Shown here in pieces: positions 1 through 59,545 of a DNA stretch of 59,545 bases. This stretch comes from a virus. The stretch is from positions 1 through 59,545 of IMG/VR virus record IMGVR_UViG_3300045612_000175; one strand, 5' to 3'. The position numbers and the translations under genes are program-made. Below the pieces are notes generated by a model that did not search any database, was not told the DNA's origin, and saw nothing but the letters and a program-made list of their open reading frames with translations. How positions within the stretch are numbered: position 1 is the stretch's first letter; each line of letters begins with the position of its first letter.

Positions 1-129
1 CTGGGGGCGGCGGCGGCGGCGGAGCGGGAGGGTTTTTTGATGGCGGGTATGCGTTGCGAGGCGGGGTTACATATACGGTCACGGTTGGTTCCGGGGGGGC
101 GGCCGGAGTCTCGGGTGGGGCAGGCGGAT
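1..129. repeat. Terminal overlap, left copy
   Basis: Bases 1-129 match 59417-59545 except base 3 (G here, T at 59419), giving an exact 126-base match from base 4. The copy lies inside a coding sequence that stays in frame across the join, so it marks a circular or terminally redundant genome rather than two genes. The mismatch adjoins a GGC tract where assembly or sequencing errors are common. Confidence 0.9.
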
Positions 130-623
130 CGGGGACTGACTCAGCGGTGTTCTCGGGGACGCAAGGATTGCGGATGACCGGCGGGGGTCGAGGCGGCGGG
201 GGGGGCAGTGGCGGCCCACTCGGCGGAGGCTCCGGCGGTGGAGATGATGGTTGGATATTCGGCACAAATACGGGGATCACCTATCAAGGATCAAACGGCG
301 GCACTGGGACGTACGGAGGCGCATCCAACGCAGGTGGCGGTGGAGGCGCTGGTGCCGTCGGTACGGGGTCGGCTGGCGGGGCCGGTTTTGATAGCGCATT
401 AACCGGCACGTATTACGCTGGAGGAGGCGGAGGCGGGAAAAAGGGCACTTCCGACTATACGGCGCCTGGCGGAATCGGCGGTGGTGGAAACGGATATGGA
501 AACGCCGCTGGGCAGGCGGGGACGGCGAATACGGGTGGCGGTGGTGGTGGAGGTTCTGGGCCATCGTCCGGCGGCGCAGGCGGCTCCGGCATTGTGATCA
601 TCGCCATACCGAGGTTTGCCTGA
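1..623 (+). CDS. Glycine-rich tail adhesin, 3' part (gene crosses the circle junction)
   Basis: This is the C-terminal part of a gene whose start (GTG 59188) lies at the other end of the window; both ends are in the same frame across the 129-bp overlap. The product is dominated by runs of Gly with Ala, Ser and Thr and ends in GGSGIVIIAIPRFA. That resembles the GSGIVII-type terminus of glycine-rich phage tail-tip adhesins, which form polyglycine-helix sandwich domains and bind the cell surface. The in-frame TTG at 54 is not the real start, because the reading frame is open to base 3. The next gene begins on the last base of its TGA. A receptor-binding role is inferred from composition and position at the end of a tail gene run. 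Confidence 0.75.
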   Translation, partial: GGGGGGGAGGFFDGGYALRGGVTYTVTVGSGGAAGVSGGAGGSGTDSAVFSGTQGLRMTGGGRGGGGGSGGPLGGGSGGGDDGWIFGTNTGITYQGSNGGTGTYGGASNAGGGGGAGAVGTGSAGGAGFDSALTGTYYAGGGGGGKKGTSDYTAPGGIGGGGNGYGNAAGQAGTANTGGGGGGGSGPSSGGAGGSGIVIIAIPRFA

Positions 624-931
624 TGGCCCATTACGCAGAGGTTGACAGCGCGGGCATCGTGCAGCGCGTTCTTGTCGTCTCCAACGATGTGACGCATGCC
701 ACGCCGGACGGCACGGAATCCGAGGCGCTCGGGGCGACGTTTCTTGCCGATTTACTCGGCGGCGAATGGGTACAGACCTCTTACAATGGCAACAAGCGCG
801 TCCGGTACGCGGGGATCGGGTACACGTACGACCGCGAACGCGACGAGTTCGTCCCGCCGGGATGGATACTCGTTGACGGCGTCTGGACGGCGCCGCCCGT
901 GCCTGACGAGCCACCGGGACCGGAGGCGTAA
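623..931 (+). CDS. Small conserved phage tail-associated protein
   Basis: The 102-residue product starts MAHYAEVDSAGIVQRVLVVS and has a central GEWVQTSYNGNKR-RYAGIGYTYD block, ending in a proline-rich tail. This arrangement (MAHFA-x-LD start, WVQTSYN, AGIGYTYD) recurs in small proteins encoded near tail-fibre genes of many environmental phages, usually without an assigned function. The ATG overlaps the TGA of the adhesin gene by one base, so translation is probably coupled. A GAGG lies upstream. Attachment or assembly roles near the tail tip are plausible but not shown by the sequence. Confidence 0.65.
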   Translation: MAHYAEVDSAGIVQRVLVVSNDVTHATPDGTESEALGATFLADLLGGEWVQTSYNGNKRVRYAGIGYTYDRERDEFVPPGWILVDGVWTAPPVPDEPPGPEA

Positions 932-2332
932 ATGCCTCTTGAACAAGTCAGCAATAGCCTCACCTTCTACGCCTTCTTCACGTATACGAAGCAAGGCGTC
1001 ACTGGGCTGACCGTCACGGCAGACGTGTACAGGAATGGAGTCTCGATCCTTACCGCGCAGGCATGCACGGCGGTGGGTGGGGGCATCTATTCCTATACGC
1101 TGGCGTCTGCGAGCGTGAATGCAGAAGGCGAATACATCTGCCTGTTCAAAACAGCGGGCACGGTCGATCAGCAACACATCCCTGCAATCTGGTGCATTGC
1201 CAAGGCAGGGGTGGAGTACTTGGATGCTCAGGTGACAAGTCGGGCAGCCATTGCCGACTACACGACGGCACGGGCGTCCAAGCTCGACAACCTTGATGCA
1301 GCCGTCACATCGAGGCTGGCTTCCGGCAACGTGACCGTAGGTTCGTATGCTGCTGGGCAAGACCCGGCCACCCTTGTGTGGGCAGCGGGCACACGGACGC
1401 TGACAGCGTTTGGTTTCAGCGTCACGGTCGGCACCAACAACGACAAGACGGGGTATGCACTGGCAGTCACGCCACCGACTGTTGCGAACATCTGGGATGC
1501 AGCCACGAGTGGCCTGACCACGGTGGGGTCGGTGGGCAAGAGGCTCGCCGACTACGTGGATGCTGCGGTATCAAGCAGGCTGGCGACCAGCGGCTATACC
1601 GCGCCGGACAACACAAGCGTTGCCACCATCCTGAGTCGCACGGATGTGGCAACCAGCACCAGAGCCAGTGGGGCGGATTACACGACCGCTCGGGCAGCCA
1701 AGATTGACAACCTTGATGCGACCATCAGTTCGAGGCTTGCGCCTGATGGCATCACGAGTATGCAGGCCGATGTGACGGCAATCAAAACGCCAGTCACCAC
1801 AAATCTTGATGCGACTATTAGCTCAAGGCTTGCACCTGCTGGCATCACCAGCATGCAGGCTGATGTGACGGCAATCAAGACCCCAGTCGTGGCCAACGTC
1901 GATGCAACAATTAGCTCGCGGCTTGCCTCCAGCGCTTATACGCCGACGACTGCCATGAGCGCAGATGTTGCCACGATTTTGAGTCGCACGGATGTGGCAA
2001 CGAGCACGAGGGCTGATGGATCTGCATATACAACTACAAGAGCCGCCAAGCTTGATCGGCTTGATGTGGCGGTCTCAAGCCGTGTCAGTGCGGGCACGGG
2101 AGCCATTGCGTATACCACCACGGTGACTGCACCAAGCACAGGTGCGCCAATTGAAGGTGTTGCCGCGTGGGTCACAAGCGACAGCGCGGGGGCAAACGTC
2201 ATTGCGGGCACGCAATACACCAGCGCAAGTGGGACATGCACGTTTATGCTTGATGCAGGCTCATACTATATGTGGCTGCAAAAGACTGGCTGGAACTTTT
2301 CAAATCCAGTCTCTATTACAGTGAGCACGTAA
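932..2332 (+). CDS. Tail fibre-like protein with degenerate SSRL repeats
   Basis: The 466-residue product contains many copies of a degenerate motif of the form LDAxxSSRLA, interspersed with SMQADVTAIKTPV segments and TTARAxKLDNLD segments. Such regular repeats suggest an elongated, probably trimeric coiled or beta fibre shaft. The N-terminal third looks globular and the last 90 residues lack the repeat. GGAGG stands nine bases before the ATG, which directly follows the previous stop codon. A virion tail role is inferred from the repeats and from the neighbouring tail genes; no enzymatic motif is seen. Confidence 0.6.
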   Translation: MPLEQVSNSLTFYAFFTYTKQGVTGLTVTADVYRNGVSILTAQACTAVGGGIYSYTLASASVNAEGEYICLFKTAGTVDQQHIPAIWCIAKAGVEYLDAQVTSRAAIADYTTARASKLDNLDAAVTSRLASGNVTVGSYAAGQDPATLVWAAGTRTLTAFGFSVTVGTNNDKTGYALAVTPPTVANIWDAATSGLTTVGSVGKRLADYVDAAVSSRLATSGYTAPDNTSVATILSRTDVATSTRASGADYTTARAAKIDNLDATISSRLAPDGITSMQADVTAIKTPVTTNLDATISSRLAPAGITSMQADVTAIKTPVVANVDATISSRLASSAYTPTTAMSADVATILSRTDVATSTRADGSAYTTTRAAKLDRLDVAVSSRVSAGTGAIAYTTTVTAPSTGAPIEGVAAWVTSDSAGANVIAGTQYTSASGTCTFMLDAGSYYMWLQKTGWNFSNPVSITVST

Positions 2333-3628
2333 ATGCCTACATCTCAAGTGATTGTCCCTTCTCCAGCAGCAAGTAGCAGTGCGGCATCAAATAGCAATGT
2401 AGTGAGCAGAAAAGAGTTGCGTCGCTATATTGCTGGGCCTTGGGGACTTGGTGGCCTTCATAGTGGCATTGCATCAGATGGAACAAATCTGGTGCAGGGA
2501 CTCAAGCAGCTCGTCGATCAGAGTAGCGATGGACTTATAGATACTGCATATGATTCTGATAGATTTGAGCATGGATGGCTCATGAAGCTTAATAGCGATG
2601 GAACATCAGAGTCTCATAGAATTGCTTCTTATAGTCCAAACGATGGAACAATAACCATTGGGCGAGAATTTGTAGCGCAGCCTGTTTCTGGTCAAACAGA
2701 ATATGAAATTCATACACATGGAATGAGTCCGATTGATATCAATGCGGCAATAGACTGGGCGTGCAATACCGCGAGGCTCGGCGCGTGGGTAATGCTTGGC
2801 GGCCTTGTTGCTGACGGAGACATGCAGTACAGCACACTTGAATCATGGACAACTTCTGGTGCGACGGCCCAGAAAGTCGCGCTTGTGGCCGGTGGGCGCG
2901 CACTGAGTGTGGCAGCAAGTTCGGCGAATGGCTATGCTCGGAGCCTGTCTTTTGCAGTGTCGCCGCTCAAGACATATAGGATCTACGCAATTGGCACACC
3001 AAGTACGACAAGTGGTTCGCTGAGCGTTCAGGCATGGAGCGACTCGGGGCAGGTGTCCGTCACATGGTTTGGGGGCAGCACGGGGACGGTCACAGGGCAC
3101 GAAGGATTTTTTGGCGGCTCTTTTCTTGTGCCAGATGGCACGACAGTAATGCATGTGAGGCTCATTGGAAGCGGCACATGGACTGGAGTGGCCGTCTACG
3201 AGAACATGAGCAGGGGTGCGGCGCTCCCAGCATGGTGCATGCCTTATGATCAAGTCATCATTGGAGTTGCATACATTGATGGTGCTGGAGGTCGCGGCAC
3301 AAAGGAGTATCGTGTAATACCGGGGCTTCCTGAGCCAAAGGGTGGCTGGCTAGAATTTGTGCCATCAGACTGGGGTGGCCCAATTGCACTCAATGTTGCT
3401 ATTCCTTTTGCGATTCCTTCTGATGACAATGCTCTCTTCCAAATGAGCGCAAGAGACTATATTGCGACAGGTGCTTTGCGCTTCATCTATACGGGCCTGT
3501 CGCGGCCAAGAACTGTTGATACGAGCCGCTACGAGGCAGGCAGGCTCAAAGTCGAGCGAGAGTGGCAGGCATATCAGCGTGCAAGAAATCCGCTCGCATC
3601 TAAGAGAAATTCTTGGGGCAAGCGCTAG
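2333..3628 (+). CDS. Putative tail/virion structural protein
   Basis: The 431-residue product has a Ser/Ala-rich N-terminus, then a mixed globular sequence rich in Gly, Ser and Tyr without a recognised catalytic motif. Residues around 160-310 have an alternating hydrophobic pattern (LSFAVSPLKTYRIYAIG, MHVRLIGSGTWTGVAVYE) like a carbohydrate-binding-module-type beta sandwich seen in tail proteins. It begins immediately after the previous stop and its TAG overlaps the GTG of the next gene. I do not recognise the family; a tail assignment rests on position and beta-rich character. Confidence 0.5.
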   Translation: MPTSQVIVPSPAASSSAASNSNVVSRKELRRYIAGPWGLGGLHSGIASDGTNLVQGLKQLVDQSSDGLIDTAYDSDRFEHGWLMKLNSDGTSESHRIASYSPNDGTITIGREFVAQPVSGQTEYEIHTHGMSPIDINAAIDWACNTARLGAWVMLGGLVADGDMQYSTLESWTTSGATAQKVALVAGGRALSVAASSANGYARSLSFAVSPLKTYRIYAIGTPSTTSGSLSVQAWSDSGQVSVTWFGGSTGTVTGHEGFFGGSFLVPDGTTVMHVRLIGSGTWTGVAVYENMSRGAALPAWCMPYDQVIIGVAYIDGAGGRGTKEYRVIPGLPEPKGGWLEFVPSDWGGPIALNVAIPFAIPSDDNALFQMSARDYIATGALRFIYTGLSRPRTVDTSRYEAGRLKVEREWQAYQRARNPLASKRNSWGKR

Positions 3629-5817
3629 TGTCCGGCAAGGTCAGAAACATAGGCACGCTAAGAATTGATGGCGTGTCATATCAGCTCGTTCCAAACGGTG
3701 AAGGCTGGACGTACACGTACACGGGTGTGGCAAGCGTGTCTCAGCAGACATCACCAGAGGAGCAGATTCTGGCGAGTGCACCTCCGGGCTACAAGCGCAC
3801 GGTTGGCTGGCTTGATTGGACAGCGGGCACAGTCGGACCAGACATCTATTCGCCGAACATGAAGTATCTTGCTTCAGGAGAAGGTCCGCAGACCGAGCTT
3901 GCAAGAAAAATTGTAAGGCCCATGCAGAAGAGGCGCATCGAGCTTTCTTCTGCAAAAGGGCGTGTCATAGATTTTTTTGAGTTTGACTTTTATGACGGCA
4001 CCACGGGCCTGTATGTGGTACAGGCAGGAGGCGTGGTAAGGCGCATTACTACAGGCCTCAACGCGGAGGCAGTTGCCGCGCAGAAGACCACAGTCGGCAC
4101 AGGAGGCGGAGACTCAGCGGGCGTCACTCTTACGACAAGGACGCTCACCGAAGCATCACCGCCATGGACATGGTCCATTGGTGGCGGGAACACAAGGACG
4201 GGCGTGCTCTTGGGGGCGAAGGACGCAGCAGTCGTGCGCTGCTACGAGAGTGCATCGACTGCGGGTCTCCTTGTCTGGGAAGAGGACACTGGAGAGGCAT
4301 CCGGTGGGGTGAATCACAACCCTGTAAGGTTCACGCACTGGACCACAGGGGTCTACTCAAACGAGGCCGTAGGCGGCGAGTACTTGTGGGCCAGCACTGC
4401 ACCAAACTTTGTGCCAGATGTGGGTGGGACCGCAACCAAGCAGGCCATCTGGCCGCTTATTCAGGAGCAGGATCCATTCATTTGGGATAACTGGGTTGCA
4501 GAAATATCACCACTGAGCCTAGATCCGGGCCTGCATAGAATTACTGGTATTGCTGCATTGCGCGACATGATTGTGATTACAACAAGTGTAGGCACAGTCT
4601 ATCGAGTAAAGACAGACGCGGCAGGCGGAGTGCCAGCTCCCGTGCTTGATAGGCGTGCGGCCGTGCCTGATCCTGATAATGGACGGACGATGCGCGTGTG
4701 GAATGGGCGGCTCTTTGTGCCTACGCCTCGTGGCCTTTTTATGTACGTGGAGTTTGACGGACAGGTCGGCGGCACCCTTGTGTCAGTGGGACCTGAGTGC
4801 ATCAAGGGCCATAACGGGCCGGTTCGAGGACACTCAGTCATTTATGGTGGCGACCCCGAGTGGCTCTATGCTGCATTCTGGAATGGCACTGACTCATATA
4901 TTTTGAAAGGGCGACTCCCAGAGCAAGGCGAGGAGGCTCCGGGTCGCATGATATGGCACAGCGCCTGTGCATATATTCCAAATGAGAGAGTCACTGCGCT
5001 GCATGTAACAAGTCCAAATGCATCGACAAATCCGATACTGTGCATTGGTACTCAGACGAATCCCACGGGGACTCAGCTTATACCGAGTGTGCATTTTGTC
5101 ACACTGCCAAGACCGGGCAAGACGCTATTGACAGACAACAACTTGCGCTTTGATGTGAGTGGGCTGAGCGCAACATTGCCAGACCATGACTGCATGCTTG
5201 CAAATATCAAGAAGACATTTATGAGAGTATCTGTCACGTCTCATAATGTTAGCGCAATAAATCCAATTGATGTATATGCAAGAATTGATGAGAGCCAATG
5301 GGCAAGAGTTGGAGCAATAAAAGATTCGCCAATTGCAGACCTGTCATTGCCAAGAAATCTTACAGGATATAAGCTTGGACTAAAGCTCGTATTTCTTGGA
5401 AATGACAACACTGTGCCGAGCTTCGTGCAGGCAGTAGGGGTAGATTTTGTGGCACATATGCCAGCATCAAAATTTATTGACTGTGACGTGTTTATAGCTC
5501 AGGGACAGACAGTAGTGACTGGAGCGAACCAGTACTCTGGAATGAGCAGGGTCGCACTGCTAGAAATGCTCAAAGACAGCTCTAGGCTTCTTGCCGTAGT
5601 TGGTCCAGATGGCATTGAAAGGCAAGCACAGTTCGACAAGACTGCGGGCCTCACATGGTCTTGGGTGGATCAAGCCACACCGGACGCACAGTCAGGATTT
5701 CGTGCCAAATTTAGACTCAACATATACGACGACTTTGTATTGCAGCGGGCAGCACTGTATGATACGGATCCTTATACCGAGGGAACATTCGTTTCATACT
5801 ATGACATGACAGGCTAA
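3628..5817 (+). CDS. Large putative tail protein
   Basis: The chosen start is the GTG at 3628 that overlaps the upstream TAG, giving about 729 residues; an in-frame ATG at 3613 exists but lies inside the preceding gene. The sequence is beta-rich, with repeated blade-like stretches (RITGIAALRDMIVITTSVGTV, RTMRVWNGRLFVPTPRGLFM, GDPEWLYAAFWNGTDSYILK) that suggest a beta-propeller body. Propellers of this sort occur in nozzle or hub proteins of short-tailed phages, so a tail nozzle or hub role is possible. No enzymatic motif is visible. The family is not recognised with certainty. Confidence 0.5.
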   Translation: MSGKVRNIGTLRIDGVSYQLVPNGEGWTYTYTGVASVSQQTSPEEQILASAPPGYKRTVGWLDWTAGTVGPDIYSPNMKYLASGEGPQTELARKIVRPMQKRRIELSSAKGRVIDFFEFDFYDGTTGLYVVQAGGVVRRITTGLNAEAVAAQKTTVGTGGGDSAGVTLTTRTLTEASPPWTWSIGGGNTRTGVLLGAKDAAVVRCYESASTAGLLVWEEDTGEASGGVNHNPVRFTHWTTGVYSNEAVGGEYLWASTAPNFVPDVGGTATKQAIWPLIQEQDPFIWDNWVAEISPLSLDPGLHRITGIAALRDMIVITTSVGTVYRVKTDAAGGVPAPVLDRRAAVPDPDNGRTMRVWNGRLFVPTPRGLFMYVEFDGQVGGTLVSVGPECIKGHNGPVRGHSVIYGGDPEWLYAAFWNGTDSYILKGRLPEQGEEAPGRMIWHSACAYIPNERVTALHVTSPNASTNPILCIGTQTNPTGTQLIPSVHFVTLPRPGKTLLTDNNLRFDVSGLSATLPDHDCMLANIKKTFMRVSVTSHNVSAINPIDVYARIDESQWARVGAIKDSPIADLSLPRNLTGYKLGLKLVFLGNDNTVPSFVQAVGVDFVAHMPASKFIDCDVFIAQGQTVVTGANQYSGMSRVALLEMLKDSSRLLAVVGPDGIERQAQFDKTAGLTWSWVDQATPDAQSGFRAKFRLNIYDDFVLQRAALYDTDPYTEGTFVSYYDMTG

Positions 5818-5828
5818 AGAGGCACACA

Positions 5829-6551
5829 ATGAGCTTTGACCGAGAGCTGGGGACGACAGTCCGCAAAGAACACATATTGCAAATCGTCAAGGCTTGGGAA
5901 GGCGATGAGAGCTACGGCGTGCCCCTCGCACTGACTGCTGTGAGTTCGAGCACAAGCCCCGCGCTGTCAGTCAGAAATAGATCGGCGAGCGGCGTGGGAC
6001 TGCTTGTAAGAAATAGCAGTGACACTGGTGACTTGCTGCGGGTCACTGACTCGGGAGCCGCGTTCTCTTTTCAGCCGGGGTCCATTAATGGCTCTGGTGT
6101 GGTCACGCCGAGCATCACGCTTGGTGGAGATAGTGACACAGGCTTCTGGCACCCCGGCGGAAATGATAATAACGGCAATATATCAATTGCAAGTCAAGGC
6201 GCGGAGGTCGAGCGCTGGACACCTACTGCACATACAGTGTATTTGCCGACAACAATTGACGACCAGAATGCAAATGCCGATGGGCTTTCAATCAAGCCGG
6301 TCAATGCGGCTGGTGCGTCGCAGGCAGGCCCAAGGCTTGTGCTTCAGGCGACCGCACTGAGCGGAGCCACAGTCAATGCAAGGGACTTTATTTTGCGTGT
6401 GAGCACCACGGCGGCTGATGGCACGGGGAAGCTCGAAGTGCTAACAAGGCTCAACGGCGGAGCAGAGACCGTCGTCATGAGTCTTACGGACAGTGGCACT
6501 CTCAGCGATTCATTCTCGACATCAGTAGGCAAGATGTGGCTTTGCTCTTAA
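5829..6551 (+). CDS. Putative tail fibre protein
   Basis: The 240-residue product includes GGDSDTGFWHPGG around residues 98-110, a GD-x-DTGF motif common in phage tail fibres and appendages. Ser/Thr/Ala-rich beta repeats precede it (SPALSVRNRSASGVGLLVRNS). AAAGAGG lies just before the ATG. It closes the tail gene run ahead of the lysis genes. A host-contact role is inferred. Confidence 0.55.
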   Translation: MSFDRELGTTVRKEHILQIVKAWEGDESYGVPLALTAVSSSTSPALSVRNRSASGVGLLVRNSSDTGDLLRVTDSGAAFSFQPGSINGSGVVTPSITLGGDSDTGFWHPGGNDNNGNISIASQGAEVERWTPTAHTVYLPTTIDDQNANADGLSIKPVNAAGASQAGPRLVLQATALSGATVNARDFILRVSTTAADGTGKLEVLTRLNGGAETVVMSLTDSGTLSDSFSTSVGKMWLCS

Positions 6552-6579
6552 AATAATAATACTATAGAAAGAAAAAGGC

Positions 6580-6780
6580 GTGGACATTGATTTGCTTCTT
6601 GGAATTGCAAGGGAGTCTCCGGGTGTCATACTTACAGTACTAGCACTATACCTTTTTAAAGTAGTGGTAAACGACATGAAGCATGATGTTGAGAGCATGA
6701 AGCACATGCTCGGGCAAATTCAGTCGTCTCTTGCAAAGATTGCAGATACAATTGAAAGGGCAGAGAAGCGTGGAAATTGA
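6580..6780 (+). CDS. Single-TM membrane protein of the lysis module
   Basis: The 66-residue product starts at GTG 6580, preceded by an A/G-rich GAAAGAAAAAGG tract. A hydrophobic helix spans roughly residues 13-30 (PGVILTVLALYLFKVVV), followed by an amphipathic, coiled-coil-prone tail with Met, Gln and Lys. Its 3' end overlaps the endolysin start. One TM helix plus a charged C-terminal helix next to an amidase fits a small holin, antiholin or spanin-like accessory. A second, clearer holin candidate lies downstream, so the exact role is open. Confidence 0.55.
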   Translation: MDIDLLLGIARESPGVILTVLALYLFKVVVNDMKHDVESMKHMLGQIQSSLAKIADTIERAEKRGN

Positions 6781-7501
6781 ACTGAGGTCCACAAAATTTA
6801 AGACATCGACGCCTCATGGAACTATTCGAGAGATCGCGGGTGTTGTGCTGCATCACACAGGCACGACAAGGGCAGTCGAGTGCCGCAGTCAAGGCTCATG
6901 GCATTTCATCGTCGATAGAGATGGGACTGTCTACAATGATGTGGACACGAATGATATTGCTTGGCATACCGCATATACAAATAGATGGAAGCCAAAGTGG
7001 GTTGATGCCAGCGCGCCGTGGTTCACTGGCAGCGCAATCAATGCGTGCAGTATCGGCATTGAAATTGTGAGCCATCCAGACTTGCCAAACTTTAAGGGCT
7101 ATACGAATGCGCAGCTCGCAGCACTTGGCGAGCTATTCAGAAAGCTATGGGTGGATCACGGTGACCTGTGGTACGTAGGCCATGGTCAGGTGCAGCTTGA
7201 TCGGCGCAGGACCGAGCCGGACGACTTCCCATGGGACAGATACTTCCTGTGGGACGACAACAATGGATATAGATACGTTCATGATATTGGGGGCAATGAA
7301 GAAATGACCGACACGCAGCGTGGCATTCTTGCGGCGGCCGAGAGGCAGGGCCTCAAGGAAGAGGCCGACATTGACCAGCTCGTCGGGCGCTACAATCTGC
7401 TGGCTGAGCAGGTCGAGAGCCTAGAGCATTTGCTTGCTGAGGCGCAGGCAGAGCGCGATGCAGCCATTGCGGCCAAGGAGGCGGCAGATGCGCGGGATTG
7501 A
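6770..7501 (+). CDS. Endolysin: N-acetylmuramoyl-L-alanine amidase (Amidase_2/PGRP fold)
   Basis: This enzyme would cleave the amide bond between MurNAc and L-Ala of peptidoglycan at lysis. Counting from GTG 6770 (243 residues), zinc-ligand candidates are His28 in VLHHTG and His138 in VGHGQVQ, with WHFIVDRDGTVY, AWHT and SIGIEI blocks between them as in the family. The usual DPG-type third-ligand loop appears as TEPDDFPW, so Glu or Asp may serve there. The last 60 residues are a charged heptad-like coiled coil (LAEQVESLEHLLAEAQAERD) in place of a standard wall-binding domain. An in-frame start at 6731 exists, but the GTG at 6770 has GAAAGGG upstream and a tighter fit to the preceding gene. 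Confidence 0.85.
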   Translation: MEIELRSTKFKTSTPHGTIREIAGVVLHHTGTTRAVECRSQGSWHFIVDRDGTVYNDVDTNDIAWHTAYTNRWKPKWVDASAPWFTGSAINACSIGIEIVSHPDLPNFKGYTNAQLAALGELFRKLWVDHGDLWYVGHGQVQLDRRRTEPDDFPWDRYFLWDDNNGYRYVHDIGGNEEMTDTQRGILAAAERQGLKEEADIDQLVGRYNLLAEQVESLEHLLAEAQAERDAAIAAKEAADARD

Positions 7502-7703
7502 CAATGAAGCAGTCATGACGTATGTTGCTGCGACACTTGGTATTATCTCGTGTCTTGCAACAATCTACGGGGCACTTGTCATTGGGGACAATGACTACAG
7601 TGTGGCGCTCATTTCTATGAATGGGGCGACGACTGCGTTTTTTCTGACATTGCATGCGAAGAAGACGCTAGGTGGTCCACCTGATGGACCGGGAGTGGCG
7701 TAA
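7488..7703 (+). CDS. Putative two-TM (class II-like) holin
   Basis: The 71-residue protein starts at ATG 7488, six bases after a perfect AAGGAGG (7475-7481); longer in-frame starts are unsupported. Two hydrophobic segments are visible, about residues 10-28 (MTYVAATLGIISCLATIYG) and 35-53 (VALISMNGATTAFFLTL), with a short polar turn between them and a basic/proline tail. Size, two TM helices and location directly after the amidase are those of a class II holin, which would permeabilise the inner membrane and release the endolysin. No sequence family is recognised, so the call rests on topology and context. Confidence 0.65.
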   Translation: MRGIDNEAVMTYVAATLGIISCLATIYGALVIGDNDYSVALISMNGATTAFFLTLHAKKTLGGPPDGPGVA

Positions 7704-7816
7704 TGGCTGGTAAGACTGGGACGAGAATGCCGTCGAAGAAGATGGCAGTCGTGGTTGTCATCGGCACCAAGGGGCCGAAGAGCATCGGGCGCAAGCCCAG
7801 TGCGAAGAAGTACTGA
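7703..7816 (+). CDS. Tiny basic protein 1
   Basis: The 37-residue ORF begins MAGKTGTRMPSKKMAVVV and ends KPSAKKY. Its ATG overlaps the TAA of the holin gene by one base. It is rich in Lys, Gly and Ser with a short central hydrophobic run (MAVVVVIG). It is the first of four consecutive short Lys-rich ORFs between the holin and a terminator. Function is unknown; conserved spacing supports it being translated. Confidence 0.5.
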   Translation: MAGKTGTRMPSKKMAVVVVIGTKGPKSIGRKPSAKKY

Positions 7817-7817
7817 G

Positions 7818-7979
7818 ATGGCACCGGAGCATCGTGGCTTCAAGGAAGTGCAGGCAAGCATCGCAAAGAAGGGTGGCTACAGCATGGAGGCGGCAGGAGC
7901 AATTCTTGCCAGCGCCAGTCGCAAGGCTAGCCCTGCTGCGAAGAAGGCAAACCCCCGGCTGAACAAAGTCAAAGGCTAG
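7818..7979 (+). CDS. Small conserved phage protein (KKGGYS...AAGAILA...KASPAAKKANPRL type)
   Basis: Starting at ATG 7818, one base after the previous TGA, the 53-residue product reads FKEVQASIAKKGGYS, then AAGAILASASRKASPAAKK and NPRLNKVKG. The pattern F-x-x-V-x-x-x-I-A-K-K-x-G-x-S followed by AGAILA and RKASPAAKKxNPRL recurs in short proteins of many tailed phages, where no role is established. It is strongly basic and probably a small helical domain. The longer frame back to 7755 lacks support because the upstream ORF occupies that region. Confidence 0.65.
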   Translation: MAPEHRGFKEVQASIAKKGGYSMEAAGAILASASRKASPAAKKANPRLNKVKG

Positions 7980-7997
7980 TAAAGGAATAATACAAGA

Positions 7998-8090
7998 ATG
8001 TATGGGAAGAAGACTGCTCCTCCGAAGAGAATGCCTGCCGGGCATGACGGCAAGACTAAGTGCCATTGCGGAATGAAGAAAGGAAAGTAG
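7998..8090 (+). CDS. Tiny Cys/His-containing basic protein
   Basis: The 30-residue ORF begins MYGKKTAPPKRMPAGHDGKT and ends with KCHCGMKKGK. AAAGGA precedes the ATG at 7998. One His-Asp-Gly and a Cys-His-Cys cluster could bind a metal, but the sequence is too short for a standard zinc finger. It belongs to the run of tiny Lys-rich genes. Function is unknown. Confidence 0.45.
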   Translation: MYGKKTAPPKRMPAGHDGKTKCHCGMKKGK

Positions 8091-8091
8091 T

Positions 8092-8265
8092 ATGGTAGCT
8101 CGTAAGAAGCCGATGATGGAAAAGGAGCCGACCACTCGGGCGGGCATGGCAGCGGACATGAAGAAGGACGCGGCCATGGCAAAGGCAATGGGAAGCAAGA
8201 GCAAGGCCCCGGCCAAGCCTGCTGCCAAGGGTGGTCGCCCTATGCCCCCGTGGCTCGGCAAGTAG
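8092..8265 (+). CDS. Tiny Lys/Ala/Met-rich protein
   Basis: The 57-residue ORF starts one base after the preceding TAG. Its composition is mainly Lys, Ala, Met and Pro (MKKDAAMAKAMGSKSKAPAK), ending in GRPMPPWLGK. The composition resembles histone-tail-like or DNA-associated basic peptides, but no domain is recognised. AAAGGAAAG lies before the ATG. It is the last gene of the rightward late block before the terminator. Confidence 0.45.
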   Translation: MVARKKPMMEKEPTTRAGMAADMKKDAAMAKAMGSKSKAPAKPAAKGGRPMPPWLGK

Positions 8266-8279
8266 CCACAAAGAGAAAT

Positions 8280-8315
8280 GCCCCCGAGCATCTGAGATGC
8301 CGGGGGCTTTCTTTT
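8280..8315. terminator. Intrinsic terminator between convergent blocks
   Basis: GCCCCCG-A-GCATCT pairs with AGATGCCGGGGGC across a short loop with one bulged A, followed on the plus strand by TTTCTTTT. It ends the rightward late operon. The T tract overlaps the stop codon of the leftward thyX gene, so leftward transcripts meet the same hairpin but without an obvious T run on that strand. Confidence 0.85.
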
Positions 8316-9036
8316 ACAGGCCGGACTCGATCACGAGCCAGCCGATTGATTTTGGGAAGGCCCGCTTTACGAGACTATGGACTACTCGTGCGTAGTCTCG
8401 GATCTCGTGCTGTGCGTCATCGCTGAGCCTCTGATTCAAGAAGTGGGCGATGGCGTGGAGACTGCCGGTCCAGCGCCATGTAGTGTAGAGCGCATAGGCT
8501 GGCAGGAAGAGTCGAGCCTGCTCAGCACAGATGCCAGCGTCGAGAGCCTCTTCATAGAGGAGTACGCTGCGAACCACGTGGCTCGTGAGCAGGGCCTCTT
8601 GCCTTGCGCTCTCTCGTGTGGGGGCTGGGCCGCCTGAGCCAGCCTTCGACGAGGCAGGAGCGAGCCGCCACTCAAGCGGCACGTAGAATTGCGGAGGCAT
8701 GGTCACGTAGCGCCTTGAGGCCTCGTTGCGCGCGTAGAGGCTGTCGCTGCTGTCTTCCTCGCCCGGCTCACTGTGGGCACTGCCCACGCGATACTTGAAC
8801 CACTGCCTCGCCACCATGAGCGGGGCCTTGATCTCAAAGGTCATTGCCGCATGGCGAAACGGGCTGGTGTGACCATGAAGTGCGAGGTACTTGATGAGCT
8901 TCTCGTCGCCCTCTGAGAACTCGCGGCTCTCCTTCATATAGGAGGCGCGAGCCGCATTGACGACAGAGAGGTCCGTGCCGAGGGTATCGACGTGCCGAAC
9001 GTAGCCATGAGGGGCAATGTGTATTATGGTATCCAT
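8314..9036 (-). CDS. thyX: Flavin-dependent thymidylate synthase ThyX
   Basis: ThyX makes dTMP from dUMP using methylenetetrahydrofolate and reduced FAD. The 240-residue product has the family layout: ARQWFKYRVGS at residues 76-86, NEASRRYV from 104, and LPAYALYTTWRWTGSLHAIAHFLNQR in the C-terminal half. Two departures from the signature are visible. The RHR triplet is KYR (81-83), and 17 residues separate Ser86 from Asn104 where one is usual. The catalytic-loop Ser and the N-E-x-S-x-R core are kept, so activity is likely. It follows the sigma gene by seven bases and lacks a Shine-Dalgarno; a TATAAT box stands six bases before its ATG. Confidence 0.92.
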   Translation of the reverse strand: MDTIIHIAPHGYVRHVDTLGTDLSVVNAARASYMKESREFSEGDEKLIKYLALHGHTSPFRHAAMTFEIKAPLMVARQWFKYRVGSAHSEPGEEDSSDSLYARNEASRRYVTMPPQFYVPLEWRLAPASSKAGSGGPAPTRESARQEALLTSHVVRSVLLYEEALDAGICAEQARLFLPAYALYTTWRWTGSLHAIAHFLNQRLSDDAQHEIRDYARVVHSLVKRAFPKSIGWLVIESGL

Positions 9037-9042
9037 GGGGCC

Positions 9043-9048
9043 ATTATA
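9043..9048 (-). promoter_or_regulatory. -10 box for a leaderless thyX transcript
   Basis: On the minus strand TATAAT is followed by six bases (GGCCCC) and the thyX ATG, so initiation about seven bases downstream of the box would start at or next to the A of the ATG. No Shine-Dalgarno is present and no convincing -35 is seen 17 bases upstream. Confidence 0.55.
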
Positions 9049-9655
9049 CAGAGAGGGAGTGCCTCATCGCACGCTTGGCCTTCTCTAGCATGCTCTTGAT
9101 GATCTGCCAGTCAAGGCCAAGGTCTTCGGCGATCTCTTGATAGCTGTAGCCATCTGCACGCATGATGAGGACTTGGCGAAGGTCTGGGCTTAATGCAGAA
9201 AGTGCACGTGTCATTTTTTCAGACATCGGCTCGGGGCCATCAATAAGCGTCGCTGGGTCCATGGCAGCGGTCATGCTGCCAGACATAGATGGAATGCCGA
9301 CAGACGACACGTAGTCGTCGATGCTGTCCATATCTTCTGAGAGTGAGCGCTCTTCTAGGCTGTATATTTTTATGTATCTGTTTCTGCGACCTTCATCTCG
9401 AACAAGGTTGCTTGCAATTGTGTAGAGCCATGCATTAAAATAAAAAGTGCCGTCTCTGATTCCGGGCAAGCTAGCAATTGCTCTTGCCATTGTTTGCTGC
9501 ACTATCGCTTCAGTAGCACTTCTGTCTCCGGTAAGCTTGAATACGTGCCTCATAAGGCCGGGCCTGAGGCGCTCGGAAAGGACACCAAACGCAGCCATGT
9601 CTCCAAGGCGTATTCTTTCAAGAAGTGCTTTCGTTTCTTCAGAAGAACTAGTCAT
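9044..9655 (-). CDS. ECF-like RNA polymerase sigma factor
   Basis: The 203-residue protein has two sigma regions and nothing else recognisable. Region 2 (about residues 8-90) carries LLERIRLGDMAAFGVLSERL, LTGDRSATEAIVQQTMARAI and FNAWLYTIASNLVRDEGRR. Region 4 (about 145-200) carries ALSALSPDLRQVLIMRADGY, YQEIAEDLGLDW and an SMLEKAKRAMR recognition helix. A 50-residue acidic linker with Ser and Met joins them. It would direct host core polymerase to phage promoters. It leads a two-gene leftward unit with thyX. Its ATG and the ATG of the divergent gene share the same CATG. Confidence 0.85.
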   Translation of the reverse strand: MTSSSEETKALLERIRLGDMAAFGVLSERLRPGLMRHVFKLTGDRSATEAIVQQTMARAIASLPGIRDGTFYFNAWLYTIASNLVRDEGRRNRYIKIYSLEERSLSEDMDSIDDYVSSVGIPSMSGSMTAAMDPATLIDGPEPMSEKMTRALSALSPDLRQVLIMRADGYSYQEIAEDLGLDWQIIKSMLEKAKRAMRHSLSV

Positions 9656-9842
9656 GGATATTAGACCTATTGCTTTGCTGACTTGGCTTTTTCATGTTGG
9701 TGTCTCCGAGGCAGGGATTCAAAAGCTTATTCAGCTTCGTATTCAATATACAAAAACGGACGCACGCTGGGATGGCATGCATCTTGACAACAGGCTCCAG
9801 TTTGCGCGCTGGCTGTATCTGACTGGCAAGATCTCAGGCTGA
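9654..9842 (+). CDS. Small unknown protein upstream of dnaE
   Basis: The 62-residue ORF (MDIRPIALLTWLFHVGVSEA...) has a hydrophobic N-terminal helix and a C-terminal block, LDNRLQFARWLYLTGKISG, that looks like a folded amphipathic helix. The frame is open back to 9447, but upstream it only mirrors the sigma gene, so the ATG at 9654 is preferred. That ATG overlaps the sigma start codon on the other strand, leaving no intergenic space. It reads into dnaE after 17 bases. Function is not recognised. Confidence 0.5.
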   Translation: MDIRPIALLTWLFHVGVSEAGIQKLIQLRIQYTKTDARWDGMHLDNRLQFARWLYLTGKISG

Positions 9843-9847
9843 GAGGC

Positions 9848-9853
9848 TACACT
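9848..9853 (+). promoter_or_regulatory. -10 box (TACACT) six bases before the dnaE ATG
   Basis: TACACT fits the TANNNT pattern and is separated from ATG 9860 by TGGGCC, the same six-base spacing as the thyX box. The only Shine-Dalgarno-like stretch (GAGAGG, 9841-9846) is 13 bases from the ATG. No clear -35 is seen. A leaderless dnaE transcript is possible. Confidence 0.4.
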
Positions 9854-9859
9854 TGGGCC

Positions 9860-12800
9860 ATGAGCAACTTTGTCCACCTTCATACTCACAGCGAGTACAG
9901 CCTTCTCGATGGCCTGAGCAAGCCGCGTGCCATGGCGGAGCGAGCCTCGGCCCTTGGACAAAAGGCCATGGCGATTACCGACCATGGCAACATGCATGGC
10001 GCGATTGTCTTTTACGATGCGTGCCATGCGGCTGGCATCAAGCCAATCATCGGCTGCGAGGTCTACACCGCAGAGGCTGGCGACAAGGATGCGGGCCACC
10101 TCATATTGCTCGCGGCCGACAGCACTGGCTACAGGAACCTGAATCAGATCGTGTCGCAGGCCAGCCTCACGAACTTTTATAGGAAGCCGCGTGTGAGCCG
10201 AGAGATGCTGGCCTCTTGGCGAGAAGGCATCATCGTGCTGAGCGGCTGCCTCAGGGGAGACCTTGCGCAGGCCATTATCAATGGAGGCGACCCCATCGAG
10301 GTGGCTCGGTGGTATCGCGACATTTTTGGCGACAGGTACTACATCGAGGTTCATGACCATGGAATCCCAGCTCAAGCAATAGTAAAGCAGGCCGCTGTCG
10401 AAATTGCAAGGACCGTTCGTTCTAGAATTGTTGTCGCTCAGGATAGTCATTTTGTAATGAAGGGCGACGGGCAGGCGCACGAGATGCTGCTTGCCGTGCA
10501 GACAGGTGGGAGGCTATCTGATCCGGGACGCTTCAAGTTTGAGGGCACAGGCTTTCACATTACCTCAGAGGCGGAGATGCTCGAAACATGGCCTCGCGAG
10601 TGGATTGAGGAAAGCGGCCGGATTGCGGACAGATGTGACCTGAAGCTAGAGCTTGGCAAGCAGGTCTTTCCAAAGACACCGGGCGTAGGCGATGATGAGC
10701 AGGGCACCCTAAGGGGACTTGCATATGCTGGCGCACAGGAGCGCTATGGGAGCCTCGCACACAAGGAGCGCCTAGACTATGAACTGGAAACTATTAGTCG
10801 CAATGGCTTCACTCGTTATTTTCTTATCGTTGCAGACATATGTCGGTACGCCAGAAGTGTCGGGATCAGGAATAGCGCACGTGGATCTGTTGGTGGCAGT
10901 CTTGTTGCTTACTGTCTTGGTATTGTGCCTGTAGATCCAATGAGGTTCGGCCTGTCATTTGAGCGCTTCTTAAACGATGGCAGAAGCCCAGACATTGACC
11001 TCGACTTTGAGGATGCAAGGCGAGGCGAGATCATTCAATATATTGCAGCCACCTATGGGCACGACAAGGTAGCGCAGATTGTCACGTTCTCTGAGATTGG
11101 TGGGCGCACGGCATTGCGCGATGTAGGGCGTGCACTGGGCATCGGCTCCGCTCAGATTGATGTATTGGCCAAGTCTGTGCCACTTGGAAGGCGCATTGAG
11201 GAGGCACTTGAGTCTCCGGCACTCAAGGCAATTGAGGGCAGCGACCTCATGCGCTACGCACGGAGGCTTGAAGGCACGATCAGGCATGCAGGCAAGCACG
11301 CGGCAGGTGTCGTTGTTGCCGACAGACCGCTGGTTGAGCGGGCGACACTGATGCGTGACAGTGCAGGCGTGATGCCGATGGTGGGCATCGACATGGCGAG
11401 TGCCGAGCGTGCTGGCCTTATCAAGTTTGATCTGCTGGGACTTAAGACACTGAGCACAGTGAGCCGTGCAGTGGACCTCATTGAAGAGCGCCACGGGCCT
11501 ATGGAGCCGAGCATTGACAGGATTCCTGAAGATGAGACCCGTGTCTGGGAAATGCTTGGGCGCGGAGACTCAGTGGGTGTGTTCCAAGTAGAAAGTCCCG
11601 GAATGCGGCGCGTCCTCAAAGAGATGAAGCCTGCACGAGTTGAGCACCTGCAAGCAGCGGTTGCGCTCTACCGGCCGGGTCCGATGGATAGCATCAAGCC
11701 ATATTGTGAGCGCAGGCATGGGAGAGAACAGGCCACGTACTTGCATCCTGCTCTTGAGCCAGTATTGAGAGACACATATGGCCTCGTGGTCTATCAAGAG
11801 GCAATCATGCAGATTGCGAATAGAGTTGCTGGAATGACTCCATATGAGAGCGACCAGTTTCTAGGAGCAGTGCGCAAAAAGAATCCAGAGAAGCTACGTA
11901 TCTATGAGCCGAAGTTCAAAGCGGGACTAGAGGCCGCGGGTCTCAGTCGAGAGCAGATCGACAAGCTCTGGGCGGAGATCGTGCCATTTGCGAACTATGG
12001 CTTCAATCAGGCGCATGCTGCCGCCTATGGATGGCTTGCGTATCAGACGGCTTGGCTCAAGGCAGTCTGGCCACAGGAGTATTACACGGCGCTTCTTACT
12101 CAGGACTCAGCGGACCCTGAGCGTATGGCAATCATCTGCCATGATGCGCGGCGGCTCGGAGTGAAGATTCATGGACCAAGCGTCAATGAGAGCCTCGCAG
12201 ACTTTAGCGTTGCAAGTGGTGGCGGCATCCGCTTTGGACTTGCTGCAATTAAATATGTGGGAGTGGCTGCACGAGAGGCAATTGTTGCGGCAAGGGCAGG
12301 CGGGCGGTTCACCAGTGTCGAGGACTTTAGGGGGCGAGTGACAAAGCGGGCGGTCAATAGCCGTGCACTTGAGAGCCTTGCCAAGGCCGGTGCATTTGAT
12401 TGCCTAGGGAACAGGAGGCATGTGCTGGCAGCCCTTGGCATTGAAGCGAAAGATATGATTGCTCGGCTCTCATTAGAAAGGGAGGTCATGGGGCTGGCCG
12501 TGAGTGCCGATCCATTGGCCGCATGGGACTTTGTCGCCTTGGGGCGCGACACGACACTGGCCGAGGTCGGACCATTGCTCGACGAGGAGCTGTCGCCACA
12601 GTGCGTCGTGGCTGGCGAACTAATGGAGCGGCGAGACATCACTACCAAGACCGGGAAGCCGATGGCCATTATGATGCTGCGGGATGAGACGGCGACTGTC
12701 AGGCTCAGCGCATTTAGAGAGGCCATTGGCCGCTCGGGCCATGTACTGGTGCCGGGCAAGATCATCATGGCTCTGGCCACTCCAGATCGCTGGCAGGGCG

Positions 12801-12868
12801 AGGATAGCCTGCTGCTGTCCCAAGCATGGGAGCCAGACGCGGGGCTTGACATGGAGGCTGGATCCTAG
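9860..12868 (+). CDS. dnaE: DNA polymerase III alpha subunit (C-family replicative polymerase)
   Basis: This is the likely replicative polymerase. At 1002 residues it is shorter than the roughly 1160 of the E. coli protein. The N-terminal PHP domain shows HLHTHSEYSLLDG (6-18) and ITDHGNMHG. The palm carries SPDIDLDFED near residues 376-384 with the two catalytic Asp, and a third candidate Asp lies in GLIKFDLLGLKTL near 522. RPGPMDSIKPY and YQEAIMQIA follow as in DnaE, then a helix-hairpin-helix region and an OB-like block near 915-955. PHP metal residues look largely retained, so proofreading by PHP is possible. No separate epsilon or clamp gene was found in the window. Confidence 0.95.
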   Translation: MSNFVHLHTHSEYSLLDGLSKPRAMAERASALGQKAMAITDHGNMHGAIVFYDACHAAGIKPIIGCEVYTAEAGDKDAGHLILLAADSTGYRNLNQIVSQASLTNFYRKPRVSREMLASWREGIIVLSGCLRGDLAQAIINGGDPIEVARWYRDIFGDRYYIEVHDHGIPAQAIVKQAAVEIARTVRSRIVVAQDSHFVMKGDGQAHEMLLAVQTGGRLSDPGRFKFEGTGFHITSEAEMLETWPREWIEESGRIADRCDLKLELGKQVFPKTPGVGDDEQGTLRGLAYAGAQERYGSLAHKERLDYELETISRNGFTRYFLIVADICRYARSVGIRNSARGSVGGSLVAYCLGIVPVDPMRFGLSFERFLNDGRSPDIDLDFEDARRGEIIQYIAATYGHDKVAQIVTFSEIGGRTALRDVGRALGIGSAQIDVLAKSVPLGRRIEEALESPALKAIEGSDLMRYARRLEGTIRHAGKHAAGVVVADRPLVERATLMRDSAGVMPMVGIDMASAERAGLIKFDLLGLKTLSTVSRAVDLIEERHGPMEPSIDRIPEDETRVWEMLGRGDSVGVFQVESPGMRRVLKEMKPARVEHLQAAVALYRPGPMDSIKPYCERRHGREQATYLHPALEPVLRDTYGLVVYQEAIMQIANRVAGMTPYESDQFLGAVRKKNPEKLRIYEPKFKAGLEAAGLSREQIDKLWAEIVPFANYGFNQAHAAAYGWLAYQTAWLKAVWPQEYYTALLTQDSADPERMAIICHDARRLGVKIHGPSVNESLADFSVASGGGIRFGLAAIKYVGVAAREAIVAARAGGRFTSVEDFRGRVTKRAVNSRALESLAKAGAFDCLGNRRHVLAALGIEAKDMIARLSLEREVMGLAVSADPLAAWDFVALGRDTTLAEVGPLLDEELSPQCVVAGELMERRDITTKTGKPMAIMMLRDETATVRLSAFREAIGRSGHVLVPGKIIMALATPDRWQGEDSLLLSQAWEPDAGLDMEAGS

Positions 12869-12874
12869 TATGAT
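12846..12874 (+). promoter_or_regulatory. Sigma70-type promoter (TTGACA-N17-TATGAT)
   Basis: TTGACA (12846-12851) and TATGAT (12869-12874) are spaced by 17 bases at the very end of dnaE. Transcription would begin near 12881 within a TGGCCCACGGGCCA palindrome (possible operator or 5' hairpin) and read the 12912 gene and the primase-to-terminase run. The upstream GCGGGGCTTGACAT is shared exactly with the promoter at 34123. Confidence 0.75.
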
Positions 12875-12911
12875 CTAGGCTGGCCCACGGGCCAAGAAAG
12901 GAAAGAGACCG

Positions 12912-13358
12912 ATGGCAACAGCCGCAGCGGTCAAGGCACCAGAGAGCAATCCTGAGGAGGGGCTGTTCTTCGCCAAGACCTTCAAGAACCCGAAAGGGGA
13001 GTTCACGCTCGTGCTCGATAACTACGAGCTTCGAGAGCACGTCAAGTACGGCACGAGCATCAGCCTGCGCTTCAAGATCGCCGACGAGGGTGAGTTCGAG
13101 GGGCAGTTCGTGAGCCTCACGATTTGGCCAAGCCCGAAGACGAAGCGGCTTGAGCCTTCGTATGGCGCGAAGCCGAATAACTTTGCTCGCGTGCAGATGG
13201 CGCTCATGGGCCGCAAGCTCAAGGACGGCGAGCCGGTGAACTTCAAGACGCTGCTTGCCTCAGGTGCGAAGATGCGCGCCTTTGTCAAGGAGGACGTGAA
13301 GGAAGACGGCAGCCGCTGGCCGAAGATCGACGTAGAGACCATGGAGCACGTGGCCTAG
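12912..13358 (+). CDS. Possible single-stranded DNA-binding protein
   Basis: The 148-residue protein lies between the polymerase and the primase-helicase under its own promoter, with AAGAAAGGAAAGAG before the ATG. It has the size and alternating beta pattern of an OB-fold protein (GEFTLVLDNYELREHVKYG, SISLRFKIADEGEFEGQFVS, AKMRAFVKEDVKEDGSRWPK). No standard SSB signature or acidic C-terminal tip is present, so this is a context-based suggestion. It could also be another small replication accessory factor. Confidence 0.45.
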   Translation: MATAAAVKAPESNPEEGLFFAKTFKNPKGEFTLVLDNYELREHVKYGTSISLRFKIADEGEFEGQFVSLTIWPSPKTKRLEPSYGAKPNNFARVQMALMGRKLKDGEPVNFKTLLASGAKMRAFVKEDVKEDGSRWPKIDVETMEHVA

Positions 13359-13390
13359 CACGTTCCTTCTCACATACGGCTACTTCAAAA

Positions 13391-13418
13391 AGGAGGAAGG
13401 GGTCGCGGGGGCGGCCCC
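13391..13418 (+). promoter_or_regulatory. Shine-Dalgarno with a foldable spacer before the primase gene
   Basis: AGGAGG (13391-13396) is 31 bases from the primase ATG at 13428, too far to work directly. Between them GGGGTCG (13399-13405) pairs with CGGCCCC (13412-13418) around a six-base loop. If folded, the effective spacing is about 11 bases. No nearer Shine-Dalgarno is present. Confidence 0.5.
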
Positions 13419-13427
13419 TTACTTATC

Positions 13428-15569
13428 ATGGGTAACTTCTTTGATCGCGCGCTAGAATATGTTGGGCGTGGGTGGTTCGTGTTTCCCGTCTGCTGGCCGA
13501 ATGCAAGTGGCTCATGCGGCTGCGGGCGTGGTCATGAGAAGGGCGGCAAAGCCCCATTGGCCGATGGTGGCTACAAGTCTGCGTCCATGGACCTCGACAG
13601 GCTTGAGGAGTGGGACAGGCGCTGGCCTGATGCGAACATTGGCATTGCTCTTGGTGTAAGCGGCCTGTTCGTCATTGACCTTGATGGAGAGGCTGCGGTT
13701 GCCGAGGGACAGAGCCTTGGTCTTGGTGCCACTGCTTGGACAGTCACCGGCAATGGGCAGCACTGGTACTACTCAAGACCGGTCGGGTGCCAAGTCACAA
13801 GGTCTACAGGTCGTGGCCAGAGTGGCAAGATCGACGTGCTTGCAGACGGCGGACTCATTGTGCCTCCGAGTGCCCATGCTTCAGGCAAGGCCTACCAGTG
13901 GGGTCGCACGCCTGAGGCCTGCATGGGAGACCTGCCTGAGCCACCAGCATGGGCGCTAGAGACCTTGGCCGCACAGGTCAAGGCTCGTGTGCCGGTGGCT
14001 ATTGGTGTGGGAGAAGTGTCTGCCATTGCATTGCCTGAGCCTCCTAGTGGGCTAAGCGAGGCGGCCCTGCGTGTCTGGGAGGGCGAGGGCTACGCCGAAG
14101 ACAGGAGCCGTGCGCTGAGCAGGCTCAGTATGTATCTTGCGAATGCTGGCATGGAGTCGGGTCAGATTGCGGGTGTGCTCAAGGGATGGGATGAGGCCAA
14201 GGGCATCGAGTCTGGGCGTGGTCCTAAGTATGCGGGTCGTGCCGATGGTGACATGCGCTATGGCACGCTTGCGACCTCTGCCAAAGAGAAGGTAAAGGCA
14301 CGTCCACAGGGCGACACAAAGGCCACGATCTATGTGCGCCTGTGTGAGGAGTTTGAGGCGCGCTGGCCGGGGCACATGCTTGTAGATGAAGCATGGTACG
14401 AATACAAAGGCGGCGTATGGGAAGAGATCAAGAAGTACGCGATTGAACTTAAAGTGCAAGAACTCATGGGTGCACAAATGAGGCCCAACGTGGTCTTTGG
14501 TGTGGAGCGCATGCTTCGGGGCAGGCTCAGCAAGCCAGCCGATGTATGGAGCGAGGCACCTGAAGTGATCGTGTGCCAAAACGGTGCGGTCGATGTCGAG
14601 ACGGGCCAGTGCTATGGGCATGATCCGAGCTTTTTGGCAAGGCACAAGACATCGTACTTCTATGATCCAGAGGCGACAGCCCCTGTGTGGGAGGCATTTA
14701 TTGCCGACAGGTTCGCACCTGATGTGGCCATGTGGCTTCAGGAATTTGCGGGGCTGTGCCTCACGAATGACATGAGCCATGAAGTTGCTGTCTGGCTCTA
14801 TAGTCCGCCGGGTGCAGGGAAGTCTACGTTTATCACTGGCATGCAACGGGCGCTGGGGCCTGCAAGGTCGGGTCGGCTCTCATTGGCCGACATGGTTCGG
14901 AATCCGAGGTTTAGCCTTGTGAACATTCCGGGCAAGACACTCCTCGTGGCGGCTGAGCAGCCAAGCACGTGGGTCGATTGCAGCGATGTCATCAATAGCC
15001 TGATCTCTGGCGATACAGTTTCGATTGAGGCCAAGCATCAGAACATCTATGACGCGAGGCCAGTCTGCAAGATTCTCTGGGGCATGAATGAATTGCCGAG
15101 GCTACAGTCTGCGGCAGATGGAATCTTCAGGCGCGTCAAGATCGTAAAGATGGCGGCCATCGAGAAGCTTGATCCACGCATCAAGGACAAGATTGAGTCC
15201 GAAGGCGCAGGCATCTTGCGCTGGGCAATGGAGGGACTGAGGCGGCTCCGGCTCAGTGGCCAAGGCCTAGGGGCGAGAGTGCCTGCATCTATTGATGCGG
15301 CAGGCATGGAGTTCCGGCGCTCCAACGATGTGGTGTCCTCGTTCTTTGATGAGCGGATTGAGCGCGATGGTCAGTTGCGGGTGCAGGCCCAAGAGCTGTA
15401 TGATGCCTACAATGCGTGGTGCCTGCGTAATGGCTACAGGCCAAAGAGTAGAAATACCGTGGGCCAAGAGTGGACACGCATGGGGCTAGAGGCAAAAGTT
15501 TCTGGGGGGCGTACGTATTACATCGGTGCGAAGCTTCGCGACATGGGGCTTCCAAGGGAGGACGAATGA
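13428..15569 (+). CDS. Prim-Pol primase fused to D5/SF3 helicase
   Basis: This 713-residue protein would prime and unwind DNA at the replication fork. The N-terminal archaeo-eukaryotic primase-type domain has GWFVFPV at 14-20, the metal-binding FVIDLDGE near 80-87, NGQHWYYS near 106 and KIDVLADGGLIVPPSAHASG near 134-153. A Cys-rich segment (CGCGRGHEKGGKAPL) sits near residues 30-44. The C-terminal superfamily 3 helicase has Walker A SPPGAGKST near 459-467, LLVAAEQPSTW as the B region and WGMNELP near 545 as the polar sensor. This is the P4/D5 plasmid-phage primase architecture. Its TGA overlaps the ATG of the next gene. Confidence 0.9.
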   Translation: MGNFFDRALEYVGRGWFVFPVCWPNASGSCGCGRGHEKGGKAPLADGGYKSASMDLDRLEEWDRRWPDANIGIALGVSGLFVIDLDGEAAVAEGQSLGLGATAWTVTGNGQHWYYSRPVGCQVTRSTGRGQSGKIDVLADGGLIVPPSAHASGKAYQWGRTPEACMGDLPEPPAWALETLAAQVKARVPVAIGVGEVSAIALPEPPSGLSEAALRVWEGEGYAEDRSRALSRLSMYLANAGMESGQIAGVLKGWDEAKGIESGRGPKYAGRADGDMRYGTLATSAKEKVKARPQGDTKATIYVRLCEEFEARWPGHMLVDEAWYEYKGGVWEEIKKYAIELKVQELMGAQMRPNVVFGVERMLRGRLSKPADVWSEAPEVIVCQNGAVDVETGQCYGHDPSFLARHKTSYFYDPEATAPVWEAFIADRFAPDVAMWLQEFAGLCLTNDMSHEVAVWLYSPPGAGKSTFITGMQRALGPARSGRLSLADMVRNPRFSLVNIPGKTLLVAAEQPSTWVDCSDVINSLISGDTVSIEAKHQNIYDARPVCKILWGMNELPRLQSAADGIFRRVKIVKMAAIEKLDPRIKDKIESEGAGILRWAMEGLRRLRLSGQGLGARVPASIDAAGMEFRRSNDVVSSFFDERIERDGQLRVQAQELYDAYNAWCLRNGYRPKSRNTVGQEWTRMGLEAKVSGGRTYYIGAKLRDMGLPREDE

Positions 15570-16180
15570 TCCGGGCAATGCTTGTGGGGCGTGCAGGCGT
15601 AGGCAAGGACACGGTTGCTGCGTTCATGAAGAAGCACGCAGGCGAGCCAGTGGCCTTGGCCTCGCTCGCTGAGGGCGTGAAGCTTCAGGTCGCTGCCATG
15701 CTCGACATGGCAATCGACAAGTATGGCGTGCCACGCGCGAAGCTCTGGCAAGGCAGCGATGAGAGTGTGATGCGAAACGCAAATGAGTCGAGGAGTCTGC
15801 TCAGGCCAATATGGCAGTGGTATGGTACGGACTTCGTGCGGAGCGCTGATCCGGGCTTTTGGATCAGGGACTTGCATAAGCGCACTGGCCATGTGCAGAA
15901 CCTCATTGTGACCGATTGCCGCTTCAAGAACGAGGCAGACTATGCGAGGCGCAACGGACTCGTGCTGCTGAGAGTGGCTGGCCCTGATCGGCGCAATACA
16001 CCAGAGGGCGACCCGGTCCTGAGGCACGAGAGCGAGCGGCAAGTAGATGACATTGCTTGCCAGTTCGTGATCGACAACGGGTGCACGCTCACTGAGCTTG
16101 AGGATTACGTGGCGTCGGCGGTGCTGCCGTTTGTGCGGCTGCACTCATTCCATGGAAAGGAAATTGCTGATGGCTTTTGA
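15566..16180 (+). CDS. Deoxynucleoside monophosphate kinase-like protein
   Basis: The chosen ATG 15566 overlaps the upstream stop as ATGA and follows AAGGGAGG; longer in-frame starts lie within the primase gene. The 204-residue product has an N-terminal P-loop GRAGVGKDT (8-16), an FVRSADPGFWIRDLHKR block and VTDCRFKNEADYARRNG. Together these resemble T4 gp1-like dNMP kinases and the adenylate-kinase-like P-loop family. It would phosphorylate dNMPs toward dNTPs, alongside NrdJ, ThyX and Dcd. Confidence 0.75.
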   Translation: MIRAMLVGRAGVGKDTVAAFMKKHAGEPVALASLAEGVKLQVAAMLDMAIDKYGVPRAKLWQGSDESVMRNANESRSLLRPIWQWYGTDFVRSADPGFWIRDLHKRTGHVQNLIVTDCRFKNEADYARRNGLVLLRVAGPDRRNTPEGDPVLRHESERQVDDIACQFVIDNGCTLTELEDYVASAVLPFVRLHSFHGKEIADGF

Positions 16181-18365
16181 TGGTTTGCGCAAGAAGGTGT
16201 TCCTCGACAGGTACGCACTGAGGGCAGAAGACGGCACAGTGGTCGAGGCAACCCCCGAGCACATGTGGAGGCGCGTAGCCCGAGGCGTCGCGCAGGTCGA
16301 GGAGCCGAAGAATCGCGCCCACTGGGAGGATGTTTTCTATGGCGCGCTTGAGGACTTCAAGTTCGTACCGGGAGGACGCATCCTCTCGGGGGCAGGCACC
16401 GGCCATGATGTCACGTACTACAACTGCTTTGTGATCCCGAGTCCTGAGGATAGCCGCGAAGGCATCATCAAGAATCTCGGCATCATGGTGGATCTCATGG
16501 CACGGGGTGGTGGCGTGGGTGTGAACCTTAGTAGCCTCAGGCCTCGTGGCTCATACATCAAGACAGTGAACGGGCGCTCAAGCGGCCCGTGCTCGTGGGC
16601 GGAGCTGTACTCTGTCGCGACAGGCGACGTGATTCAGCAAGGTGGCACGAGGCGCGGTGCGCTCATGCTCATGCTCAATGACGACCACCCAGACATCGAA
16701 GAGTTCATTAGTGTCAAGCGAGACCTCAAGAGACTCAATCACGCGAACCTGAGTGTGTGCGTGTCTGACTCTTTCATGCAGGCAGTCAAGGCTGATGGGC
16801 CTTGGGACCTCAAGTGGGATGGCAAGGTCTTGCGCACAATCAAGGCCGCAGACCTCTGGGCCAAGATCTGTGAGAGCGCATGGGCCTCAGGCGAGCCGGG
16901 CCTTGTCTGGATGGAGCGCTACAACAAGCAGGCCCCGACGTATTACTACGAGAATATCATATGCGTAAATCCTTGTGGGGAGCAGGGGCTTCCTGAGTGG
17001 GGTGTCTGCAACCTTGGGGCACTGAACCTTGCTGCGTTTGTCAATGATGGGGTCTTCGACTTCGTGGGCCTCGGCGATGTCACGCGAAGGGCCGTGCGGT
17101 TCCTCGACAATGTGATTGATAGCACGGGCTATTGGTACGAGGAGAACAGGCAGGCACAGCAGGAGGCCACGAGGCGCATTGGCCTCGGCACGATGGGCCT
17201 TGCTGATGCACTGATTGCCCTCAAGATTCCGTATGGCAGCGATGAGTGTATCGACTTTATTGATCGAGCATATGGAACAATTGCAACGCATGCGTACAGT
17301 GCGAGCGCAGACCTTGCATATGAGCGCGGCTCATTTGGCAAGTATGAGCGTGAGGCGTATGCGCGTGGCTGGTTCATGACCAACGTGCTCGACAGGAGTG
17401 TGCGCGCGAAGATCCATGACCTCGGGATCAGAAACGCCGTGCTTCTGACGCAGGCTCCGACAGGTACCACGAGCCTCCTCGCAGGGGTGTCGTCGGGCAT
17501 TGAGCCGATCTATGACTTTGTGATGAAAAGGACCGACAGGATCGGCACGCACATCATCAAGCATCCTGCGCTTGAGGAGTGGGATGCGCAGGCAGGCGAA
17601 GGCCAAGAGTCACGTGGCATGCCTCCGTGGCTTGTGTCGGCCAATGATCTGGCACCCGAGGATCACGTGCGTGTGCAGGCGGCAATCCAGCGATGGACAG
17701 ACAGCAGTATCTCGAAGACATGCAACGCACCACGCTGGCACACGGTCAAGGACGTAGAGACTCTCTACATGATGGCCTATGATCTTGGGTGCAAGGGGAT
17801 TACGTACTTCCGTGACGGATGTCGTGAGGGTGTACTGAGCCACGTTGAGCCGGAGCCAGTGCCAGTGCCAGTGAAGGCCAAGGTGACGAGGCCTCAGGTT
17901 CTTGGCGGCAACACCGCGCGAGTGACCACGAAGCTTGGCACGATGTTCGGCACCATCGCAACATTGGATGATGGCTCGCCCTACGAGATGTTCTTGAATC
18001 TCGGGCGCTCAGGCTCTGAGACTTCCACATTCATGGAGGCACTTGGGCGGCTTGTGAGTCTTGTCTTGCAGGTCGATGAGCAAGGCCCTGAGGCGAGGTT
18101 GCGTGAAGTGCGGAACCAGCTCAGGGGGATTGGTGGCGTGCAGACAGGCGCATATGGGCTGAAGATTCGCTCAGTGCCTGATGCAGTGGCCGAGGTCATC
18201 GACCTGATTCAAGGCTGGGGAGTCGAGGCAGACGTGTTCATGCCTGAGCTTGCGGGGCCAAGGTCGAAGGTGGCCGCAGACCTGTGCCCTGAGTGTGGCT
18301 CGGCAAGCCTCATTAAGGAAGAGGGCTGCTCAAAGTGCTATAGTTGCGGCTACAGCGCTTGCTAG
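16170..18365 (+). CDS. nrdJ: Class II (adenosylcobalamin-dependent) ribonucleotide reductase
   Basis: The enzyme reduces ribonucleotides to deoxyribonucleotides using coenzyme B12, without oxygen or a small subunit. The ATG at 16170 follows GGAAAGGAAA; starts at 16152 and 16098 are in frame but lie deeper in the kinase gene. In 731 residues it shows VTYYNCFVIP (redox Cys near 85), NPCGEQ near 267 (thiyl Cys and Glu), GVCNLGALNLAAF (second redox Cys) and APTGTTSLLAGVSSGIEP near 430. The C-terminus has a zinc-finger-like CPECG-x(n)-CSKCYSC cluster, usual for B12-dependent forms. No NrdB or NrdD partner is present. Confidence 0.92.
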   Translation: MAFDGLRKKVFLDRYALRAEDGTVVEATPEHMWRRVARGVAQVEEPKNRAHWEDVFYGALEDFKFVPGGRILSGAGTGHDVTYYNCFVIPSPEDSREGIIKNLGIMVDLMARGGGVGVNLSSLRPRGSYIKTVNGRSSGPCSWAELYSVATGDVIQQGGTRRGALMLMLNDDHPDIEEFISVKRDLKRLNHANLSVCVSDSFMQAVKADGPWDLKWDGKVLRTIKAADLWAKICESAWASGEPGLVWMERYNKQAPTYYYENIICVNPCGEQGLPEWGVCNLGALNLAAFVNDGVFDFVGLGDVTRRAVRFLDNVIDSTGYWYEENRQAQQEATRRIGLGTMGLADALIALKIPYGSDECIDFIDRAYGTIATHAYSASADLAYERGSFGKYEREAYARGWFMTNVLDRSVRAKIHDLGIRNAVLLTQAPTGTTSLLAGVSSGIEPIYDFVMKRTDRIGTHIIKHPALEEWDAQAGEGQESRGMPPWLVSANDLAPEDHVRVQAAIQRWTDSSISKTCNAPRWHTVKDVETLYMMAYDLGCKGITYFRDGCREGVLSHVEPEPVPVPVKAKVTRPQVLGGNTARVTTKLGTMFGTIATLDDGSPYEMFLNLGRSGSETSTFMEALGRLVSLVLQVDEQGPEARLREVRNQLRGIGGVQTGAYGLKIRSVPDAVAEVIDLIQGWGVEADVFMPELAGPRSKVAADLCPECGSASLIKEEGCSKCYSCGYSAC

Positions 18366-18372
18366 GGAACTC

Positions 18373-18401
18373 GCGGGGGGCTTCGGCCTCCCGCTCTTTT
18401 T
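18373..18401 (+). terminator. Intrinsic terminator after nrdJ
   Basis: GCGGGGGG (18373-18380) pairs with CCTCCCGC (18387-18394), including one G-U pair, around a CTTCGG loop, and TCTTTTT follows. The next gene starts 13 bases later with its own GGGAGG. It may attenuate rather than fully stop readthrough into the terminase genes. Confidence 0.8.
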
Positions 18402-18413
18402 GGGAGGCATCTT

Positions 18414-18830
18414 ATGGCTAGGCCGCAAAGCTGTCCGGGCGGGCAGCATCAAATCACTTGGTTCACGCCGAGCCTTGGCATGTGCACGGGGCATCCGTGT
18501 GTATGGCGCTACGACGAGGGGCGCGAAGGCTGGGGGAACCTCAAGGGAGACTGGGGGGCGACGGCCGTCGAACTTGGCAAGGCGTTGCATCTCTTAATGA
18601 ATGAGCCGAAGCCTGTGGAGGCCGCCCCATTGCCACGGCCTTCATTGCCAATGCCTGATCCAGACAGTGGGCGAGAGCTGCTTGTGCAATGGCGTGCGAG
18701 CATGAAAGTCAGTCAAAGGCAGGCCAGCGTCTTGCTCAAGATAAGTCGTAGCTTCATCGCAGACATTGAGTGTGGTCGCAAAAAGCTTTCACCAAAGCTC
18801 TGGGAAAAAATTAGTAATGCCACACCTTAG
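18414..18830 (+). CDS. Protein with C-terminal XRE-type helix-turn-helix
   Basis: The 138-residue product has an N-terminal Cys/His-containing stretch (CPGGQHQITWFTPSLGMC), a Pro-rich linker near 64-80, and a C-terminal block with VSQRQASVLLKISRSFIADIECG followed by RKKLSPKLWEKI. The latter reads as a Cro/CI-type HTH (QRQAS...S-x-x-x-I-x-x-I-E-x-G). It may regulate the surrounding genes. GGGAGG stands six bases before the ATG. The N-terminal part is not recognised. Confidence 0.55.
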   Translation: MARPQSCPGGQHQITWFTPSLGMCTGHPCVWRYDEGREGWGNLKGDWGATAVELGKALHLLMNEPKPVEAAPLPRPSLPMPDPDSGRELLVQWRASMKVSQRQASVLLKISRSFIADIECGRKKLSPKLWEKISNATP

Positions 18831-19665
18831 TTTCAGCCAGCTCACCACACTCTGGGGTTGCCCGGAGAAGCACAGGCGCACGTATGTGCTTGGGGAGCGC
18901 GAGGCACCAAGCCCCGCAATCATCATGGGACAGGCCGCGCACTCAGGCATTGAAGGCGCACTGAGGGCAAGCCAAGGACGCATGCCATTTGGCAAGGCAG
19001 GCGTAGTGGCAGAGGTCGAGAGACGCTGGCATGAACTTGCCAAGGGCGTGGTCGATTGGAGCGACGGGCCAAAGAAGCTTGAGCCAGAGACGGGGCTGGC
19101 CTATGCCAAGGCCATGGCGCAGGCACTCTATGAGCATGCAGTCCCTGAGGTGAGGCGCGGCTCTACGCACTGTGAGTGGCGCTTTGATGAGGACATTGCT
19201 GGAGAGCCGGGCTGGACATTTACTGGGTCGATTGACCACATGCGAACGGTGTCGAAGCAGATCATCATTGATGACTGGAAGACAACAAGCAGCCGCTGGA
19301 GCCAAAGCCGAGCAGACGCCAGCCTCCAAGTCGATGCCTACTACTGGGCGGTGAGGCGTGCTTTTGGCAAATTGCCGTCCAAGTTTGTGTTTCATGTGGT
19401 GACTAGGCCGAAGCTCGTCAAGGGGCCGAGCGGCACGTTTGAGCTTGGTGAGTGCTCATATGATTCGTATGAGACAAGCCGAGAGCCGGGGGCAATTGAC
19501 CTGTTTGAGAAGCGCATAGGCCTAGGCGTGCAGTACATCAAGCGCATGCATGACGCAGAGGCCATGTCTGATCCGAGGACCGACTGGGAGTATCACAAGT
19601 ACTGCTCGTTTAAGAAGCATTGCACGCCGTGGGAGCTTGGCACGCTTGGGAACGTCATACTCTAA
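18817..19665 (+). CDS. PD-(D/E)XK nuclease of the RecB/Cas4-like family
   Basis: From ATG 18817 (overlapping the previous gene by 14 bases) the 282-residue product begins LSFSQLTTLWGCPEKHRRTYV, the S-x-S-x-L-x-x-x-x-x-C-P motif of RecB-family nucleases. A catalytic core IIIDDWKTTSSRW follows near 148-158, with GSIDHM upstream and QVDAYYWAV downstream. A C-terminal YCSFKKHC pair plus the N-terminal Cys could hold an iron-sulphur cluster as in Cas4/AddB-type nucleases. It likely acts as an exonuclease in replication or recombination. The next gene overlaps its stop as TAATG. Confidence 0.75.
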   Translation: MPHLSFSQLTTLWGCPEKHRRTYVLGEREAPSPAIIMGQAAHSGIEGALRASQGRMPFGKAGVVAEVERRWHELAKGVVDWSDGPKKLEPETGLAYAKAMAQALYEHAVPEVRRGSTHCEWRFDEDIAGEPGWTFTGSIDHMRTVSKQIIIDDWKTTSSRWSQSRADASLQVDAYYWAVRRAFGKLPSKFVFHVVTRPKLVKGPSGTFELGECSYDSYETSREPGAIDLFEKRIGLGVQYIKRMHDAEAMSDPRTDWEYHKYCSFKKHCTPWELGTLGNVIL

Positions 19666-20120
19666 TGCGCACGGCAAGGACTGGACCTGCGGATGACCTA
19701 GCAGACGGAATTGTCTACAGGTCCACGTGGGAAAGGAACATTGCTCGGTACTTGCGCTACATGGGTATTGAAGCCAAGTATGAGCCGAAGCGCTTCTATT
19801 TTCCGGGAAAGGCATGGAGCGAAAGCTACTTGCCTGACTGGCGGCTTATGATTGAGCCGCCACCGGGTTTCAGTGAAGTCTACATAGAACTCAAAGGGTG
19901 GCTCGACAAGAAGAGCATCAGGCGCTTGAAAAACATGCGGGCATACTATGGGAAGCGAGGCATCTTGTGTATACTTATTGATGAAGACTCTTATGCGAGG
20001 ATAGAAAATGACTATGCAGAGCGGATCAATGGCTGGGAGGGAAGCTCCATACGAAGGCAGCGGACTTCAGTCGAACAACTCGGCGAAGGCCCCGTTTCAA
20101 GTGAGGGCGAGGCTCAATGA
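19665..20120 (+). CDS. PD-(D/E)XK endonuclease, T7 endonuclease I-like resolvase
   Basis: Beginning on the TAATG overlap, the 151-residue product shows YRSTWERNIARYLRYMGIEA, then SYLPDWRL with Pro-Asp at 57-58 and VYIELKGWLD with Glu75 and Lys77. This is the PD-x(n)-E-x-K metal-binding set of Holliday-junction resolvases such as T7 endonuclease I. It would process branched DNA before packaging, which suits its place immediately before the terminase genes. The last 40 residues are poorly conserved in appearance and overlap the small terminase gene. Confidence 0.7.
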   Translation: MRTARTGPADDLADGIVYRSTWERNIARYLRYMGIEAKYEPKRFYFPGKAWSESYLPDWRLMIEPPPGFSEVYIELKGWLDKKSIRRLKNMRAYYGKRGILCILIDEDSYARIENDYAERINGWEGSSIRRQRTSVEQLGEGPVSSEGEAQ

Positions 20121-20634
20121 GGTCGATGCCCTAAGAGAGCGAGCAAAGGGCAAGAGCTACGAAAAGGTTGGCGAAGCACTGGGGCTAAGCAAAAATGGCG
20201 CGAGGAAAGCAATCTTACGTGGGCTGGAGATCCTCAAGACTGAGCGCGAGGACATTGTTGTCGAGTATGCAGGCGTACAGCTTGAGCGCATGAGGCTTGC
20301 ACTTGAGGCAATCATGCCGCGCGTGGAGGCAGGTGACCTCGACGCAATTGAGACCATGCTCAAGATAGAGACTCGGACTGCGAGGCTCTTGGCTCTTGAT
20401 GCACCGGCCAAGTACCCCGAGGATGCAGACGGAAGGCCGATCTTGCCGGGGGTCACAGTGAATATCGCACAGAGTCTCGACGGCCTAAGCGAGGCACAGC
20501 TTGAGGCACTAAGGCTTATTGGTGTTGGCGGAAGTGTAATTGAGCATGAAGGGTCTTACAGCAGCGCAGATTCGGGAAGAGGCGGAGAAGGCATTGGCAC
20601 GGAAGAATCTCCTGCACTTTACGACAAGGACTAA
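20008..20634 (+). CDS. Putative terminase small subunit
   Basis: The 208-residue protein overlaps the nuclease gene upstream by 113 bases and the terminase ATPase gene downstream by 89. Residues about 36-75 carry an HTH-like block (LRERAKGKSYEKVGEALGLS, then NGARKAILRGLEIL). A helical segment follows (QLERMRLALEAIMPRVEAGD, LDAIETMLKIETRTARLLAL), typical of small terminase or terminase-adjacent proteins. The role in DNA recognition for packaging is inferred mainly from position and the HTH. Confidence 0.6.
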   Translation: MTMQSGSMAGREAPYEGSGLQSNNSAKAPFQVRARLNEVDALRERAKGKSYEKVGEALGLSKNGARKAILRGLEILKTEREDIVVEYAGVQLERMRLALEAIMPRVEAGDLDAIETMLKIETRTARLLALDAPAKYPEDADGRPILPGVTVNIAQSLDGLSEAQLEALRLIGVGGSVIEHEGSYSSADSGRGGEGIGTEESPALYDKD

Positions 20635-21394
20635 GCCCGGCTACCAAGTAGGACGCATCCACTGGCTCATTGCACAGACACTGATGCTGGTGGAGGCCGG
20701 TGTGCTGGACCGTGTGGCAATTCAGATGCCACCACGGCATGGCAAAAGCGAGCTGGCCTCAGTGCGGTTTCCTGCTTGGTATTTGGGTCGGCACCCTGAT
20801 AAGCAGTTCGTTGCGGCGAGCCATACACAGGACCTTGCCGATGAGTTCTCGGGGAAAGCAAGAGATGTCGTCAAGAATGAAAGGTGGCCGTTTCAAAGTG
20901 TGAGGCTCGCCGGGAATGCGTGGGCAGTTCGGAGATGGAAAGTCGAGACTAGGCAGCAGCATCGGTGGGCTGACCTTGGTGGTGTGTATGTTCCTGTTGG
21001 CGTTGGTGGTGGCCTCACTGGCAAGGGTGCTGACATACTAAGTATCGACGACCCGGTCAAGGACTGGGTGCAGGCCGACAGCGAACTCATTCGCGAGAGC
21101 CACTGGTACTGGTATCAGTCTGTTGCAAGCACGCGGCTCATGCCGGGGGCGGCTTGCATCATGACACTTACACGGTGGCACCAAGATGACATTCTTGGGC
21201 GTGCACTCAAGGTTGCGTCTGAAATTGCAAATGCGGATCAGTGGTTTGAGATCAAGATGCCAGCCCTTAGTGAAACAAATTTTGTTCATGCAGATATAAA
21301 CGTGCCAGACAAGTTAGCAAATGAAGCAGGAATTGATGCAGGCCTTAAGGAGCCTGAGGTACTATTCAAGAAGCTATGGAGCCTATGCAAATGA
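20546..21394 (+). CDS. terL: Terminase large subunit, ATPase half
   Basis: The product (282 residues from ATG 20546; a TTG lies two codons upstream) is the packaging motor ATPase. Walker A is PPRHGKSE near 61-68, the adenine/R region is YLGRHPDKQFVAASHTQDLA, Walker B is ILSIDDPV near 165-172, and TLTRWHQDD near 208 is the coupling motif. It stops at 21392-21394, exactly where a usual large terminase would run into its nuclease domain. The nuclease domain is encoded by the next ORF in another frame. Codons are normal up to the stop, so this looks like a split gene and not decay. Confidence 0.85.
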   Translation: MKGLTAAQIREEAEKALARKNLLHFTTRTKPGYQVGRIHWLIAQTLMLVEAGVLDRVAIQMPPRHGKSELASVRFPAWYLGRHPDKQFVAASHTQDLADEFSGKARDVVKNERWPFQSVRLAGNAWAVRRWKVETRQQHRWADLGGVYVPVGVGGGLTGKGADILSIDDPVKDWVQADSELIRESHWYWYQSVASTRLMPGAACIMTLTRWHQDDILGRALKVASEIANADQWFEIKMPALSETNFVHADINVPDKLANEAGIDAGLKEPEVLFKKLWSLCK

Positions 21395-22212
21395 AGCTGT
21401 CAGTGGTGCTGCACGACAAGGGGCCTGCACTTGATCCGGTGAGATGGCCAGAAGAAGATATGGAGAGGCGCAAGGCCTCTAGCGTGGGGCGAGTGTGGCG
21501 CAGCCTTTATCAGCAGGATCCTACTGACATTGATGGCAACCTGTTCAAGGAAGTCTGGTGGCAAATCTATGAGACGCTGCCGAGCTTCGTGCGGGTGTGC
21601 CTTTATGTTGACAGTGCATACAAGGCTGGAGTGAGCAGCGACTATAGCGTGGGCGCACTATGGGGCAAGTGCTACAATGGCAATGCGTGGCTCATTGATG
21701 TGAGGCGCGCGAGGCTTGAGTTTCCTGAGCTGGTCGAGTTTGTCATCAGCATGCGAGAAAAGCATATGAAATATAAGCCACCAGTAATTGTTGAGGACAG
21801 GTCATCGGGTCAGGCCCTCGTGCCGATCTTGAGGAAGCGCGGGGTACTTGCCATGCCGTGGAAGCACAACATCAAGGGCCTTAGGTCAAGCGCATCGAAG
21901 ATTGCACGGATGGAGGCGATCACCCCGCTTGTGGAGGCCGGGCGTGCATGGATTCCGGCGCGAGCACCATGGCGAGACGACTGGCTGGCGGAGCATCGGG
22001 CCGTGCCGACCGGGGCGCATGACGACATGGTCGATACGACCGTCATGGCCCTCGATCACTTGCTCGGCACTGTGGCCCTTGAGGCCGGGCCGAGCCTCCC
22101 ATTTCGCGACAAAGATGTGCCTGTGCTTGCCCCTATGGCCGCCGTCAAGAGGAGGCGCGACAGCGAAGAGGACGAGGAGCTAGAACGATGGCGGCAGGCT
22201 GGGCTGCTCTAG
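21391..22212 (+). CDS. terL: Terminase large subunit, RNase H-like nuclease half
   Basis: The ATG at 21391 overlaps the stop of the ATPase half as ATGA; in-frame ATGs at 21376 and 21385 are alternatives. The 273-residue product starts with HDKGPALDPVRWPEEDMERR and SLYQQDP, which normally follow the ATPase domain within one protein. The nuclease follows: LYVDSAYKAG near 73-82 (first Asp), VIVEDRSSGQAL (second acidic) and GAHDDMVDTTVMALDHL near 208-224 (third). It would cut concatemers during headful or site-specific packaging. Confidence 0.85.
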   Translation: MKLSVVLHDKGPALDPVRWPEEDMERRKASSVGRVWRSLYQQDPTDIDGNLFKEVWWQIYETLPSFVRVCLYVDSAYKAGVSSDYSVGALWGKCYNGNAWLIDVRRARLEFPELVEFVISMREKHMKYKPPVIVEDRSSGQALVPILRKRGVLAMPWKHNIKGLRSSASKIARMEAITPLVEAGRAWIPARAPWRDDWLAEHRAVPTGAHDDMVDTTVMALDHLLGTVALEAGPSLPFRDKDVPVLAPMAAVKRRRDSEEDEELERWRQAGLL

Positions 22213-22728
22213 TGGCAGTGGGCCGGGGCCTTGTGGTGCTAGGGCTTGAGGCTCTAGTGACGGCAATGGCACTGGGCCTTGTGGTATGGGCGCTTGTGGC
22301 ATGGGGGCTTCTGGCATGGCTGGTATGGGAGGCATGGGAGGTTGCTCTGGCGCTGGCAAGCTAGGCAGGGGCGGGAGTGGCTCGCTCAGGAATGAGGCCG
22401 GGGATGCAAGGCTCGTGGCTGGCGGCATGAGGTCCTTCTTGAGCTTGATGGACTCGCGAGTGAGCTTCACGAGTTCGCCGACACTCAGGCCAGCGAGGAT
22501 GGCTTGGATCTCGCTGTCATTGGGCTTGTCGTAGCGGGTGAGCTTCTCAATGGTCTCGGCCTTTGTTGCGCGGGTGGCCCCAGCGGGCGGCCCTACGGCT
22601 GCGGTGACCACGCCTTTGTTGGCCACCATGAGGCTACTCAAGTCTGTTTTTAGCGCGTCGAGTTCCCCGGCGATTCCGAGCAATTTGCTCTTGCGCCCCA
22701 CTTTGTCCATGATGCTCTGGTAAATCAT
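22180..22728 (-). CDS. Unknown protein with a long proline-rich tail
   Basis: The start at 22728 (MIYQSIMDKVGRK...) has AAGGAC upstream, giving 182 residues; an upstream in-frame Met is unsupported. The first 110 residues are helical and charged, with TRATKAETIEKLTRYDKPND and AGLSVGELVKLTRESIKLKK. The last 70 are almost entirely Pro, Ala, Leu and Met (PPMPPIPAMPEAPMPQAP). Its 3' end overlaps the convergent terminase gene by 33 bases. It is the last gene of the portal operon, so a head-completion or virion role is possible, but the family is not recognised. Confidence 0.6.
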   Translation of the reverse strand: MIYQSIMDKVGRKSKLLGIAGELDALKTDLSSLMVANKGVVTAAVGPPAGATRATKAETIEKLTRYDKPNDSEIQAILAGLSVGELVKLTRESIKLKKDLMPPATSLASPASFLSEPLPPLPSLPAPEQPPMPPIPAMPEAPMPQAPIPQGPVPLPSLEPQALAPQGPGPLPLEQPSLPPSF

Positions 22729-23131
22729 TGTCTTGTCCTTGTTCTTTGATGTATGCCAATGCCGTGCTTCCACTAAGGAGCGCTGCGGTAAACGGGCCGT
22801 TGCGCCGCAGTGTGTCGAGGAGTGTACTTGAGAGCTGAAGGATCACTTCGTCTTCAGTAGGCTCGGAGCCTAGCCTGAGGCCGCCGATTGCGTCGTAGGC
22901 CGCGTGCCATGCCTCATGCCAGAGTGTGGCGCGCATGTGGTCTTCGGACTGCTCGGGATTGATGACCACATGGCCACCGATGCAGTCGGTCAGCCCCGCC
23001 ACGACAAGGCCTTGTGCAGGGGCGTCTGGATCGGAGCTGATCTTTTCCTTGAGCATGATGTCGCTGCATGAGACTCGCCATGTGATGGGGCCGCAGTCAA
23101 AGGCAAGCACGTCAGATACTTTCATTGTCAT
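22634..23131 (-). CDS. HExxH zinc metallopeptidase-like protein
   Basis: The 165-residue product carries WHEAWHAAYD with His72-Glu73-x-x-His76, preceded by GGHVVINPEQSEDHMRATL and followed by the acidic SEPTEDEVILQLSSTLL that could supply a third ligand. This resembles the short IrrE/SprT-like metallopeptidase domains found in phages. It sits between an unknown gene and the proline-tailed gene in the portal operon. A head-maturation role is conceivable, but a host-directed protease is equally possible. An alternative start lies two codons in. Confidence 0.6.
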   Translation of the reverse strand: MTMKVSDVLAFDCGPITWRVSCSDIMLKEKISSDPDAPAQGLVVAGLTDCIGGHVVINPEQSEDHMRATLWHEAWHAAYDAIGGLRLGSEPTEDEVILQLSSTLLDTLRRNGPFTAALLSGSTALAYIKEQGQDNDLPEHHGQSGAQEQIARNRRGTRRAKNRLE

Positions 23132-23135
23132 AGTA

Positions 23136-23531
23136 TTAGAGGGCCTTTATGGTGATGGGGTCTGCAAAAGCAGGCTCAAGGGCATCGGGGTTCACGAGCA
23201 AGTCAAGGTCGATGCCTTCAGCGGCTGCGAGCCTGTGGAGCCTACTTTGTGCTGGTGTGGGGGCGGGAGGCGGAGGCGGGGGCGGGGGCGTGTATGGCTC
23301 ATGCGGTGCGAAGACGGGCTTGAGGGCTTCATCGACGACCGCGATATTTTTGAAGCCATAGACATGTGCGAGGGCTTCGAGCCTGTCGGCCACCGCGCAT
23401 GCACGCTCTAGGCTCAGGCCCGGCTGTCCAAGTGTGGGGCATGTGTCGGGTCCTTCGGGCGAGGCAAACGAGACACGCCATAGGGCACGCTTGGCACGGG
23501 CCTCAAGCGCACTAAGAGTCTTCAGGTCCAT
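23136..23531 (-). CDS. Unknown protein with polyproline linker
   Basis: The 131-residue product has a helical N-terminal domain (SALEARAKRALWRVSFASPE, RACAVADRLEALAHVYGFKN), a linker of eight consecutive prolines near residue 80-87, and a short helical C-terminal part (QSRLHRLAAAEGIDLDLLV). It lies five bases after the portal gene in the leftward operon. No family is recognised. Confidence 0.6.
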   Translation of the reverse strand: MDLKTLSALEARAKRALWRVSFASPEGPDTCPTLGQPGLSLERACAVADRLEALAHVYGFKNIAVVDEALKPVFAPHEPYTPPPPPPPPAPTPAQSRLHRLAAAEGIDLDLLVNPDALEPAFADPITIKAL

Positions 23532-23536
23532 AGGCT

Positions 23537-25699
23537 CTAGAGGCCTCCGAGCGTGGGGGCGACAGGTTGCCCCGAGCGCTGAGCACTAGAGGCCATATTC
23601 AGGCCACCAAATGGGGAGGTCTGCGGCGTGGGGCCACCGAGCGCTTGGCCGAGGGCCTGCTGGCCGCCGGGGCCTCCGCCCATGGTTGTGCCAAGGCCGG
23701 GGGCTGGCGTGCCGGGTGGCGCGATGGCCTGCATGAGGCTAGCCATCCCCGGTGCGCCGCCGGGAATGCCACCTTCGCTTGGTGGGATCACGGCGCCGGG
23801 CTGGCCGGGAATGAGGCCACGGGCCGCGAGTTCTTGCTGCAAGGCGGCTGGAGCGAGCGCAAGGTCTGCGGGACTAAGGCTCGTGAGGCCCTTGGCTGCT
23901 TCGACATCTGCGCGCTTCATCGTAAGCTCGGCGTCTTGAATGGCCTGTGCCGTGAGCCACTGCTGGATGTCAGGGCTGTTGAGGAACCGCTGGAGGAGTG
24001 CGGCGCGCCGATGGCGCTCAGGGTTCTCAAGGCCGAGCCAGCGACTGAGGATCCAGTCCTTGTCGATGTCGAGCCAGCCATTGGTGGTGGCCTGTGCGAG
24101 CTGGATGCCTATTTGGGCGGAGGCAGCATCGGCACTGTCGAGCTTCGGTGCGAGCTTCACGCGCACTCGGGCAGTGTGTGCCTGCGCGGGCGTGAGGCTA
24201 ATCCAGCCACCGACCGCAGTGATCGTGCCACTGTCGCTCATCTCGTCGATGGCTCTGTACACGTAGACGGGCCTGTCGATGTATTCGACAATGCCGTGTG
24301 TGGCCTTGAGCACGTTCTCAATTGATCTGTTTTTGCGATTTACGAAGTTGCTGAGCTTCCGCTGGGCGGTCTGGATGAGTGTCACGAGCTGGAAGCCGCT
24401 GTTTGTTGCCGAGCCTGCCCATGCGGCTGGGTCGATTGTGTCGCGGCTCACGTACCTTGTGAGCAAGTCATGGAACTCAAGTCCAGCCCTGTATGCATTG
24501 AGGTCCGGCTGCACGAACGCGAGCCTTTCGCCGGGGGCAAGGCTGATGACACGGCCCGGCTCCCAGTCGATCTCGCGTGGCGTCATGGTGTCGGGGTCTA
24601 CGCCGCCGGGCAATTGGCCTGCTGGACCCCACTCGTGCATGAGTACGAGCTGGCCGCGGCCGTAGCGCCGAATGGCAGTGGCAGCTTGGCTAATGGCCTC
24701 GTCGATTTGCCGCAAGATCACGAGGCTATTGTCGAAGAGGCCTGCGTACTTGTGGATGAGTGCGGGGTCACTGCCCGTGTCGCCGACGACGACCTCAAAG
24801 GGATTGCGGCCTGCTCCGTGCTCAAACGTGTCGAGGATTTCTACATCGCCGGGTTCGATCTGGATTACAGAGACGGGCAGGCTGCTCTGGCTGTCTGGGG
24901 CGCTGATCGCGATGTTTCTAGAGAGTGCATATGTGAGGTAGCGCCGATTGCCGAATGTCATGAAGAGCACGAGTGGGTCGTCACTCGGGCTGTCGGCGAG
25001 GCTCTTCGCATAGTCGCGTGCTGCCTTTGATGAGGGATACGCAGCGGCTACTTCAGAGATTGGCCTGTGGTACCAGTACACGACATTGGGGTGGCCGTAG
25101 AGCCTCGTCCATTCGTCGTCGTCGAACATGGTCTGAGGCGCGGGGCAATGCATCCTTAGGATCGGATTTGGTGCACCACGTGCCCATGAGTCCACTCGCT
25201 TGAGGTATGCACTGTCGGCCTCTTTGGGGTCTTGCTCTGGGAAGTCGCGCCAGTATTGCCGCGCCCAGACTACATAAGAGACGCCGCGGCCATAGGCAAT
25301 GGCGTCGCCATCGACGAGGGCCTGCAAGTCATTGCCACCTGAGTCTTGATACCACGCGGCATCCCATTCTTCGACAGCAGAGGCATCGCGCTGCTTTGTC
25401 GGGCCGAGGCCATCGGGCAGGCACTCGAAGCGGGGACTCTCGCCGCTGATGATGCCGACGTATTCGCGCAGCAGTGTCTTGGCAAGGCCCGTGCGGACGA
25501 TCTCGTGGTTAAGGCTGGCTTCTTCGCCGTTGGGGCCGACAGGATCAATCGCGTTCTCTTGATAGATCACGTCGCGGACTGCGACATCGAGGTCACGCCT
25601 CTCGCGCCATCTGTGCCACTGCGCACGAAACCACGAGCTGATCCATTCGGGTGTGGGCTTGGTTGTGCCCGGCAAGACAAATTTGCGCTGTGTACTCAT
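23537..25699 (-). CDS. Portal protein
   Basis: The start at 25699 (MSTQRKFVLPGTTKPTPEWI...), with AAAGAGAGG upstream, gives 720 residues; the frame is open further to 25966 but that extension looks non-coding. The size fits large podovirus-type portals. Residues 15-110 are Trp/Arg-rich and helical. The middle has beta-rich FEVVVGDTGSDPALIHKYAG, and near 440-480 is a long helical NFVNRKNRSIENVLKATHGI resembling the stem/crown helices. The C-terminal 110 residues are Gly/Pro/Ala/Gln-rich and probably disordered. Assignment rests on size, helix pattern and being the only portal candidate near the terminase. Confidence 0.6.
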   Translation of the reverse strand: MSTQRKFVLPGTTKPTPEWISSWFRAQWHRWRERRDLDVAVRDVIYQENAIDPVGPNGEEASLNHEIVRTGLAKTLLREYVGIISGESPRFECLPDGLGPTKQRDASAVEEWDAAWYQDSGGNDLQALVDGDAIAYGRGVSYVVWARQYWRDFPEQDPKEADSAYLKRVDSWARGAPNPILRMHCPAPQTMFDDDEWTRLYGHPNVVYWYHRPISEVAAAYPSSKAARDYAKSLADSPSDDPLVLFMTFGNRRYLTYALSRNIAISAPDSQSSLPVSVIQIEPGDVEILDTFEHGAGRNPFEVVVGDTGSDPALIHKYAGLFDNSLVILRQIDEAISQAATAIRRYGRGQLVLMHEWGPAGQLPGGVDPDTMTPREIDWEPGRVISLAPGERLAFVQPDLNAYRAGLEFHDLLTRYVSRDTIDPAAWAGSATNSGFQLVTLIQTAQRKLSNFVNRKNRSIENVLKATHGIVEYIDRPVYVYRAIDEMSDSGTITAVGGWISLTPAQAHTARVRVKLAPKLDSADAASAQIGIQLAQATTNGWLDIDKDWILSRWLGLENPERHRRAALLQRFLNSPDIQQWLTAQAIQDAELTMKRADVEAAKGLTSLSPADLALAPAALQQELAARGLIPGQPGAVIPPSEGGIPGGAPGMASLMQAIAPPGTPAPGLGTTMGGGPGGQQALGQALGGPTPQTSPFGGLNMASSAQRSGQPVAPTLGGL

Positions 25700-26084
25700 T
25701 TTGATCGTGGGCCTCTCTTTTATGAAACGCGGGGACCATTTTTGGCGGCACACCACCCTTTTTAGAAAAGGCATGGGGCTTGGTACGGAATTGTAATGCT
25801 CAGTTTTAGGATTTTGCTGCGATTTTTTGTGGGTGAGTAGGGGGGATTTTGTACACGTGCACATCTTCAAAAGGTGTCCTAGCGAGCAGCCAGATTTGAA
25901 AATGTGCATATGCGCATAGTGGCATGGGGGCCGGTCGGCAGGGTAGTCTGGCCGCCGTGAGACCAAACCCTACCAGATCACTGTGGCGGGGTCTGGCCGC
26001 TTGCCAGATAGTTTCGGCGTCGCCCCGATCTCGACAGACGGGGCGACCCGCAGTGACGTACTGCGGCACACTGGAGCACGGCCA
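25700..26084. other. Divergent intergenic region between portal operon and early genes
   Basis: This 385-base stretch has no convincing gene. It must hold promoters for both directions, though no canonical -35/-10 pair is evident; leftward, TACAAT (complement of 25790-25795) is a weak -10 candidate. Visible elements are a near-palindrome TGTACACGTGCACA around 25850-25863, a repeated GTCTGGCCGC near 25946 and 25991, and two consecutive hairpins at 26019-26066. T-rich tracts near 25820-25855 lack a preceding stem. Confidence 0.6.
26019..26066 (+). promoter_or_regulatory. Two tandem hairpins in the leader of the first early gene
   Basis: GTCGCCCCG (26019-26027) pairs perfectly with CGGGGCGAC (26039-26047), and directly after it CCGCAG (26048-26053) pairs with CTGCGG (26061-26066). 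CACACTGGAG and the ATG at 26085 follow. The second hairpin plus CACAC plus Shine-Dalgarno arrangement recurs before the next four genes. Confidence 0.6.
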
Positions 26085-26600
26085 ATGGCACGTGTAAGCA
26101 CGGCGGATCTGGCGGCCCGGATCGACAACCTCGCAGCGGCCGTGACCGCGCAAGGTGAGACACTCGCGAGGATCGCCGACAATGGGGAGCGCCTCCTACA
26201 GGCGCTGGAGCGCATGGCAACACCCACGGTCGCACGGGTGATCGAGGGCAAGGTTTCCGTGGCGGCTCAGATCGGCAGGGCACAGGCTAAGGCGCTCCCG
26301 CGCAGGGTCGAGGGCACGATGACCCCGGTGGTCAATCTGGCCATCGGTGACCGGGTCAGGTTTAGCGCGGTCACTCGCACGACCGCAAGCGCGAAGATCA
26401 TGTCCGTGGACGGCGACAAGCGCAAGGACACGGGCGCGGTCGAACCCATCGGGTCTGGCAATCTGGCCAGCATCGAGGGCGTGGTCCGGGGCATCGCGGG
26501 TAAGGTGTGTGTGACGGTCGAGGTCGCACACGGCGCGGGCAAGGTTCTCCAGATCTGGGTCCGCAAGGATCAGGAGATCGAGCGCATCGCGACCGCGTAA
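26085..26600 (+). CDS. Unknown early protein
   Basis: From ATG 26085 (GGAG eight bases upstream) the 171-residue product begins with a helical segment (TADLAARIDNLAAAVTAQGE, RIADNGERLLQALERM) suited to a coiled coil. A beta-rich C-terminal domain follows, with repeated short strands (PVVNLAIGDRVRFSAV, SIEGVVRGIAGKVCVTVEVA, VLQIWVRKDQEIERI) that could be an SH3- or KOW-like barrel. It opens the rightward early operon. The frame is open back to 25983 without a supporting start. No family is recognised. Confidence 0.65.
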   Translation: MARVSTADLAARIDNLAAAVTAQGETLARIADNGERLLQALERMATPTVARVIEGKVSVAAQIGRAQAKALPRRVEGTMTPVVNLAIGDRVRFSAVTRTTASAKIMSVDGDKRKDTGAVEPIGSGNLASIEGVVRGIAGKVCVTVEVAHGAGKVLQIWVRKDQEIERIATA

Positions 26601-26607
26601 CACACAA

Positions 26608-26642
26608 GGGCGGGCACGCAAGTGTCCGCCCAACACTCTTGC
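26608..26642 (+). promoter_or_regulatory. Leader structure: strong hairpin with possible pseudoknot
   Basis: GGGCGGGCAC pairs with GTGTCCGCCC around a GCAA loop. GCAAG (26618-26622) can also pair with CTTGC (26638-26642), giving an H-type arrangement with an AACACT loop if the top C-G pair opens. ACACAGGGAG and the start codon follow. The topology matches the elements before the next four genes, but the sequence differs. Confidence 0.45.
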
Positions 26643-26659
26643 ACACAGGGAGCATGAGC

Positions 26660-26986
26660 ATGAGCATCGCAGTCACTCTCCAAACCGTTCCGTTCGACGC
26701 GGTCACGCTCGACCGCACGTTCGAGGACTTGACCAAGCGCGAACAGCGCCTCACGAAGTTGATCGACGATACCGAGGCGGCCTTGTCAGTGGCGAACGCG
26801 GAGGACTGGTTCAAGGCGAGTGTCAACAAGTTGGTGCAGCGCACGATGCACCAGAAGTTGCAGAACCTGCGCGCCAAGAGGTCCGACATTCGGACGCAGC
26901 GCGCCACCGTCAAGAATGTGCTTGACGCGGTGGTTGAGGCACACATCGAAGCCGAGGTCGTGCTCACGAAGGAGGGCAAAGCATAG
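26660..26986 (+). CDS. Unknown coiled-coil protein
   Basis: The 108-residue product from ATG 26660 (GGGAG seven bases upstream; ATG 26654 is too close) is mostly charged helix: RTFEDLTKREQRLTKLIDDT, KLQNLRAKRSDIRTQRATVK, VVEAHIEAEVVLTKEG. The regular heptads suggest a dimeric coiled coil. No known family is recognised. Confidence 0.6.
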   Translation: MSIAVTLQTVPFDAVTLDRTFEDLTKREQRLTKLIDDTEAALSVANAEDWFKASVNKLVQRTMHQKLQNLRAKRSDIRTQRATVKNVLDAVVEAHIEAEVVLTKEGKA

Positions 26987-27005
26987 CACGGAGCACACAA
27001 GGGCA

Positions 27006-27033
27006 CGGCACGGGGCAGGCCGCACACTGCCCC
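27006..27033 (+). promoter_or_regulatory. Leader pseudoknot candidate, divergent form
   Basis: CGGC (27006-27009), GGGGCAG (27012-27018), GCCG (27019-27022) and CTGCCCC (27027-27033) can pair first-with-third and second-with-fourth, an H-type pseudoknot. Loops are AC, none and CACA. ACACACCCACACGGAGG and the next start codon follow. It shares the GGCAG/CTGCC stem core with the three downstream copies. Confidence 0.45.
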
Positions 27034-27057
27034 ACACACCCACACGGAGGAACGGCA

Positions 27058-27321
27058 ATGGACATCGTCGGATACGGCCCCATGTTCAGGGACCAAGAGG
27101 ACTTCGCGGCGGACGCTGAGTGGCGGAAGTGGGTCGAAAGCCCCCAAGGGCGCGAGGCATTGAAGACCCAGCGCGAAGAGGCACAGGCAGAGCACGAGGC
27201 CAAGATGGCTTCGTGTGCATCATACCGCTTGATGCAAGCCGAGATCGAGGCGGCACTGTCCGCCTCTGCGCCCGGCGAGTACGTCCTCGCTTCAGAGTGG
27301 CGACCGAACCGTTTCCGTTAG
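27058..27321 (+). CDS. Unknown small early protein
   Basis: The 87-residue product (MDIVGYGPMFRDQEDFAADA...) is acidic and mostly helical, with a charged middle (EALKTQREEAQAEHEAKMAS) and a beta-like end (GEYVLASEWRPNRF). GGAGG precedes the ATG. Its TAG forms the first bases of the first 54-base leader repeat. Function is not recognised. Confidence 0.6.
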   Translation: MDIVGYGPMFRDQEDFAADAEWRKWVESPQGREALKTQREEAQAEHEAKMASCASYRLMQAEIEAALSASAPGEYVLASEWRPNRFR

Positions 27322-27326
27322 GCACC

Positions 27327-27360
27327 CATGCGGTTGGCAGATCCGCATGTAAAACTGCCA
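27327..27360 (+). promoter_or_regulatory. H-type pseudoknot leader, copy 1
   Basis: Stem 1 is CATGCGG (27327-27333) with CCGCATG (27343-27349). Stem 2 is TGGCAG (27335-27340) with CTGCCA (27355-27360). Loop 1 is a single T, loop 2 is AT and loop 3 is TAAAA, sizes that fit a classical H-type pseudoknot. CACAC and AAGGAGG (27366-27372) follow, and the gene starts at 27380. The surrounding 54 bases (27319-27372) are identical in copy 2. Confidence 0.75.
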
Positions 27361-27379
27361 CACACAAGGAGGCACAGGC

Positions 27380-27613
27380 ATGAACGCTATTCTCGCGCAG
27401 TATCGCGGCGATGTGATCTTCACGTCGCCTGAAACGGCCGGTGCTCTGGGCCGGACGTTCGCCGGGGCGGACGTCGTGCTCGGTCCCGAAGGCACGGTGA
27501 CGCAAGTCATCGTGCACAACCGCTTGGATGGGGTGCGCATCAAGCGCGCCATCTTGCGGCGACTGCGGGGACAGTTCGTAGCGGTCTCAGAGCGCCAAAG
27601 CCGCGCACTCTAG
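27380..27613 (+). CDS. Unknown small protein, pseudoknot-led cassette 1
   Basis: The 77-residue product (MNAILAQYRGDVIFTSPETA...) appears to be a small alpha/beta domain with a basic C-terminal helix (RIKRAILRRLRGQFVAVSER). A strong AAGGAGG is seven bases upstream, directly after pseudoknot copy 1. Identical leader repeats bound it on both sides, so it sits like a cassette. No family recognised; nucleic-acid binding is possible from the basic helix only. Confidence 0.6.
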   Translation: MNAILAQYRGDVIFTSPETAGALGRTFAGADVVLGPEGTVTQVIVHNRLDGVRIKRAILRRLRGQFVAVSERQSRAL

Positions 27614-27618
27614 GCACC

Positions 27619-27652
27619 CATGCGGTTGGCAGATCCGCATGTAAAACTGCCA
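27619..27652 (+). promoter_or_regulatory. H-type pseudoknot leader, copy 2
   Basis: Stem 1 is CATGCGG (27619-27625) with CCGCATG (27635-27641); stem 2 is TGGCAG (27627-27632) with CTGCCA (27647-27652). Bases 27611-27664 are identical to copy 1, including the TAG stop at the left edge and the AAGGAGG at the right. The gene it leads starts at GTG 27672. Confidence 0.75.
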
Positions 27653-27671
27653 CACACAAGGAGGACTTCAC

Positions 27672-27896
27672 GTGCGTATCACTGTGGCAGATAGCGGGGC
27701 GGCCTACAAGGCCGTCTGCATGATGCACGAAAGTGCACGACGGTCGTTCGATGTGGTCCTGATCCATGCGGGCGACGCACGAGCCGACGTGCTCGTGCAT
27801 GGTCCCGAGATCGGGGCCGCACTTGCGGCGGTTCGAGTACTCCGTGCGCTCTTCAAGCGCTGCGGTGTGAAGAACACCGTGGCAATCGAACTCTAG
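27672..27896 (+). CDS. Unknown small protein, pseudoknot-led cassette 2
   Basis: The 74-residue product starts at GTG 27672, seven bases after AAGGAGG. It reads as a compact alpha/beta domain: ITVADSGAAYKAVCMMHESA, RSFDVVLIHAGDARADVLVH, then a helix ALAAVRVLRALFKRCG and strand NTVAIEL. Two of its cysteines are in the helices. It lies between leader copies 2 and 3. Function unknown. Confidence 0.6.
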   Translation: MRITVADSGAAYKAVCMMHESARRSFDVVLIHAGDARADVLVHGPEIGAALAAVRVLRALFKRCGVKNTVAIEL

Positions 27897-27901
27897 GCGA
27901 C

Positions 27902-27935
27902 CGCGGTTGGCAGATCCGCGTATGTAAAACTGCCA
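27902..27935 (+). promoter_or_regulatory. H-type pseudoknot leader, copy 3 (covarying stem)
   Basis: Stem 1 is CGCGG (27902-27906) with CCGCG (27916-27920); stem 2 TGGCAG (27908-27913) with CTGCCA (27930-27935) is unchanged. Relative to copies 1 and 2 a T-A pair has become C-G, a compensatory double change. Loop 3 is longer (TATGTAAAA). CACACACAGGAGG and the ATG at 27955 follow. Confidence 0.7.
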
Positions 27936-27954
27936 CACACAGGAGGAACGAGCC

Positions 27955-28554
27955 ATGTCCGCGATCCCGATGCCCACGATGGTGTACGTGCCGCAGGAGA
28001 TGACGCACGAGAGCGTCAAGGACTTGAGGCTGATGCTTCGGCATCAAGATGTTCGTATCGTGCGCTCGAACGATAGCAGCATTCGCATCGAGGGTGATGC
28101 GCTGCGTGCTCCGCGTGTGCAGGCAGCGCTCGGCACGCGATGGTATAGCCGCAACATGATTGACGGCGCTACGCAGTACAACATCTGGCAGCGCGGGCAA
28201 GCGCTCAAGGATGCCCTTGATGCGAGGGCAAGGCGCGAGGGGGCCGGTCGGCTCTGGGGCGATGAGACACCCGAAGAGATGCGCCTTGATGAGGCCATGG
28301 GCGGAAGGCACTTCGCGTGGCAGCCCAATGTGCTGGGGCGGATCGACGCCATCGCCACCACGTGCCCGATGTGCTTTGCGAGGACCACTTATGGCAGTGC
28401 ATGCAAAGTCCATGCGCACGAAGTGTACCGCGAAAGGTTGCGCGAACAGATCCGCGAGGCAGAAGCGGAGGCACTGGACCTTGAGAGGCGGGCGGTCCGT
28501 GCGAGGGCATGGCTCGACAGGCTGCGCGAAGAACTGGAGGCTGCCAGTGCCTAA
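27955..28554 (+). CDS. Unknown protein with Cys-rich patch and coiled-coil end
   Basis: The 199-residue product has a mixed N-terminal domain (MVYVPQEMTHESVKDLRLML, IRIEGDALRAPRVQAALG), a central TTCPMCFARTTYGSACKVHA with Cys-x-x-Cys and a further Cys/His that may bind zinc, and a C-terminal charged helix (RERLREQIREAEAEALDLER). It is the third gene with the pseudoknot leader. No family recognised; a zinc-stabilised nucleic-acid or protein-interaction role is a guess. Confidence 0.6.
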   Translation: MSAIPMPTMVYVPQEMTHESVKDLRLMLRHQDVRIVRSNDSSIRIEGDALRAPRVQAALGTRWYSRNMIDGATQYNIWQRGQALKDALDARARREGAGRLWGDETPEEMRLDEAMGGRHFAWQPNVLGRIDAIATTCPMCFARTTYGSACKVHAHEVYRERLREQIREAEAEALDLERRAVRARAWLDRLREELEAASA

Positions 28555-28834
28555 GCGTGCACCGAGTGGTCGCACAGAAGGGCCGCATACGATGACGTAC
28601 ATGATCTATGTGCCACGCAAGTGGCGCATAGTTCTTGATGCGTGGCGCGAGGCCATTGCGCGCAGTGATCCACACATGCGGATCTACATAGGTGCCACGC
28701 TCAAGGAGGACGTTGGCTATGTAGGCATTACATGTGTGGACGACGCCGTCGCGGAGGCATTGACCGCGTCGCTCTGCCGTGCGTTTGAGGCACGCATGAA
28801 GGGCACAACATGGATTGCGCTCGACAGACCATAA
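28547..28834 (+). CDS. Unknown small protein
   Basis: The GTG at 28547 follows GGAGG (28536-28540) by six bases and overlaps the upstream stop by eight, giving 95 residues; ATG 28592 is a fallback start. The body (MTYMIYVPRKWRIVLDAWRE, MRIYIGATLKEDVGYVGITC, VAEALTASLCRAFEARM) resembles a small alpha/beta ferredoxin-like fold. Residues YVPRKW echo the YVPQEM start of the preceding protein, hinting at distant duplication. Function unknown. Confidence 0.55.
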   Translation: MPKRAPSGRTEGPHTMTYMIYVPRKWRIVLDAWREAIARSDPHMRIYIGATLKEDVGYVGITCVDDAVAEALTASLCRAFEARMKGTTWIALDRP

Positions 28835-28845
28835 GGAGGCACAGG

Positions 28846-29166
28846 ATGGCAGACACATGGCGCATTCTGCTCTCGGGCATCAAGTTCGACATGGACACTG
28901 CGGCCGATCCCGACATGCTTGAGGAGGCATACGTGCTAGGGCTTCCCAAGTGGGCAGTCATTGAGCCTCAAGACGTGAAGCACTTGGGCGCGCAGTTTGC
29001 GGATGCGATTGACGCGGCAGACGATGGCTGGCTCGTGACGGAGAGCCTCGCGTTCGTCACAGAGACCTATGGGTTCTGCATTCTTGACGCAACCATCGTG
29101 CTGGAAATCTCGCGCGAAGGTAAGACAATCGACGTTGTGGCATTGGCACAAGGAGGCAGGGCATGA
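28846..29166 (+). CDS. Unknown small acidic protein
   Basis: From ATG 28846, preceded by AAGGAGG, the 106-residue product (MADTWRILLSGIKFDMDTAA...) is acidic and alpha/beta in character, with KWAVIEPQDVKHLGAQFADA and ETYGFCILDATIVLEISREG. Its stop overlaps the next ATG as ATGA. No family recognised. Confidence 0.6.
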   Translation: MADTWRILLSGIKFDMDTAADPDMLEEAYVLGLPKWAVIEPQDVKHLGAQFADAIDAADDGWLVTESLAFVTETYGFCILDATIVLEISREGKTIDVVALAQGGRA

Positions 29167-29681
29167 GTGACTACATGTGGAGGCGCAAGTTCGTGCTTGC
29201 GGGGCGTGCGCTTGGTCTCATCATGCGAGAGTGCACGGGAGATCCGTACTCGCATGTCAAGAACATTGTCAACAGGTTCACGGATGCGCTAGCCGATGAG
29301 CGGCCGAGTGGCATTCGGCACTTCGACAGCATCTATGTGCAGTATGCGTCACCTTATGACAGTGGCTTCATGCCACGCGAGAAGGTAAACATTGGCCTCG
29401 CGCTCAACATGAACGCATCGTACTCAGTCATGCAGGGACGCTTGCCACAGCACCCTGCGATTGTCACGCATCAAGACTTGCTTGAGGATAGCCACTATGC
29501 GAAGTGGCTTGTCTACAAGATGCGCGGGCAAGACTTCTTCGACGTGCGAGAGTGGCACGTCGATCTGTGCCTTGAGGAGCCAGACGAAGATGTGATACAC
29601 AAGTGGCGGCTCGCGGAGGACAAGGCCATTGCATATGCAGTGGCTCAATCGGAACAGACCGCACTGTCGGTGGGAGAATAG
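29163..29681 (+). CDS. Unknown protein
   Basis: The 172-residue product has a basic N-terminus (MSDYMWRRKFVLAGRALGLI), aromatic middle segments (FDSIYVQYASPYDSGFMPRE) and an acidic C-terminus (DVREWHVDLCLEEPDEDVIH). It is translationally coupled to the previous gene. No motif or family is recognised; the balanced composition supports a genuine globular protein. Confidence 0.6.
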   Translation: MSDYMWRRKFVLAGRALGLIMRECTGDPYSHVKNIVNRFTDALADERPSGIRHFDSIYVQYASPYDSGFMPREKVNIGLALNMNASYSVMQGRLPQHPAIVTHQDLLEDSHYAKWLVYKMRGQDFFDVREWHVDLCLEEPDEDVIHKWRLAEDKAIAYAVAQSEQTALSVGE

Positions 29682-29686
29682 AGCGC

Positions 29687-30319
29687 ATGTACACATACAG
29701 CAACCTCGAGTACGTCGTAGAGATCCAGATGACGGATCGCACGCGGGGACAAGAGCATGTCCTCGACGACATTCGCGGGGCCGCCATAAGCGGTCGGCTC
29801 AGCCAGTACCTGCGCCCAGTTCCAAGCAGCATCTGGCTGCCGCAGTACAACCTCATGCGTCCGAGGTACTACGACGACGCACTTGAGGCATGGAAGGCCG
29901 ACGCATGGGGCGGCATGGCCATTGATCCAGCACACGACACGAGCATCGAGATCGACAAGGACGACATGGTTACGCTGCGTCTGCACCTCACGCAGACCGC
30001 ATGCGTCAAAGCGCCGAAGGGACTGATGCGCGACATTGCGCAGGCTGGCTGGCGCGTGCGGACCGTCGTGCACTGCCATGGCACGCCCATGGTGGAGCAT
30101 TGGGACTGCTTCCTTACGGCGGGGGCAAGCCTCGGTGACTTGCGAAGCGCCGCCACTCTGAAGCGAGGACGCGCATGGGCGCGTGAGGCTGATGGCTTCA
30201 TGCGCGGGATGGATTCTGTGTCCAAGAGCAGCCACTCGTGGCGGGGCATCGTGTGCCTTGGCGAGTGCGAGAGCGGGTTGTACTTCTCAGGCGACATGCG
30301 TAAGGAGGTGCACGCGTGA
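29687..30319 (+). CDS. Unknown protein
   Basis: From ATG 29687 (GGGAGAATAG upstream) the 210-residue product includes VEIQMTDRTRGQEHVLDDIR, a Trp/Tyr-rich stretch (IWLPQYNLMRPRYYDDALEA), and an alpha/beta middle (DMVTLRLHLTQTACVKAPKG, WRVRTVVHCHGTPMVEHWDC). The frame upstream to 29603 mirrors the previous gene and is not used. Its stop overlaps the next GTG. Function unknown. Confidence 0.6.
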   Translation: MYTYSNLEYVVEIQMTDRTRGQEHVLDDIRGAAISGRLSQYLRPVPSSIWLPQYNLMRPRYYDDALEAWKADAWGGMAIDPAHDTSIEIDKDDMVTLRLHLTQTACVKAPKGLMRDIAQAGWRVRTVVHCHGTPMVEHWDCFLTAGASLGDLRSAATLKRGRAWAREADGFMRGMDSVSKSSHSWRGIVCLGECESGLYFSGDMRKEVHA

Positions 30320-30615
30320 ACATAAAGCGTTGGAGGCGCTACATGAAGGGTCTGCGGCACGCACGGGGGCTTGATGCCGAGGCGACTGGAAAGGAGGCAG
30401 TCGTGTACGTCTGGAACCCGGAGGTAATCCGGGGCATCCTTGACGTGCGGCTAGATAGCGCGCGTGTCGAAAGCGCAGACATTGTGGAACTCTACCACAC
30501 GCTCGTGCCACTGGTGCAGAGAGAACTTCAATATGCGCGCATGCGTATTGACGAAGTTGTGCTCAGCACTTTGCATGAGTACTGCGAGAAGTACAAGGAG
30601 GCCAATGATGCGTGA
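30316..30615 (+). CDS. Unknown small protein
   Basis: The 99-residue product starts at GTG 30316, overlapping the previous stop, with AAGGAGG in the preceding coding sequence. A basic N-terminus (MNIKRWRRYMKGLRHARG) precedes an acidic helical part (VESADIVELYHTLVPLVQRE, MRIDEVVLSTLHEYCEKYKE). No family recognised. Confidence 0.6.
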   Translation: MNIKRWRRYMKGLRHARGLDAEATGKEAVVYVWNPEVIRGILDVRLDSARVESADIVELYHTLVPLVQRELQYARMRIDEVVLSTLHEYCEKYKEANDA

Positions 30616-31012
30616 CTTGTTTGATGTGACCATTCCGGGTGTACCAGAAGGCTGGTACGAGACGCTTATGTGCGACATCCAATGGGATATCACTGCGCCC
30701 ATAAGCGTGTACGATGCCAACTATCAGCCAAGGAACACGGTAAAACCGGAGATAAAGTACTACAGCCTCACGCCTAAGGACTGGCGCGAAGTGAAGAGGC
30801 TGCCCCGTGCGCTATACGTGAGGTATCCGCTCGACAAGGGGATCACGCCTGACTACATGACCCGTGTGGTTGAGGACCACTACGGGTGGTACATCTCTGG
30901 GGCAACGTGGGCGTCCGCGATGCGAGAGACATGGAACGTGGCCGCAAGGGACGCGGATGCCCATGGCGTGAAGACTGCGTGGATACGAAAGGGGGTGCTG
31001 GTATGGCGCTAA
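30608..31012 (+). CDS. Unknown protein
   Basis: The ATG at 30608 is six bases after AAGGAGG (30595-30601); a tandem ATG at 30605 is too close. The 134-residue product is rich in Trp and Tyr (WYETLMCDIQWDITAPISVY, YYSLTPKDWREVKRLPRALY, YGWYISGATWASAMRETW). It overlaps both neighbours. No family recognised. Confidence 0.6.
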   Translation: MRDLFDVTIPGVPEGWYETLMCDIQWDITAPISVYDANYQPRNTVKPEIKYYSLTPKDWREVKRLPRALYVRYPLDKGITPDYMTRVVEDHYGWYISGATWASAMRETWNVAARDADAHGVKTAWIRKGVLVWR

Positions 31013-31368
31013 GTGTGGAGATCTATCCTCGCATAAGCGGGGAGCGGTGCGAGGAGAATGTGGGTGGTTGCCGCATCGTGGCGGTCTGCACACAAGATCC
31101 AGAGCACTGGTGGGACTACGAGACCGTCACATGGCGGATCACCAAGCACAATGGGAGGAAAGTGGCCACGGTTGGCCACTTGGAGTGCACGCATGGCAAG
31201 ACCACGGTGAGCGTGTCGCAAGTTCGTCCCACGTGGGATGACCTCACGTGGTTCGAGAGCGATGGGGTCTCGCCCACCACGTGCGAGGAGGCGTGCGAGG
31301 TGGAGCCAGATGGCTCATGTGAGCACGGCCACCGTGCATGGACGTGGCTCGCAGTTGGCTTTGCCTAG
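31003..31368 (+). CDS. Unknown Cys/Trp-containing protein
   Basis: The ATG at 31003 has GGGGG upstream and gives 121 residues, with seven cysteines and seven tryptophans. Segments such as CTQDPEHWWDYETVTWRITK and HLECTHGKTTVSVSQVRPTW look like a small beta domain, and TTCEEACEVEPDGSCEHGH near the end could bind metal. Its stop codon lies in the left arm of the inverted repeat at 31365-31390. Confidence 0.55.
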   Translation: MALSVEIYPRISGERCEENVGGCRIVAVCTQDPEHWWDYETVTWRITKHNGRKVATVGHLECTHGKTTVSVSQVRPTWDDLTWFESDGVSPTTCEEACEVEPDGSCEHGHRAWTWLAVGFA

Positions 31369-31390
31369 TGACCATATGCACAGTCACTAG
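31365..31390. repeat. Perfect 8-bp inverted repeat
   Basis: CTAGTGAC (31365-31372) and GTCACTAG (31383-31390) flank a ten-base loop, CATATGCACA. The left arm contains the stop of the preceding gene. No T tract follows, so it may be an operator or an RNA-end-stabilising hairpin and not a terminator. Confidence 0.6.
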
Positions 31391-31426
31391 TGTGTGTACG
31401 CATGGCGCATGGGAGGACACAAGAGC

Positions 31427-31897
31427 ATGGCACTGAGCATCTTCGCGCGGGTCGGGCGGGCAATCAAGCGTGGGCTTGGGCTGCACATGATCGACGCGCA
31501 AGGTGTGGTCACCTTGCAGGAACTGCACAAGGTGATCGACGAGATCAAGGCACTCAAGTACGAGGTGCAGGTCCTCGGTGACGACGCGCGCATGGGGCGC
31601 ATTCATGCTGCCGAGCATCAGGATAACCTGTTCAACCAAGTGAATAATGCGTACGCCTCGATCCTCGACCTTCAGGTGCAGATTTCCGACATCAAGTACA
31701 AGATCGGTGAAGTTGTCGATACTAGGACGCAAGTCTACAAGGTGGAAGACAGCATCAGCACTGTCATATTCGTGCTCGAAGAACTCAAGTCAGACATCGC
31801 AGGCGTGCGCGATGTGGTAGACGGGCTTGAGACTGACCCTGTTGGGAAGGTGGCGGAGGCTCTGGCCGAGGCCGCACGTAACTTGGAGGTGCGATAA
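31427..31897 (+). CDS. Unknown coiled-coil protein
   Basis: From ATG 31427 (GGGAGGA about eleven bases upstream; ATG 31409 is an alternative) the 156-residue product has a basic N-terminal stretch (ARVGRAIKRGLGLHMIDAQG). It continues as long heptad-like helices (LHKVIDEIKALKYEVQVLGD, YASILDLQVQISDIKYKIGE, ISTVIFVLEELKSDIAGVRD). An oligomeric coiled coil is likely. Role unknown. Confidence 0.6.
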   Translation: MALSIFARVGRAIKRGLGLHMIDAQGVVTLQELHKVIDEIKALKYEVQVLGDDARMGRIHAAEHQDNLFNQVNNAYASILDLQVQISDIKYKIGEVVDTRTQVYKVEDSISTVIFVLEELKSDIAGVRDVVDGLETDPVGKVAEALAEAARNLEVR

Positions 31898-31898
31898 C

Positions 31899-32495
31899 AT
31901 GGGCGGCATTCGTGGCGACGAGACGCTTGATCCGAGCCTCATGTACGTGGCGCATGGGAAGGCCGTGCCCACGTATGGGGCACTGCTTGAGTTGGCCCAT
32001 AAGTGTGGCCTCACTGGCATCAAGACCATGCTCGTGCAGGCACCGGGACCGACAAACGGCGGTCTCGCAATCGTGCACGCGACTGCCGTGTTTGTGGTGG
32101 ACGGTACGTTCGCTGACTACACGGGTCTCGGCGATGCAAGCGTCGCAAACGTGGGCCGCGGGGTTGCCCCGCATATCGTGCGCGTGGCTGAGACTCGTGC
32201 AAAGGCGCGGGCGTTGCGCGACGCATTGTGCATTACAGACGCCGCCCTTGAAGAGATGGGCGGGGCCGATCTTGTGGGCGATGACAAGCACATGGTGATT
32301 GAGGATATTCCAAGTGCACCTAGCGCCGTGGCATTCGCACCCAGTGCCAGCGAAGCGCGGCCAGCAAGCGACAAGCAAGTCGCGTACTTGAGTACACTGG
32401 CGGCTCGTGCGAAGACAAGCCTTGATGCACTGGGATTCGATGGCACAAGCACGAGTGCAAGCGCACTGATTGAGCGCCTGAAGGGAGGAAAGTAA
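31899..32495 (+). CDS. Possible recombination-related protein (ETRAKARALRDAL family)
   Basis: The ATG at 31899 follows GGAGG, giving 198 residues. The N-terminal domain contains VDGTFADYTGLGDASVANVG and APHIVRVAETRAKARALRDAL. A GDAS...RxAETRAKARALRDA pattern recurs in phage and bacterial proteins that I associate with Rad52/Erf-like annealing-protein contexts, although this is from memory. A Ser/Ala/Pro linker leads to a C-terminal SDKQVAYLSTLAARAKTSLD ... ALIERL tail of the type found on many DNA-metabolism proteins. Confidence 0.45.
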   Translation: MGGIRGDETLDPSLMYVAHGKAVPTYGALLELAHKCGLTGIKTMLVQAPGPTNGGLAIVHATAVFVVDGTFADYTGLGDASVANVGRGVAPHIVRVAETRAKARALRDALCITDAALEEMGGADLVGDDKHMVIEDIPSAPSAVAFAPSASEARPASDKQVAYLSTLAARAKTSLDALGFDGTSTSASALIERLKGGK

Positions 32496-32496
32496 G

Positions 32497-32742
32497 GTGA
32501 CGTATGAAGAGGCACGGGCGGCGGTCCTTGCAGAGGCACGCGAGGCACTCAAGGCACGGATCGACATAGCACGGAGCCGGTCCCAAGAGGCTCGGGCCAT
32601 GAGTCGTGCGACCATGGGTCTCGATGGGGCGGAGAGTGCACGCGAAGTGGACACGGTGGTTCGTGGCCACACACGGGTGTTGCCGGGCTTGCAAGAGGCA
32701 CTGGGTGTGCTGGCACTCTTGGCAGAGAATGGAGGCAAGTAA
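32497..32742 (+). CDS. Unknown small helical protein
   Basis: The 81-residue product starts at GTG 32497 after AGGAAAG. It is Ala/Arg/Glu-rich and helical (EARAAVLAEAREALKARIDI, RVLPGLQEALGVLALLAENG). It lies two bases after the preceding gene and abuts the next. No family recognised. Confidence 0.55.
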   Translation: MTYEEARAAVLAEAREALKARIDIARSRSQEARAMSRATMGLDGAESAREVDTVVRGHTRVLPGLQEALGVLALLAENGGK

Positions 32743-33723
32743 GTGGCAAAGCGCAAGTATTCGTACTTGCAGTGGCACGCGACGGGTGGCTACCCTGTCG
32801 TGCCGGGCACAAGCCATGGGCTATTGACTCGCACAAGCAAGATGCCATCGAGATCATGGGGCATACCCGCACTAGGGAGCCTCGTGACTGGGAGCGATGG
32901 CGGCAGGCTCGCGGTGCGGACATGCTCTGGTGCTGTGCTCAGGCACAAGAGTCTGAATGTGGCCGACAGAGGGTTCGTGGCCGAGGACATTGATCCGAAG
33001 CGCTTCGTGTGTAGTGTGTGCTATCCGAGGGCCAAGACGAGCCACTACAGATACGCACCGGCCAAGGCATGCCACAAGGCGCGGCTTGAGTGGACCCTGC
33101 GATGCCTTGAGAATGAGCATAGCAAAGACTACTGGGTGGCATATGTGGCAGAAGCCATGCGCTGGTCTGCCAATGAGCGTGGCACTGGTCTCGTGCGCGT
33201 ACACGACCAAGGCGACTTCTTCAGTGCGGCCTACGCATGGGCGTGGGTCGCTGTCGCCGAGACCGTGCTCTTGCATGAGCCAGACGTGCGGCTCTGGTTC
33301 AGCACGAGGAGCCACTACAGGCGCGGAGACATGAGCGAGCACGAGGCACGCGAATATGAGGGCACCATGGAAGCCATGCGTGCACTCGATGGGCTGCCCA
33401 ATGCTGTGGTGCGGCCGAGCGCACTCGTGACTGTGTACGGTGACGAGGAGGCCTTGTATGAAGGGCTGCACTTGCCGCCGGAGGTGCCGGGCCTGAGCGC
33501 AGGCACGATGGTGCTCATTGATGGGGTGCCTGTGCCAGATGGCGTGCACTTGTGTCCGAGCCATGAGCAGAACAGCAAGTGCTTCGGCGCAAGTGTTGGC
33601 GGCGTGGACTGCGACACGTGCTGGAAAGGGCATGTGCCCGTCGCATACAAGGGGACCGGCGACATCAGGCGGGAAAAGCCACTCACGAAGGAGGTACATG
33701 ATGAGGCACTGGTCGGGGTATAA
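32743..33723 (+). CDS. Gp88-like protein (actinophage gene product 88 family)
   Basis: The 326-residue product starts at GTG 32743 directly after the previous stop. It has FVCSVCYPRAKTSHYRYA and a nearby KACHKARLEW, then VRVHDQGDFFSAAYAWAWVA and VRLWFSTRSHYRR, and a C-terminal Cys cluster (LCPSHEQNSKCFGAS, GVDCDTCWKG). A C-x-x-C-Y start, an R-V-H-x-x-G-D-F-F motif and a C-terminal Cys set characterise the Gp88-like proteins of actinobacteriophages, whose function is undetermined. Conserved cysteines suggest metal or Fe-S binding. Confidence 0.6.
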   Translation: MAKRKYSYLQWHATGGYPVVPGTSHGLLTRTSKMPSRSWGIPALGSLVTGSDGGRLAVRTCSGAVLRHKSLNVADRGFVAEDIDPKRFVCSVCYPRAKTSHYRYAPAKACHKARLEWTLRCLENEHSKDYWVAYVAEAMRWSANERGTGLVRVHDQGDFFSAAYAWAWVAVAETVLLHEPDVRLWFSTRSHYRRGDMSEHEAREYEGTMEAMRALDGLPNAVVRPSALVTVYGDEEALYEGLHLPPEVPGLSAGTMVLIDGVPVPDGVHLCPSHEQNSKCFGASVGGVDCDTCWKGHVPVAYKGTGDIRREKPLTKEVHDEALVGV

Positions 33724-34126
33724 GAACTGGCAGACCCACGCCATCATGACATGGGACATCATCGGACAAGATCTGGCCACGCTCAATGCCATCGAGGACA
33801 CTGTGCACAATGCGCTCATGCGTGGGCCTGATGACTCGATGGCTGACAGGTACCTTACGCACAGTGAATGGCTCTTGCAGGAGGTGGGGCGCATCATCAA
33901 GGAGGCCCTTGAGGACGATGCCATGCTCGGTGTCTTCTCGCACGCACGTGTCTCAGACGATGCGCGCTGGGTCGAGGACATGTGGCGTGGCACGTTTGAT
34001 GACGTGGCATGGACAGAGATCGCCATTGCGAGCATAAAGGGGTCCGAGACGTGGGCTAATGCAAGCGAGGCATGGCAGGAGGAGATTGATCGTAGGTACA
34101 AGATTGAGCATGGGCGCGGGGCTTGA
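33701..34126 (+). CDS. Unknown acidic helical protein
   Basis: The ATG at 33701 is six bases after AAGGAGG (33688-33694) and overlaps the Gp88-like gene by 23 bases. The 141-residue product is acidic and helical (DLATLNAIEDTVHNALMRGP, LTHSEWLLQEVGRIIKEALE, WEDMWRG-type Trp-rich segments). No family recognised. The -35 of the next promoter overlaps its stop codon. Confidence 0.55.
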   Translation: MRHWSGYKNWQTHAIMTWDIIGQDLATLNAIEDTVHNALMRGPDDSMADRYLTHSEWLLQEVGRIIKEALEDDAMLGVFSHARVSDDARWVEDMWRGTFDDVAWTEIAIASIKGSETWANASEAWQEEIDRRYKIEHGRGA

Positions 34127-34152
34127 CATCCGTGGCATGAGATTGCTAGCAT
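34123..34152 (+). promoter_or_regulatory. Sigma70-type promoter (TTGACA-N18-TAGCAT)
   Basis: TTGACA (34123-34128) and TAGCAT (34147-34152) are spaced by 18 bases just before the HTH gene. The 14-mer GCGGGGCTTGACAT around the -35 is identical to that at 12846. Transcription would start near 34159, giving a short leader with AAAGGGG before ATG 34174. Confidence 0.65.
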
Positions 34153-34173
34153 CACGACAGAAAGGGGCGCACT

Positions 34174-34371
34174 ATGTCTACAAAGCGCAGCGCATGGAGC
34201 AACACGAACAGCGAGTTCCTTACCGTGCCTCAAGTGGGGCGGCTTCTCGGCATCCCGTATAACACGGTGCTCAAGATGGTCAAGACGGGCGTGATCCCCG
34301 GCGCGTTTCGCATCGGGCGACGCACCCTCTACAAGCGGGCCTCAGTCGAGGCATGGCGCACGAGTGCCTAA
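34174..34371 (+). CDS. Helix-turn-helix DNA-binding protein (MerR/excisionase type)
   Basis: The 65-residue protein carries FLTVPQVGRLLGIPYNTVLK, MVKTGVIPGAFRIGRRTLYK and RASVEAWR. This is the winged HTH_17 fold of excisionase-like and small regulatory proteins: a helix-turn-helix, then the IGRR wing and a final helix. With no integrase present, a regulatory role is more likely than excision. It has its own promoter and is followed by the SNF2 helicase gene. Confidence 0.8.
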   Translation: MSTKRSAWSNTNSEFLTVPQVGRLLGIPYNTVLKMVKTGVIPGAFRIGRRTLYKRASVEAWRTSA

Positions 34372-34486
34372 GGCACGGGCGCGCACACTCGGCATCCACT
34401 GGCCGTCCCAGCAATGGGGCGGCCTTGCTGTTTCTGGCACACAGGCCATAAGGCATAAGGCACACAGGCACAAGGAGACACAAGCT

Positions 34487-36637
34487 ATGGGCGCTCGTGA
34501 ATGGACTGCGGAAGAGACCCTTGAGCTGGCGCTGCTCTTGCATAGTGGCCTCAGGCACCTTGCCTCTTATGACGAGGACAGGGCACGCAAAGAGAATGAG
34601 GTCGGCTTCAATGCACGCGACACGGAGTTTGGCCATAGGCTTGCGGGATCTGATCCGCATGGCTGGTCCCCGAAGATGATCGAGATCGCATTCAAGATGG
34701 CCCGCACGTATAGCCGCACTCAGTTGCGTGGCCTCGGCATCGACTGGTCTCGGCCGTATGTTGCGACAGAAGCGGCAACCGACGCATGGCGCAAGGGATC
34801 GAGGCCTGCCATCGCGCGAGTCGTCCTTGGCAAGAATAGCCGGGGCGAGGAGGGCATGGTCTTTGAGTTCACATATAGTGCGGCCCATGTGGCGAGCCTC
34901 AAGGCTGCTCGCGCATGGTTCATGCCGGAGAGGACAAGCCGCGGGGCTGGCGCATTGTCCGCATGGTGGGCGGCCTTCGACAATGTGGCCGCACAAGAGC
35001 TTGCCCAGTCTGAGGGCTGGGACATGAGCGACGGCATCATGCTCAAGATTGCAGGTGCTGTCTCCAAGGCACTTGGGCTACCGAGAGTGCGAGGGCCGCA
35101 GGCACCAGATGCACTTGACTTCACGGGGCTTGAGTCCCTTAGGCCCTTTCAAGTGGAGGGTGCGACGTGGCTTGTGCGCCAAGGCCGTGCAATCCTAGGC
35201 GATGACATGGGCACGGGCAAGACACTTCAAGTGCTCGCTGCCACACAGGCTGCGGGCGCATGGCCATTGCTCGTGATCTGCCCCGCTGTCGTGAAGCTGA
35301 ACTGGGCGAAGGAAGTCTTCAAGTGGCTGCCGGGCAGGAGTGTGAGCGTACTGGGTGTGAAGCGCGCGAGTTGCGTGCTCGATGGTGAGGCACGGTCCAT
35401 TGAGTGCGGGAACATGGATGCCGATGTTGTGGTCGTGAACTACGACATCGTGGGCAAGTACCGCGAGGCCCTCGGCGCCAAGGCATGGGGTGCAGTGGTC
35501 TGCGACGAGAGCCATTACCTCAAGACGCACAATGCGTTGCGTACCAAGCATGTGACGTGGCTCATGACGGGCTACGACAAGGACTTGAAGCGGCGCACGA
35601 AAGATGCCGTGCCATATCGGTGGCTCTTGAGTGGCACGCCCATGCTCAATCGGCCGATTGAGCTTGTGAGCCAGCTCACGATTATCGACAGGCTACAGGA
35701 ACTCGGTGGCTTCAAGAACTTTGTGGCTACGTATTGCGACGCAAAGCACAACGGCTTCGCATGGGACTACAGTGGCGCAAAGAATATGGCGGGCCTCGGC
35801 GTGGCCATGAAGCGCATCATGCTCAGGCGCACGAAGGCCGAGGTCCTGCCGGAGTTGCCACCGAAGAGCCGCGAGTACTTGAGTGTGGGCCTCGCGAATG
35901 AGGCCGAGTACCGGCGCGCAGAAGGGGCCGTCGCCAAGTGGATCGGCGAGTGCCACGCGAAGGATGCCGAGTTCATGGAGGGCCTCTACGCACAGGCCGC
36001 AGAGGCAGGTCTCGAAGGCGAAGGCTACGAGGCATTTATGGCAAAGGCCATCGAGGCACGCGAGAGATCCGCGACGAAGCGTGCCGAGAGGGCCGAGGCT
36101 CTCGTGCGATTCACCGCACTCAAGAGGCTGGCCGCAAAGGGCAAGTTGCCCGCAGTCATTGAGTGGGTGCAGGACTGGCTTGACTCAAACGAGGGGCGCA
36201 AGCTCGTGATCTTTGGCCACCATGTCGAGACCGTGCGGGAACTTGCGGTCGCATTCGGGAGCCGCGCCATCGAGGGGAGCACGAGCGCACAGGACAGGCA
36301 GGCCTATGTCGATGAGTTCCAGACGGACCCGAGTGTGCGCGTGATCGTCGCCAACATTCAGGCGGGTGGCGTGGGCATCACACTGACTGCGGCATCTGAC
36401 GTGCTGTTTGTCGAGCAGCATTGGAATCCCGGCACGCACGATCAGGCGGAGGATCGCGTGAACAGGCTGGGTCAGAGCCGTGCATGTGTGGCATACTACA
36501 TGATTGCAGAGGGGACCATTGATGAAGAGATCGCAAGCATGATCGAAGGCAAGCGAGCGATTGTCGCAGAAGGCACAGGCGACGAGGGCGCATTGAAGAC
36601 ACTCGGCACATGGCTGAGTGCGCGAGGAGGCAAGTGA
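34487..36637 (+). CDS. SNF2-family helicase/ATPase
   Basis: The 716-residue product starts at ATG 34487 after AAGGAG; the frame is open upstream to 34364 without support. After an N-terminal 200-residue unknown domain come motif I GDDMGTGKT near 239-247, motif II CDESHY near 340, motif III SGTPMLN near 382-388, and the C-terminal half with NIQAGGVGITLTAASDVLFV, QHWNPGTHDQ and EDRVNRLGQSR (motif VI). It translocates on or remodels branched DNA and is close in layout to SMARCAL1/HARP-type annealing helicases used in phage replication or repair. The next gene overlaps its stop. Confidence 0.88.
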   Translation: MGAREWTAEETLELALLLHSGLRHLASYDEDRARKENEVGFNARDTEFGHRLAGSDPHGWSPKMIEIAFKMARTYSRTQLRGLGIDWSRPYVATEAATDAWRKGSRPAIARVVLGKNSRGEEGMVFEFTYSAAHVASLKAARAWFMPERTSRGAGALSAWWAAFDNVAAQELAQSEGWDMSDGIMLKIAGAVSKALGLPRVRGPQAPDALDFTGLESLRPFQVEGATWLVRQGRAILGDDMGTGKTLQVLAATQAAGAWPLLVICPAVVKLNWAKEVFKWLPGRSVSVLGVKRASCVLDGEARSIECGNMDADVVVVNYDIVGKYREALGAKAWGAVVCDESHYLKTHNALRTKHVTWLMTGYDKDLKRRTKDAVPYRWLLSGTPMLNRPIELVSQLTIIDRLQELGGFKNFVATYCDAKHNGFAWDYSGAKNMAGLGVAMKRIMLRRTKAEVLPELPPKSREYLSVGLANEAEYRRAEGAVAKWIGECHAKDAEFMEGLYAQAAEAGLEGEGYEAFMAKAIEARERSATKRAERAEALVRFTALKRLAAKGKLPAVIEWVQDWLDSNEGRKLVIFGHHVETVRELAVAFGSRAIEGSTSAQDRQAYVDEFQTDPSVRVIVANIQAGGVGITLTAASDVLFVEQHWNPGTHDQAEDRVNRLGQSRACVAYYMIAEGTIDEEIASMIEGKRAIVAEGTGDEGALKTLGTWLSARGGK

Positions 36638-36876
36638 TGAGCATGCTCGGTGCGATGGTCGTGGCTGGTGGCATTGGCGTGGCCATTGGCGCGGGCCTTA
36701 TGGCCTTTGCGATCTGGCAGTGGCGTGACTACGAGGCACTTAGAGTGCGCATGCTCAAGCGGCTTGAGGGGCCGCGAGAGCCAGTGCCTGTGAGGTACGG
36801 CCCGTTTGTGAGTGGGCGTGCGGGAACCTTTGGCGTAGGCAAGGGCGGCTATGAGGCGCGACGAAAGGGAGTGTAG
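36637..36876 (+). CDS. Small membrane protein
   Basis: The 79-residue product (ATG 36637 in an ATGA overlap, GGAGG upstream) has one strong hydrophobic segment at about residues 3-28 (LGAMVVAGGIGVAIGAGLMA, FAIWQW). A basic stretch follows, with an Arg/Gly-rich cytoplasmic tail. Probably a single-pass inner-membrane protein; function unknown. Confidence 0.6.
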   Translation: MSMLGAMVVAGGIGVAIGAGLMAFAIWQWRDYEALRVRMLKRLEGPREPVPVRYGPFVSGRAGTFGVGKGGYEARRKGV

Positions 36877-36878
36877 CC

Positions 36879-37133
36879 ATGGCTTCTATGGACAGGGACT
36901 ACGATGCGCGCGTGCAGTACGGTGGCGACAAGGCTCTCGAAGAGGCACACGCAAGCGGCATGGCCCACGCACTGGGGATCGCACGCGAGGTATGGCAGGC
37001 CCTCATTGTGAAGCAGGGCTGGCAGGAGGAGCGCAATGTAGAGGCCTCTAGGCAGACCGCACAGCGAGCACGTGGCGCATGGAGTGTGGTGGTTGCAATC
37101 GAGGCGGCGATGGCCGTGGGAGACTGGGAATGA
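36879..37133 (+). CDS. Unknown small helical protein
   Basis: The 84-residue product is helical and Ala/Arg/Glu-rich (KALEEAHASGMAHALGIARE, VWQALIVKQGWQEERNVEAS, GAWSVVVAIEAAMAVGDWE). GGGAG precedes the ATG. Its stop overlaps the next ATG. No family recognised. Confidence 0.55.
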   Translation: MASMDRDYDARVQYGGDKALEEAHASGMAHALGIAREVWQALIVKQGWQEERNVEASRQTAQRARGAWSVVVAIEAAMAVGDWE

Positions 37134-37429
37134 TTGTGCACGAGGAATCGGCATACGAGGCGCGATGCAAGGCCTTTGGCATCGAGCCACTGCTTGAGGT
37201 GTCGTGCCCGTTTGACAAGGAGCTTGAGCCTTGGGTCGCAGGCAAGTACGGCGAGGCCATGTACGCAGCCGTGGTGCTCGGCGACCATTGGGTTGCATGG
37301 GAATGTGCAATGGAACTCGGCATTGGTCTGGCGTGGCATCTTACGAGCCAGTGGAATGAGCACGTGCACTGTGAGGCATGCCATAGGGTGGCCGAAGAGT
37401 TGCGTGAGATTGAGGAGGCACGGCTTTGA
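37130..37429 (+). CDS. Unknown small protein
   Basis: The ATG at 37130 overlaps the previous stop as ATGA. The 99-residue product has three cysteines, an FGIEPLLEVSCPFDKELEPW region and an HVHCEACHRVAEELREIEEA C-terminus with Cys-x-x-Cys-His. A small metal site is possible. Function unknown. Confidence 0.55.
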   Translation: MIVHEESAYEARCKAFGIEPLLEVSCPFDKELEPWVAGKYGEAMYAAVVLGDHWVAWECAMELGIGLAWHLTSQWNEHVHCEACHRVAEELREIEEARL

Positions 37430-37647
37430 AGATCGCACTGATGGCGGACATCATTGATCGCGAGACTCTGCACGAGGTGCTGGCCGACTGGGAGGGTCGG
37501 CTGGCAGACGGGGCCGCAGAGACGGCGACAGAGGCAGTGGCACTCTTGAGGAGGCTCTTGACTACAGAGTGTGAGCGAGAGTACGAGCGTGAGCGTGAGG
37601 CCTATCGCGAGGCCTACGAAGAGGCCTATGCAACATGGGAGGACTAG
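37426..37647 (+). CDS. Unknown small acidic helical protein
   Basis: The start is TTG 37426, overlapping the previous TGA, with GGAGG eight bases before; ATG 37441 is the alternative. The 73 residues are acidic and helical with a Glu/Arg/Tyr repeat at the end (ECEREYEREREAYREAYEEA). The last 25 residues likely form a single helix. Function unknown. Confidence 0.55.
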   Translation: MKIALMADIIDRETLHEVLADWEGRLADGAAETATEAVALLRRLLTTECEREYEREREAYREAYEEAYATWED

Positions 37648-37649
37648 CA

Positions 37650-37973
37650 ATGGGACGGACGCTGGCTGAGTTCGAGGCGGAGGATCTCTTGCGTGAGCTG
37701 CACATGAGGGGGTACTTTGCGCTTGTGTCGTGGAGCAGCGACGAGCTTATCGACGAGATCGAGCTTCAGGCCTACAATCAAGGTCTCGTGAGCCATGACG
37801 ATGAGGCACTGGAGGCACGTGCTCAGGCGCACTTCTCACCATCCATGAAGCACAGGCTTGAGTCGTCGATGGTGGAAGCGGCATACGAGCTTTTGCGCGA
37901 CGCCGCCGAGTCGATTGTGGATGACTTGCGCGAGGAAGGAATCTTGGGGACGCAGGAGGCCCCATGCCAATGA
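37650..37973 (+). CDS. Unknown small acidic protein
   Basis: From ATG 37650 (GGAGGA upstream; ATG 37635 lies in the previous gene) the 107-residue product is acidic and helical (EFEAEDLLRELHMRGYFALV, HRLESSMVEAAYELLRDAAE, SIVDDLREEG). It overlaps the next gene by ten bases. No family recognised. Confidence 0.55.
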   Translation: MGRTLAEFEAEDLLRELHMRGYFALVSWSSDELIDEIELQAYNQGLVSHDDEALEARAQAHFSPSMKHRLESSMVEAAYELLRDAAESIVDDLREEGILGTQEAPCQ

Positions 37974-38476
37974 ATATATTCGTGCTCGACACAGATCCGA
38001 GGCGGGCCGCCGAGTATCATGCCGACAAGCATGTGGTCAAGATGGCTGTCGAATACAGCCAGATCATGAGCACGGTTGCGAGGCACGCAGGTGCAAGCGA
38101 GCCATGGGTGGCCGAGATGTACAGGCCCACACATGAGAAGCACCCGTGCGTGGGCTGGGCTGCCCATGCCAAGAACTTCGAGTGGCTCATGGATCTGGCA
38201 CACTGGACAGGAAAGGAGTACACACACAGATACGGCAAGATACACAAGTCAAGCGGCCTTGTCCCCATGTTTAGGGACTGGTATGCGTGTGAAGGCAAGA
38301 GCCTCATGCTCAAGGGGCGGACGCCATGGGTGCAGGCCATGCCAGATGAGTACAAAGGGCCGGATGCTGTGCGCGCATACAGGACGTACTACACACATGG
38401 CAAGGAAGGCATAGTCGCGTGGGCTAAGGCAAGGCCCACGCCATGGTGGTATACGAAAGGGGGTGGCCATGGCTGA
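37964..38476 (+). CDS. Conserved phage protein (MNIFVLD...DKHVVKM family)
   Basis: The 170-residue product begins MPMNIFVLDTDPRRAAEYHA and DKHVVKMAVEYSQIMSTVAR, then HPCVGWAAHAKNFEWLMDL, YTHRYGKIHKS, and AMPDEYKGPDAVRAYRTYYT. This N-terminal MNIFxLDxDP...YHxDKHVVKM signature is widespread in T4-like and marine phages. It is usually unannotated and sometimes compared with pyrimidine-dimer glycosylases. The conserved His, Lys, Glu and Tyr suggest an enzyme acting on DNA, but no activity is shown by the sequence alone. Confidence 0.7.
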   Translation: MPMNIFVLDTDPRRAAEYHADKHVVKMAVEYSQIMSTVARHAGASEPWVAEMYRPTHEKHPCVGWAAHAKNFEWLMDLAHWTGKEYTHRYGKIHKSSGLVPMFRDWYACEGKSLMLKGRTPWVQAMPDEYKGPDAVRAYRTYYTHGKEGIVAWAKARPTPWWYTKGGGHG

Positions 38477-38696
38477 CAAGAGGCTCATCGAAGTGATCGC
38501 GGCCAAGCTCAAGGACCAAGAGGAGTTGCTTACTGAGCGGTTCTACATCGTGGGCGAGGGCAATGGGGCCGAGATCGAGGCGGCACTCAAGGCCGAGATC
38601 AAGCGTGAGACTGGACGCGAGGCCACGCACGTGGCATGGAGTCCTGTACGGCGAGTGACTGAAGAGGAGGCACGGCGCTATGATGCTGGCAGATGA
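38469..38696 (+). CDS. Unknown small protein
   Basis: From ATG 38469 (AAAGGGGG upstream; GTG 38463 is in frame) the 75-residue product has ADKRLIEVIAAKLKDQEELL, FYIVGEGNGAEIEAALKAEI and EATHVAWSPVRRVTEEEARR, an alternating helix-strand pattern. It overlaps both neighbours. Function unknown. Confidence 0.55.
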   Translation: MADKRLIEVIAAKLKDQEELLTERFYIVGEGNGAEIEAALKAEIKRETGREATHVAWSPVRRVTEEEARRYDAGR

Positions 38697-39180
38697 GGCG
38701 ATCAGGTCCGCGTGGAAGGCAGGGCGACTGAAGATCGAGCCATGGGATGAGGCATGCTTGCAGCCAGCATCGTATGAGCTGAGGCTCGCTGGGAGCCTTG
38801 TGTACTGGGATGAGGCAGGGGCGAGCCGCGTCACGAACTTTGAGAACTACACACTCTTGCCGGGACGCTTCGTGCTGACAAGTACGACCGCACGCATTGG
38901 GCTGCCATATGACGTGGCCGCACGGGTCGAAGGCAAGAGTAGCCTCGGCAGGCAGGGCCTCTTGATCCATGCCACGGCAGGCTGGATTGACCCCGGCTTC
39001 GAGGGCGAGATCACCCTTGAGTTCAAGCACCTAGGCAATGAGCCGATTGGCCTGAAGGCAGGCATGCGTGTGGCCCAGCTCTGTTTCTTTCAGACGACAG
39101 GGTCGGCACGGCCGTATGGCCATGAGGCACTGGGCAGTAAGTATCAAGGGCAGGTCGGGCCGACAAAGGCTCGGGGCTAG
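38680..39180 (+). CDS. dcd: dCTP deaminase
   Basis: The enzyme deaminates dCTP to dUTP, feeding dUMP to ThyX. The 166-residue product has PASYELRL near residues 30-37, VEGKSSLGRQGLLIHATAGW, IDPGFEGEITLEF (with the catalytic Glu in the family position), AQLCFF and KYQGQVGPT at the end. These are the dCTP deaminase/dUTPase-fold signatures. GGAGG precedes the ATG. The bifunctional form that also hydrolyses dUTP cannot be excluded. Confidence 0.88.
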   Translation: MMLADEAIRSAWKAGRLKIEPWDEACLQPASYELRLAGSLVYWDEAGASRVTNFENYTLLPGRFVLTSTTARIGLPYDVAARVEGKSSLGRQGLLIHATAGWIDPGFEGEITLEFKHLGNEPIGLKAGMRVAQLCFFQTTGSARPYGHEALGSKYQGQVGPTKARG

Positions 39181-39203
39181 GCGCATGTGCATGGGGGCCA
39201 TGG

Positions 39204-39275
39204 AGCCGAGAGTGGGAGTCGAACCCACGACTGGCGGTTTACAGGACCGCTGCTCTGCCACTGAGCTATCTCGGC
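39204..39275 (-). tRNA. tRNA-Thr (UGU)
   Basis: The minus strand folds as acceptor GCCGAGA/TCTCGGC, D arm GCTC/GAGC, anticodon stem GCGGT/ACCGC, T arm GTGGG/CCCAC with TTCGACT loop, discriminator T, and CCA encoded at 39201-39203. The seven-base anticodon loop is CCTGTAA, so the anticodon is UGU (reads ACA). Position 33 is C instead of the near-universal U. All stems are fully paired. Confidence 0.85.
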
Positions 39276-39276
39276 G

Positions 39277-39348
39277 TGGCCCCCGTGGGACTCGAACCCA
39301 CAGCCCAAGGATTAAAAGTCCCTTGCTCTACCGTTGAGCTAGGGGGCC
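39277..39348 (-). tRNA. tRNA-Lys (UUU)
   Basis: Stems are acceptor GGCCCCC/GGGGGCC, D GCTC/GAGC, anticodon AGGGA/TCCTT with one G-U pair, and T GTGGG/CCCAC. The loop CTTTTAA has U33 and anticodon UUU, which reads AAA/AAG. It is separated from the Thr gene by one base, so the two are probably one transcript. CCA is not encoded. Confidence 0.92.
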
Positions 39349-39364
39349 GCATGAGGAGGATACC

Positions 39365-39931
39365 ATGGCATACTCGGGTGATGACGTGACCAAGCCAAGC
39401 TGGCATGCGAGTGTGCGGGTCGGTGGCTTCGACGACGAGTGGCTGAAGTGGGAGGGCGTGGATCGCGCACACATCTTGCACGAGATCGTGAACATCAACG
39501 ATGCGCCCTATGAGGTGCCAGTCGTAGACAAGAACTACGTGAATTGGTGGCCAAAGGGCTGGAGGCTGGGGCTTGTACGGCCCTCGTACTTGTGGACGCT
39601 CATTGCCATGAACGCACACAAGGGGCTGACTGTCAGGGCCGTTGATGATGACCTGACTGTCGTCACGAGGGCGACTGATCCGCTCCTTGTGTGGGATGCA
39701 GTGGCGTCATTTGCGGCGACTGTTGATGAGACCCTTGTGATCTACAGCAAGGGGCCTAAGCCCGTGAAAATCAGGCTCACCCCTGATCGCGATGTCATGG
39801 CCACGTGCTACGAGCTAGATTCCGTGACTGGTGCAGATGGCGACCCGCTCGATGGCGATGGCGAATGGCCCGAGGGGGTGGAGTGCGCGAAGCTCGCATG
39901 GGACTTGGCGTGGAAGAGGCGTGAGCTATGA
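39365..39931 (+). CDS. Unknown protein between the tRNA pairs
   Basis: The 188-residue product (MAYSGDDVTKPSWHASVRVG...) has GGAGG nine bases before the ATG. It is rich in Trp and Asp, with an alternating beta pattern (LTVRAVDDDLTVVTRATDPL, VDETLVIYSKGPKPVKIRLT) and an acidic segment (GADGDPLDGDGEW). It lies on the strand opposite both tRNA pairs. No family recognised. Confidence 0.55.
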   Translation: MAYSGDDVTKPSWHASVRVGGFDDEWLKWEGVDRAHILHEIVNINDAPYEVPVVDKNYVNWWPKGWRLGLVRPSYLWTLIAMNAHKGLTVRAVDDDLTVVTRATDPLLVWDAVASFAATVDETLVIYSKGPKPVKIRLTPDRDVMATCYELDSVTGADGDPLDGDGEWPEGVECAKLAWDLAWKRREL

Positions 39932-39969
39932 GGACATAAGTCCGTAAGGACGTGAGGCGGCGCGCGTGG

Positions 39970-40042
39970 TGCCTCGGGCGCGGGTCGAACGCGCGACCGT
40001 CCGCTTAGAAGGCGGATGCTCTGTCCACTGAGCTACCGAGAC
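39970..40042 (-). tRNA. tRNA-Arg (UCU)
   Basis: Acceptor GTCTCGG/CCGAGGC (one U-G pair), D GCTC/GAGC, anticodon TCCGC/GCGGA, T GCGCG/CGCGC with TTCGACC loop. The loop CTTCTAA gives anticodon UCU (reads AGA/AGG). The discriminator is A and CCA is encoded at 39967-39969. Confidence 0.92.
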
Positions 40043-40052
40043 GCGCCCATGG

Positions 40053-40125
40053 TAGGCCCGGCGGGAATTGAACCCGCGGCCACTGACTTATAAGGTCAGT
40101 GCTCTCACCACTGAGCTACGGGCCG
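40053..40125 (-). tRNA. tRNA-Ile (UAU)
   Basis: D GCTC/GAGC, anticodon CTGAC/GTCAG, T GCGGG/CCCGC with TTCAATT loop. The loop CTTATAA gives anticodon UAU, reading AUA. The acceptor is CGGCCCG with CGGGCCT, so six pairs form and position 1-72 is a C-U mismatch. CCA is encoded (40050-40052). Confidence 0.85.
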
Positions 40126-40150
40126 CCACCCTAGGCAAGGAGAAGCATAC

Positions 40151-40567
40151 ATGATCGCGATGACGATTGGCCTGCGCGTGTTCATGGTCGTGCGGGCATT
40201 CGGGCCGGGCCACTATGAGCTGAGCATGGCGACAATGGCAGCATTGGTGGCCGACATCAGTCCGAAGCTGGCGGCCGAGGAGGTTGACCCCGTCGAGATT
40301 CTTGAGGCACTCGCATGGCTCGACAGTACTGATGAGGCCATGGCCAAGGAGACTGGGTCGGCACGGACGTTTGTGTTTCTCAGCATGAAGCAGATCGGTG
40401 ATGGCACCTCTGTTTCTTGGCATGAAGCAGATCGCAAGTGGCATGGGTCTGACTACTCTAGGGTCGTGGCAGTCTTCGAGCGAGAGAACCCAAGCCTAGG
40501 AAGCCGCTTCATGGCGGATCTCTTTGGGTCTGAGTACCCTACAGTCGTTGGCGAGACGGTGTTGTAG
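40151..40567 (+). CDS. Unknown protein
   Basis: The 138-residue product has an N-terminal helix-strand part (MIAMTIGLRVFMVVRAFGPG, MATMAALVADISPKLAAEEV). A C-terminal half follows with FVFLSMKQIGDGTSVSWHEA and HGSDYSRVVAVFEREN. AAGGAG precedes the ATG. Its 3' end carries the left arm of an 11-bp inverted repeat and its last bases the left arm of a 16-bp one. No family recognised. Confidence 0.55.
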   Translation: MIAMTIGLRVFMVVRAFGPGHYELSMATMAALVADISPKLAAEEVDPVEILEALAWLDSTDEAMAKETGSARTFVFLSMKQIGDGTSVSWHEADRKWHGSDYSRVVAVFERENPSLGSRFMADLFGSEYPTVVGETVL

Positions 40568-40680
40568 GCTACTCGGCCCAGATTGTAGGCTACTTGGAGG
40601 CTACTTCTGCATGAATTGCATGGCACATAGAAGCAAGCCTGATCTGGAACTGTAGGGTAGTAGCCTACTTTTAGAAGTGC

Positions 40681-40689
40681 TGGTATATT
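40681..40689 (+). promoter_or_regulatory. Extended -10 promoter candidate (TGGTATATT)
   Basis: TGG directly before TATATT (40684-40689) forms an extended -10. The -35 position, 17 bases upstream (40661-40666), is TAGCCT and lies within the GTAGCCTAC motif at 40660-40668. A protein bound there would block or activate it. Confidence 0.4.
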
Positions 40690-40711
40690 CGTGTGGGTGA
40701 AAAGAGTTTGA

Positions 40712-40732
40712 CCCCCGTATATAGTACGGGGG
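40712..40732 (+). promoter_or_regulatory. 8-bp GC-rich hairpin in leader
   Basis: CCCCCGTA (40712-40719) pairs with TACGGGGG (40725-40732) around TATAG. It would lie in the 5' leader of the 40814 gene if transcription begins at the extended -10 upstream. No T run follows. Confidence 0.6.
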
Positions 40733-40813
40733 GCGAAGAGGATTGGGCCTCGTGCAATGGGTCGCCTAAAATAGGAAAGTTGCCGAGTAGCCTACAAGCC
40801 AAGGAGAACTGCA

Positions 40814-41134
40814 TTGAACCGTACCGACATGCTTGACAAGGACAGCGAGGCAGGGGAGCACCTGCTTGAGACTCTTGCTCGGATCGAGGCGGGGCTACTT
40901 GAAAGTAACCGTGTGTACACCAAGCTCCTGTCGCGAGTGGCAGTCATCAAGGTGACAGTCGATGACATTGAGGCGAAAGTCAAGAAGCACGACGCCGAGC
41001 TTGTAGAGACAGGCAAGCTGTGCGACGAGCTGATCGGCGGCCTGCGCGATGTCATGGAGGCGACCCTCAACATGCAGGGCAAGAGTCTCAGTGACGCCGA
41101 GGGACTTGCGCCCGACGAAGAAGGCATGCTATAG
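40814..41134 (+). CDS. Unknown coiled-coil protein
   Basis: The 106-residue product starts at TTG 40814 with AAGGAG upstream. Heptads run through most of it (EHLLETLARIEAGLLESNRV, IKVTVDDIEAKVKKHDAELV, LIGGLRDVMEATLNMQG) with an acidic end. It is the last gene before the terminator. Function unknown. Confidence 0.6.
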   Translation: MNRTDMLDKDSEAGEHLLETLARIEAGLLESNRVYTKLLSRVAVIKVTVDDIEAKVKKHDAELVETGKLCDELIGGLRDVMEATLNMQGKSLSDAEGLAPDEEGML

Positions 41135-41219
41135 TCTGCTGTCGCGGACTGGCGATGGTGTCACCAGCCTGTTGCTGGTGGGATCGGCAAAGACCCAACA
41201 ATTGAATAGCGCGCTCTTG

Positions 41220-41256
41220 GGCCAGCCATTTCCCCCGATGGCTGGTCTTTTTTTTA
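41220..41256 (+). terminator. Intrinsic terminator before the giant virion gene
   Basis: GGCCAGCCAT (41220-41229) pairs with ATGGCTGGTC (41238-41247), one G-U pair included, around TTCCCCCG, followed by eight T. It would stop transcription of the early operon or attenuate entry into the 9-kb gene. Upstream CACCAGC/GCTGGTG (41162-41180) forms another hairpin, and its CCAGCC can alternatively pair with the terminator's GGCTGG. Confidence 0.85.
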
Positions 41257-41296
41257 TGTCCTCCGTTTCTACAAGTAAGGCTTATTGCGGAGGACA
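41257..41296 (+). promoter_or_regulatory. Hairpin sequestering the Shine-Dalgarno of the giant gene
   Basis: TGTCCTCCG (41257-41265) is perfectly complementary to CGGAGGACA (41288-41296), which contains the GGAGG (41289-41293) of the gene starting at ATG 41300. The loop is 22 bases. Folding would hide the ribosome-binding site, so translation likely depends on opening this stem. Confidence 0.7.
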
Positions 41297-41299
41297 CCA

Positions 41300-44200
41300 A
41301 TGACGTTTACATCACGAGGCTTCGGTATCAGAACCAATGCTGACGCACAGAAGGCGCGGCTTGATGAGCTTGCAAGGAGAGTAAACCTAGGGAAGCCTGA
41401 AGAGCAGGCCCCTACTGGCCCCACGGCCGCGGACTACAATGCAGTCGCAGGCCTTGTGCCTGAGGCATTCCCTGCTGGCTTCGAGCCACTGCCCGAGCGT
41501 CCAGTCGATCCAGAGCAGGCAGCCATTGATGCCGCAAGAGCCAGAGCATCGGCGTACCTGAGCGCGCCAGACAACGCTGCGATGCAGACCACAGACATTG
41601 GTGGCACGCAAGTCAGGTCATTGAGGCCGGGCATGACATGGAACTTCACGCCCGAAGAGGCAGCCTCGCGTATCGACACGTTCGAGTCCGCAATCAATGC
41701 AGGCGTGAACCTCACACCTGCCGAGCGCGAGGAGTACATGGCGGCACAGGCCACCCCCGGCGTGAACATTCGCAAGGGTGGCTGGGACACGGCAGGCAGG
41801 AACCTCTTTGTCGGCGCAACGGGAGGCGTGGCTGCCCCCATTGGCGGTGCCATGCGCTTCATTGGCGAGAATGCTGGCGTGCCGGGCATGGCAGAGAGCG
41901 GGGCAGCCATCGAGGAAAGCGCGGCTGGGCAACAGGCCCGCTTCAATCCGCCGACAAAGGAGCAGCTCGACAAGGCGACGGGCGTGCCTGAGCCGAAGCC
42001 AGAGTGGGGGGCGAACAGCCTGTTCCAAGTCAACACATGGACGGACGGGCGCATGCTTGACCCGAAGTGGTGGGAGGCCCTCGGCGCACAGAACTGGGTC
42101 AAGACGACAGGCATGCAGGGGCTTGGCTCATTTGCTGGAACTGCGCTTGTTACCGCGCCCCTTTCCATGGGGGCGAGCGCACTGCTTGAAGCGCCCATGC
42201 TTGTCGTTGGTGCGCGCTTTGGACTGAAGCCCGGTGTCATTCGAGGCAGCCTTGAGATTGCCGACAGGCTTGGCCTTGGTGGGGGCGATGTCGTTGACGC
42301 ACTCACAGAAGCAGCAACTGCATATTCAGATGCAAGACGTGAAGGCAAGTCTATAGACGAAGCAAACAGAATTGCCGGTCAAGTCAGTGCCATGAATGTG
42401 GCGACGAATGTTGCGCTTGGCTCTGCCGGTGAAGTTGCAGCCAAGCTCAAGGGTGCAGGCATGGCGGCACGGAAGCTCAACAATTTGCTGAGACGTAGCC
42501 CCGTGCCTGTTGAGACGCAGCTCGCGACCGCAGAAAGAATGGCATCAGAAGGACTCATTCAAAAAGTCATCCTTGATAAGGTCAAGTCTGCAATTATTGC
42601 AGGTGCAAGAGAGGGACTTCAAGAGGCGCAGCAAGGCAACATTCAGGACACGGCAAAGGACGACACGCCATGGGATGTCATGCGTGCGTACACGAGCGGC
42701 AAGTACACGGACGACATGCTCGCTGGCGCATTGCTTGGTGGGGGCAGCCGCTTTGTCGGATCAATGCGGACGATGGCAAGGCCAAGCGGTGCGCTCGGCA
42801 TCATGTCGCAGCCACAGAAGGCACAGATTGAATCTGTGATTGGCGACAATCCTGTATTCAAAAACCTCCCTGAAGAAAGCGCATCAAGACTTGAGGATCT
42901 GAAGAGTCGAGTATCTTCAGGACAAGTGTCTTTTGATGATGGAGTACGAGAGTTAGTTGACATTGCATTTGAATTGCCATCTGAACATTTTGATGCAATC
43001 AGACCAAAACTTGACATGCTTGAGGAGAGCGCTGCCGAAAGTGCGACTCAAGAAACAGGAGGTGGTGGGGGCGCACCTCCGACACCGCCACCTACAAAGA
43101 CGGGCGGAACACCAGTAGATCCAGAAGAGGAGCGCATCAGAAGGCTCATGGATCTAGATGATCCACTCAGGCCGGGGTCAAAACTTATAGATAGATATAG
43201 AAGTCTTGCAAGTCAGGCTCGTCAAGGTGTGCTTACAGCAGATCAACTAAGAAATGATTTGTTTGATCGTATTCAAGATGATAGCAATCTTGATGATGAA
43301 GGAGTTAGCGCTCTTACAGATGCATTGCAAAGTCTTGATATATCTGCTCCACAAAGTGAAGCAGTAGCAAATGCAGAAAGAATGTACGCTGCAAGAGATA
43401 GGGAAACAGAGGAAGTAATCACACCGGAACCTCCAACAAAAAGCTCGTCAAGCATAGCACCTAGTGCAGCTCAAACACCTAGTACTGCTAGGTTTACGAA
43501 GCCAGAACAGACTATTCCTACAGAGCAAGCGGATGCAGAAGTTCGCAAGGCAGTAGACGAATTCCTTGCACAGAATCCTGACATTAAAATATCTAGAGAT
43601 ATTATATACGATCAAAAGTATAAAGATTTTGTGCAAGAATTAACTAATAAATATAATTATACAAGTATATATGCACCTCCTGAGTATAATGAGTTTGCTC
43701 CATGGAAAGTTCCACAAGACTCTGCACGTATGGCTATATATAGTCAGCTAATTCAAGGAAGGCGCGCACAGCAAGCAGGATCACAGCAAGCGGCTACACG
43801 TATTATAACTACTCCGCAAGCTAGACAGAGGCTTGCAAATCTCGGAATGACAAATGAACAACTTGTACGCTATGTTCCTACTCCAAGCGGAAATAATGGA
43901 TCATATACTCTAGCCGACGTAACAAAAGCAGAGAGTCTAATGAATGCGGAGGGTTCCGTCGCGGGAGAGCCTGTTGCCGAACAGCCTGTTGCCAAGCCAC
44001 CGGCCGCCGAGCAGCTCGTCACCGAGCCACCGGCCGCCGAGCCACCGGCCGCCGAGCAGCCCGTCACCGAGCAGCCCGTCGCCGAGCGACCAGCCGCCCA
44101 ACGAGTCGTTAGGTTTGAAAATCCTTTTATTCAGAAAGCTTTTGAAGCTGCAAAAGAAAATGGACTTGTATCTGATGAAGATATCCTTGCGCTTTCTCCA

Positions 44201-47200
44201 ACAGGACAAGGAGGAGCTTATAAGGCGGCAGAACTAGACGCAGCTCTGAAGAAAAATGGACAGGCAGTAAAGAGTGGAAGATTATATTATGGAGATCCAG
44301 ATGCTATAGTAAAGCTTAAGGCTATTGCAAAGCCAGCCGCTGTTGCTGAGGCTCCTGCGACCGCCGCCGAGGAAGTCAAACCGCCAGCCGAACAGTCGCC
44401 TGCTGCCGAGCCTCCTGCGCCTCCTGCTGCCGAGCCTCCTGCGCCTCCTGCTCCTACCGTGCCTGCCGAAGATGGTCGTAGAAGAACACCAAGTGGAAGA
44501 ATCATAAGACCAGAAGCAGAAACATATGCTCGCACAGAGGGAGTGTCACTTCTTGAACTTGATCCATTTATTATCGGAACTGGAAGAAATGGAATTATAA
44601 GAAGAAGAGATGTTGTAGATGCTATTGAAGCTTATAAGACTGACAGACAAACAAGAGCCGCGAATCAAGAAAAGTTAAGCAAAATTCCGGGCATAGCAGA
44701 CGAAGAACTAGAAACATCGGGACAGACATTGGATTCGCCGGGAATAAGACAGGCAGTATTAAGTTCAATCTTAGAAAAGATAGCTAAGAATGATCCAAAT
44801 GATCCACCATATCAAGTTGCATTTTATAAAGGTCAAACAAGAAATAGAAATGGGATTGGTCTTGGCCCTAAATATGTTCCAGTTTTCATCGCAAAAGTTA
44901 GTAATACAAGTGTGGAAATAATAGAAATTCGCGCAGGTGCAAATCCAAAACAAACAATAACTCTTCCAAAAACATTTTTTAAAGACATATTTGTACCTAC
45001 AAATGAGCAACTACAAAGAATTCGTGCTGAAAATAAGATTAGAGCGAATAAAGGTCAAGTTTTATCTGACGAAAAAATAAATAATATAGAAAAACTTTTA
45101 AATGAGTTGAAAGAAAATTCTCTTTTATATAGTGATGACAATCAGATGATGGCAAGGTTTACAGAAGCAGAGCCATCAAACCCACAGCCAAGACCCGGAA
45201 AAGAAAATGTAGACGAAACTAAACAAGAAGTTGACTCTTCTGGAAAAGAAATTGGCTTTGGTCGATTTACATATGAAGATGAAAGTGGAAATATAACAAC
45301 ATCTAGATACTCAACAATAGATCAAGATTCTTGGAAGATAGTGGATGAGCTTGCAAGATGGTACGCTGCACGAGAGGCAGGAAGGCCTGAGCTTGCAATC
45401 GCATATGCAAAAACTATCCTTGGTCCAAGAGGAGAACTTGCAAGATACGTCGGGCAGCTCATTAGAATGTCAGATGTTATAGAAAAAATAAATCCAAAAT
45501 TTACTGCTTTCAGACCAGATTTTATACACTTTCGATTTAATGGTCAGCTAATACGCAACGCTTTGGCAATGAACATCGCAGACGTAAAAGGAATGATAGA
45601 AGATCTGGGATTAGATTCAGAAAAAAAGCAAGAAGTTCTTAAGCAATTTGAATTAGGATTTAGAGCAGCATCAAAAGAAGACAGTGAAGGTAAGCCTGAG
45701 CGTGTAAATCCAGAAGGAATAAGATCTAGGTATTGGACGACACAACTACAGTCTTTGTATAACAATGGAGTGGCGTGGTCAAGAACAGAATTTGGACCTA
45801 ACTCAAAATATGAAGTGCCTGAACTAATAGGAAGAAAGACAAGCGAAGGCACCGAAGGCACCGCCGAAACAAAATCATATGCTTCTGGTGGACTTACTTT
45901 TGCCGCAGAAGGAGGAAAAGACTACTGGGACAGAGAAGTAAGCAAGCACATAGATGAGGCAAGATTTAAGGAACTTGCTGGTGAACCTGCTGCAAAAAAT
46001 GGATATAAGTTTAACCAGATTCAAGATGTAGTCAAAAAGATTCAAGCAGAAGGCACTACTGTAAGACCATACGGTGACATACAAAAAGAAATAGCTGCCG
46101 AAAAGAAACCAGCCGCAGGTACTGAGACAGGCGCTCAGCCTACAGAGACGACAGGCGGGCCTCAGAGCGAACAGCCACCTGCTCGTCGTGCGCAAGTGCG
46201 TGCATCAAATGCACATCCAAAAAGAGAGATCCCAGATTCCGCGCGACAGACAAAGCAGCTCACAAAGCCAAAGAGCGGAAACGATATTGCTCCTATTGGC
46301 ATAATCAAGGGAGTGAATTCCATACTCAATGCAGGAGACATTGAGGGCGCAATGGTATACATGAGACTATTGTTTGGATCACTTTCAAACTTAAAATATC
46401 CTGATATTAAAGTTGATGGAAAGCCAGTCACATCTGCTGGATCGGTGTCAGATACTGACGTGGGAATAGGAAGTAATATGGCTCTTGCTCTTTGGGCAAA
46501 CATGACAGGAACTGGAGCAGAAGCAAACAAAACATTAATTAATAATTTCTTAGAAAGAATAAAGAAAGAATCTACAGGCGTTCCCGAGTACGCACGCATA
46601 AATAAAATTATTAATCAGACGATTAGTAGCCTGAGGGCGCTTACGTCTGGAAGTCTTTCAAGTCAGGATATTGCTAACGAGGTAATGCAAAAACAATATG
46701 GAGTAAATCCAGACAATCTTGCAACTCAAGAAAGCGCAAAAGCATTTGCAATAGCAAGAGTGAAAAAGGCTATTGCCGAACAACTGAATCATGCATTGCG
46801 TGCATCACTCACAGATAGACTCTTTGGTTCTAAGAAGGCTCAATCAGACAACTTGTGGAATGCAAGGCATAGATCGCAGGCAGCAGCCGTGGATCAAGCA
46901 GTGCAGGAGACAGTCGAAGCACCAGCCTCGGCAACCACTGAGGCAGGCGGAGCTGCGCCTACAGAAGCCAAAGCACCAGCGTCAGCAGCTCCGAGCGGCC
47001 AGACTACAGATGTGGCCCCGAGTGTTTCAGGCGGGGTTACTTTTGCTGCACCGGGAACCCAAGCGTACTGGGACAGAGAGGTAAGCAAGCACATAGATGA
47101 GGCAAGATTTAAGGAACTTGCTGGTGAGCCTGCTTACAAAAATGGATATACTTTCACTCAGCTTAAAGATGTAGTTGAAAAAATTAGATCGGAAGGCAAG

Positions 47201-50200
47201 GTAGTAAGAGAATCATCAGAAGTACAAAAAGAAATAGCTGCTGAAAAAAGAGCAGCAAAAGCAGCGGGAGCCACTGCAACAGGCAGCGCTGCACCAGCAG
47301 AAACACCAGCCACTGCACCAGCCACTGCACCAGCCGAAGCACCAGCCGAAGCACCAGCCGAAGCACCAGCCGAAGCACCAAAAGAACTTGATGCAAGTGG
47401 CATACAAAATATACCAGATGAAGTTCAAAGAAATATAAATGTTTATAATGGATTGTTAAAATTATTAACAGATAATAATCCTTTAATTGTATCAGCAGCA
47501 AAACAAGGAATGAACGACGCTCTTATAGCTATAAATTCAGGTGGATATACTGTTGATTTTGCTACAGGGAAAATTATAGAATCTGCCTCAAGCTTGGGAG
47601 CTATGAGAGATGTATTAAATACTATTACTGGTACTGGTACTGGTACTGGTACTGGTACTGGTACTGGTACTGGTACTGGTACTGGTACTGGTACTGGTAC
47701 TGGTACTGGTACTGGTACTGGTACTGGTACTGGTACTGGTACTGGTACTGGTACTCAAGCACAAGCGCCAGTAATTAATAAATCTAATCTAATGTCATCA
47801 GTAAGAAATCTTGTAACTACAGGCCAATCAAATGATATTATAAATCACTTGGGTGGAATGAATCTGATTGATGCTGGAAGAACTATTAAAGCAGCACTTT
47901 CACGCACCTCTAAAAAATCACCAGAAGGAGTGCGTGACAGACAATTTATTATTGATAACATAGATAAAATTTTTACTGATCCAGCAAAGGCTCAAGTTGT
48001 TAGAAATATGGTGGAGGGCAAAACAACTACAGTTACTTTACCTACCACATCAGTCAATCCACCAGCACCACCAGTCAATCCACCAGCACCACCAGTCAAT
48101 CCTCCCGCACCACCAGTCAATCCTCCCGCACCTCCAGTCAATCCTCCCGCACCACCAGTCAATCCTCCCGCACCACCAGTCAATCCTCCCGCACCACCCG
48201 CACCACCCGCACCTCCAGTCAATCCACCCGCACCTCAGCCTGTTCCTCCGACGCCACCACCAGCAGGTCCCACTCAAACTTGGTGGGAAACACTAGAGGC
48301 ATGGCGCTATGCAAACGCATTGTCAAATGTTTTCCAGCTTGCTACAGAAGGGCTAAATGCAACAGTACGAGTAGCTGAGCTTTTCACACTTAATCCAATA
48401 GAAGGCGCGGTTCAAGGCGTGTTCAAGAAATTTGGAGCACAGGGTGAGCAGACCGCATCAGTAGGCGCATCGCTTGCTGGCGCCACAGGAATACTAGATG
48501 GAATTGCCAACGGCGCAGTAAATGGATTCAAAGCATTTACTGATCCAAGCGCAGTACTTCGTGGTCCAAATACAGACATCAAGCTTCTCACTCAAAGCGA
48601 GATTGCAAAAAATAATAGGCTGGCAAAATATGGACTTACTGGCCTAGAATTAATTGGCACAAGACCAAGACTTGCACTCGACATGCTTGCTCAAGGTATT
48701 GCAAGAAGCGTTGCGCTATCAACAAGAGCAGCGCTTGATGCACAGAATTCAGTGGGAGACATTTCATCTCAGGCTGGACAAGCCAAGATGAAGGAGTCGA
48801 AGTTTATTCTTGGGCAGGCGATGGCATGGCCATCTGTCATGAAAGACAGTGAACAGATCATGTCAGAAGCTGAGTATATTAAGATGCTCGGCAATGTTTC
48901 AAGCCAGCCAAATCTTTTGAATGATATTCGCGCAGCACAATACAATGGATCTCAGGCCTTTGCTTCAGATGCTGACATATACAATGCAGCAAAGAAGGCA
49001 TACGAAATTGAAGACGAGGCAAGAGGAATATCAAACCAAGGAACAAGGCAGCCGAGACTCTTTGGAAGGCTGTTCGCCGGAAATCCTGTGGCAAAAAATC
49101 TTGTGCTGTTCACGAATTGGCTTGCACGAGAATCATACCGAGGCCTGTCATACACTCCGGGCGTTGGCGCTGGCCTCATGTTGTATGATGTACAAACAGG
49201 CAAATACAAAGACATTGAAGGTGGAGCAAGCAAATGGATTGGAACACCTACTGACCCAAGGACCGAGAGGCTGTCGAAGCGTGTAGCCATGCAGATCATG
49301 GGGAGCATGGTTCTTGCAGGAGGCTTTGCGCTCAGAGCAATGGGCCGTATGAATGGCGATGGCCCGGAGGAGCCAGAAGAAAGAAGTGCGTGGCTTGCTG
49401 AAGGCAACATTCCATATGCACTTACTTGGGACAATCCAGACGGCACCAAGGCACAGTTCAAGCCGTCCGGTGTGCTTGGCGCGCTCATGTATCCGCTTGT
49501 TGCAGGAGCCATCGTTCACGACACCATCATGGGGTCAGAGTATCAAAGCCCATCAAAGGTGCGAGACGTACTTGACAAAGTTAGAAGACTATCTGTTCAG
49601 TACGCAGAGTGGATGTATGATAATAGCACTCTAAGAAACTATAATGAAATCATGAATGCGCTCCAAGCTAATAACTATGGAGAGCTAATGAACAGAATCA
49701 TTGCGAATCAAGTTCTCTCGTATGTACCAGCGTCTGGCCTGATGCGAGGAATCAATGCAGTGTCAGACAAGTACATGAGAAATCCAGACGATGTTCTCGA
49801 TTATATTTCAAACTCGCTGCCGACTGACAAGGATGCAATTGAGAAGAACCAGCAAGGAGGAAGACCGCAACTAAACATGGCAGTCAGGCCAAAGCGAGAT
49901 GAGTTTGGAAGGCCAGTACAAAATCAGTACTACGCAGAGGACACTGCGGGCAAAGTGGCAGGCCTGTTTAGGAGACAGTTCGTTTCCACTACAAGAGAGG
50001 GAAGTCAGAAAGACCAGCTCGGAAGGCCGACGTACCAATACGCTGGAGCAAAGACGAAGGCAGAATCTGTACGCATCGGAGGAGCAGTCAACGCTGTGGA
50101 GAAATATCTTAGGAATCCTCAGCTTGAGCGAGAACCTACCGCAGAGGAATATAGAATCGCAGCCAGATATTACGGCGGCAAAAATGTCCTCTGGCAGGAT

Positions 50201-50260
50201 GCACGGCAGCGTGGTGTCGAGCAAGAAAAGCTTGATCGAAAGATGTATGAGAGGAAATAA
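41300..50260 (+). CDS. Giant virion-associated (internal/ejected) protein, 2986 residues
   Basis: The ATG at 41300 is six bases after GGAGG; the frame is open back to 41285. Residues 150-400 hold Gly/Ala-rich hydrophobic helices, and 2480-2760 hold others ([40 protein letters not shown]), as in internal virion proteins that cross the envelope at infection. Three candidate peripheral-subunit-binding-like repeats lie near 834-880, 937-987 and 1067-1112 between Pro/Ala/Glu linkers. Domain [20 protein letters not shown] occurs twice (1542 and 1923). The region from 2000 to 2315 has AEAP repeats, 21 Thr-Gly pairs and PPAPPVN repeats. No lytic or polymerase motif is seen. Codons from about 43 to 48.5 kb are A/T-rich. 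Confidence 0.75.
45923..45991 (+). repeat. Internal coding repeat, copy 1
   Basis: These 69 bases, encoding [20 protein letters not shown] and three more residues, match 47066-47134 with two silent differences. The flanking protein sequence is also similar (FAAEGG before, [19 protein letters not shown] after). Confidence 0.85.
47066..47134 (+). repeat. Internal coding repeat, copy 2
   Basis: Second copy of the 69-base segment at 45923, 1143 bases downstream and in the same frame. The following residues ([19 protein letters not shown]) are diverged homologues of those after copy 1. Confidence 0.85.
47627..47752 (+). repeat. Hexanucleotide tract, 21 perfect ACTGGT units
   Basis: Twenty-one uninterrupted ACTGGT units (126 bases) encode alternating Thr-Gly within the giant protein. 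Because the unit is six bases, gain or loss of copies keeps the reading frame and changes only linker length. Confidence 0.95.
48059..48184 (+). repeat. Tandem 21-bp coding repeats (PPAPPVN x6)
   Basis: Six 21-base units encode PPAPPVN, followed by an extended [13 protein letters not shown] unit. Synonymous differences (CCACCAGCA against CCTCCCGCA) separate the units. The segment is probably a stiff polyproline-type linker before the C-terminal domain. Confidence 0.9.
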
Positions 50261-50262
50261 AA

Positions 50263-52710
50263 ATGGCATCAGGAATTAACACAGTACAGCTAGATAGATC
50301 AGTTGTTCAGAATGCCGCTGAAATTCTCTCATTGCTTTCTGGTAAAAACACGATATATCCATCGAGGATTATTACTGAGTCAAATACTGTACCGCCCGGT
50401 GGATCTAGAGTTGATTACTTTTCGTCTAAGTATTTTACAGACAATCCAGAAAATAATGCAAAAATTAATAATGAAAGAAATATGCTGTTCATTCCAGCAT
50501 GGAAAACAATAGTTGGAATATACGAATCAGAAATTGCAAGAGAGAGCACAAGCTGGTATTCTTCTCAAGAGAATAAAGACAAAGAAAGGGCGCAAAGCCT
50601 GCAAAGAATAAATAATCAACTTATATACATACGCAATAATATAATGCAAAATAATGAATATGAACGAAGAGAAAGTTCTGATTCATCAACTCCTCTTTAC
50701 ACAATTAAAGATATTGATTCAAAAACAGATATGGAAAAATTTACCATATTTAACAATGGTGTAAAGCAGTTTTCAGCAGAAAATCCAGAGATGATGCCGG
50801 GATACAAGGCGTCTCCAACAGCACAGCCAAGTCCGACAGGGGTGGTAAGTCCAGCAGCGACGCCCGTGCCTCCACCTCTTGAGCCTTCTATTAATGCCGC
50901 GCCCGGATCAGCAACGGTGGCACCAGCCACATCAGTCGCTGCTGGCGGGACACCTGCTGGATTTTCAAAGGGGGCCAGCGCCACTACAGAGTCAAACGAT
51001 GATGAAAAATATATAGATAGTTTGGTATCTTCTTATAATAATAAGATGCCTGATTTGAAAAAAATAAATCCAGTTACTGCTGAAGACATTTCTAATGAAG
51101 TTAGTCAACTCAGAATTCCTTATAATTCAGCAAAAATAAAATTTGATAACGCATCAAAATCAGTAGCTAAATATGAAGCGGCACCCGGTGGAGCTGTAGG
51201 GGACAACTATGAAGCGGCAGTAAAAATTCAAGATGCTGCTCGCGAAAAGCTTGCTGAGTCAGGTCAAAAATATGCCGCGGCTCTTGTCAAAATAGACACA
51301 GCACTTAGAAATAATGGAATCGTACCATCATATGATAAAGTAACTGTTGATGGAACATTTTTTACTGTAACGAAAAATGCATATACTGGAAAAGCAATTT
51401 CCATGTCTCCAGTAAATGTTGCTCTAACTCCAGATCAGGCTCAGGCAGCAAAAGACACGGCAGTAAGGCAAGGAATTGTAAGTGAAGATACGGCTGTAAA
51501 TACAGCGCCTGCACCTGAGGCATCGAGCGTGTCGGTGCCACCTGCCGTAGCAAGAGTAGGCTCGGCACCAGCACCTGCATCAGCACCTGCACCTTATACT
51601 CCATCCCCGACAGGCATGGTCATGCCAGCTCCTGCAATGGCTGGGGCACCGAGTGTGCCAGCCCCAGTCACGAGTGCGACTGGCGGGGTATCAGGTGTCG
51701 TTGGCCTTCGAGGCACGATGACACAATCAGGTGGGTCGCCGGGCAAGCCGAACATGGTGTGGGACGGGACATGGGGGCCGGGCGGCGTAAAGAACATGGT
51801 GCAGCAAGGCACGACAGGCGGGTCAGCCGGAAGCGTGCAGATGCATCCGCTTAAGAGCCAATACGATCCAAAGACAGGAAATCTCTTTGTCATGAATGAA
51901 ATGACAGGAGAGTTCAATGTAATGAACACTGGATTAGGGAATGTATCTGCTGAAATTAAAGATGTTCATTACTATCCAGATGGATCTGTTTCTGCTGTAT
52001 ATACAGATGGATCAATGAAGGAACTAAAGACCGCAGATCCAAGTGTGCTGGCAAGACAGGCCGCAAAGGATGAGGCCGCACAGCAAAACGATCTTATGCA
52101 GGCGGAGGTCTACGCACAAAATGCAAGGAAGTCGCGATTCGAGAATGCAGTGAAAGACCTCGTCGCAAGTGGCAAGTACACTCCAGAGCAAGGGGCAATC
52201 TTGCTCGGAGACTTCAGTGCATATTTTAACTATCAACAAAATGCAAGAAAAGCCTACGAGGATGCAAGGGCCACGCGCATTGCAGAAAAAGAACGTGCAG
52301 TAGCGCAGGCACAGAAATTGCAGGGTGGCTATAACCTGAGCCGCATGCTCTTTGGTGGGAATAATCCACAGAATATGGCGGCAATCAATCAAATGGTGGA
52401 GGCGCTACCCGGAGACAAGAGCGAGTCTGTGGGGGCAAGACAATTTAGAAGCATGTGGGGAACACAAGATGGTGTTGCTAATCCACTAGACTACAAGGAT
52501 CCGGGAGCATGGACGCAGCCTGAATATACTCCTCCAGACAAGTCAATCATTGAAGAATGGATGAAACAAAATCCAAGCATATTCGACAAACTTGGAAGCA
52601 CTAATGCTGCGCAGCCGCAGCCAGTCGCGCCTCAGCCTGTGCCTGCTGTAATCACAAGGCCAGAGGGGTTCGGTCTGTACCCAGAAGCACTCGGACGTTT
52701 CGGTCAGTAG
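50263..52710 (+). CDS. Large virion-type protein with Pro/Ala linkers
   Basis: The 815-residue product starts two bases after the giant gene. An N-terminal helical domain (about 1-165) is followed by a P/A/T-rich linker (GVVSPAATPVPPPLEPSI), a helical segment near 245-350, a second linker near 405-500, a YDPKTGNLFVMNEMTGEFNV beta block near 530-550, and a C-terminal helical region. The alternating ordered/linker pattern and position resemble internal virion proteins of the preceding gene's type. No enzyme motif is recognised. Confidence 0.6.
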   Translation: MASGINTVQLDRSVVQNAAEILSLLSGKNTIYPSRIITESNTVPPGGSRVDYFSSKYFTDNPENNAKINNERNMLFIPAWKTIVGIYESEIARESTSWYSSQENKDKERAQSLQRINNQLIYIRNNIMQNNEYERRESSDSSTPLYTIKDIDSKTDMEKFTIFNNGVKQFSAENPEMMPGYKASPTAQPSPTGVVSPAATPVPPPLEPSINAAPGSATVAPATSVAAGGTPAGFSKGASATTESNDDEKYIDSLVSSYNNKMPDLKKINPVTAEDISNEVSQLRIPYNSAKIKFDNASKSVAKYEAAPGGAVGDNYEAAVKIQDAAREKLAESGQKYAAALVKIDTALRNNGIVPSYDKVTVDGTFFTVTKNAYTGKAISMSPVNVALTPDQAQAAKDTAVRQGIVSEDTAVNTAPAPEASSVSVPPAVARVGSAPAPASAPAPYTPSPTGMVMPAPAMAGAPSVPAPVTSATGGVSGVVGLRGTMTQSGGSPGKPNMVWDGTWGPGGVKNMVQQGTTGGSAGSVQMHPLKSQYDPKTGNLFVMNEMTGEFNVMNTGLGNVSAEIKDVHYYPDGSVSAVYTDGSMKELKTADPSVLARQAAKDEAAQQNDLMQAEVYAQNARKSRFENAVKDLVASGKYTPEQGAILLGDFSAYFNYQQNARKAYEDARATRIAEKERAVAQAQKLQGGYNLSRMLFGGNNPQNMAAINQMVEALPGDKSESVGARQFRSMWGTQDGVANPLDYKDPGAWTQPEYTPPDKSIIEEWMKQNPSIFDKLGSTNAAQPQPVAPQPVPAVITRPEGFGLYPEALGRFGQ

Positions 52711-52746
52711 AAATATATTTTAGAAAATAATTTAGGGAGCAATTCA

Positions 52747-54441
52747 ATGCCTCAGGATAAATCAAACAAGGACGACGCAGTAGCAATATCTCCATACAGG
52801 CAATACAGTGACGGTTCTGCAAAAACAGTAACTGTCCCAGCAGGAGACCAGAAGACTGGAACTGTTACTTACACTACAGGAGGCACAAAGAAAGAAGCCG
52901 AAAAGTCAGGAGGCCAAGGCGGCACAGCAGACTCGCCCAATACCGCAGCGAATACAGCCGCGAGAAACGCAGCTCTAGGGAATCCGCCATCCGGTGGCGG
53001 TGATAAAGCAACTTCCGCTGCTGCTGCCCCCGCTGCTGCTGCTGCCCCATCACACATCATGCAACTTAGCGGCTTGGCATACTTGAGTAGCCCAGAAGAA
53101 TTTAATGCATATGCAAATACACTTGATTCATGGAGCAGATATCTCAGTATTGTAAACAGTCAGAGCCAATATGTCATGACTGTAGACAAGATCGGCCCAG
53201 ATGGAATACCTACATTCAAGCAGATGCTTGGTCCAGACAATAAGCCAATTCCTCAGAGCCAGTACGCACTCAATAAGCAGCAAATTGATAGACTAAAAAA
53301 TCAAGACATAATTGATATGGCGAATACAAGTGGTAAAATTAAAGATCCAGAGACTGGCAAATGGATTCAGACTCCAGACGCAATTGTAAAAATAGCACAA
53401 AGCGATCAATACAAGCAACAGGCAGAACTTACAAAGCAGGAGGCTCTTAAGACTATTGCTGAGACCGCATATATTTCTGGAGCACAGACTGATCTGACAA
53501 GAAATCAATCAAATCTTGTTACTGCACAGACAACATACACAAATGAGCAGCAAAAGGAGCTTGCACGACGCTACGAACTCGACAGGCAAAACGCACTGGC
53601 ACAGGCAGTGGCCGACCCAAGGCGCAGTGTCGAGGCTGCCATGATGATGCAGCTCTACGGAGCCAATCAAGGCGGCATGCCAGTCGGCACAAGCGGCTAC
53701 TCGGCGCAAGGCATGGCACAGCAGGCCCCTCAGTACACGCAGCAGCCTCCTCAATACATGCCAGCGCAGGGGTTTGCTGGCGGCACACAGGCTCAAGTCG
53801 CGCAGCCAGTCAATAGCGGGCCGCCTGCACAGGCACCGGCATGGGCGTGGGCTGGCGGTCAAAATCAGGGCGAAATGGTTCGCGCTGCTGTCATGCCTGA
53901 AGGCCAAGACGGCATGTATCGTGCTGCTGTACTTCCAGACAACTATTACTCGATGCGGGAACAATTATCTAGACAAGAGGACCTCGTTCGACAAAATGAA
54001 GCCAATCAAATGCGTGGTGCTGTGCCTGAAGGCATGCAAGCTCCAAGCGCATGGCCATCGCCAACAGGACAGGTCTCAAGTACTGATGCCGCAAATGGAG
54101 TCGGCGGCTATAGTGCGGGGCAGCTCGCGCAGAATAGGCAAAACACCGCATATGTTGTAAATCCAAATTTGGCTGCGGCTTTGCAGGGCCAGTATGTGCC
54201 GGGTGCAGGCAACAAGAGTGGCAGCTACGGTCAAGTCACAACCATTGCGGGTGCTGCACCACGAGGAGGCAACTACGGCAAGATCAACCCAGTCTCGTAC
54301 AGAAACATGGACGAGGACACTCGCGCAAGATATGGCAGCCTAGCTCTGGCCAATCAAGGCATGAGCGAGCAGGATCTTGCAAAGAGGCAGCGAGTTGCAT
54401 TGCCGGGCGCAAGTGCAAGTGGTGGTGGCACGAGGCTCTAG
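52747..54441 (+). CDS. Virion-type protein, Gln/Ala-rich C-terminal half
   Basis: The 564-residue product (AGGGAGC upstream) has a low-complexity Ala/Gly/Pro N-terminus, a helical middle (near 105-290, including QQIDRLKNQDIIDMANTSGK and LARRYELDRQNALAQAVADP) and a long Gln/Gly/Ala/Met C-terminal part (SAQGMAQQAPQYTQQPPQYM). It precedes the scaffold and capsid genes. A third internal or head-tail component is plausible; no family is recognised. Confidence 0.55.
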   Translation: MPQDKSNKDDAVAISPYRQYSDGSAKTVTVPAGDQKTGTVTYTTGGTKKEAEKSGGQGGTADSPNTAANTAARNAALGNPPSGGGDKATSAAAAPAAAAAPSHIMQLSGLAYLSSPEEFNAYANTLDSWSRYLSIVNSQSQYVMTVDKIGPDGIPTFKQMLGPDNKPIPQSQYALNKQQIDRLKNQDIIDMANTSGKIKDPETGKWIQTPDAIVKIAQSDQYKQQAELTKQEALKTIAETAYISGAQTDLTRNQSNLVTAQTTYTNEQQKELARRYELDRQNALAQAVADPRRSVEAAMMMQLYGANQGGMPVGTSGYSAQGMAQQAPQYTQQPPQYMPAQGFAGGTQAQVAQPVNSGPPAQAPAWAWAGGQNQGEMVRAAVMPEGQDGMYRAAVLPDNYYSMREQLSRQEDLVRQNEANQMRGAVPEGMQAPSAWPSPTGQVSSTDAANGVGGYSAGQLAQNRQNTAYVVNPNLAAALQGQYVPGAGNKSGSYGQVTTIAGAAPRGGNYGKINPVSYRNMDEDTRARYGSLALANQGMSEQDLAKRQRVALPGASASGGGTRL

Positions 54442-54477
54442 CGTTTCTACATCTGAATCACTCATAAGAGGAGAGAC

Positions 54478-55311
54478 ATGAACGACGAAATTGCGGCCCC
54501 AGAAATTAGCACCGACGATCTTCCGATTGCAGCCTATGCATCGGAGGGGCTTGAAGACTCCCGCGTCTGGTCTCCAGACGACGAGGCCATAGAGCTTGTC
54601 GATGCACCTGCACGCGAAGAACCAAAGATTGACGCCGACACAATCAGGGCGCAGGCCATTGAAGAATATAAGGCGGGGCAGCAGCTTGAGATTGAGAGGC
54701 TGCGTGCGGAAGCACAGTTGAGACTTCAGCAGGAAGCACTTGCCGCAGAAGAAGAAGAAGAGTTTGATCTTATTGAGCGTGCAGATTCTGGAGACTTGGA
54801 GGCGCAAGAGGCATTCTATCTCAAGAATTTTGAACGTGCAAAAGAGAGGCTCACGCAAAAGAAGACGCAGGCCGCACTTGAGCCTGAGCGCGCCGCAGCT
54901 CGCAACGAAATCAGGCGACAGCTTTGGGAAGAATACTCCAAGTCATTTGGTGTTGAGCCAGACGACAAGGATGTTCTTAGCATCCCCGCAGATCAAGGGA
55001 TGCGTGGCATCAACGCTGCACTCATTATGCGTACACAAGATGACGCAATTCTTGATGCAGCCAGAAAGAATCCTGCAATGCAGAAGTGGATTAAGGAGGA
55101 AGTAGCAAAAGCAACACAGGCCGCTGGAGCAAGAGCAATGGCAAGAGCACTTGGAGCAGAGGAAGCACCAAGAGCAGACGCAGCAGCTCAGACGGGTGGC
55201 AGAACAATTACAAGCGATGAGCTTGATAGGGCACTCATGCAGAATCCAGATGATAGCGAACTCTATAAGCTTTGGGTAAAGCGAGAGAGAGCGGCTGGTA
55301 GATACTGGTAA
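54478..55311 (+). CDS. Putative capsid scaffolding protein
   Basis: The 277-residue protein lies immediately upstream of the major capsid gene, with AGAGGAGAG before the ATG. It is acidic, with an N-terminal disordered region and a long charged helix (EYKAGQQLEIERLRAEAQLR, LQQEALAAEEEEEFDLIERA). A C-terminal helical region (FERAKERLTQKKTQAALEPE and after) follows. Position, acidic charge and coiled-coil character are those of phage scaffolding proteins, which guide procapsid assembly and then leave. No protease domain is visible. Confidence 0.7.
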   Translation: MNDEIAAPEISTDDLPIAAYASEGLEDSRVWSPDDEAIELVDAPAREEPKIDADTIRAQAIEEYKAGQQLEIERLRAEAQLRLQQEALAAEEEEEFDLIERADSGDLEAQEAFYLKNFERAKERLTQKKTQAALEPERAAARNEIRRQLWEEYSKSFGVEPDDKDVLSIPADQGMRGINAALIMRTQDDAILDAARKNPAMQKWIKEEVAKATQAAGARAMARALGAEEAPRADAAAQTGGRTITSDELDRALMQNPDDSELYKLWVKRERAAGRYW

Positions 55312-55338
55312 TCGTTACAGTTTTTAAGGAGAGATACC

Positions 55339-56283
55339 ATGGTTGCACCGATTTCCGCAGCCGAGCTGGTGCAGATGGAGCCGAAACTCATCTTGCCCGC
55401 TCGCTTTACGCTGCAAGCTAAGACTCTGGCGACTCAGCTCTTTCACAAGGAGAGCTTGCCTGACAAGAAGGGTCGAGTCCTGAATCAGCCGAAGTATGGC
55501 GAGTTTGAGGCCTTTGACGCGACGGAAGGCATTGAGGTCGATAACCCGCAGAAGCTCAGCACCTCGAACTGGGTGGTTGAGCCGACTGAGATTGTGGCGC
55601 AGTTCTTGCTTACCGACGTGGCTGCCCGTGTCGGCGGCGAGAATCACCTTGCGAATGCGGGCCGTATCCTTGGGGATGCGATGGCCAAGAAGGTGGACAA
55701 GAAGGGCCTTTCGATTTTCAAGGATGGCGACAGCAAGGGGAACCTCTTTGGTGTCACGCACAGCCTCGGTACCGTGGGTGGCACGGGTAGCCCGACGACG
55801 ACCATCACCGTGCCGCATGTGAATGCTGCGGTGGCGCGACTCGAAGGCAATGCCGAGCCGACGCCCAAGCCGATCCGCATGATCTTGCGTGCCGAGCAGA
55901 TGCGCAAGCTCCTGAATGCTGTTGCGCCTGTGTCTGGCACGAACGCCATCTACGGTGGCATCAGCGAAGAGGTCTTGAAGCAGTACTTGAAGCACGACTT
56001 TAGGCTCTTCGGCCTTGAGGGTGGCTTCATCACTCCGAACCTTGATCGCTTCAGCACGACAAGCACGCCGGTCATTGGCGATGCGAACACCTATGCGGTC
56101 GGGGCAGTATTCAGCCCTGAGAGCATCTGGTATGTTCCGGTTGATGCCATGACGGTCGAGAAGGAGCGGCGCATGAAGGCTCGCTCGTGGCTCTATCAGG
56201 CGAGCCATACCTTTGGCTTTGGCGTCTATCAGGAGAAGTGGGGCGTCAAGATGTCGTTTGAGGCCGCAGATCCGACCTCGTAA
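55339..56283 (+). CDS. Major capsid protein
   Basis: The 314-residue product starts MVAPISAAELVQMEPKLILP after AAGGAG. It contains YGEFEAFDATEGIEVDNPQK, WVVEPTEIVAQFLLTDVAAR and GRILGDAMAKKVDKKGLSIF, then a beta-rich remainder with RMILRAEQMRKLLNA. The layout (a V-x-V-T-P-x-E-I segment, an A-domain helix with AMAKK, and a late beta block) is that of HK97-fold capsid proteins annotated in similar environmental phages. GC-rich, ordered codon use and location after the scaffold support very high expression. Confidence 0.75.
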   Translation: MVAPISAAELVQMEPKLILPARFTLQAKTLATQLFHKESLPDKKGRVLNQPKYGEFEAFDATEGIEVDNPQKLSTSNWVVEPTEIVAQFLLTDVAARVGGENHLANAGRILGDAMAKKVDKKGLSIFKDGDSKGNLFGVTHSLGTVGGTGSPTTTITVPHVNAAVARLEGNAEPTPKPIRMILRAEQMRKLLNAVAPVSGTNAIYGGISEEVLKQYLKHDFRLFGLEGGFITPNLDRFSTTSTPVIGDANTYAVGAVFSPESIWYVPVDAMTVEKERRMKARSWLYQASHTFGFGVYQEKWGVKMSFEAADPTS

Positions 56284-56318
56284 TTGAGAAGATTGAGCTA
56301 TAAGCAAGGAGCAAGGCT

Positions 56319-56960
56319 ATGGGTATTCTTGATGGCGCACGGGAATTTAACAGTGCGCGAATTGGTACGCTCGCTGGTGGTGCCACAGCGAAGGCGTACT
56401 TCTACATTGCGGACGACACGGTCCTGACTGACATCGGGTTCGTGGATTCCGTGGCGGTGACTGCGAATGGCACGAACTACCTTACTGTGGCTGCGTACGT
56501 AGGTGCGACGAAGCTTGTCGAGATCAACACGAACACCGGGGCTTCGGCCTCTGGACTTGCGACGAACTCGACGCATGTGATCGCGGGCCTGACTGTGCCG
56601 CTTGGCCAGACAGTGACCGTGAATGGCACGGCGTACACGTACTTTGACGGCAAGGCCACGGCGGCTGCGACGGCCACTCAGGCTGACAAGGCTCTGGTGC
56701 TGAACCTTGGGAGCCGCTTCAATGTGTCCGATGGCATCACGACTGGGGCTGCTCAGTCCGGTGTCATTAGCACGGTGAAGTCTGAGTACGGGAACCTTGT
56801 CACGTCGGGCTATGGTGCGACGGGCTTTGGCTACACGCAGCTCAGTGGCATTCGGCTTCCTGCTGGGTCCACGCTTGAGTTGCGCGCGGTCAATACTGCG
56901 ACAAGTCCTGCCACGTTTGCGAACCTGACGCTCTTGGCTAACACGAGAGCTGGTCGCTAG
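56319..56960 (+). CDS. Second head protein, probably capsid decoration or fibre
   Basis: The 213-residue product follows the capsid gene by 35 bases with AAGGAGCAAGG upstream. It is Ala/Thr/Gly-rich and strongly beta in pattern (DNA encoding AKAYFYIADDTVLTDIGFVD, LTVAAYVGATKLVEINTNTG, GQTVTVNGTAYTYFDGK, LRAVNTATSPATFANLTLLA). A jelly-roll decoration or head-fibre protein is likely from position and composition; the family is not recognised. Confidence 0.6.
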   Translation: MGILDGAREFNSARIGTLAGGATAKAYFYIADDTVLTDIGFVDSVAVTANGTNYLTVAAYVGATKLVEINTNTGASASGLATNSTHVIAGLTVPLGQTVTVNGTAYTYFDGKATAAATATQADKALVLNLGSRFNVSDGITTGAAQSGVISTVKSEYGNLVTSGYGATGFGYTQLSGIRLPAGSTLELRAVNTATSPATFANLTLLANTRAGR

Positions 56961-56997
56961 TCCCAAGTCTCAGGACGGAGTCCCGCGCCTCCCGTCT

Positions 56998-57037
56998 GGG
57001 GCCGGTGCCTGCTCAGCAATGAGCGTGGCCCGGCCCC
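56998..57037. repeat. Strong stem-loop downstream of the capsid genes
   Basis: GGGGCCGG (56998-57005) pairs with CCGGCCCC (57030-57037); inside, GCTC and GAGC form a second stem around AGCAAT. No T run follows (ATTCGTTAC), so it may be an mRNA-processing or stability hairpin and not a full terminator. Confidence 0.65.
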
Positions 57038-57051
57038 ATTCGTTACTTCTC

Positions 57052-57258
57052 ATGATGAGAACTACAACGACGCAGGTGCGAGTGCCTCAGGCAAGTGACT
57101 TTGTTGCAATCCCAAAAGAACTCTGGGAAATTATGAAGACATGGCCTGATGCGCTGAATAGATGTAAGACTGCTTCTGCTGGGATGCTCTTCACGCTAAA
57201 AGAGATGGAAGACATCCTTAAGGCCGAAGAGCTTATGAGGCAAGTCAAAGAGAGTTAA
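57052..57258 (+). CDS. Unknown small protein
   Basis: From the tandem ATG at 57052/57055 the product has about 67 residues (RTTTTQVRVPQASDFVAIPK, ELWEIMKTWPDALNRCKTAS, then acidic EMEDILKAEELMRQVKES). The ATG at 57019 lies inside the preceding stem-loop and is unlikely. No Shine-Dalgarno is seen, so the start is uncertain. Function unknown. Confidence 0.5.
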   Translation: MMRTTTTQVRVPQASDFVAIPKELWEIMKTWPDALNRCKTASAGMLFTLKEMEDILKAEELMRQVKES

Positions 57259-57260
57259 CA

Positions 57261-57566
57261 ATGGGTGGCAGCTTTTACATTGTAGAGACCGATCCGCTTG
57301 AGGAAGCGCGGCCTGAATTTTACGAAGCCGACAATGAAGGCTCGCCACTTATTATTGTCAATGCAAATGATCCAAGATGGCGCATGCCTCTGTGTGAGCT
57401 TAGGGATATGGCAAAAGAGATTGAGGCAGAAAACAGAAACAATCCGAAGTTTCAGTCTCAGGCCGACAGAATGCGCGTCATGCAGGATCGTATTCTCGAT
57501 CACTTTGAGCAGATGGGGCTGATCGCAAGGGGCGCGACAGTCAACAGGCCATTGAGAGGGCGCTAA
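57261..57566 (+). CDS. Unknown small helical protein
   Basis: The 101-residue product begins GGSFYIVETDPLEEARPEFY and continues with EADNEGSPLIIVNANDPRWR and a charged helix (LRDMAKEIEAENRNNPKFQS, DRMRVMQDRILDHFEQMG). GAGAG is upstream. Head-completion proteins often occupy this location, but the sequence gives no family. Confidence 0.5.
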   Translation: MGGSFYIVETDPLEEARPEFYEADNEGSPLIIVNANDPRWRMPLCELRDMAKEIEAENRNNPKFQSQADRMRVMQDRILDHFEQMGLIARGATVNRPLRGR

Positions 57567-57567
57567 G

Positions 57568-57849
57568 ATGGGCAACGTCACGAAGGCAGGCCAGAACCCA
57601 AATGGGGGCCTCAACGCTCTGGGGCGCAGGCAAGCAGGCGGCAATCTCAAACCGCCGGTCAAGTCTGGCGACAACCCCCGGCGGGCTTCCTTCCTTGCCC
57701 GCATGGGCAATATGCCGGGGCCGGAGCGCAAGCCGAATGGTGAGCCGACGAGGCTGCTGCTGAGCCTGCAAGCATGGGGAGCCTCCAGTAAGGAGGATGC
57801 CCGGGCTAAGGCTAAGGCTATCAGCAACCGGAACAAGGCGGGAGGGTAA
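57568..57849 (+). CDS. Small conserved phage protein (NPNGGLN...GGNLKPP type)
   Basis: The 93-residue product has GQNPNGGLNALGRRQAGGNL, KPPVKSGDNPRRASFLARMG and GEPTRLLLSLQAWGASSKED. This NPNGGL...GGNLKPPVxSGxNPRRxSFLARM...KPTRLxLSLxAWG pattern is familiar from small proteins of many marine and freshwater phages (DUF6321-like, from memory). It is basic and Gly/Asn-rich, with a role probably in the virion but unproven. Confidence 0.65.
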   Translation: MGNVTKAGQNPNGGLNALGRRQAGGNLKPPVKSGDNPRRASFLARMGNMPGPERKPNGEPTRLLLSLQAWGASSKEDARAKAKAISNRNKAGG

Positions 57850-57852
57850 GCG

Positions 57853-58182
57853 ATGCCGGGGCCATTGGGTATTGGAGCCTCCGGCGCTGGTGGCGTCAGC
57901 GCCGTCACTGCCACTGCGCCGGTCACAAGTACTGGTGGTAGCACGCCAGTGATTGCTGTCACCACTGCAACGGCAGGGGCATCGGCGGTCGGCGACACCG
58001 CATCTGCCGGTGTGGCGGCAAGCCTTGCACTCAGCGACCACCGCCACAGTCGCGAGGCATTTGGGTCTGTCAGCAGTGCGGTCAGTGTGACGGCATTGGC
58101 CGATGGGACCGCCACCACCGTTGCGCGCTCTGATCATGCGCATGGGGAGCCGAGCTGGCGACGATCTTGGTTGATGGTTTAA
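57853..58182 (+). CDS. Tail fibre fragment-like protein with H-x-H repeats
   Basis: The 109-residue product is Ala/Thr/Val-rich beta sequence (AVTATAPVTSTGGSTPVIAV) with two LSDHRHSREAFG / RSDHAHGEPS motifs of the kind found in trimeric tail-fibre shafts, where paired His may bind metal. It begins a run of small tail proteins ending at the adhesin. Role inferred from motif and position. Confidence 0.55.
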   Translation: MPGPLGIGASGAGGVSAVTATAPVTSTGGSTPVIAVTTATAGASAVGDTASAGVAASLALSDHRHSREAFGSVSSAVSVTALADGTATTVARSDHAHGEPSWRRSWLMV

Positions 58183-58194
58183 GGAGCAATAAAA

Positions 58195-58530
58195 ATGGCC
58201 GAAATTCCAAAGCGGCTGGGGGCCAATAGTGCATTGACCGCCAATACCGCCACAAACCTTGTGGACAACGGTGCCACTGCAAATACGTACACCATCTTCT
58301 CCAGCATTGTGGGATGCAATACGGATGGCACGAACACGTACACCATTGACTTGAGTGTCAGTGCGACCAGCGCAACACACGGTGCCTACATTGCCAAGGG
58401 CGTGAGCATCAGGCCCAACGATGCGATTAGTTACGACAAAGTTGTGCTTGACCCGACTAATCGGTATTTGGTGGTGAGTGTCTCGAACGCTGCGGTGCAT
58501 GTGTCGGCGTTTGGCGTGCAGGGACCGTAA
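58195..58530 (+). CDS. Small tail protein, paralogue A
   Basis: The 111-residue product (MAEIPKRLGANSALTANTAT...) and the one at 58865 share MAE-x-x-KRLG, DNG-x-T-A-x-TYT, SATSATHGAYIA, LDPT-x-RYLV and SNAAVH. It is beta-rich and probably a jelly-roll or fibre module. AAGGAGCAA precedes the ATG. Both paralogues bracket another small tail ORF. Confidence 0.55.
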   Translation: MAEIPKRLGANSALTANTATNLVDNGATANTYTIFSSIVGCNTDGTNTYTIDLSVSATSATHGAYIAKGVSIRPNDAISYDKVVLDPTNRYLVVSVSNAAVHVSAFGVQGP

Positions 58531-58533
58531 GCG

Positions 58534-58860
58534 ATGGCCATCAAAGTTACTCGACAGGATGAGCATGCAGACGGCAAGTTGCCAATCAGCGCAGGAAGCA
58601 ACATTACGCTGACCGACACTGGCAGCACGCTGGTGATTGCTGCCACGACTGGGGCTGGGGGCGTGGCGTCAATCACGGCATCCACGGGCATCAGCACTTC
58701 CGCCAGCACTGGCGCGGTGACACTGACAAATACCGGGGTGACGAGCATTGTCGCTGGGACTGGCATCAGTATTTCCGGCGCAACGGGTGCAGTAACCGTC
58801 ACATCGACTGCAAGCGGAAGCGGTGGCTATACCAAGACGTTTATGTTGATGGGAGCGTAA
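58534..58860 (+). CDS. Small fibre-like protein
   Basis: The 108-residue product has repeated beta segments built from ST/G/A/I (SNITLTDTGSTLVIAATTGA, GISTSASTGAVTLTNTGVTS, GTGISISGATGAVTVTSTAS). These G-T-G-I-S-I-S and TGAVT-x-T motifs occur in tail-fibre shafts. Position between the two paralogues supports a tail role. Confidence 0.55.
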   Translation: MAIKVTRQDEHADGKLPISAGSNITLTDTGSTLVIAATTGAGGVASITASTGISTSASTGAVTLTNTGVTSIVAGTGISISGATGAVTVTSTASGSGGYTKTFMLMGA

Positions 58861-58864
58861 TTAC

Positions 58865-59191
58865 ATGGCGGAAGTTATCAAACGATTGGGCACGACGACC
58901 GCCACCGCGGCGGCCAACGTGTTCGATAACGGTTCCACGGCGAGCACGTACACCGTCGTCTCGTCCATCGTGATCTGCAACACGAGCGCGACGGCGTACA
59001 CATACAACGTGTCCACGTCGGCGACCAGCGCGACGCACGGGGCGTACATCGCGTCCGGCGCGACCGTCGCGGGCAACGATACGGTCATCCTCGTGGCGGG
59101 TGTGTGCCTCGATCCGACGGCGCGGTACCTCGTGGCGCATGCGTCCAACGCCGCGGTCCACATTACGGCGTACGGGGTGACTGGGCCGTGA
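58865..59191 (+). CDS. Small tail protein, paralogue B
   Basis: This 108-residue product is the homologue of the 58195 protein, sharing SATSATHGAYIA and the RYLV...SNAAVH end, with more divergent middle strands and GC-richer codons. Its TGA overlaps the GTG of the glycine-rich adhesin. Duplication of a tail module is the likely origin. Confidence 0.55.
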   Translation: MAEVIKRLGTTTATAAANVFDNGSTASTYTVVSSIVICNTSATAYTYNVSTSATSATHGAYIASGATVAGNDTVILVAGVCLDPTARYLVAHASNAAVHITAYGVTGP

Positions 59192-59545
59192 GTGTGACGA
59201 CGGCGAGCGTCTCGAATATCGGCGGCGTGAAGGCGCGAACGTTGCGCTGTGCCACGTTTACCACCACGGGCAGCCCGACGGTATCGGTTGCCGCGTACGG
59301 CAAGGTGACGTACGACGTGTACACGTACACGGGCAGCGGAACGCTTGTCGCGGGCAGCGCTAATCGCATGATTCGGGCGCATATCACCGTTGCAGCCGGT
59401 GGGGGCGGCGGGGGGTCTTGGGGCGGCGGCGGCGGCGGAGCGGGAGGGTTTTTTGATGGCGGGTATGCGTTGCGAGGCGGGGTTACATATACGGTCACGG
59501 TTGGTTCCGGGGGGGCGGCCGGAGTCTCGGGTGGGGCAGGCGGAT
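59188..59545 (+). CDS. Glycine-rich tail adhesin, 5' part
   Basis: The gene starts at GTG 59188, overlapping the previous stop as GTGA. About 65 residues of ordinary beta sequence (VSVTTASVSNIGGVKARTLR, GKVTYDVYTYTGSGTLVAGS, RMIRAHITVAAG) precede the glycine-rich region (GGGGGGSWGGGGGGAGG). It runs off the end of the window in frame with the segment at 1-623. The N-terminal part probably attaches it to the tail tip. Confidence 0.75.
   Translation, partial: MSVTTASVSNIGGVKARTLRCATFTTTGSPTVSVAAYGKVTYDVYTYTGSGTLVAGSANRMIRAHITVAAGGGGGGSWGGGGGGAGGFFDGGYALRGGVTYTVTVGSGGAAGVSGGAGG
59417..59545. repeat. Terminal overlap, right copy
   Basis: Right-hand copy of bases 1-129. At 59419 it reads T where base 3 reads G, giving Trp instead of Gly in the adhesin. 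Confidence 0.9.

Follow-up and report, generated by a model that had tools for sequence, protein, structure and literature searches.

H-type RNA pseudoknots with covarying stems at phage gene junctions

Few of the known phage regulatory RNAs are pseudoknots. REP elements and the RNase III junctions of T7 early mRNA are intercistronic stabilising structures of a simpler kind, namely hairpins. The nearest analogue of the elements described here is the pseudoknot in the gene 32 mRNA of T4, T2 and RB69, the translational operator of gp32: in this phage mRNA, a ~28-nt H-type pseudoknot is located 5′ of an unstructured leader with the ribosome-binding site (RBS), and T4 gp32 binds this pseudoknot upstream of its own RBS (PMC535899, PMC3014915). 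According to a 2010 review, translational autoregulation by a viral pseudoknot may be limited to the gene 32 knot (PMC3014915).

The window analyzed here is the whole of a 59,545-nucleotide stretch of viral DNA (IMG/VR record IMGVR_UViG_3300045612_000175). The original prediction, made from its sequence, was that elements with two interlocking stems at 27327, 27619, and 27902 form a cis-acting translational control element, bound by a ligand or by a phage protein, that may coordinate three genes.

Three pseudoknots in the window

Three H-type pseudoknots are indeed found on the + strand, all where they had been placed. Their parts and neighbors are as follows.

27319..27321, + strand: TAG stop codon of an 87-aa ORF (27058-27321), 5 nt 5′ of pseudoknot copy 1
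27327..27360, + strand: pseudoknot copy 1, from the generic H-type scan and family covariation
27327-27333/27343-27349, + strand: stem 1 (P1) of copy 1, CATGCGG/CCGCATG, 7 bp
27335-27340/27355-27360, + strand: stem 2 (P2) of copy 1, TGGCAG/CTGCCA
27334, 27341-27342 and 27350-27354, + strand: loops of copy 1, L1 (T), L2 (AT) and L3 (TAAAA)
27361..27372, + strand: CA-rich linker and Shine-Dalgarno sequence (SD; AGGAGG, 27367-27372) of a 77-aa ORF with an ATG start at 27380
27619..27652, + strand: pseudoknot copy 2, upstream of a GTG-start 74-aa ORF (27672-27896)
27902..27935, + strand: pseudoknot copy 3, upstream of a 199-aa ORF (27955-28554)
27902-27906/27916-27920 and 27908-27913/27930-27935, + strand: P1 (CGCGG/CCGCG) and P2 of copy 3
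27921-27929, + strand: L3 of copy 3, TATGTAAAA

The predicted anatomy was borne out: P2 is TGGCAG/CTGCCA, P1 has 7 bp in copies 1 and 2, and the loops of these two copies, one base, two bases, and TAAAA, give the classical H-type geometry. P1 of copy 3 is shorter and, as had been claimed, carries a compensatory replacement of T-A by C-G, which is at the fifth pair. Also as predicted, each copy is followed by AGGAGG and a short ORF; the spacing from the P2 end to AGGAGG is 5-6 nt and the linker between them is CA-rich. A landmark beyond that prediction, as striking as the SD, is the upstream TAG stop, since all three copies begin exactly 5 nt 3′ of one. From stop codon to SD, the 54 nt of copies 1 and 2 are identical (27319-27372 = 27611-27664), so that these two represent a recent duplication or conversion of the entire junction.

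When the whole window was scanned with a generic H-type descriptor, the + strand yielded exactly these three matches and the − strand no match; reversed-sequence controls gave 0 and 2 matches. Folding with nested structures, which cannot model pseudoknots, gave z of −0.5 to 0 for the three copies. Neither a core search nor the descriptor scan found the core elsewhere in the window, including the region upstream of its four tRNA genes (Thr, Lys, Arg, and Ile; 39201-40125, − strand). As for other features of this phage, a DnaE-type DNA polymerase III alpha subunit, a ribonucleotide reductase, and a helicase are encoded in 9860-18365 and 34487-36637. A 2991-aa ORF with long low-complexity GT and PPAPPVN repeats occupies 41285-50260, a stretch whose G+C of 0.43-0.54 is clearly below that of the rest of the window.

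Covariation of both stems and the conserved core

The exact core is present in 8 IMG/VR contigs. Four of these are near-identical (three of them, at this locus) or otherwise related to the window phage, and the rest are unrelated contigs in which the P1 sequences differ and are mostly still complementary. A syntenic relative of the window phage (L044), whose proteins reach 94% identity, carries two copies in this region, with the P1 stems CGTGG/CCACG and TGCGG/CCGCA.

The family was searched with our own descriptor scans and a pair count on the named structure; Infernal models cannot hold a pseudoknot. A relaxed pattern, GTTGG-NN-GAY-C…AAAAC-NN-CCA, yielded at least 142 distinct matches in IMG/VR contigs. 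Among the matches listed, 89 of 142 could form both stems through the positions that the pattern leaves open (Watson-Crick at both unfixed P2 pairs and a P1 of at least 3 bp), compared with 6.8±2.4 (maximum 17) in shuffles that permute the 3′ strands, and completion of P1 was associated with that of P2 (Fisher P=2e-11, 142 distinct matches listed). The stems are diverse, with nine top triplets in P1 and nine middle pairs in P2 among the matches listed. Furthermore, the pair count was applied to 98 distinct rows of 27 columns, which were not chosen for pairing and were made gapless by trimming variable L3 nucleotides. It gave 161 doubly changed cells, where shuffles gave 63±10 (0/500). The covariation score was 0.333; shuffles reached 0.117 and slid-pair controls did not exceed 0.11, sliding of the partners thus abolishing the signal. 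Homologues with covarying stems, on whose existence the original prediction had made itself depend, are therefore found in IMG/VR. Two interlocking stems are kept by compensatory change, and the elements are, on this comparative sequence evidence, real and selected RNA pseudoknots.

Outside IMG/VR, nucleotide searches, protein relatives, and the regions read revealed no such element (class 1) in 50,697 phage records, for which BLAST is too insensitive with a 30-nt variable-stem element, so that this result does not argue for its absence there, and a scan of the genome collection returned mostly chance matches among the matches listed.

The strict core consists of U in L1, AY in L2, AAAA in L3, UGG/CCA in P2, and the junction G-C. 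Since UGG/CCA and several loop bases are part of the search patterns, their invariance in the 98-row count is imposed. With the outer three P2 pairs left free, most of the convincing copies still have UGG/CCA, the exceptions including TACCAG/CTGGTT directly 5′ of a tRNA-like sequence in L578. A descriptor lacking the P2 sequence, applied to whole phage contigs, returned mainly the same core in 1-3 copies each; this descriptor demands a 6-bp P2 and so misses the third class with its 4-bp P2 (see below). Because both kinds of scan return mainly the same core, with exceptions, the core is preferred, not absolute.

Since its sequence is so strongly conserved, the core leaves room for a dedicated binding factor, either a phage or a host protein. 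A protein-bound operator in the style of T4 gene 32, by which such a protein would recognize the core and repress or process the mRNA, has in its favor that conservation of the core in unrelated contigs goes beyond what pairing requires, that each scanned phage has only 1-3 core copies, in neighboring genes, and that there is a precedent in the T4 gp32 pseudoknot upstream of its own RBS (PMC535899, PMC3014915). However, the genes around the copies are heterogeneous and no protein gene common to the carriers was identified; in the window, the proteins flanking the pseudoknots match no PHROG or Pfam family. The tRNA and promoter contexts described below do not fit autoregulation either, and we regard an operator of this type as rather unlikely. 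The claim that a phage protein binds the element is thus backed by the conserved core and weakened by heterogeneous genes and by these contexts.

Gene boundaries, tRNA leaders and promoters

The steadiest landmark of class 1 copies is the upstream stop codon. P1 is 3-10 nt (mode 5-6) 3′ of a same-strand ORF stop in 46 of ~105 copies, and within 20 nt in 55. The stop codons are mixed (TAA 35, TAG 17, and TGA 3), which rules out stop-codon readthrough as a general explanation. Genes upstream of the copies are functionally mixed as well, encoding head proteins, SSBs, ATPases, and tail proteins. The copies are located between genes on the sense strand of both neighbors, as intercistronic stabilizers would be, in 58 of 64 scored cases.

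In the mRNA junctions, as in the window, the knot is followed by an SD. This arrangement has suggested a translational insulator or enhancer, in which the knot would keep the SD and the CA-rich linker unpaired, block ribosomes coming from the upstream stop, and tune downstream initiation. The P2 end 5-6 nt before AGGAGG in the window would be near the 5′ edge of the 30S footprint, the linkers are poor in G (8.7% in the 12 nt 3′ of P2), and start codons are mostly 17-35 nt downstream in mRNA contexts. Such a role is nevertheless unlikely, in that copies in the tRNA and promoter contexts have no RBS to insulate.

The first of these other contexts is the tRNA leader, where knots end 3-10 nt 5′ of tRNA genes. 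These are found in the following contigs.

L022 (three knots), L027, L058, L096, L468, L514, and L576: class 1 knots in tRNA leaders

Pseudoknots of different sequence occupy the same place in L253. In L022, a ROOL RNA (4262-4815) adjoins the tRNA genes whose leaders hold the knots. The knot of L468 (10999-11220, − strand) heads a run of three tRNAs, the third of which is tRNA-Pyl according to ARAGORN, a possible amber suppressor.

In a group of contigs (e.g., L408), copies are found between the stop of an AAA-ATPase gene and a TTGACA-17-TATAAT-like, sigma70-like promoter, a few nucleotides upstream of the latter and in some cases followed by T-rich DNA. In a T4-like lineage, the late promoter TATAAATA is located 2-8 nt upstream of P1. 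A simple late promoter was rejected as the general explanation, TATAAATA-like sites being just upstream of only about a dozen copies. The positions after stop codons, together with the T-rich DNA and new promoter that follow some copies, might indicate a transcriptional element that signals pausing, termination, or anti-termination where genes end; yet the sequence 3′ of most copies is CA-rich or mixed instead of U-rich, with co-directional genes beyond it, and such an element is very improbable.

A small-molecule riboswitch acting on translation may also be considered. Small H-type pseudoknots with an A-rich L3 can be aptamers, as in preQ1-I, and the loops of the family are conserved. On the other side, Rfam covariance models (preQ1-I, ToxI, HDV, and others) gave no match over any element even at permissive thresholds, in agreement with the prediction that no known riboswitch class is involved. 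Only ~7-8 nucleotides are unpaired, the downstream genes share no pathway, and copies occur before tRNAs and promoters. We consider this the least probable of the readings, and the ligand that had been proposed for the element is correspondingly unlikely to be a metabolite.

Other structures are found in the same slot. RNA structure is likewise found at the two junctions preceding the three pseudoknots, on which the original prediction was silent: each has a plain hairpin, strong in one case and weaker in the other.

26608..26631, + strand: plain hairpin GGGCGGGCAC/GTGTCCGCCC, MFE −22.2 kcal/mol, z −6.75
27012..27033, + strand: plain hairpin GGGGCAG/CTGCCCC, z −1.24, a weaker signal

The former begins 7 nt after a TAA stop (26598-26600) and shows the layout of structure, linker, and SD; the latter, in the gap that precedes the 87-aa ORF, has a CA-rich linker and then GGAGG on its 3′ side. 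Plain hairpins occupy junctions in L473 and L497 too, and pseudoknots without the core are enriched 0-12 nt after stops, with 22 in two 6-nt bins against ~3 per bin upstream.

A second class of pseudoknots, CTGAGNCA-N…AAACTGNCTCA, has both stems in 61 of 85 distinct matches, compared with 5.9±2.3 in shuffles. Its copies closely follow stop codons, are on the sense strand of both neighbors in 44 of 52 scored cases, and in many instances have no SD-led gene within 150 nt downstream, which counts further against a translational insulator. Discordant orientations, scored for a 3′ versus a 5′ role with a crude gene caller, are 7 versus 1 in class 2 and 3 versus 3 in class 1, and neighbor orientation hardly discriminates the two roles. 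Class 2-like knots are also found in two isolates, Rhizobium phage RHph_Y65 and Synechococcus cyanophage S-RIM4. Some class 2 knots are enclosed in an outer GGGC/GCCC stem, most clearly in L650, L661, L666, L680, and L727, and also in L704, L714, L716, L734, and L739, most of them behind a ~160-codon gene. In L713, a type II hammerhead ribozyme (6497-6558) shares its strand with a class 2 pseudoknot and is located ~300 nt downstream of it. A third core, GGTT-T-NCGG-TC-AACC...AAAA-CCGN, was observed at adjacent junctions of one phage.

L040, − strand, near 1833, 3407, and 5567 of the reverse complement: third-core pseudoknots

These observations bear on the proposal of a translational control that coordinates three genes, which finds no support in the family: copies 3-10 nt before tRNA genes have no translation to control, others are upstream of sigma70-like promoters or behind head, SSB, ATPase, and tail genes, and neighboring junctions of the same layout hold plain hairpins or unrelated pseudoknots. 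What survives is the cis-acting element itself, as selected pseudoknots just upstream of SDs in the window, without the dedicated role in translation. The tRNA and promoter contexts, the mixed upstream genes, and the hairpins at neighboring junctions also argue against a metabolite riboswitch or a one-protein operator.

A proposed boundary element and its relation to known structures

What the contexts have in common is a sense-strand gene boundary, not an RBS, and this favors an element acting at the RNA level. Our preferred reading, held tentatively, is that the family is an intercistronic boundary element, a compact knot blocking 3′→5′ decay or isolating the next ribosome-binding site; a compact RNA barrier is most likely when weighed against a small-molecule switch. 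A translational insulator and a protein-bound operator are less probable but serious competitors. The element would be a 30-40 nt H-type RNA pseudoknot in sense orientation, transcribed from the space that separates two phage genes. It has the classical compact geometry, in which a 1-nt L1 spans the 6-bp P2 and an A-rich L3 runs beside a P1 of 3-7 bp. Cleavage of the polycistronic RNA may occur within the linker, which is G-poor and unstructured, or be carried out by RNase P where a tRNA follows, and the knot would then halt 3′-to-5′ exonucleases close behind the stop codon or the tRNA leader. Folding on itself, the knot might also keep the next SD from pairing with upstream RNA. At other junctions, hairpins or pseudoknots of other sequence could take the same role. 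In the tRNA leaders, the 3-10 nt between knot and tRNA are all that cleavage by RNase P would leave as a 3′ tail, which is less than most 3′ exonucleases require. To our knowledge, no processing enzyme has been described for this pseudoknot family. The late promoter 2-8 nt before P1 in the T4-like lineage puts the knot at the 5′ end of the transcript, which counts against a 3′ barrier, and a barrier that works by mechanics alone would leave the strict core unexplained.

A wider reading is that the knots belong to an undescribed superfamily of phage junction pseudoknots, with at least three classes in mRNA gaps and tRNA leaders, and that a conserved host or phage factor recognizes them to cut or protect polycistronic RNA. 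We think this doubtful as a whole; if true, the superfamily would be the bacterial-virus counterpart of nuclease-resistant RNA elements, working from the 3′ side. The family, carried by many uncultured phages, adds to structured RNAs a large one with strong covariation in two stems, which is absent from Rfam 15. An element common to mRNA junctions and tRNA leaders makes the protection and partition of phage polycistronic RNA directly testable, and such short, sequence-defined pseudoknots could serve in laboratory constructs as insulators or stabilizers.

A description of the family was not found in the literature (open-licence papers), and the family is apparently undescribed, while its members are classed as H-type pseudoknots used as intercistronic elements, a kind already known. 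Several small pseudoknotted RNAs resemble it in part. Theta ribozymes, which are HDV-like, are also small pseudoknotted phage RNAs adjoining tRNA genes, with the cleavage site at tRNA 3′ ends and the P3 and J4/2 parts of HDV (PMC10879173); the present elements are 5′ of tRNAs and have only 2 nt between P2 and P1′ and neither P3 nor J4/2, which holds the catalytic C, and were not assigned to them. ToxI-type antitoxins of type III toxin-antitoxin systems are likewise ~35-nt H-type RNA pseudoknots, and were rejected for the window copies, which are ~290 nt apart without tandem repeats, are flanked by genes with no toxin match, and have no Rfam match. The preQ1-I riboswitch shares a small H-type pseudoknot with an A-rich L3 upstream of an SD; it was dismissed because Rfam gives no match, the loop sequences are different, no recognized queuosine genes adjoin, and the elements occur outside mRNA leaders.

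With intercistronic stabilizing hairpins, the family has in common a stable RNA structure between genes, right after a stop codon, in polycistronic transcripts, and differs in that its structure is knotted around a conserved core, where theirs is a plain hairpin. The gene 32 knot is a single site bound by an SSB upstream of the SSB's own gene, with UUAAA repeats, while the knots of the window do not precede a gene for a recognized SSB, the proteins encoded beside them matching no SSB. In contrast to that single site, the present family is widespread, follows the stops of many genes, and extends to tRNA and promoter contexts.
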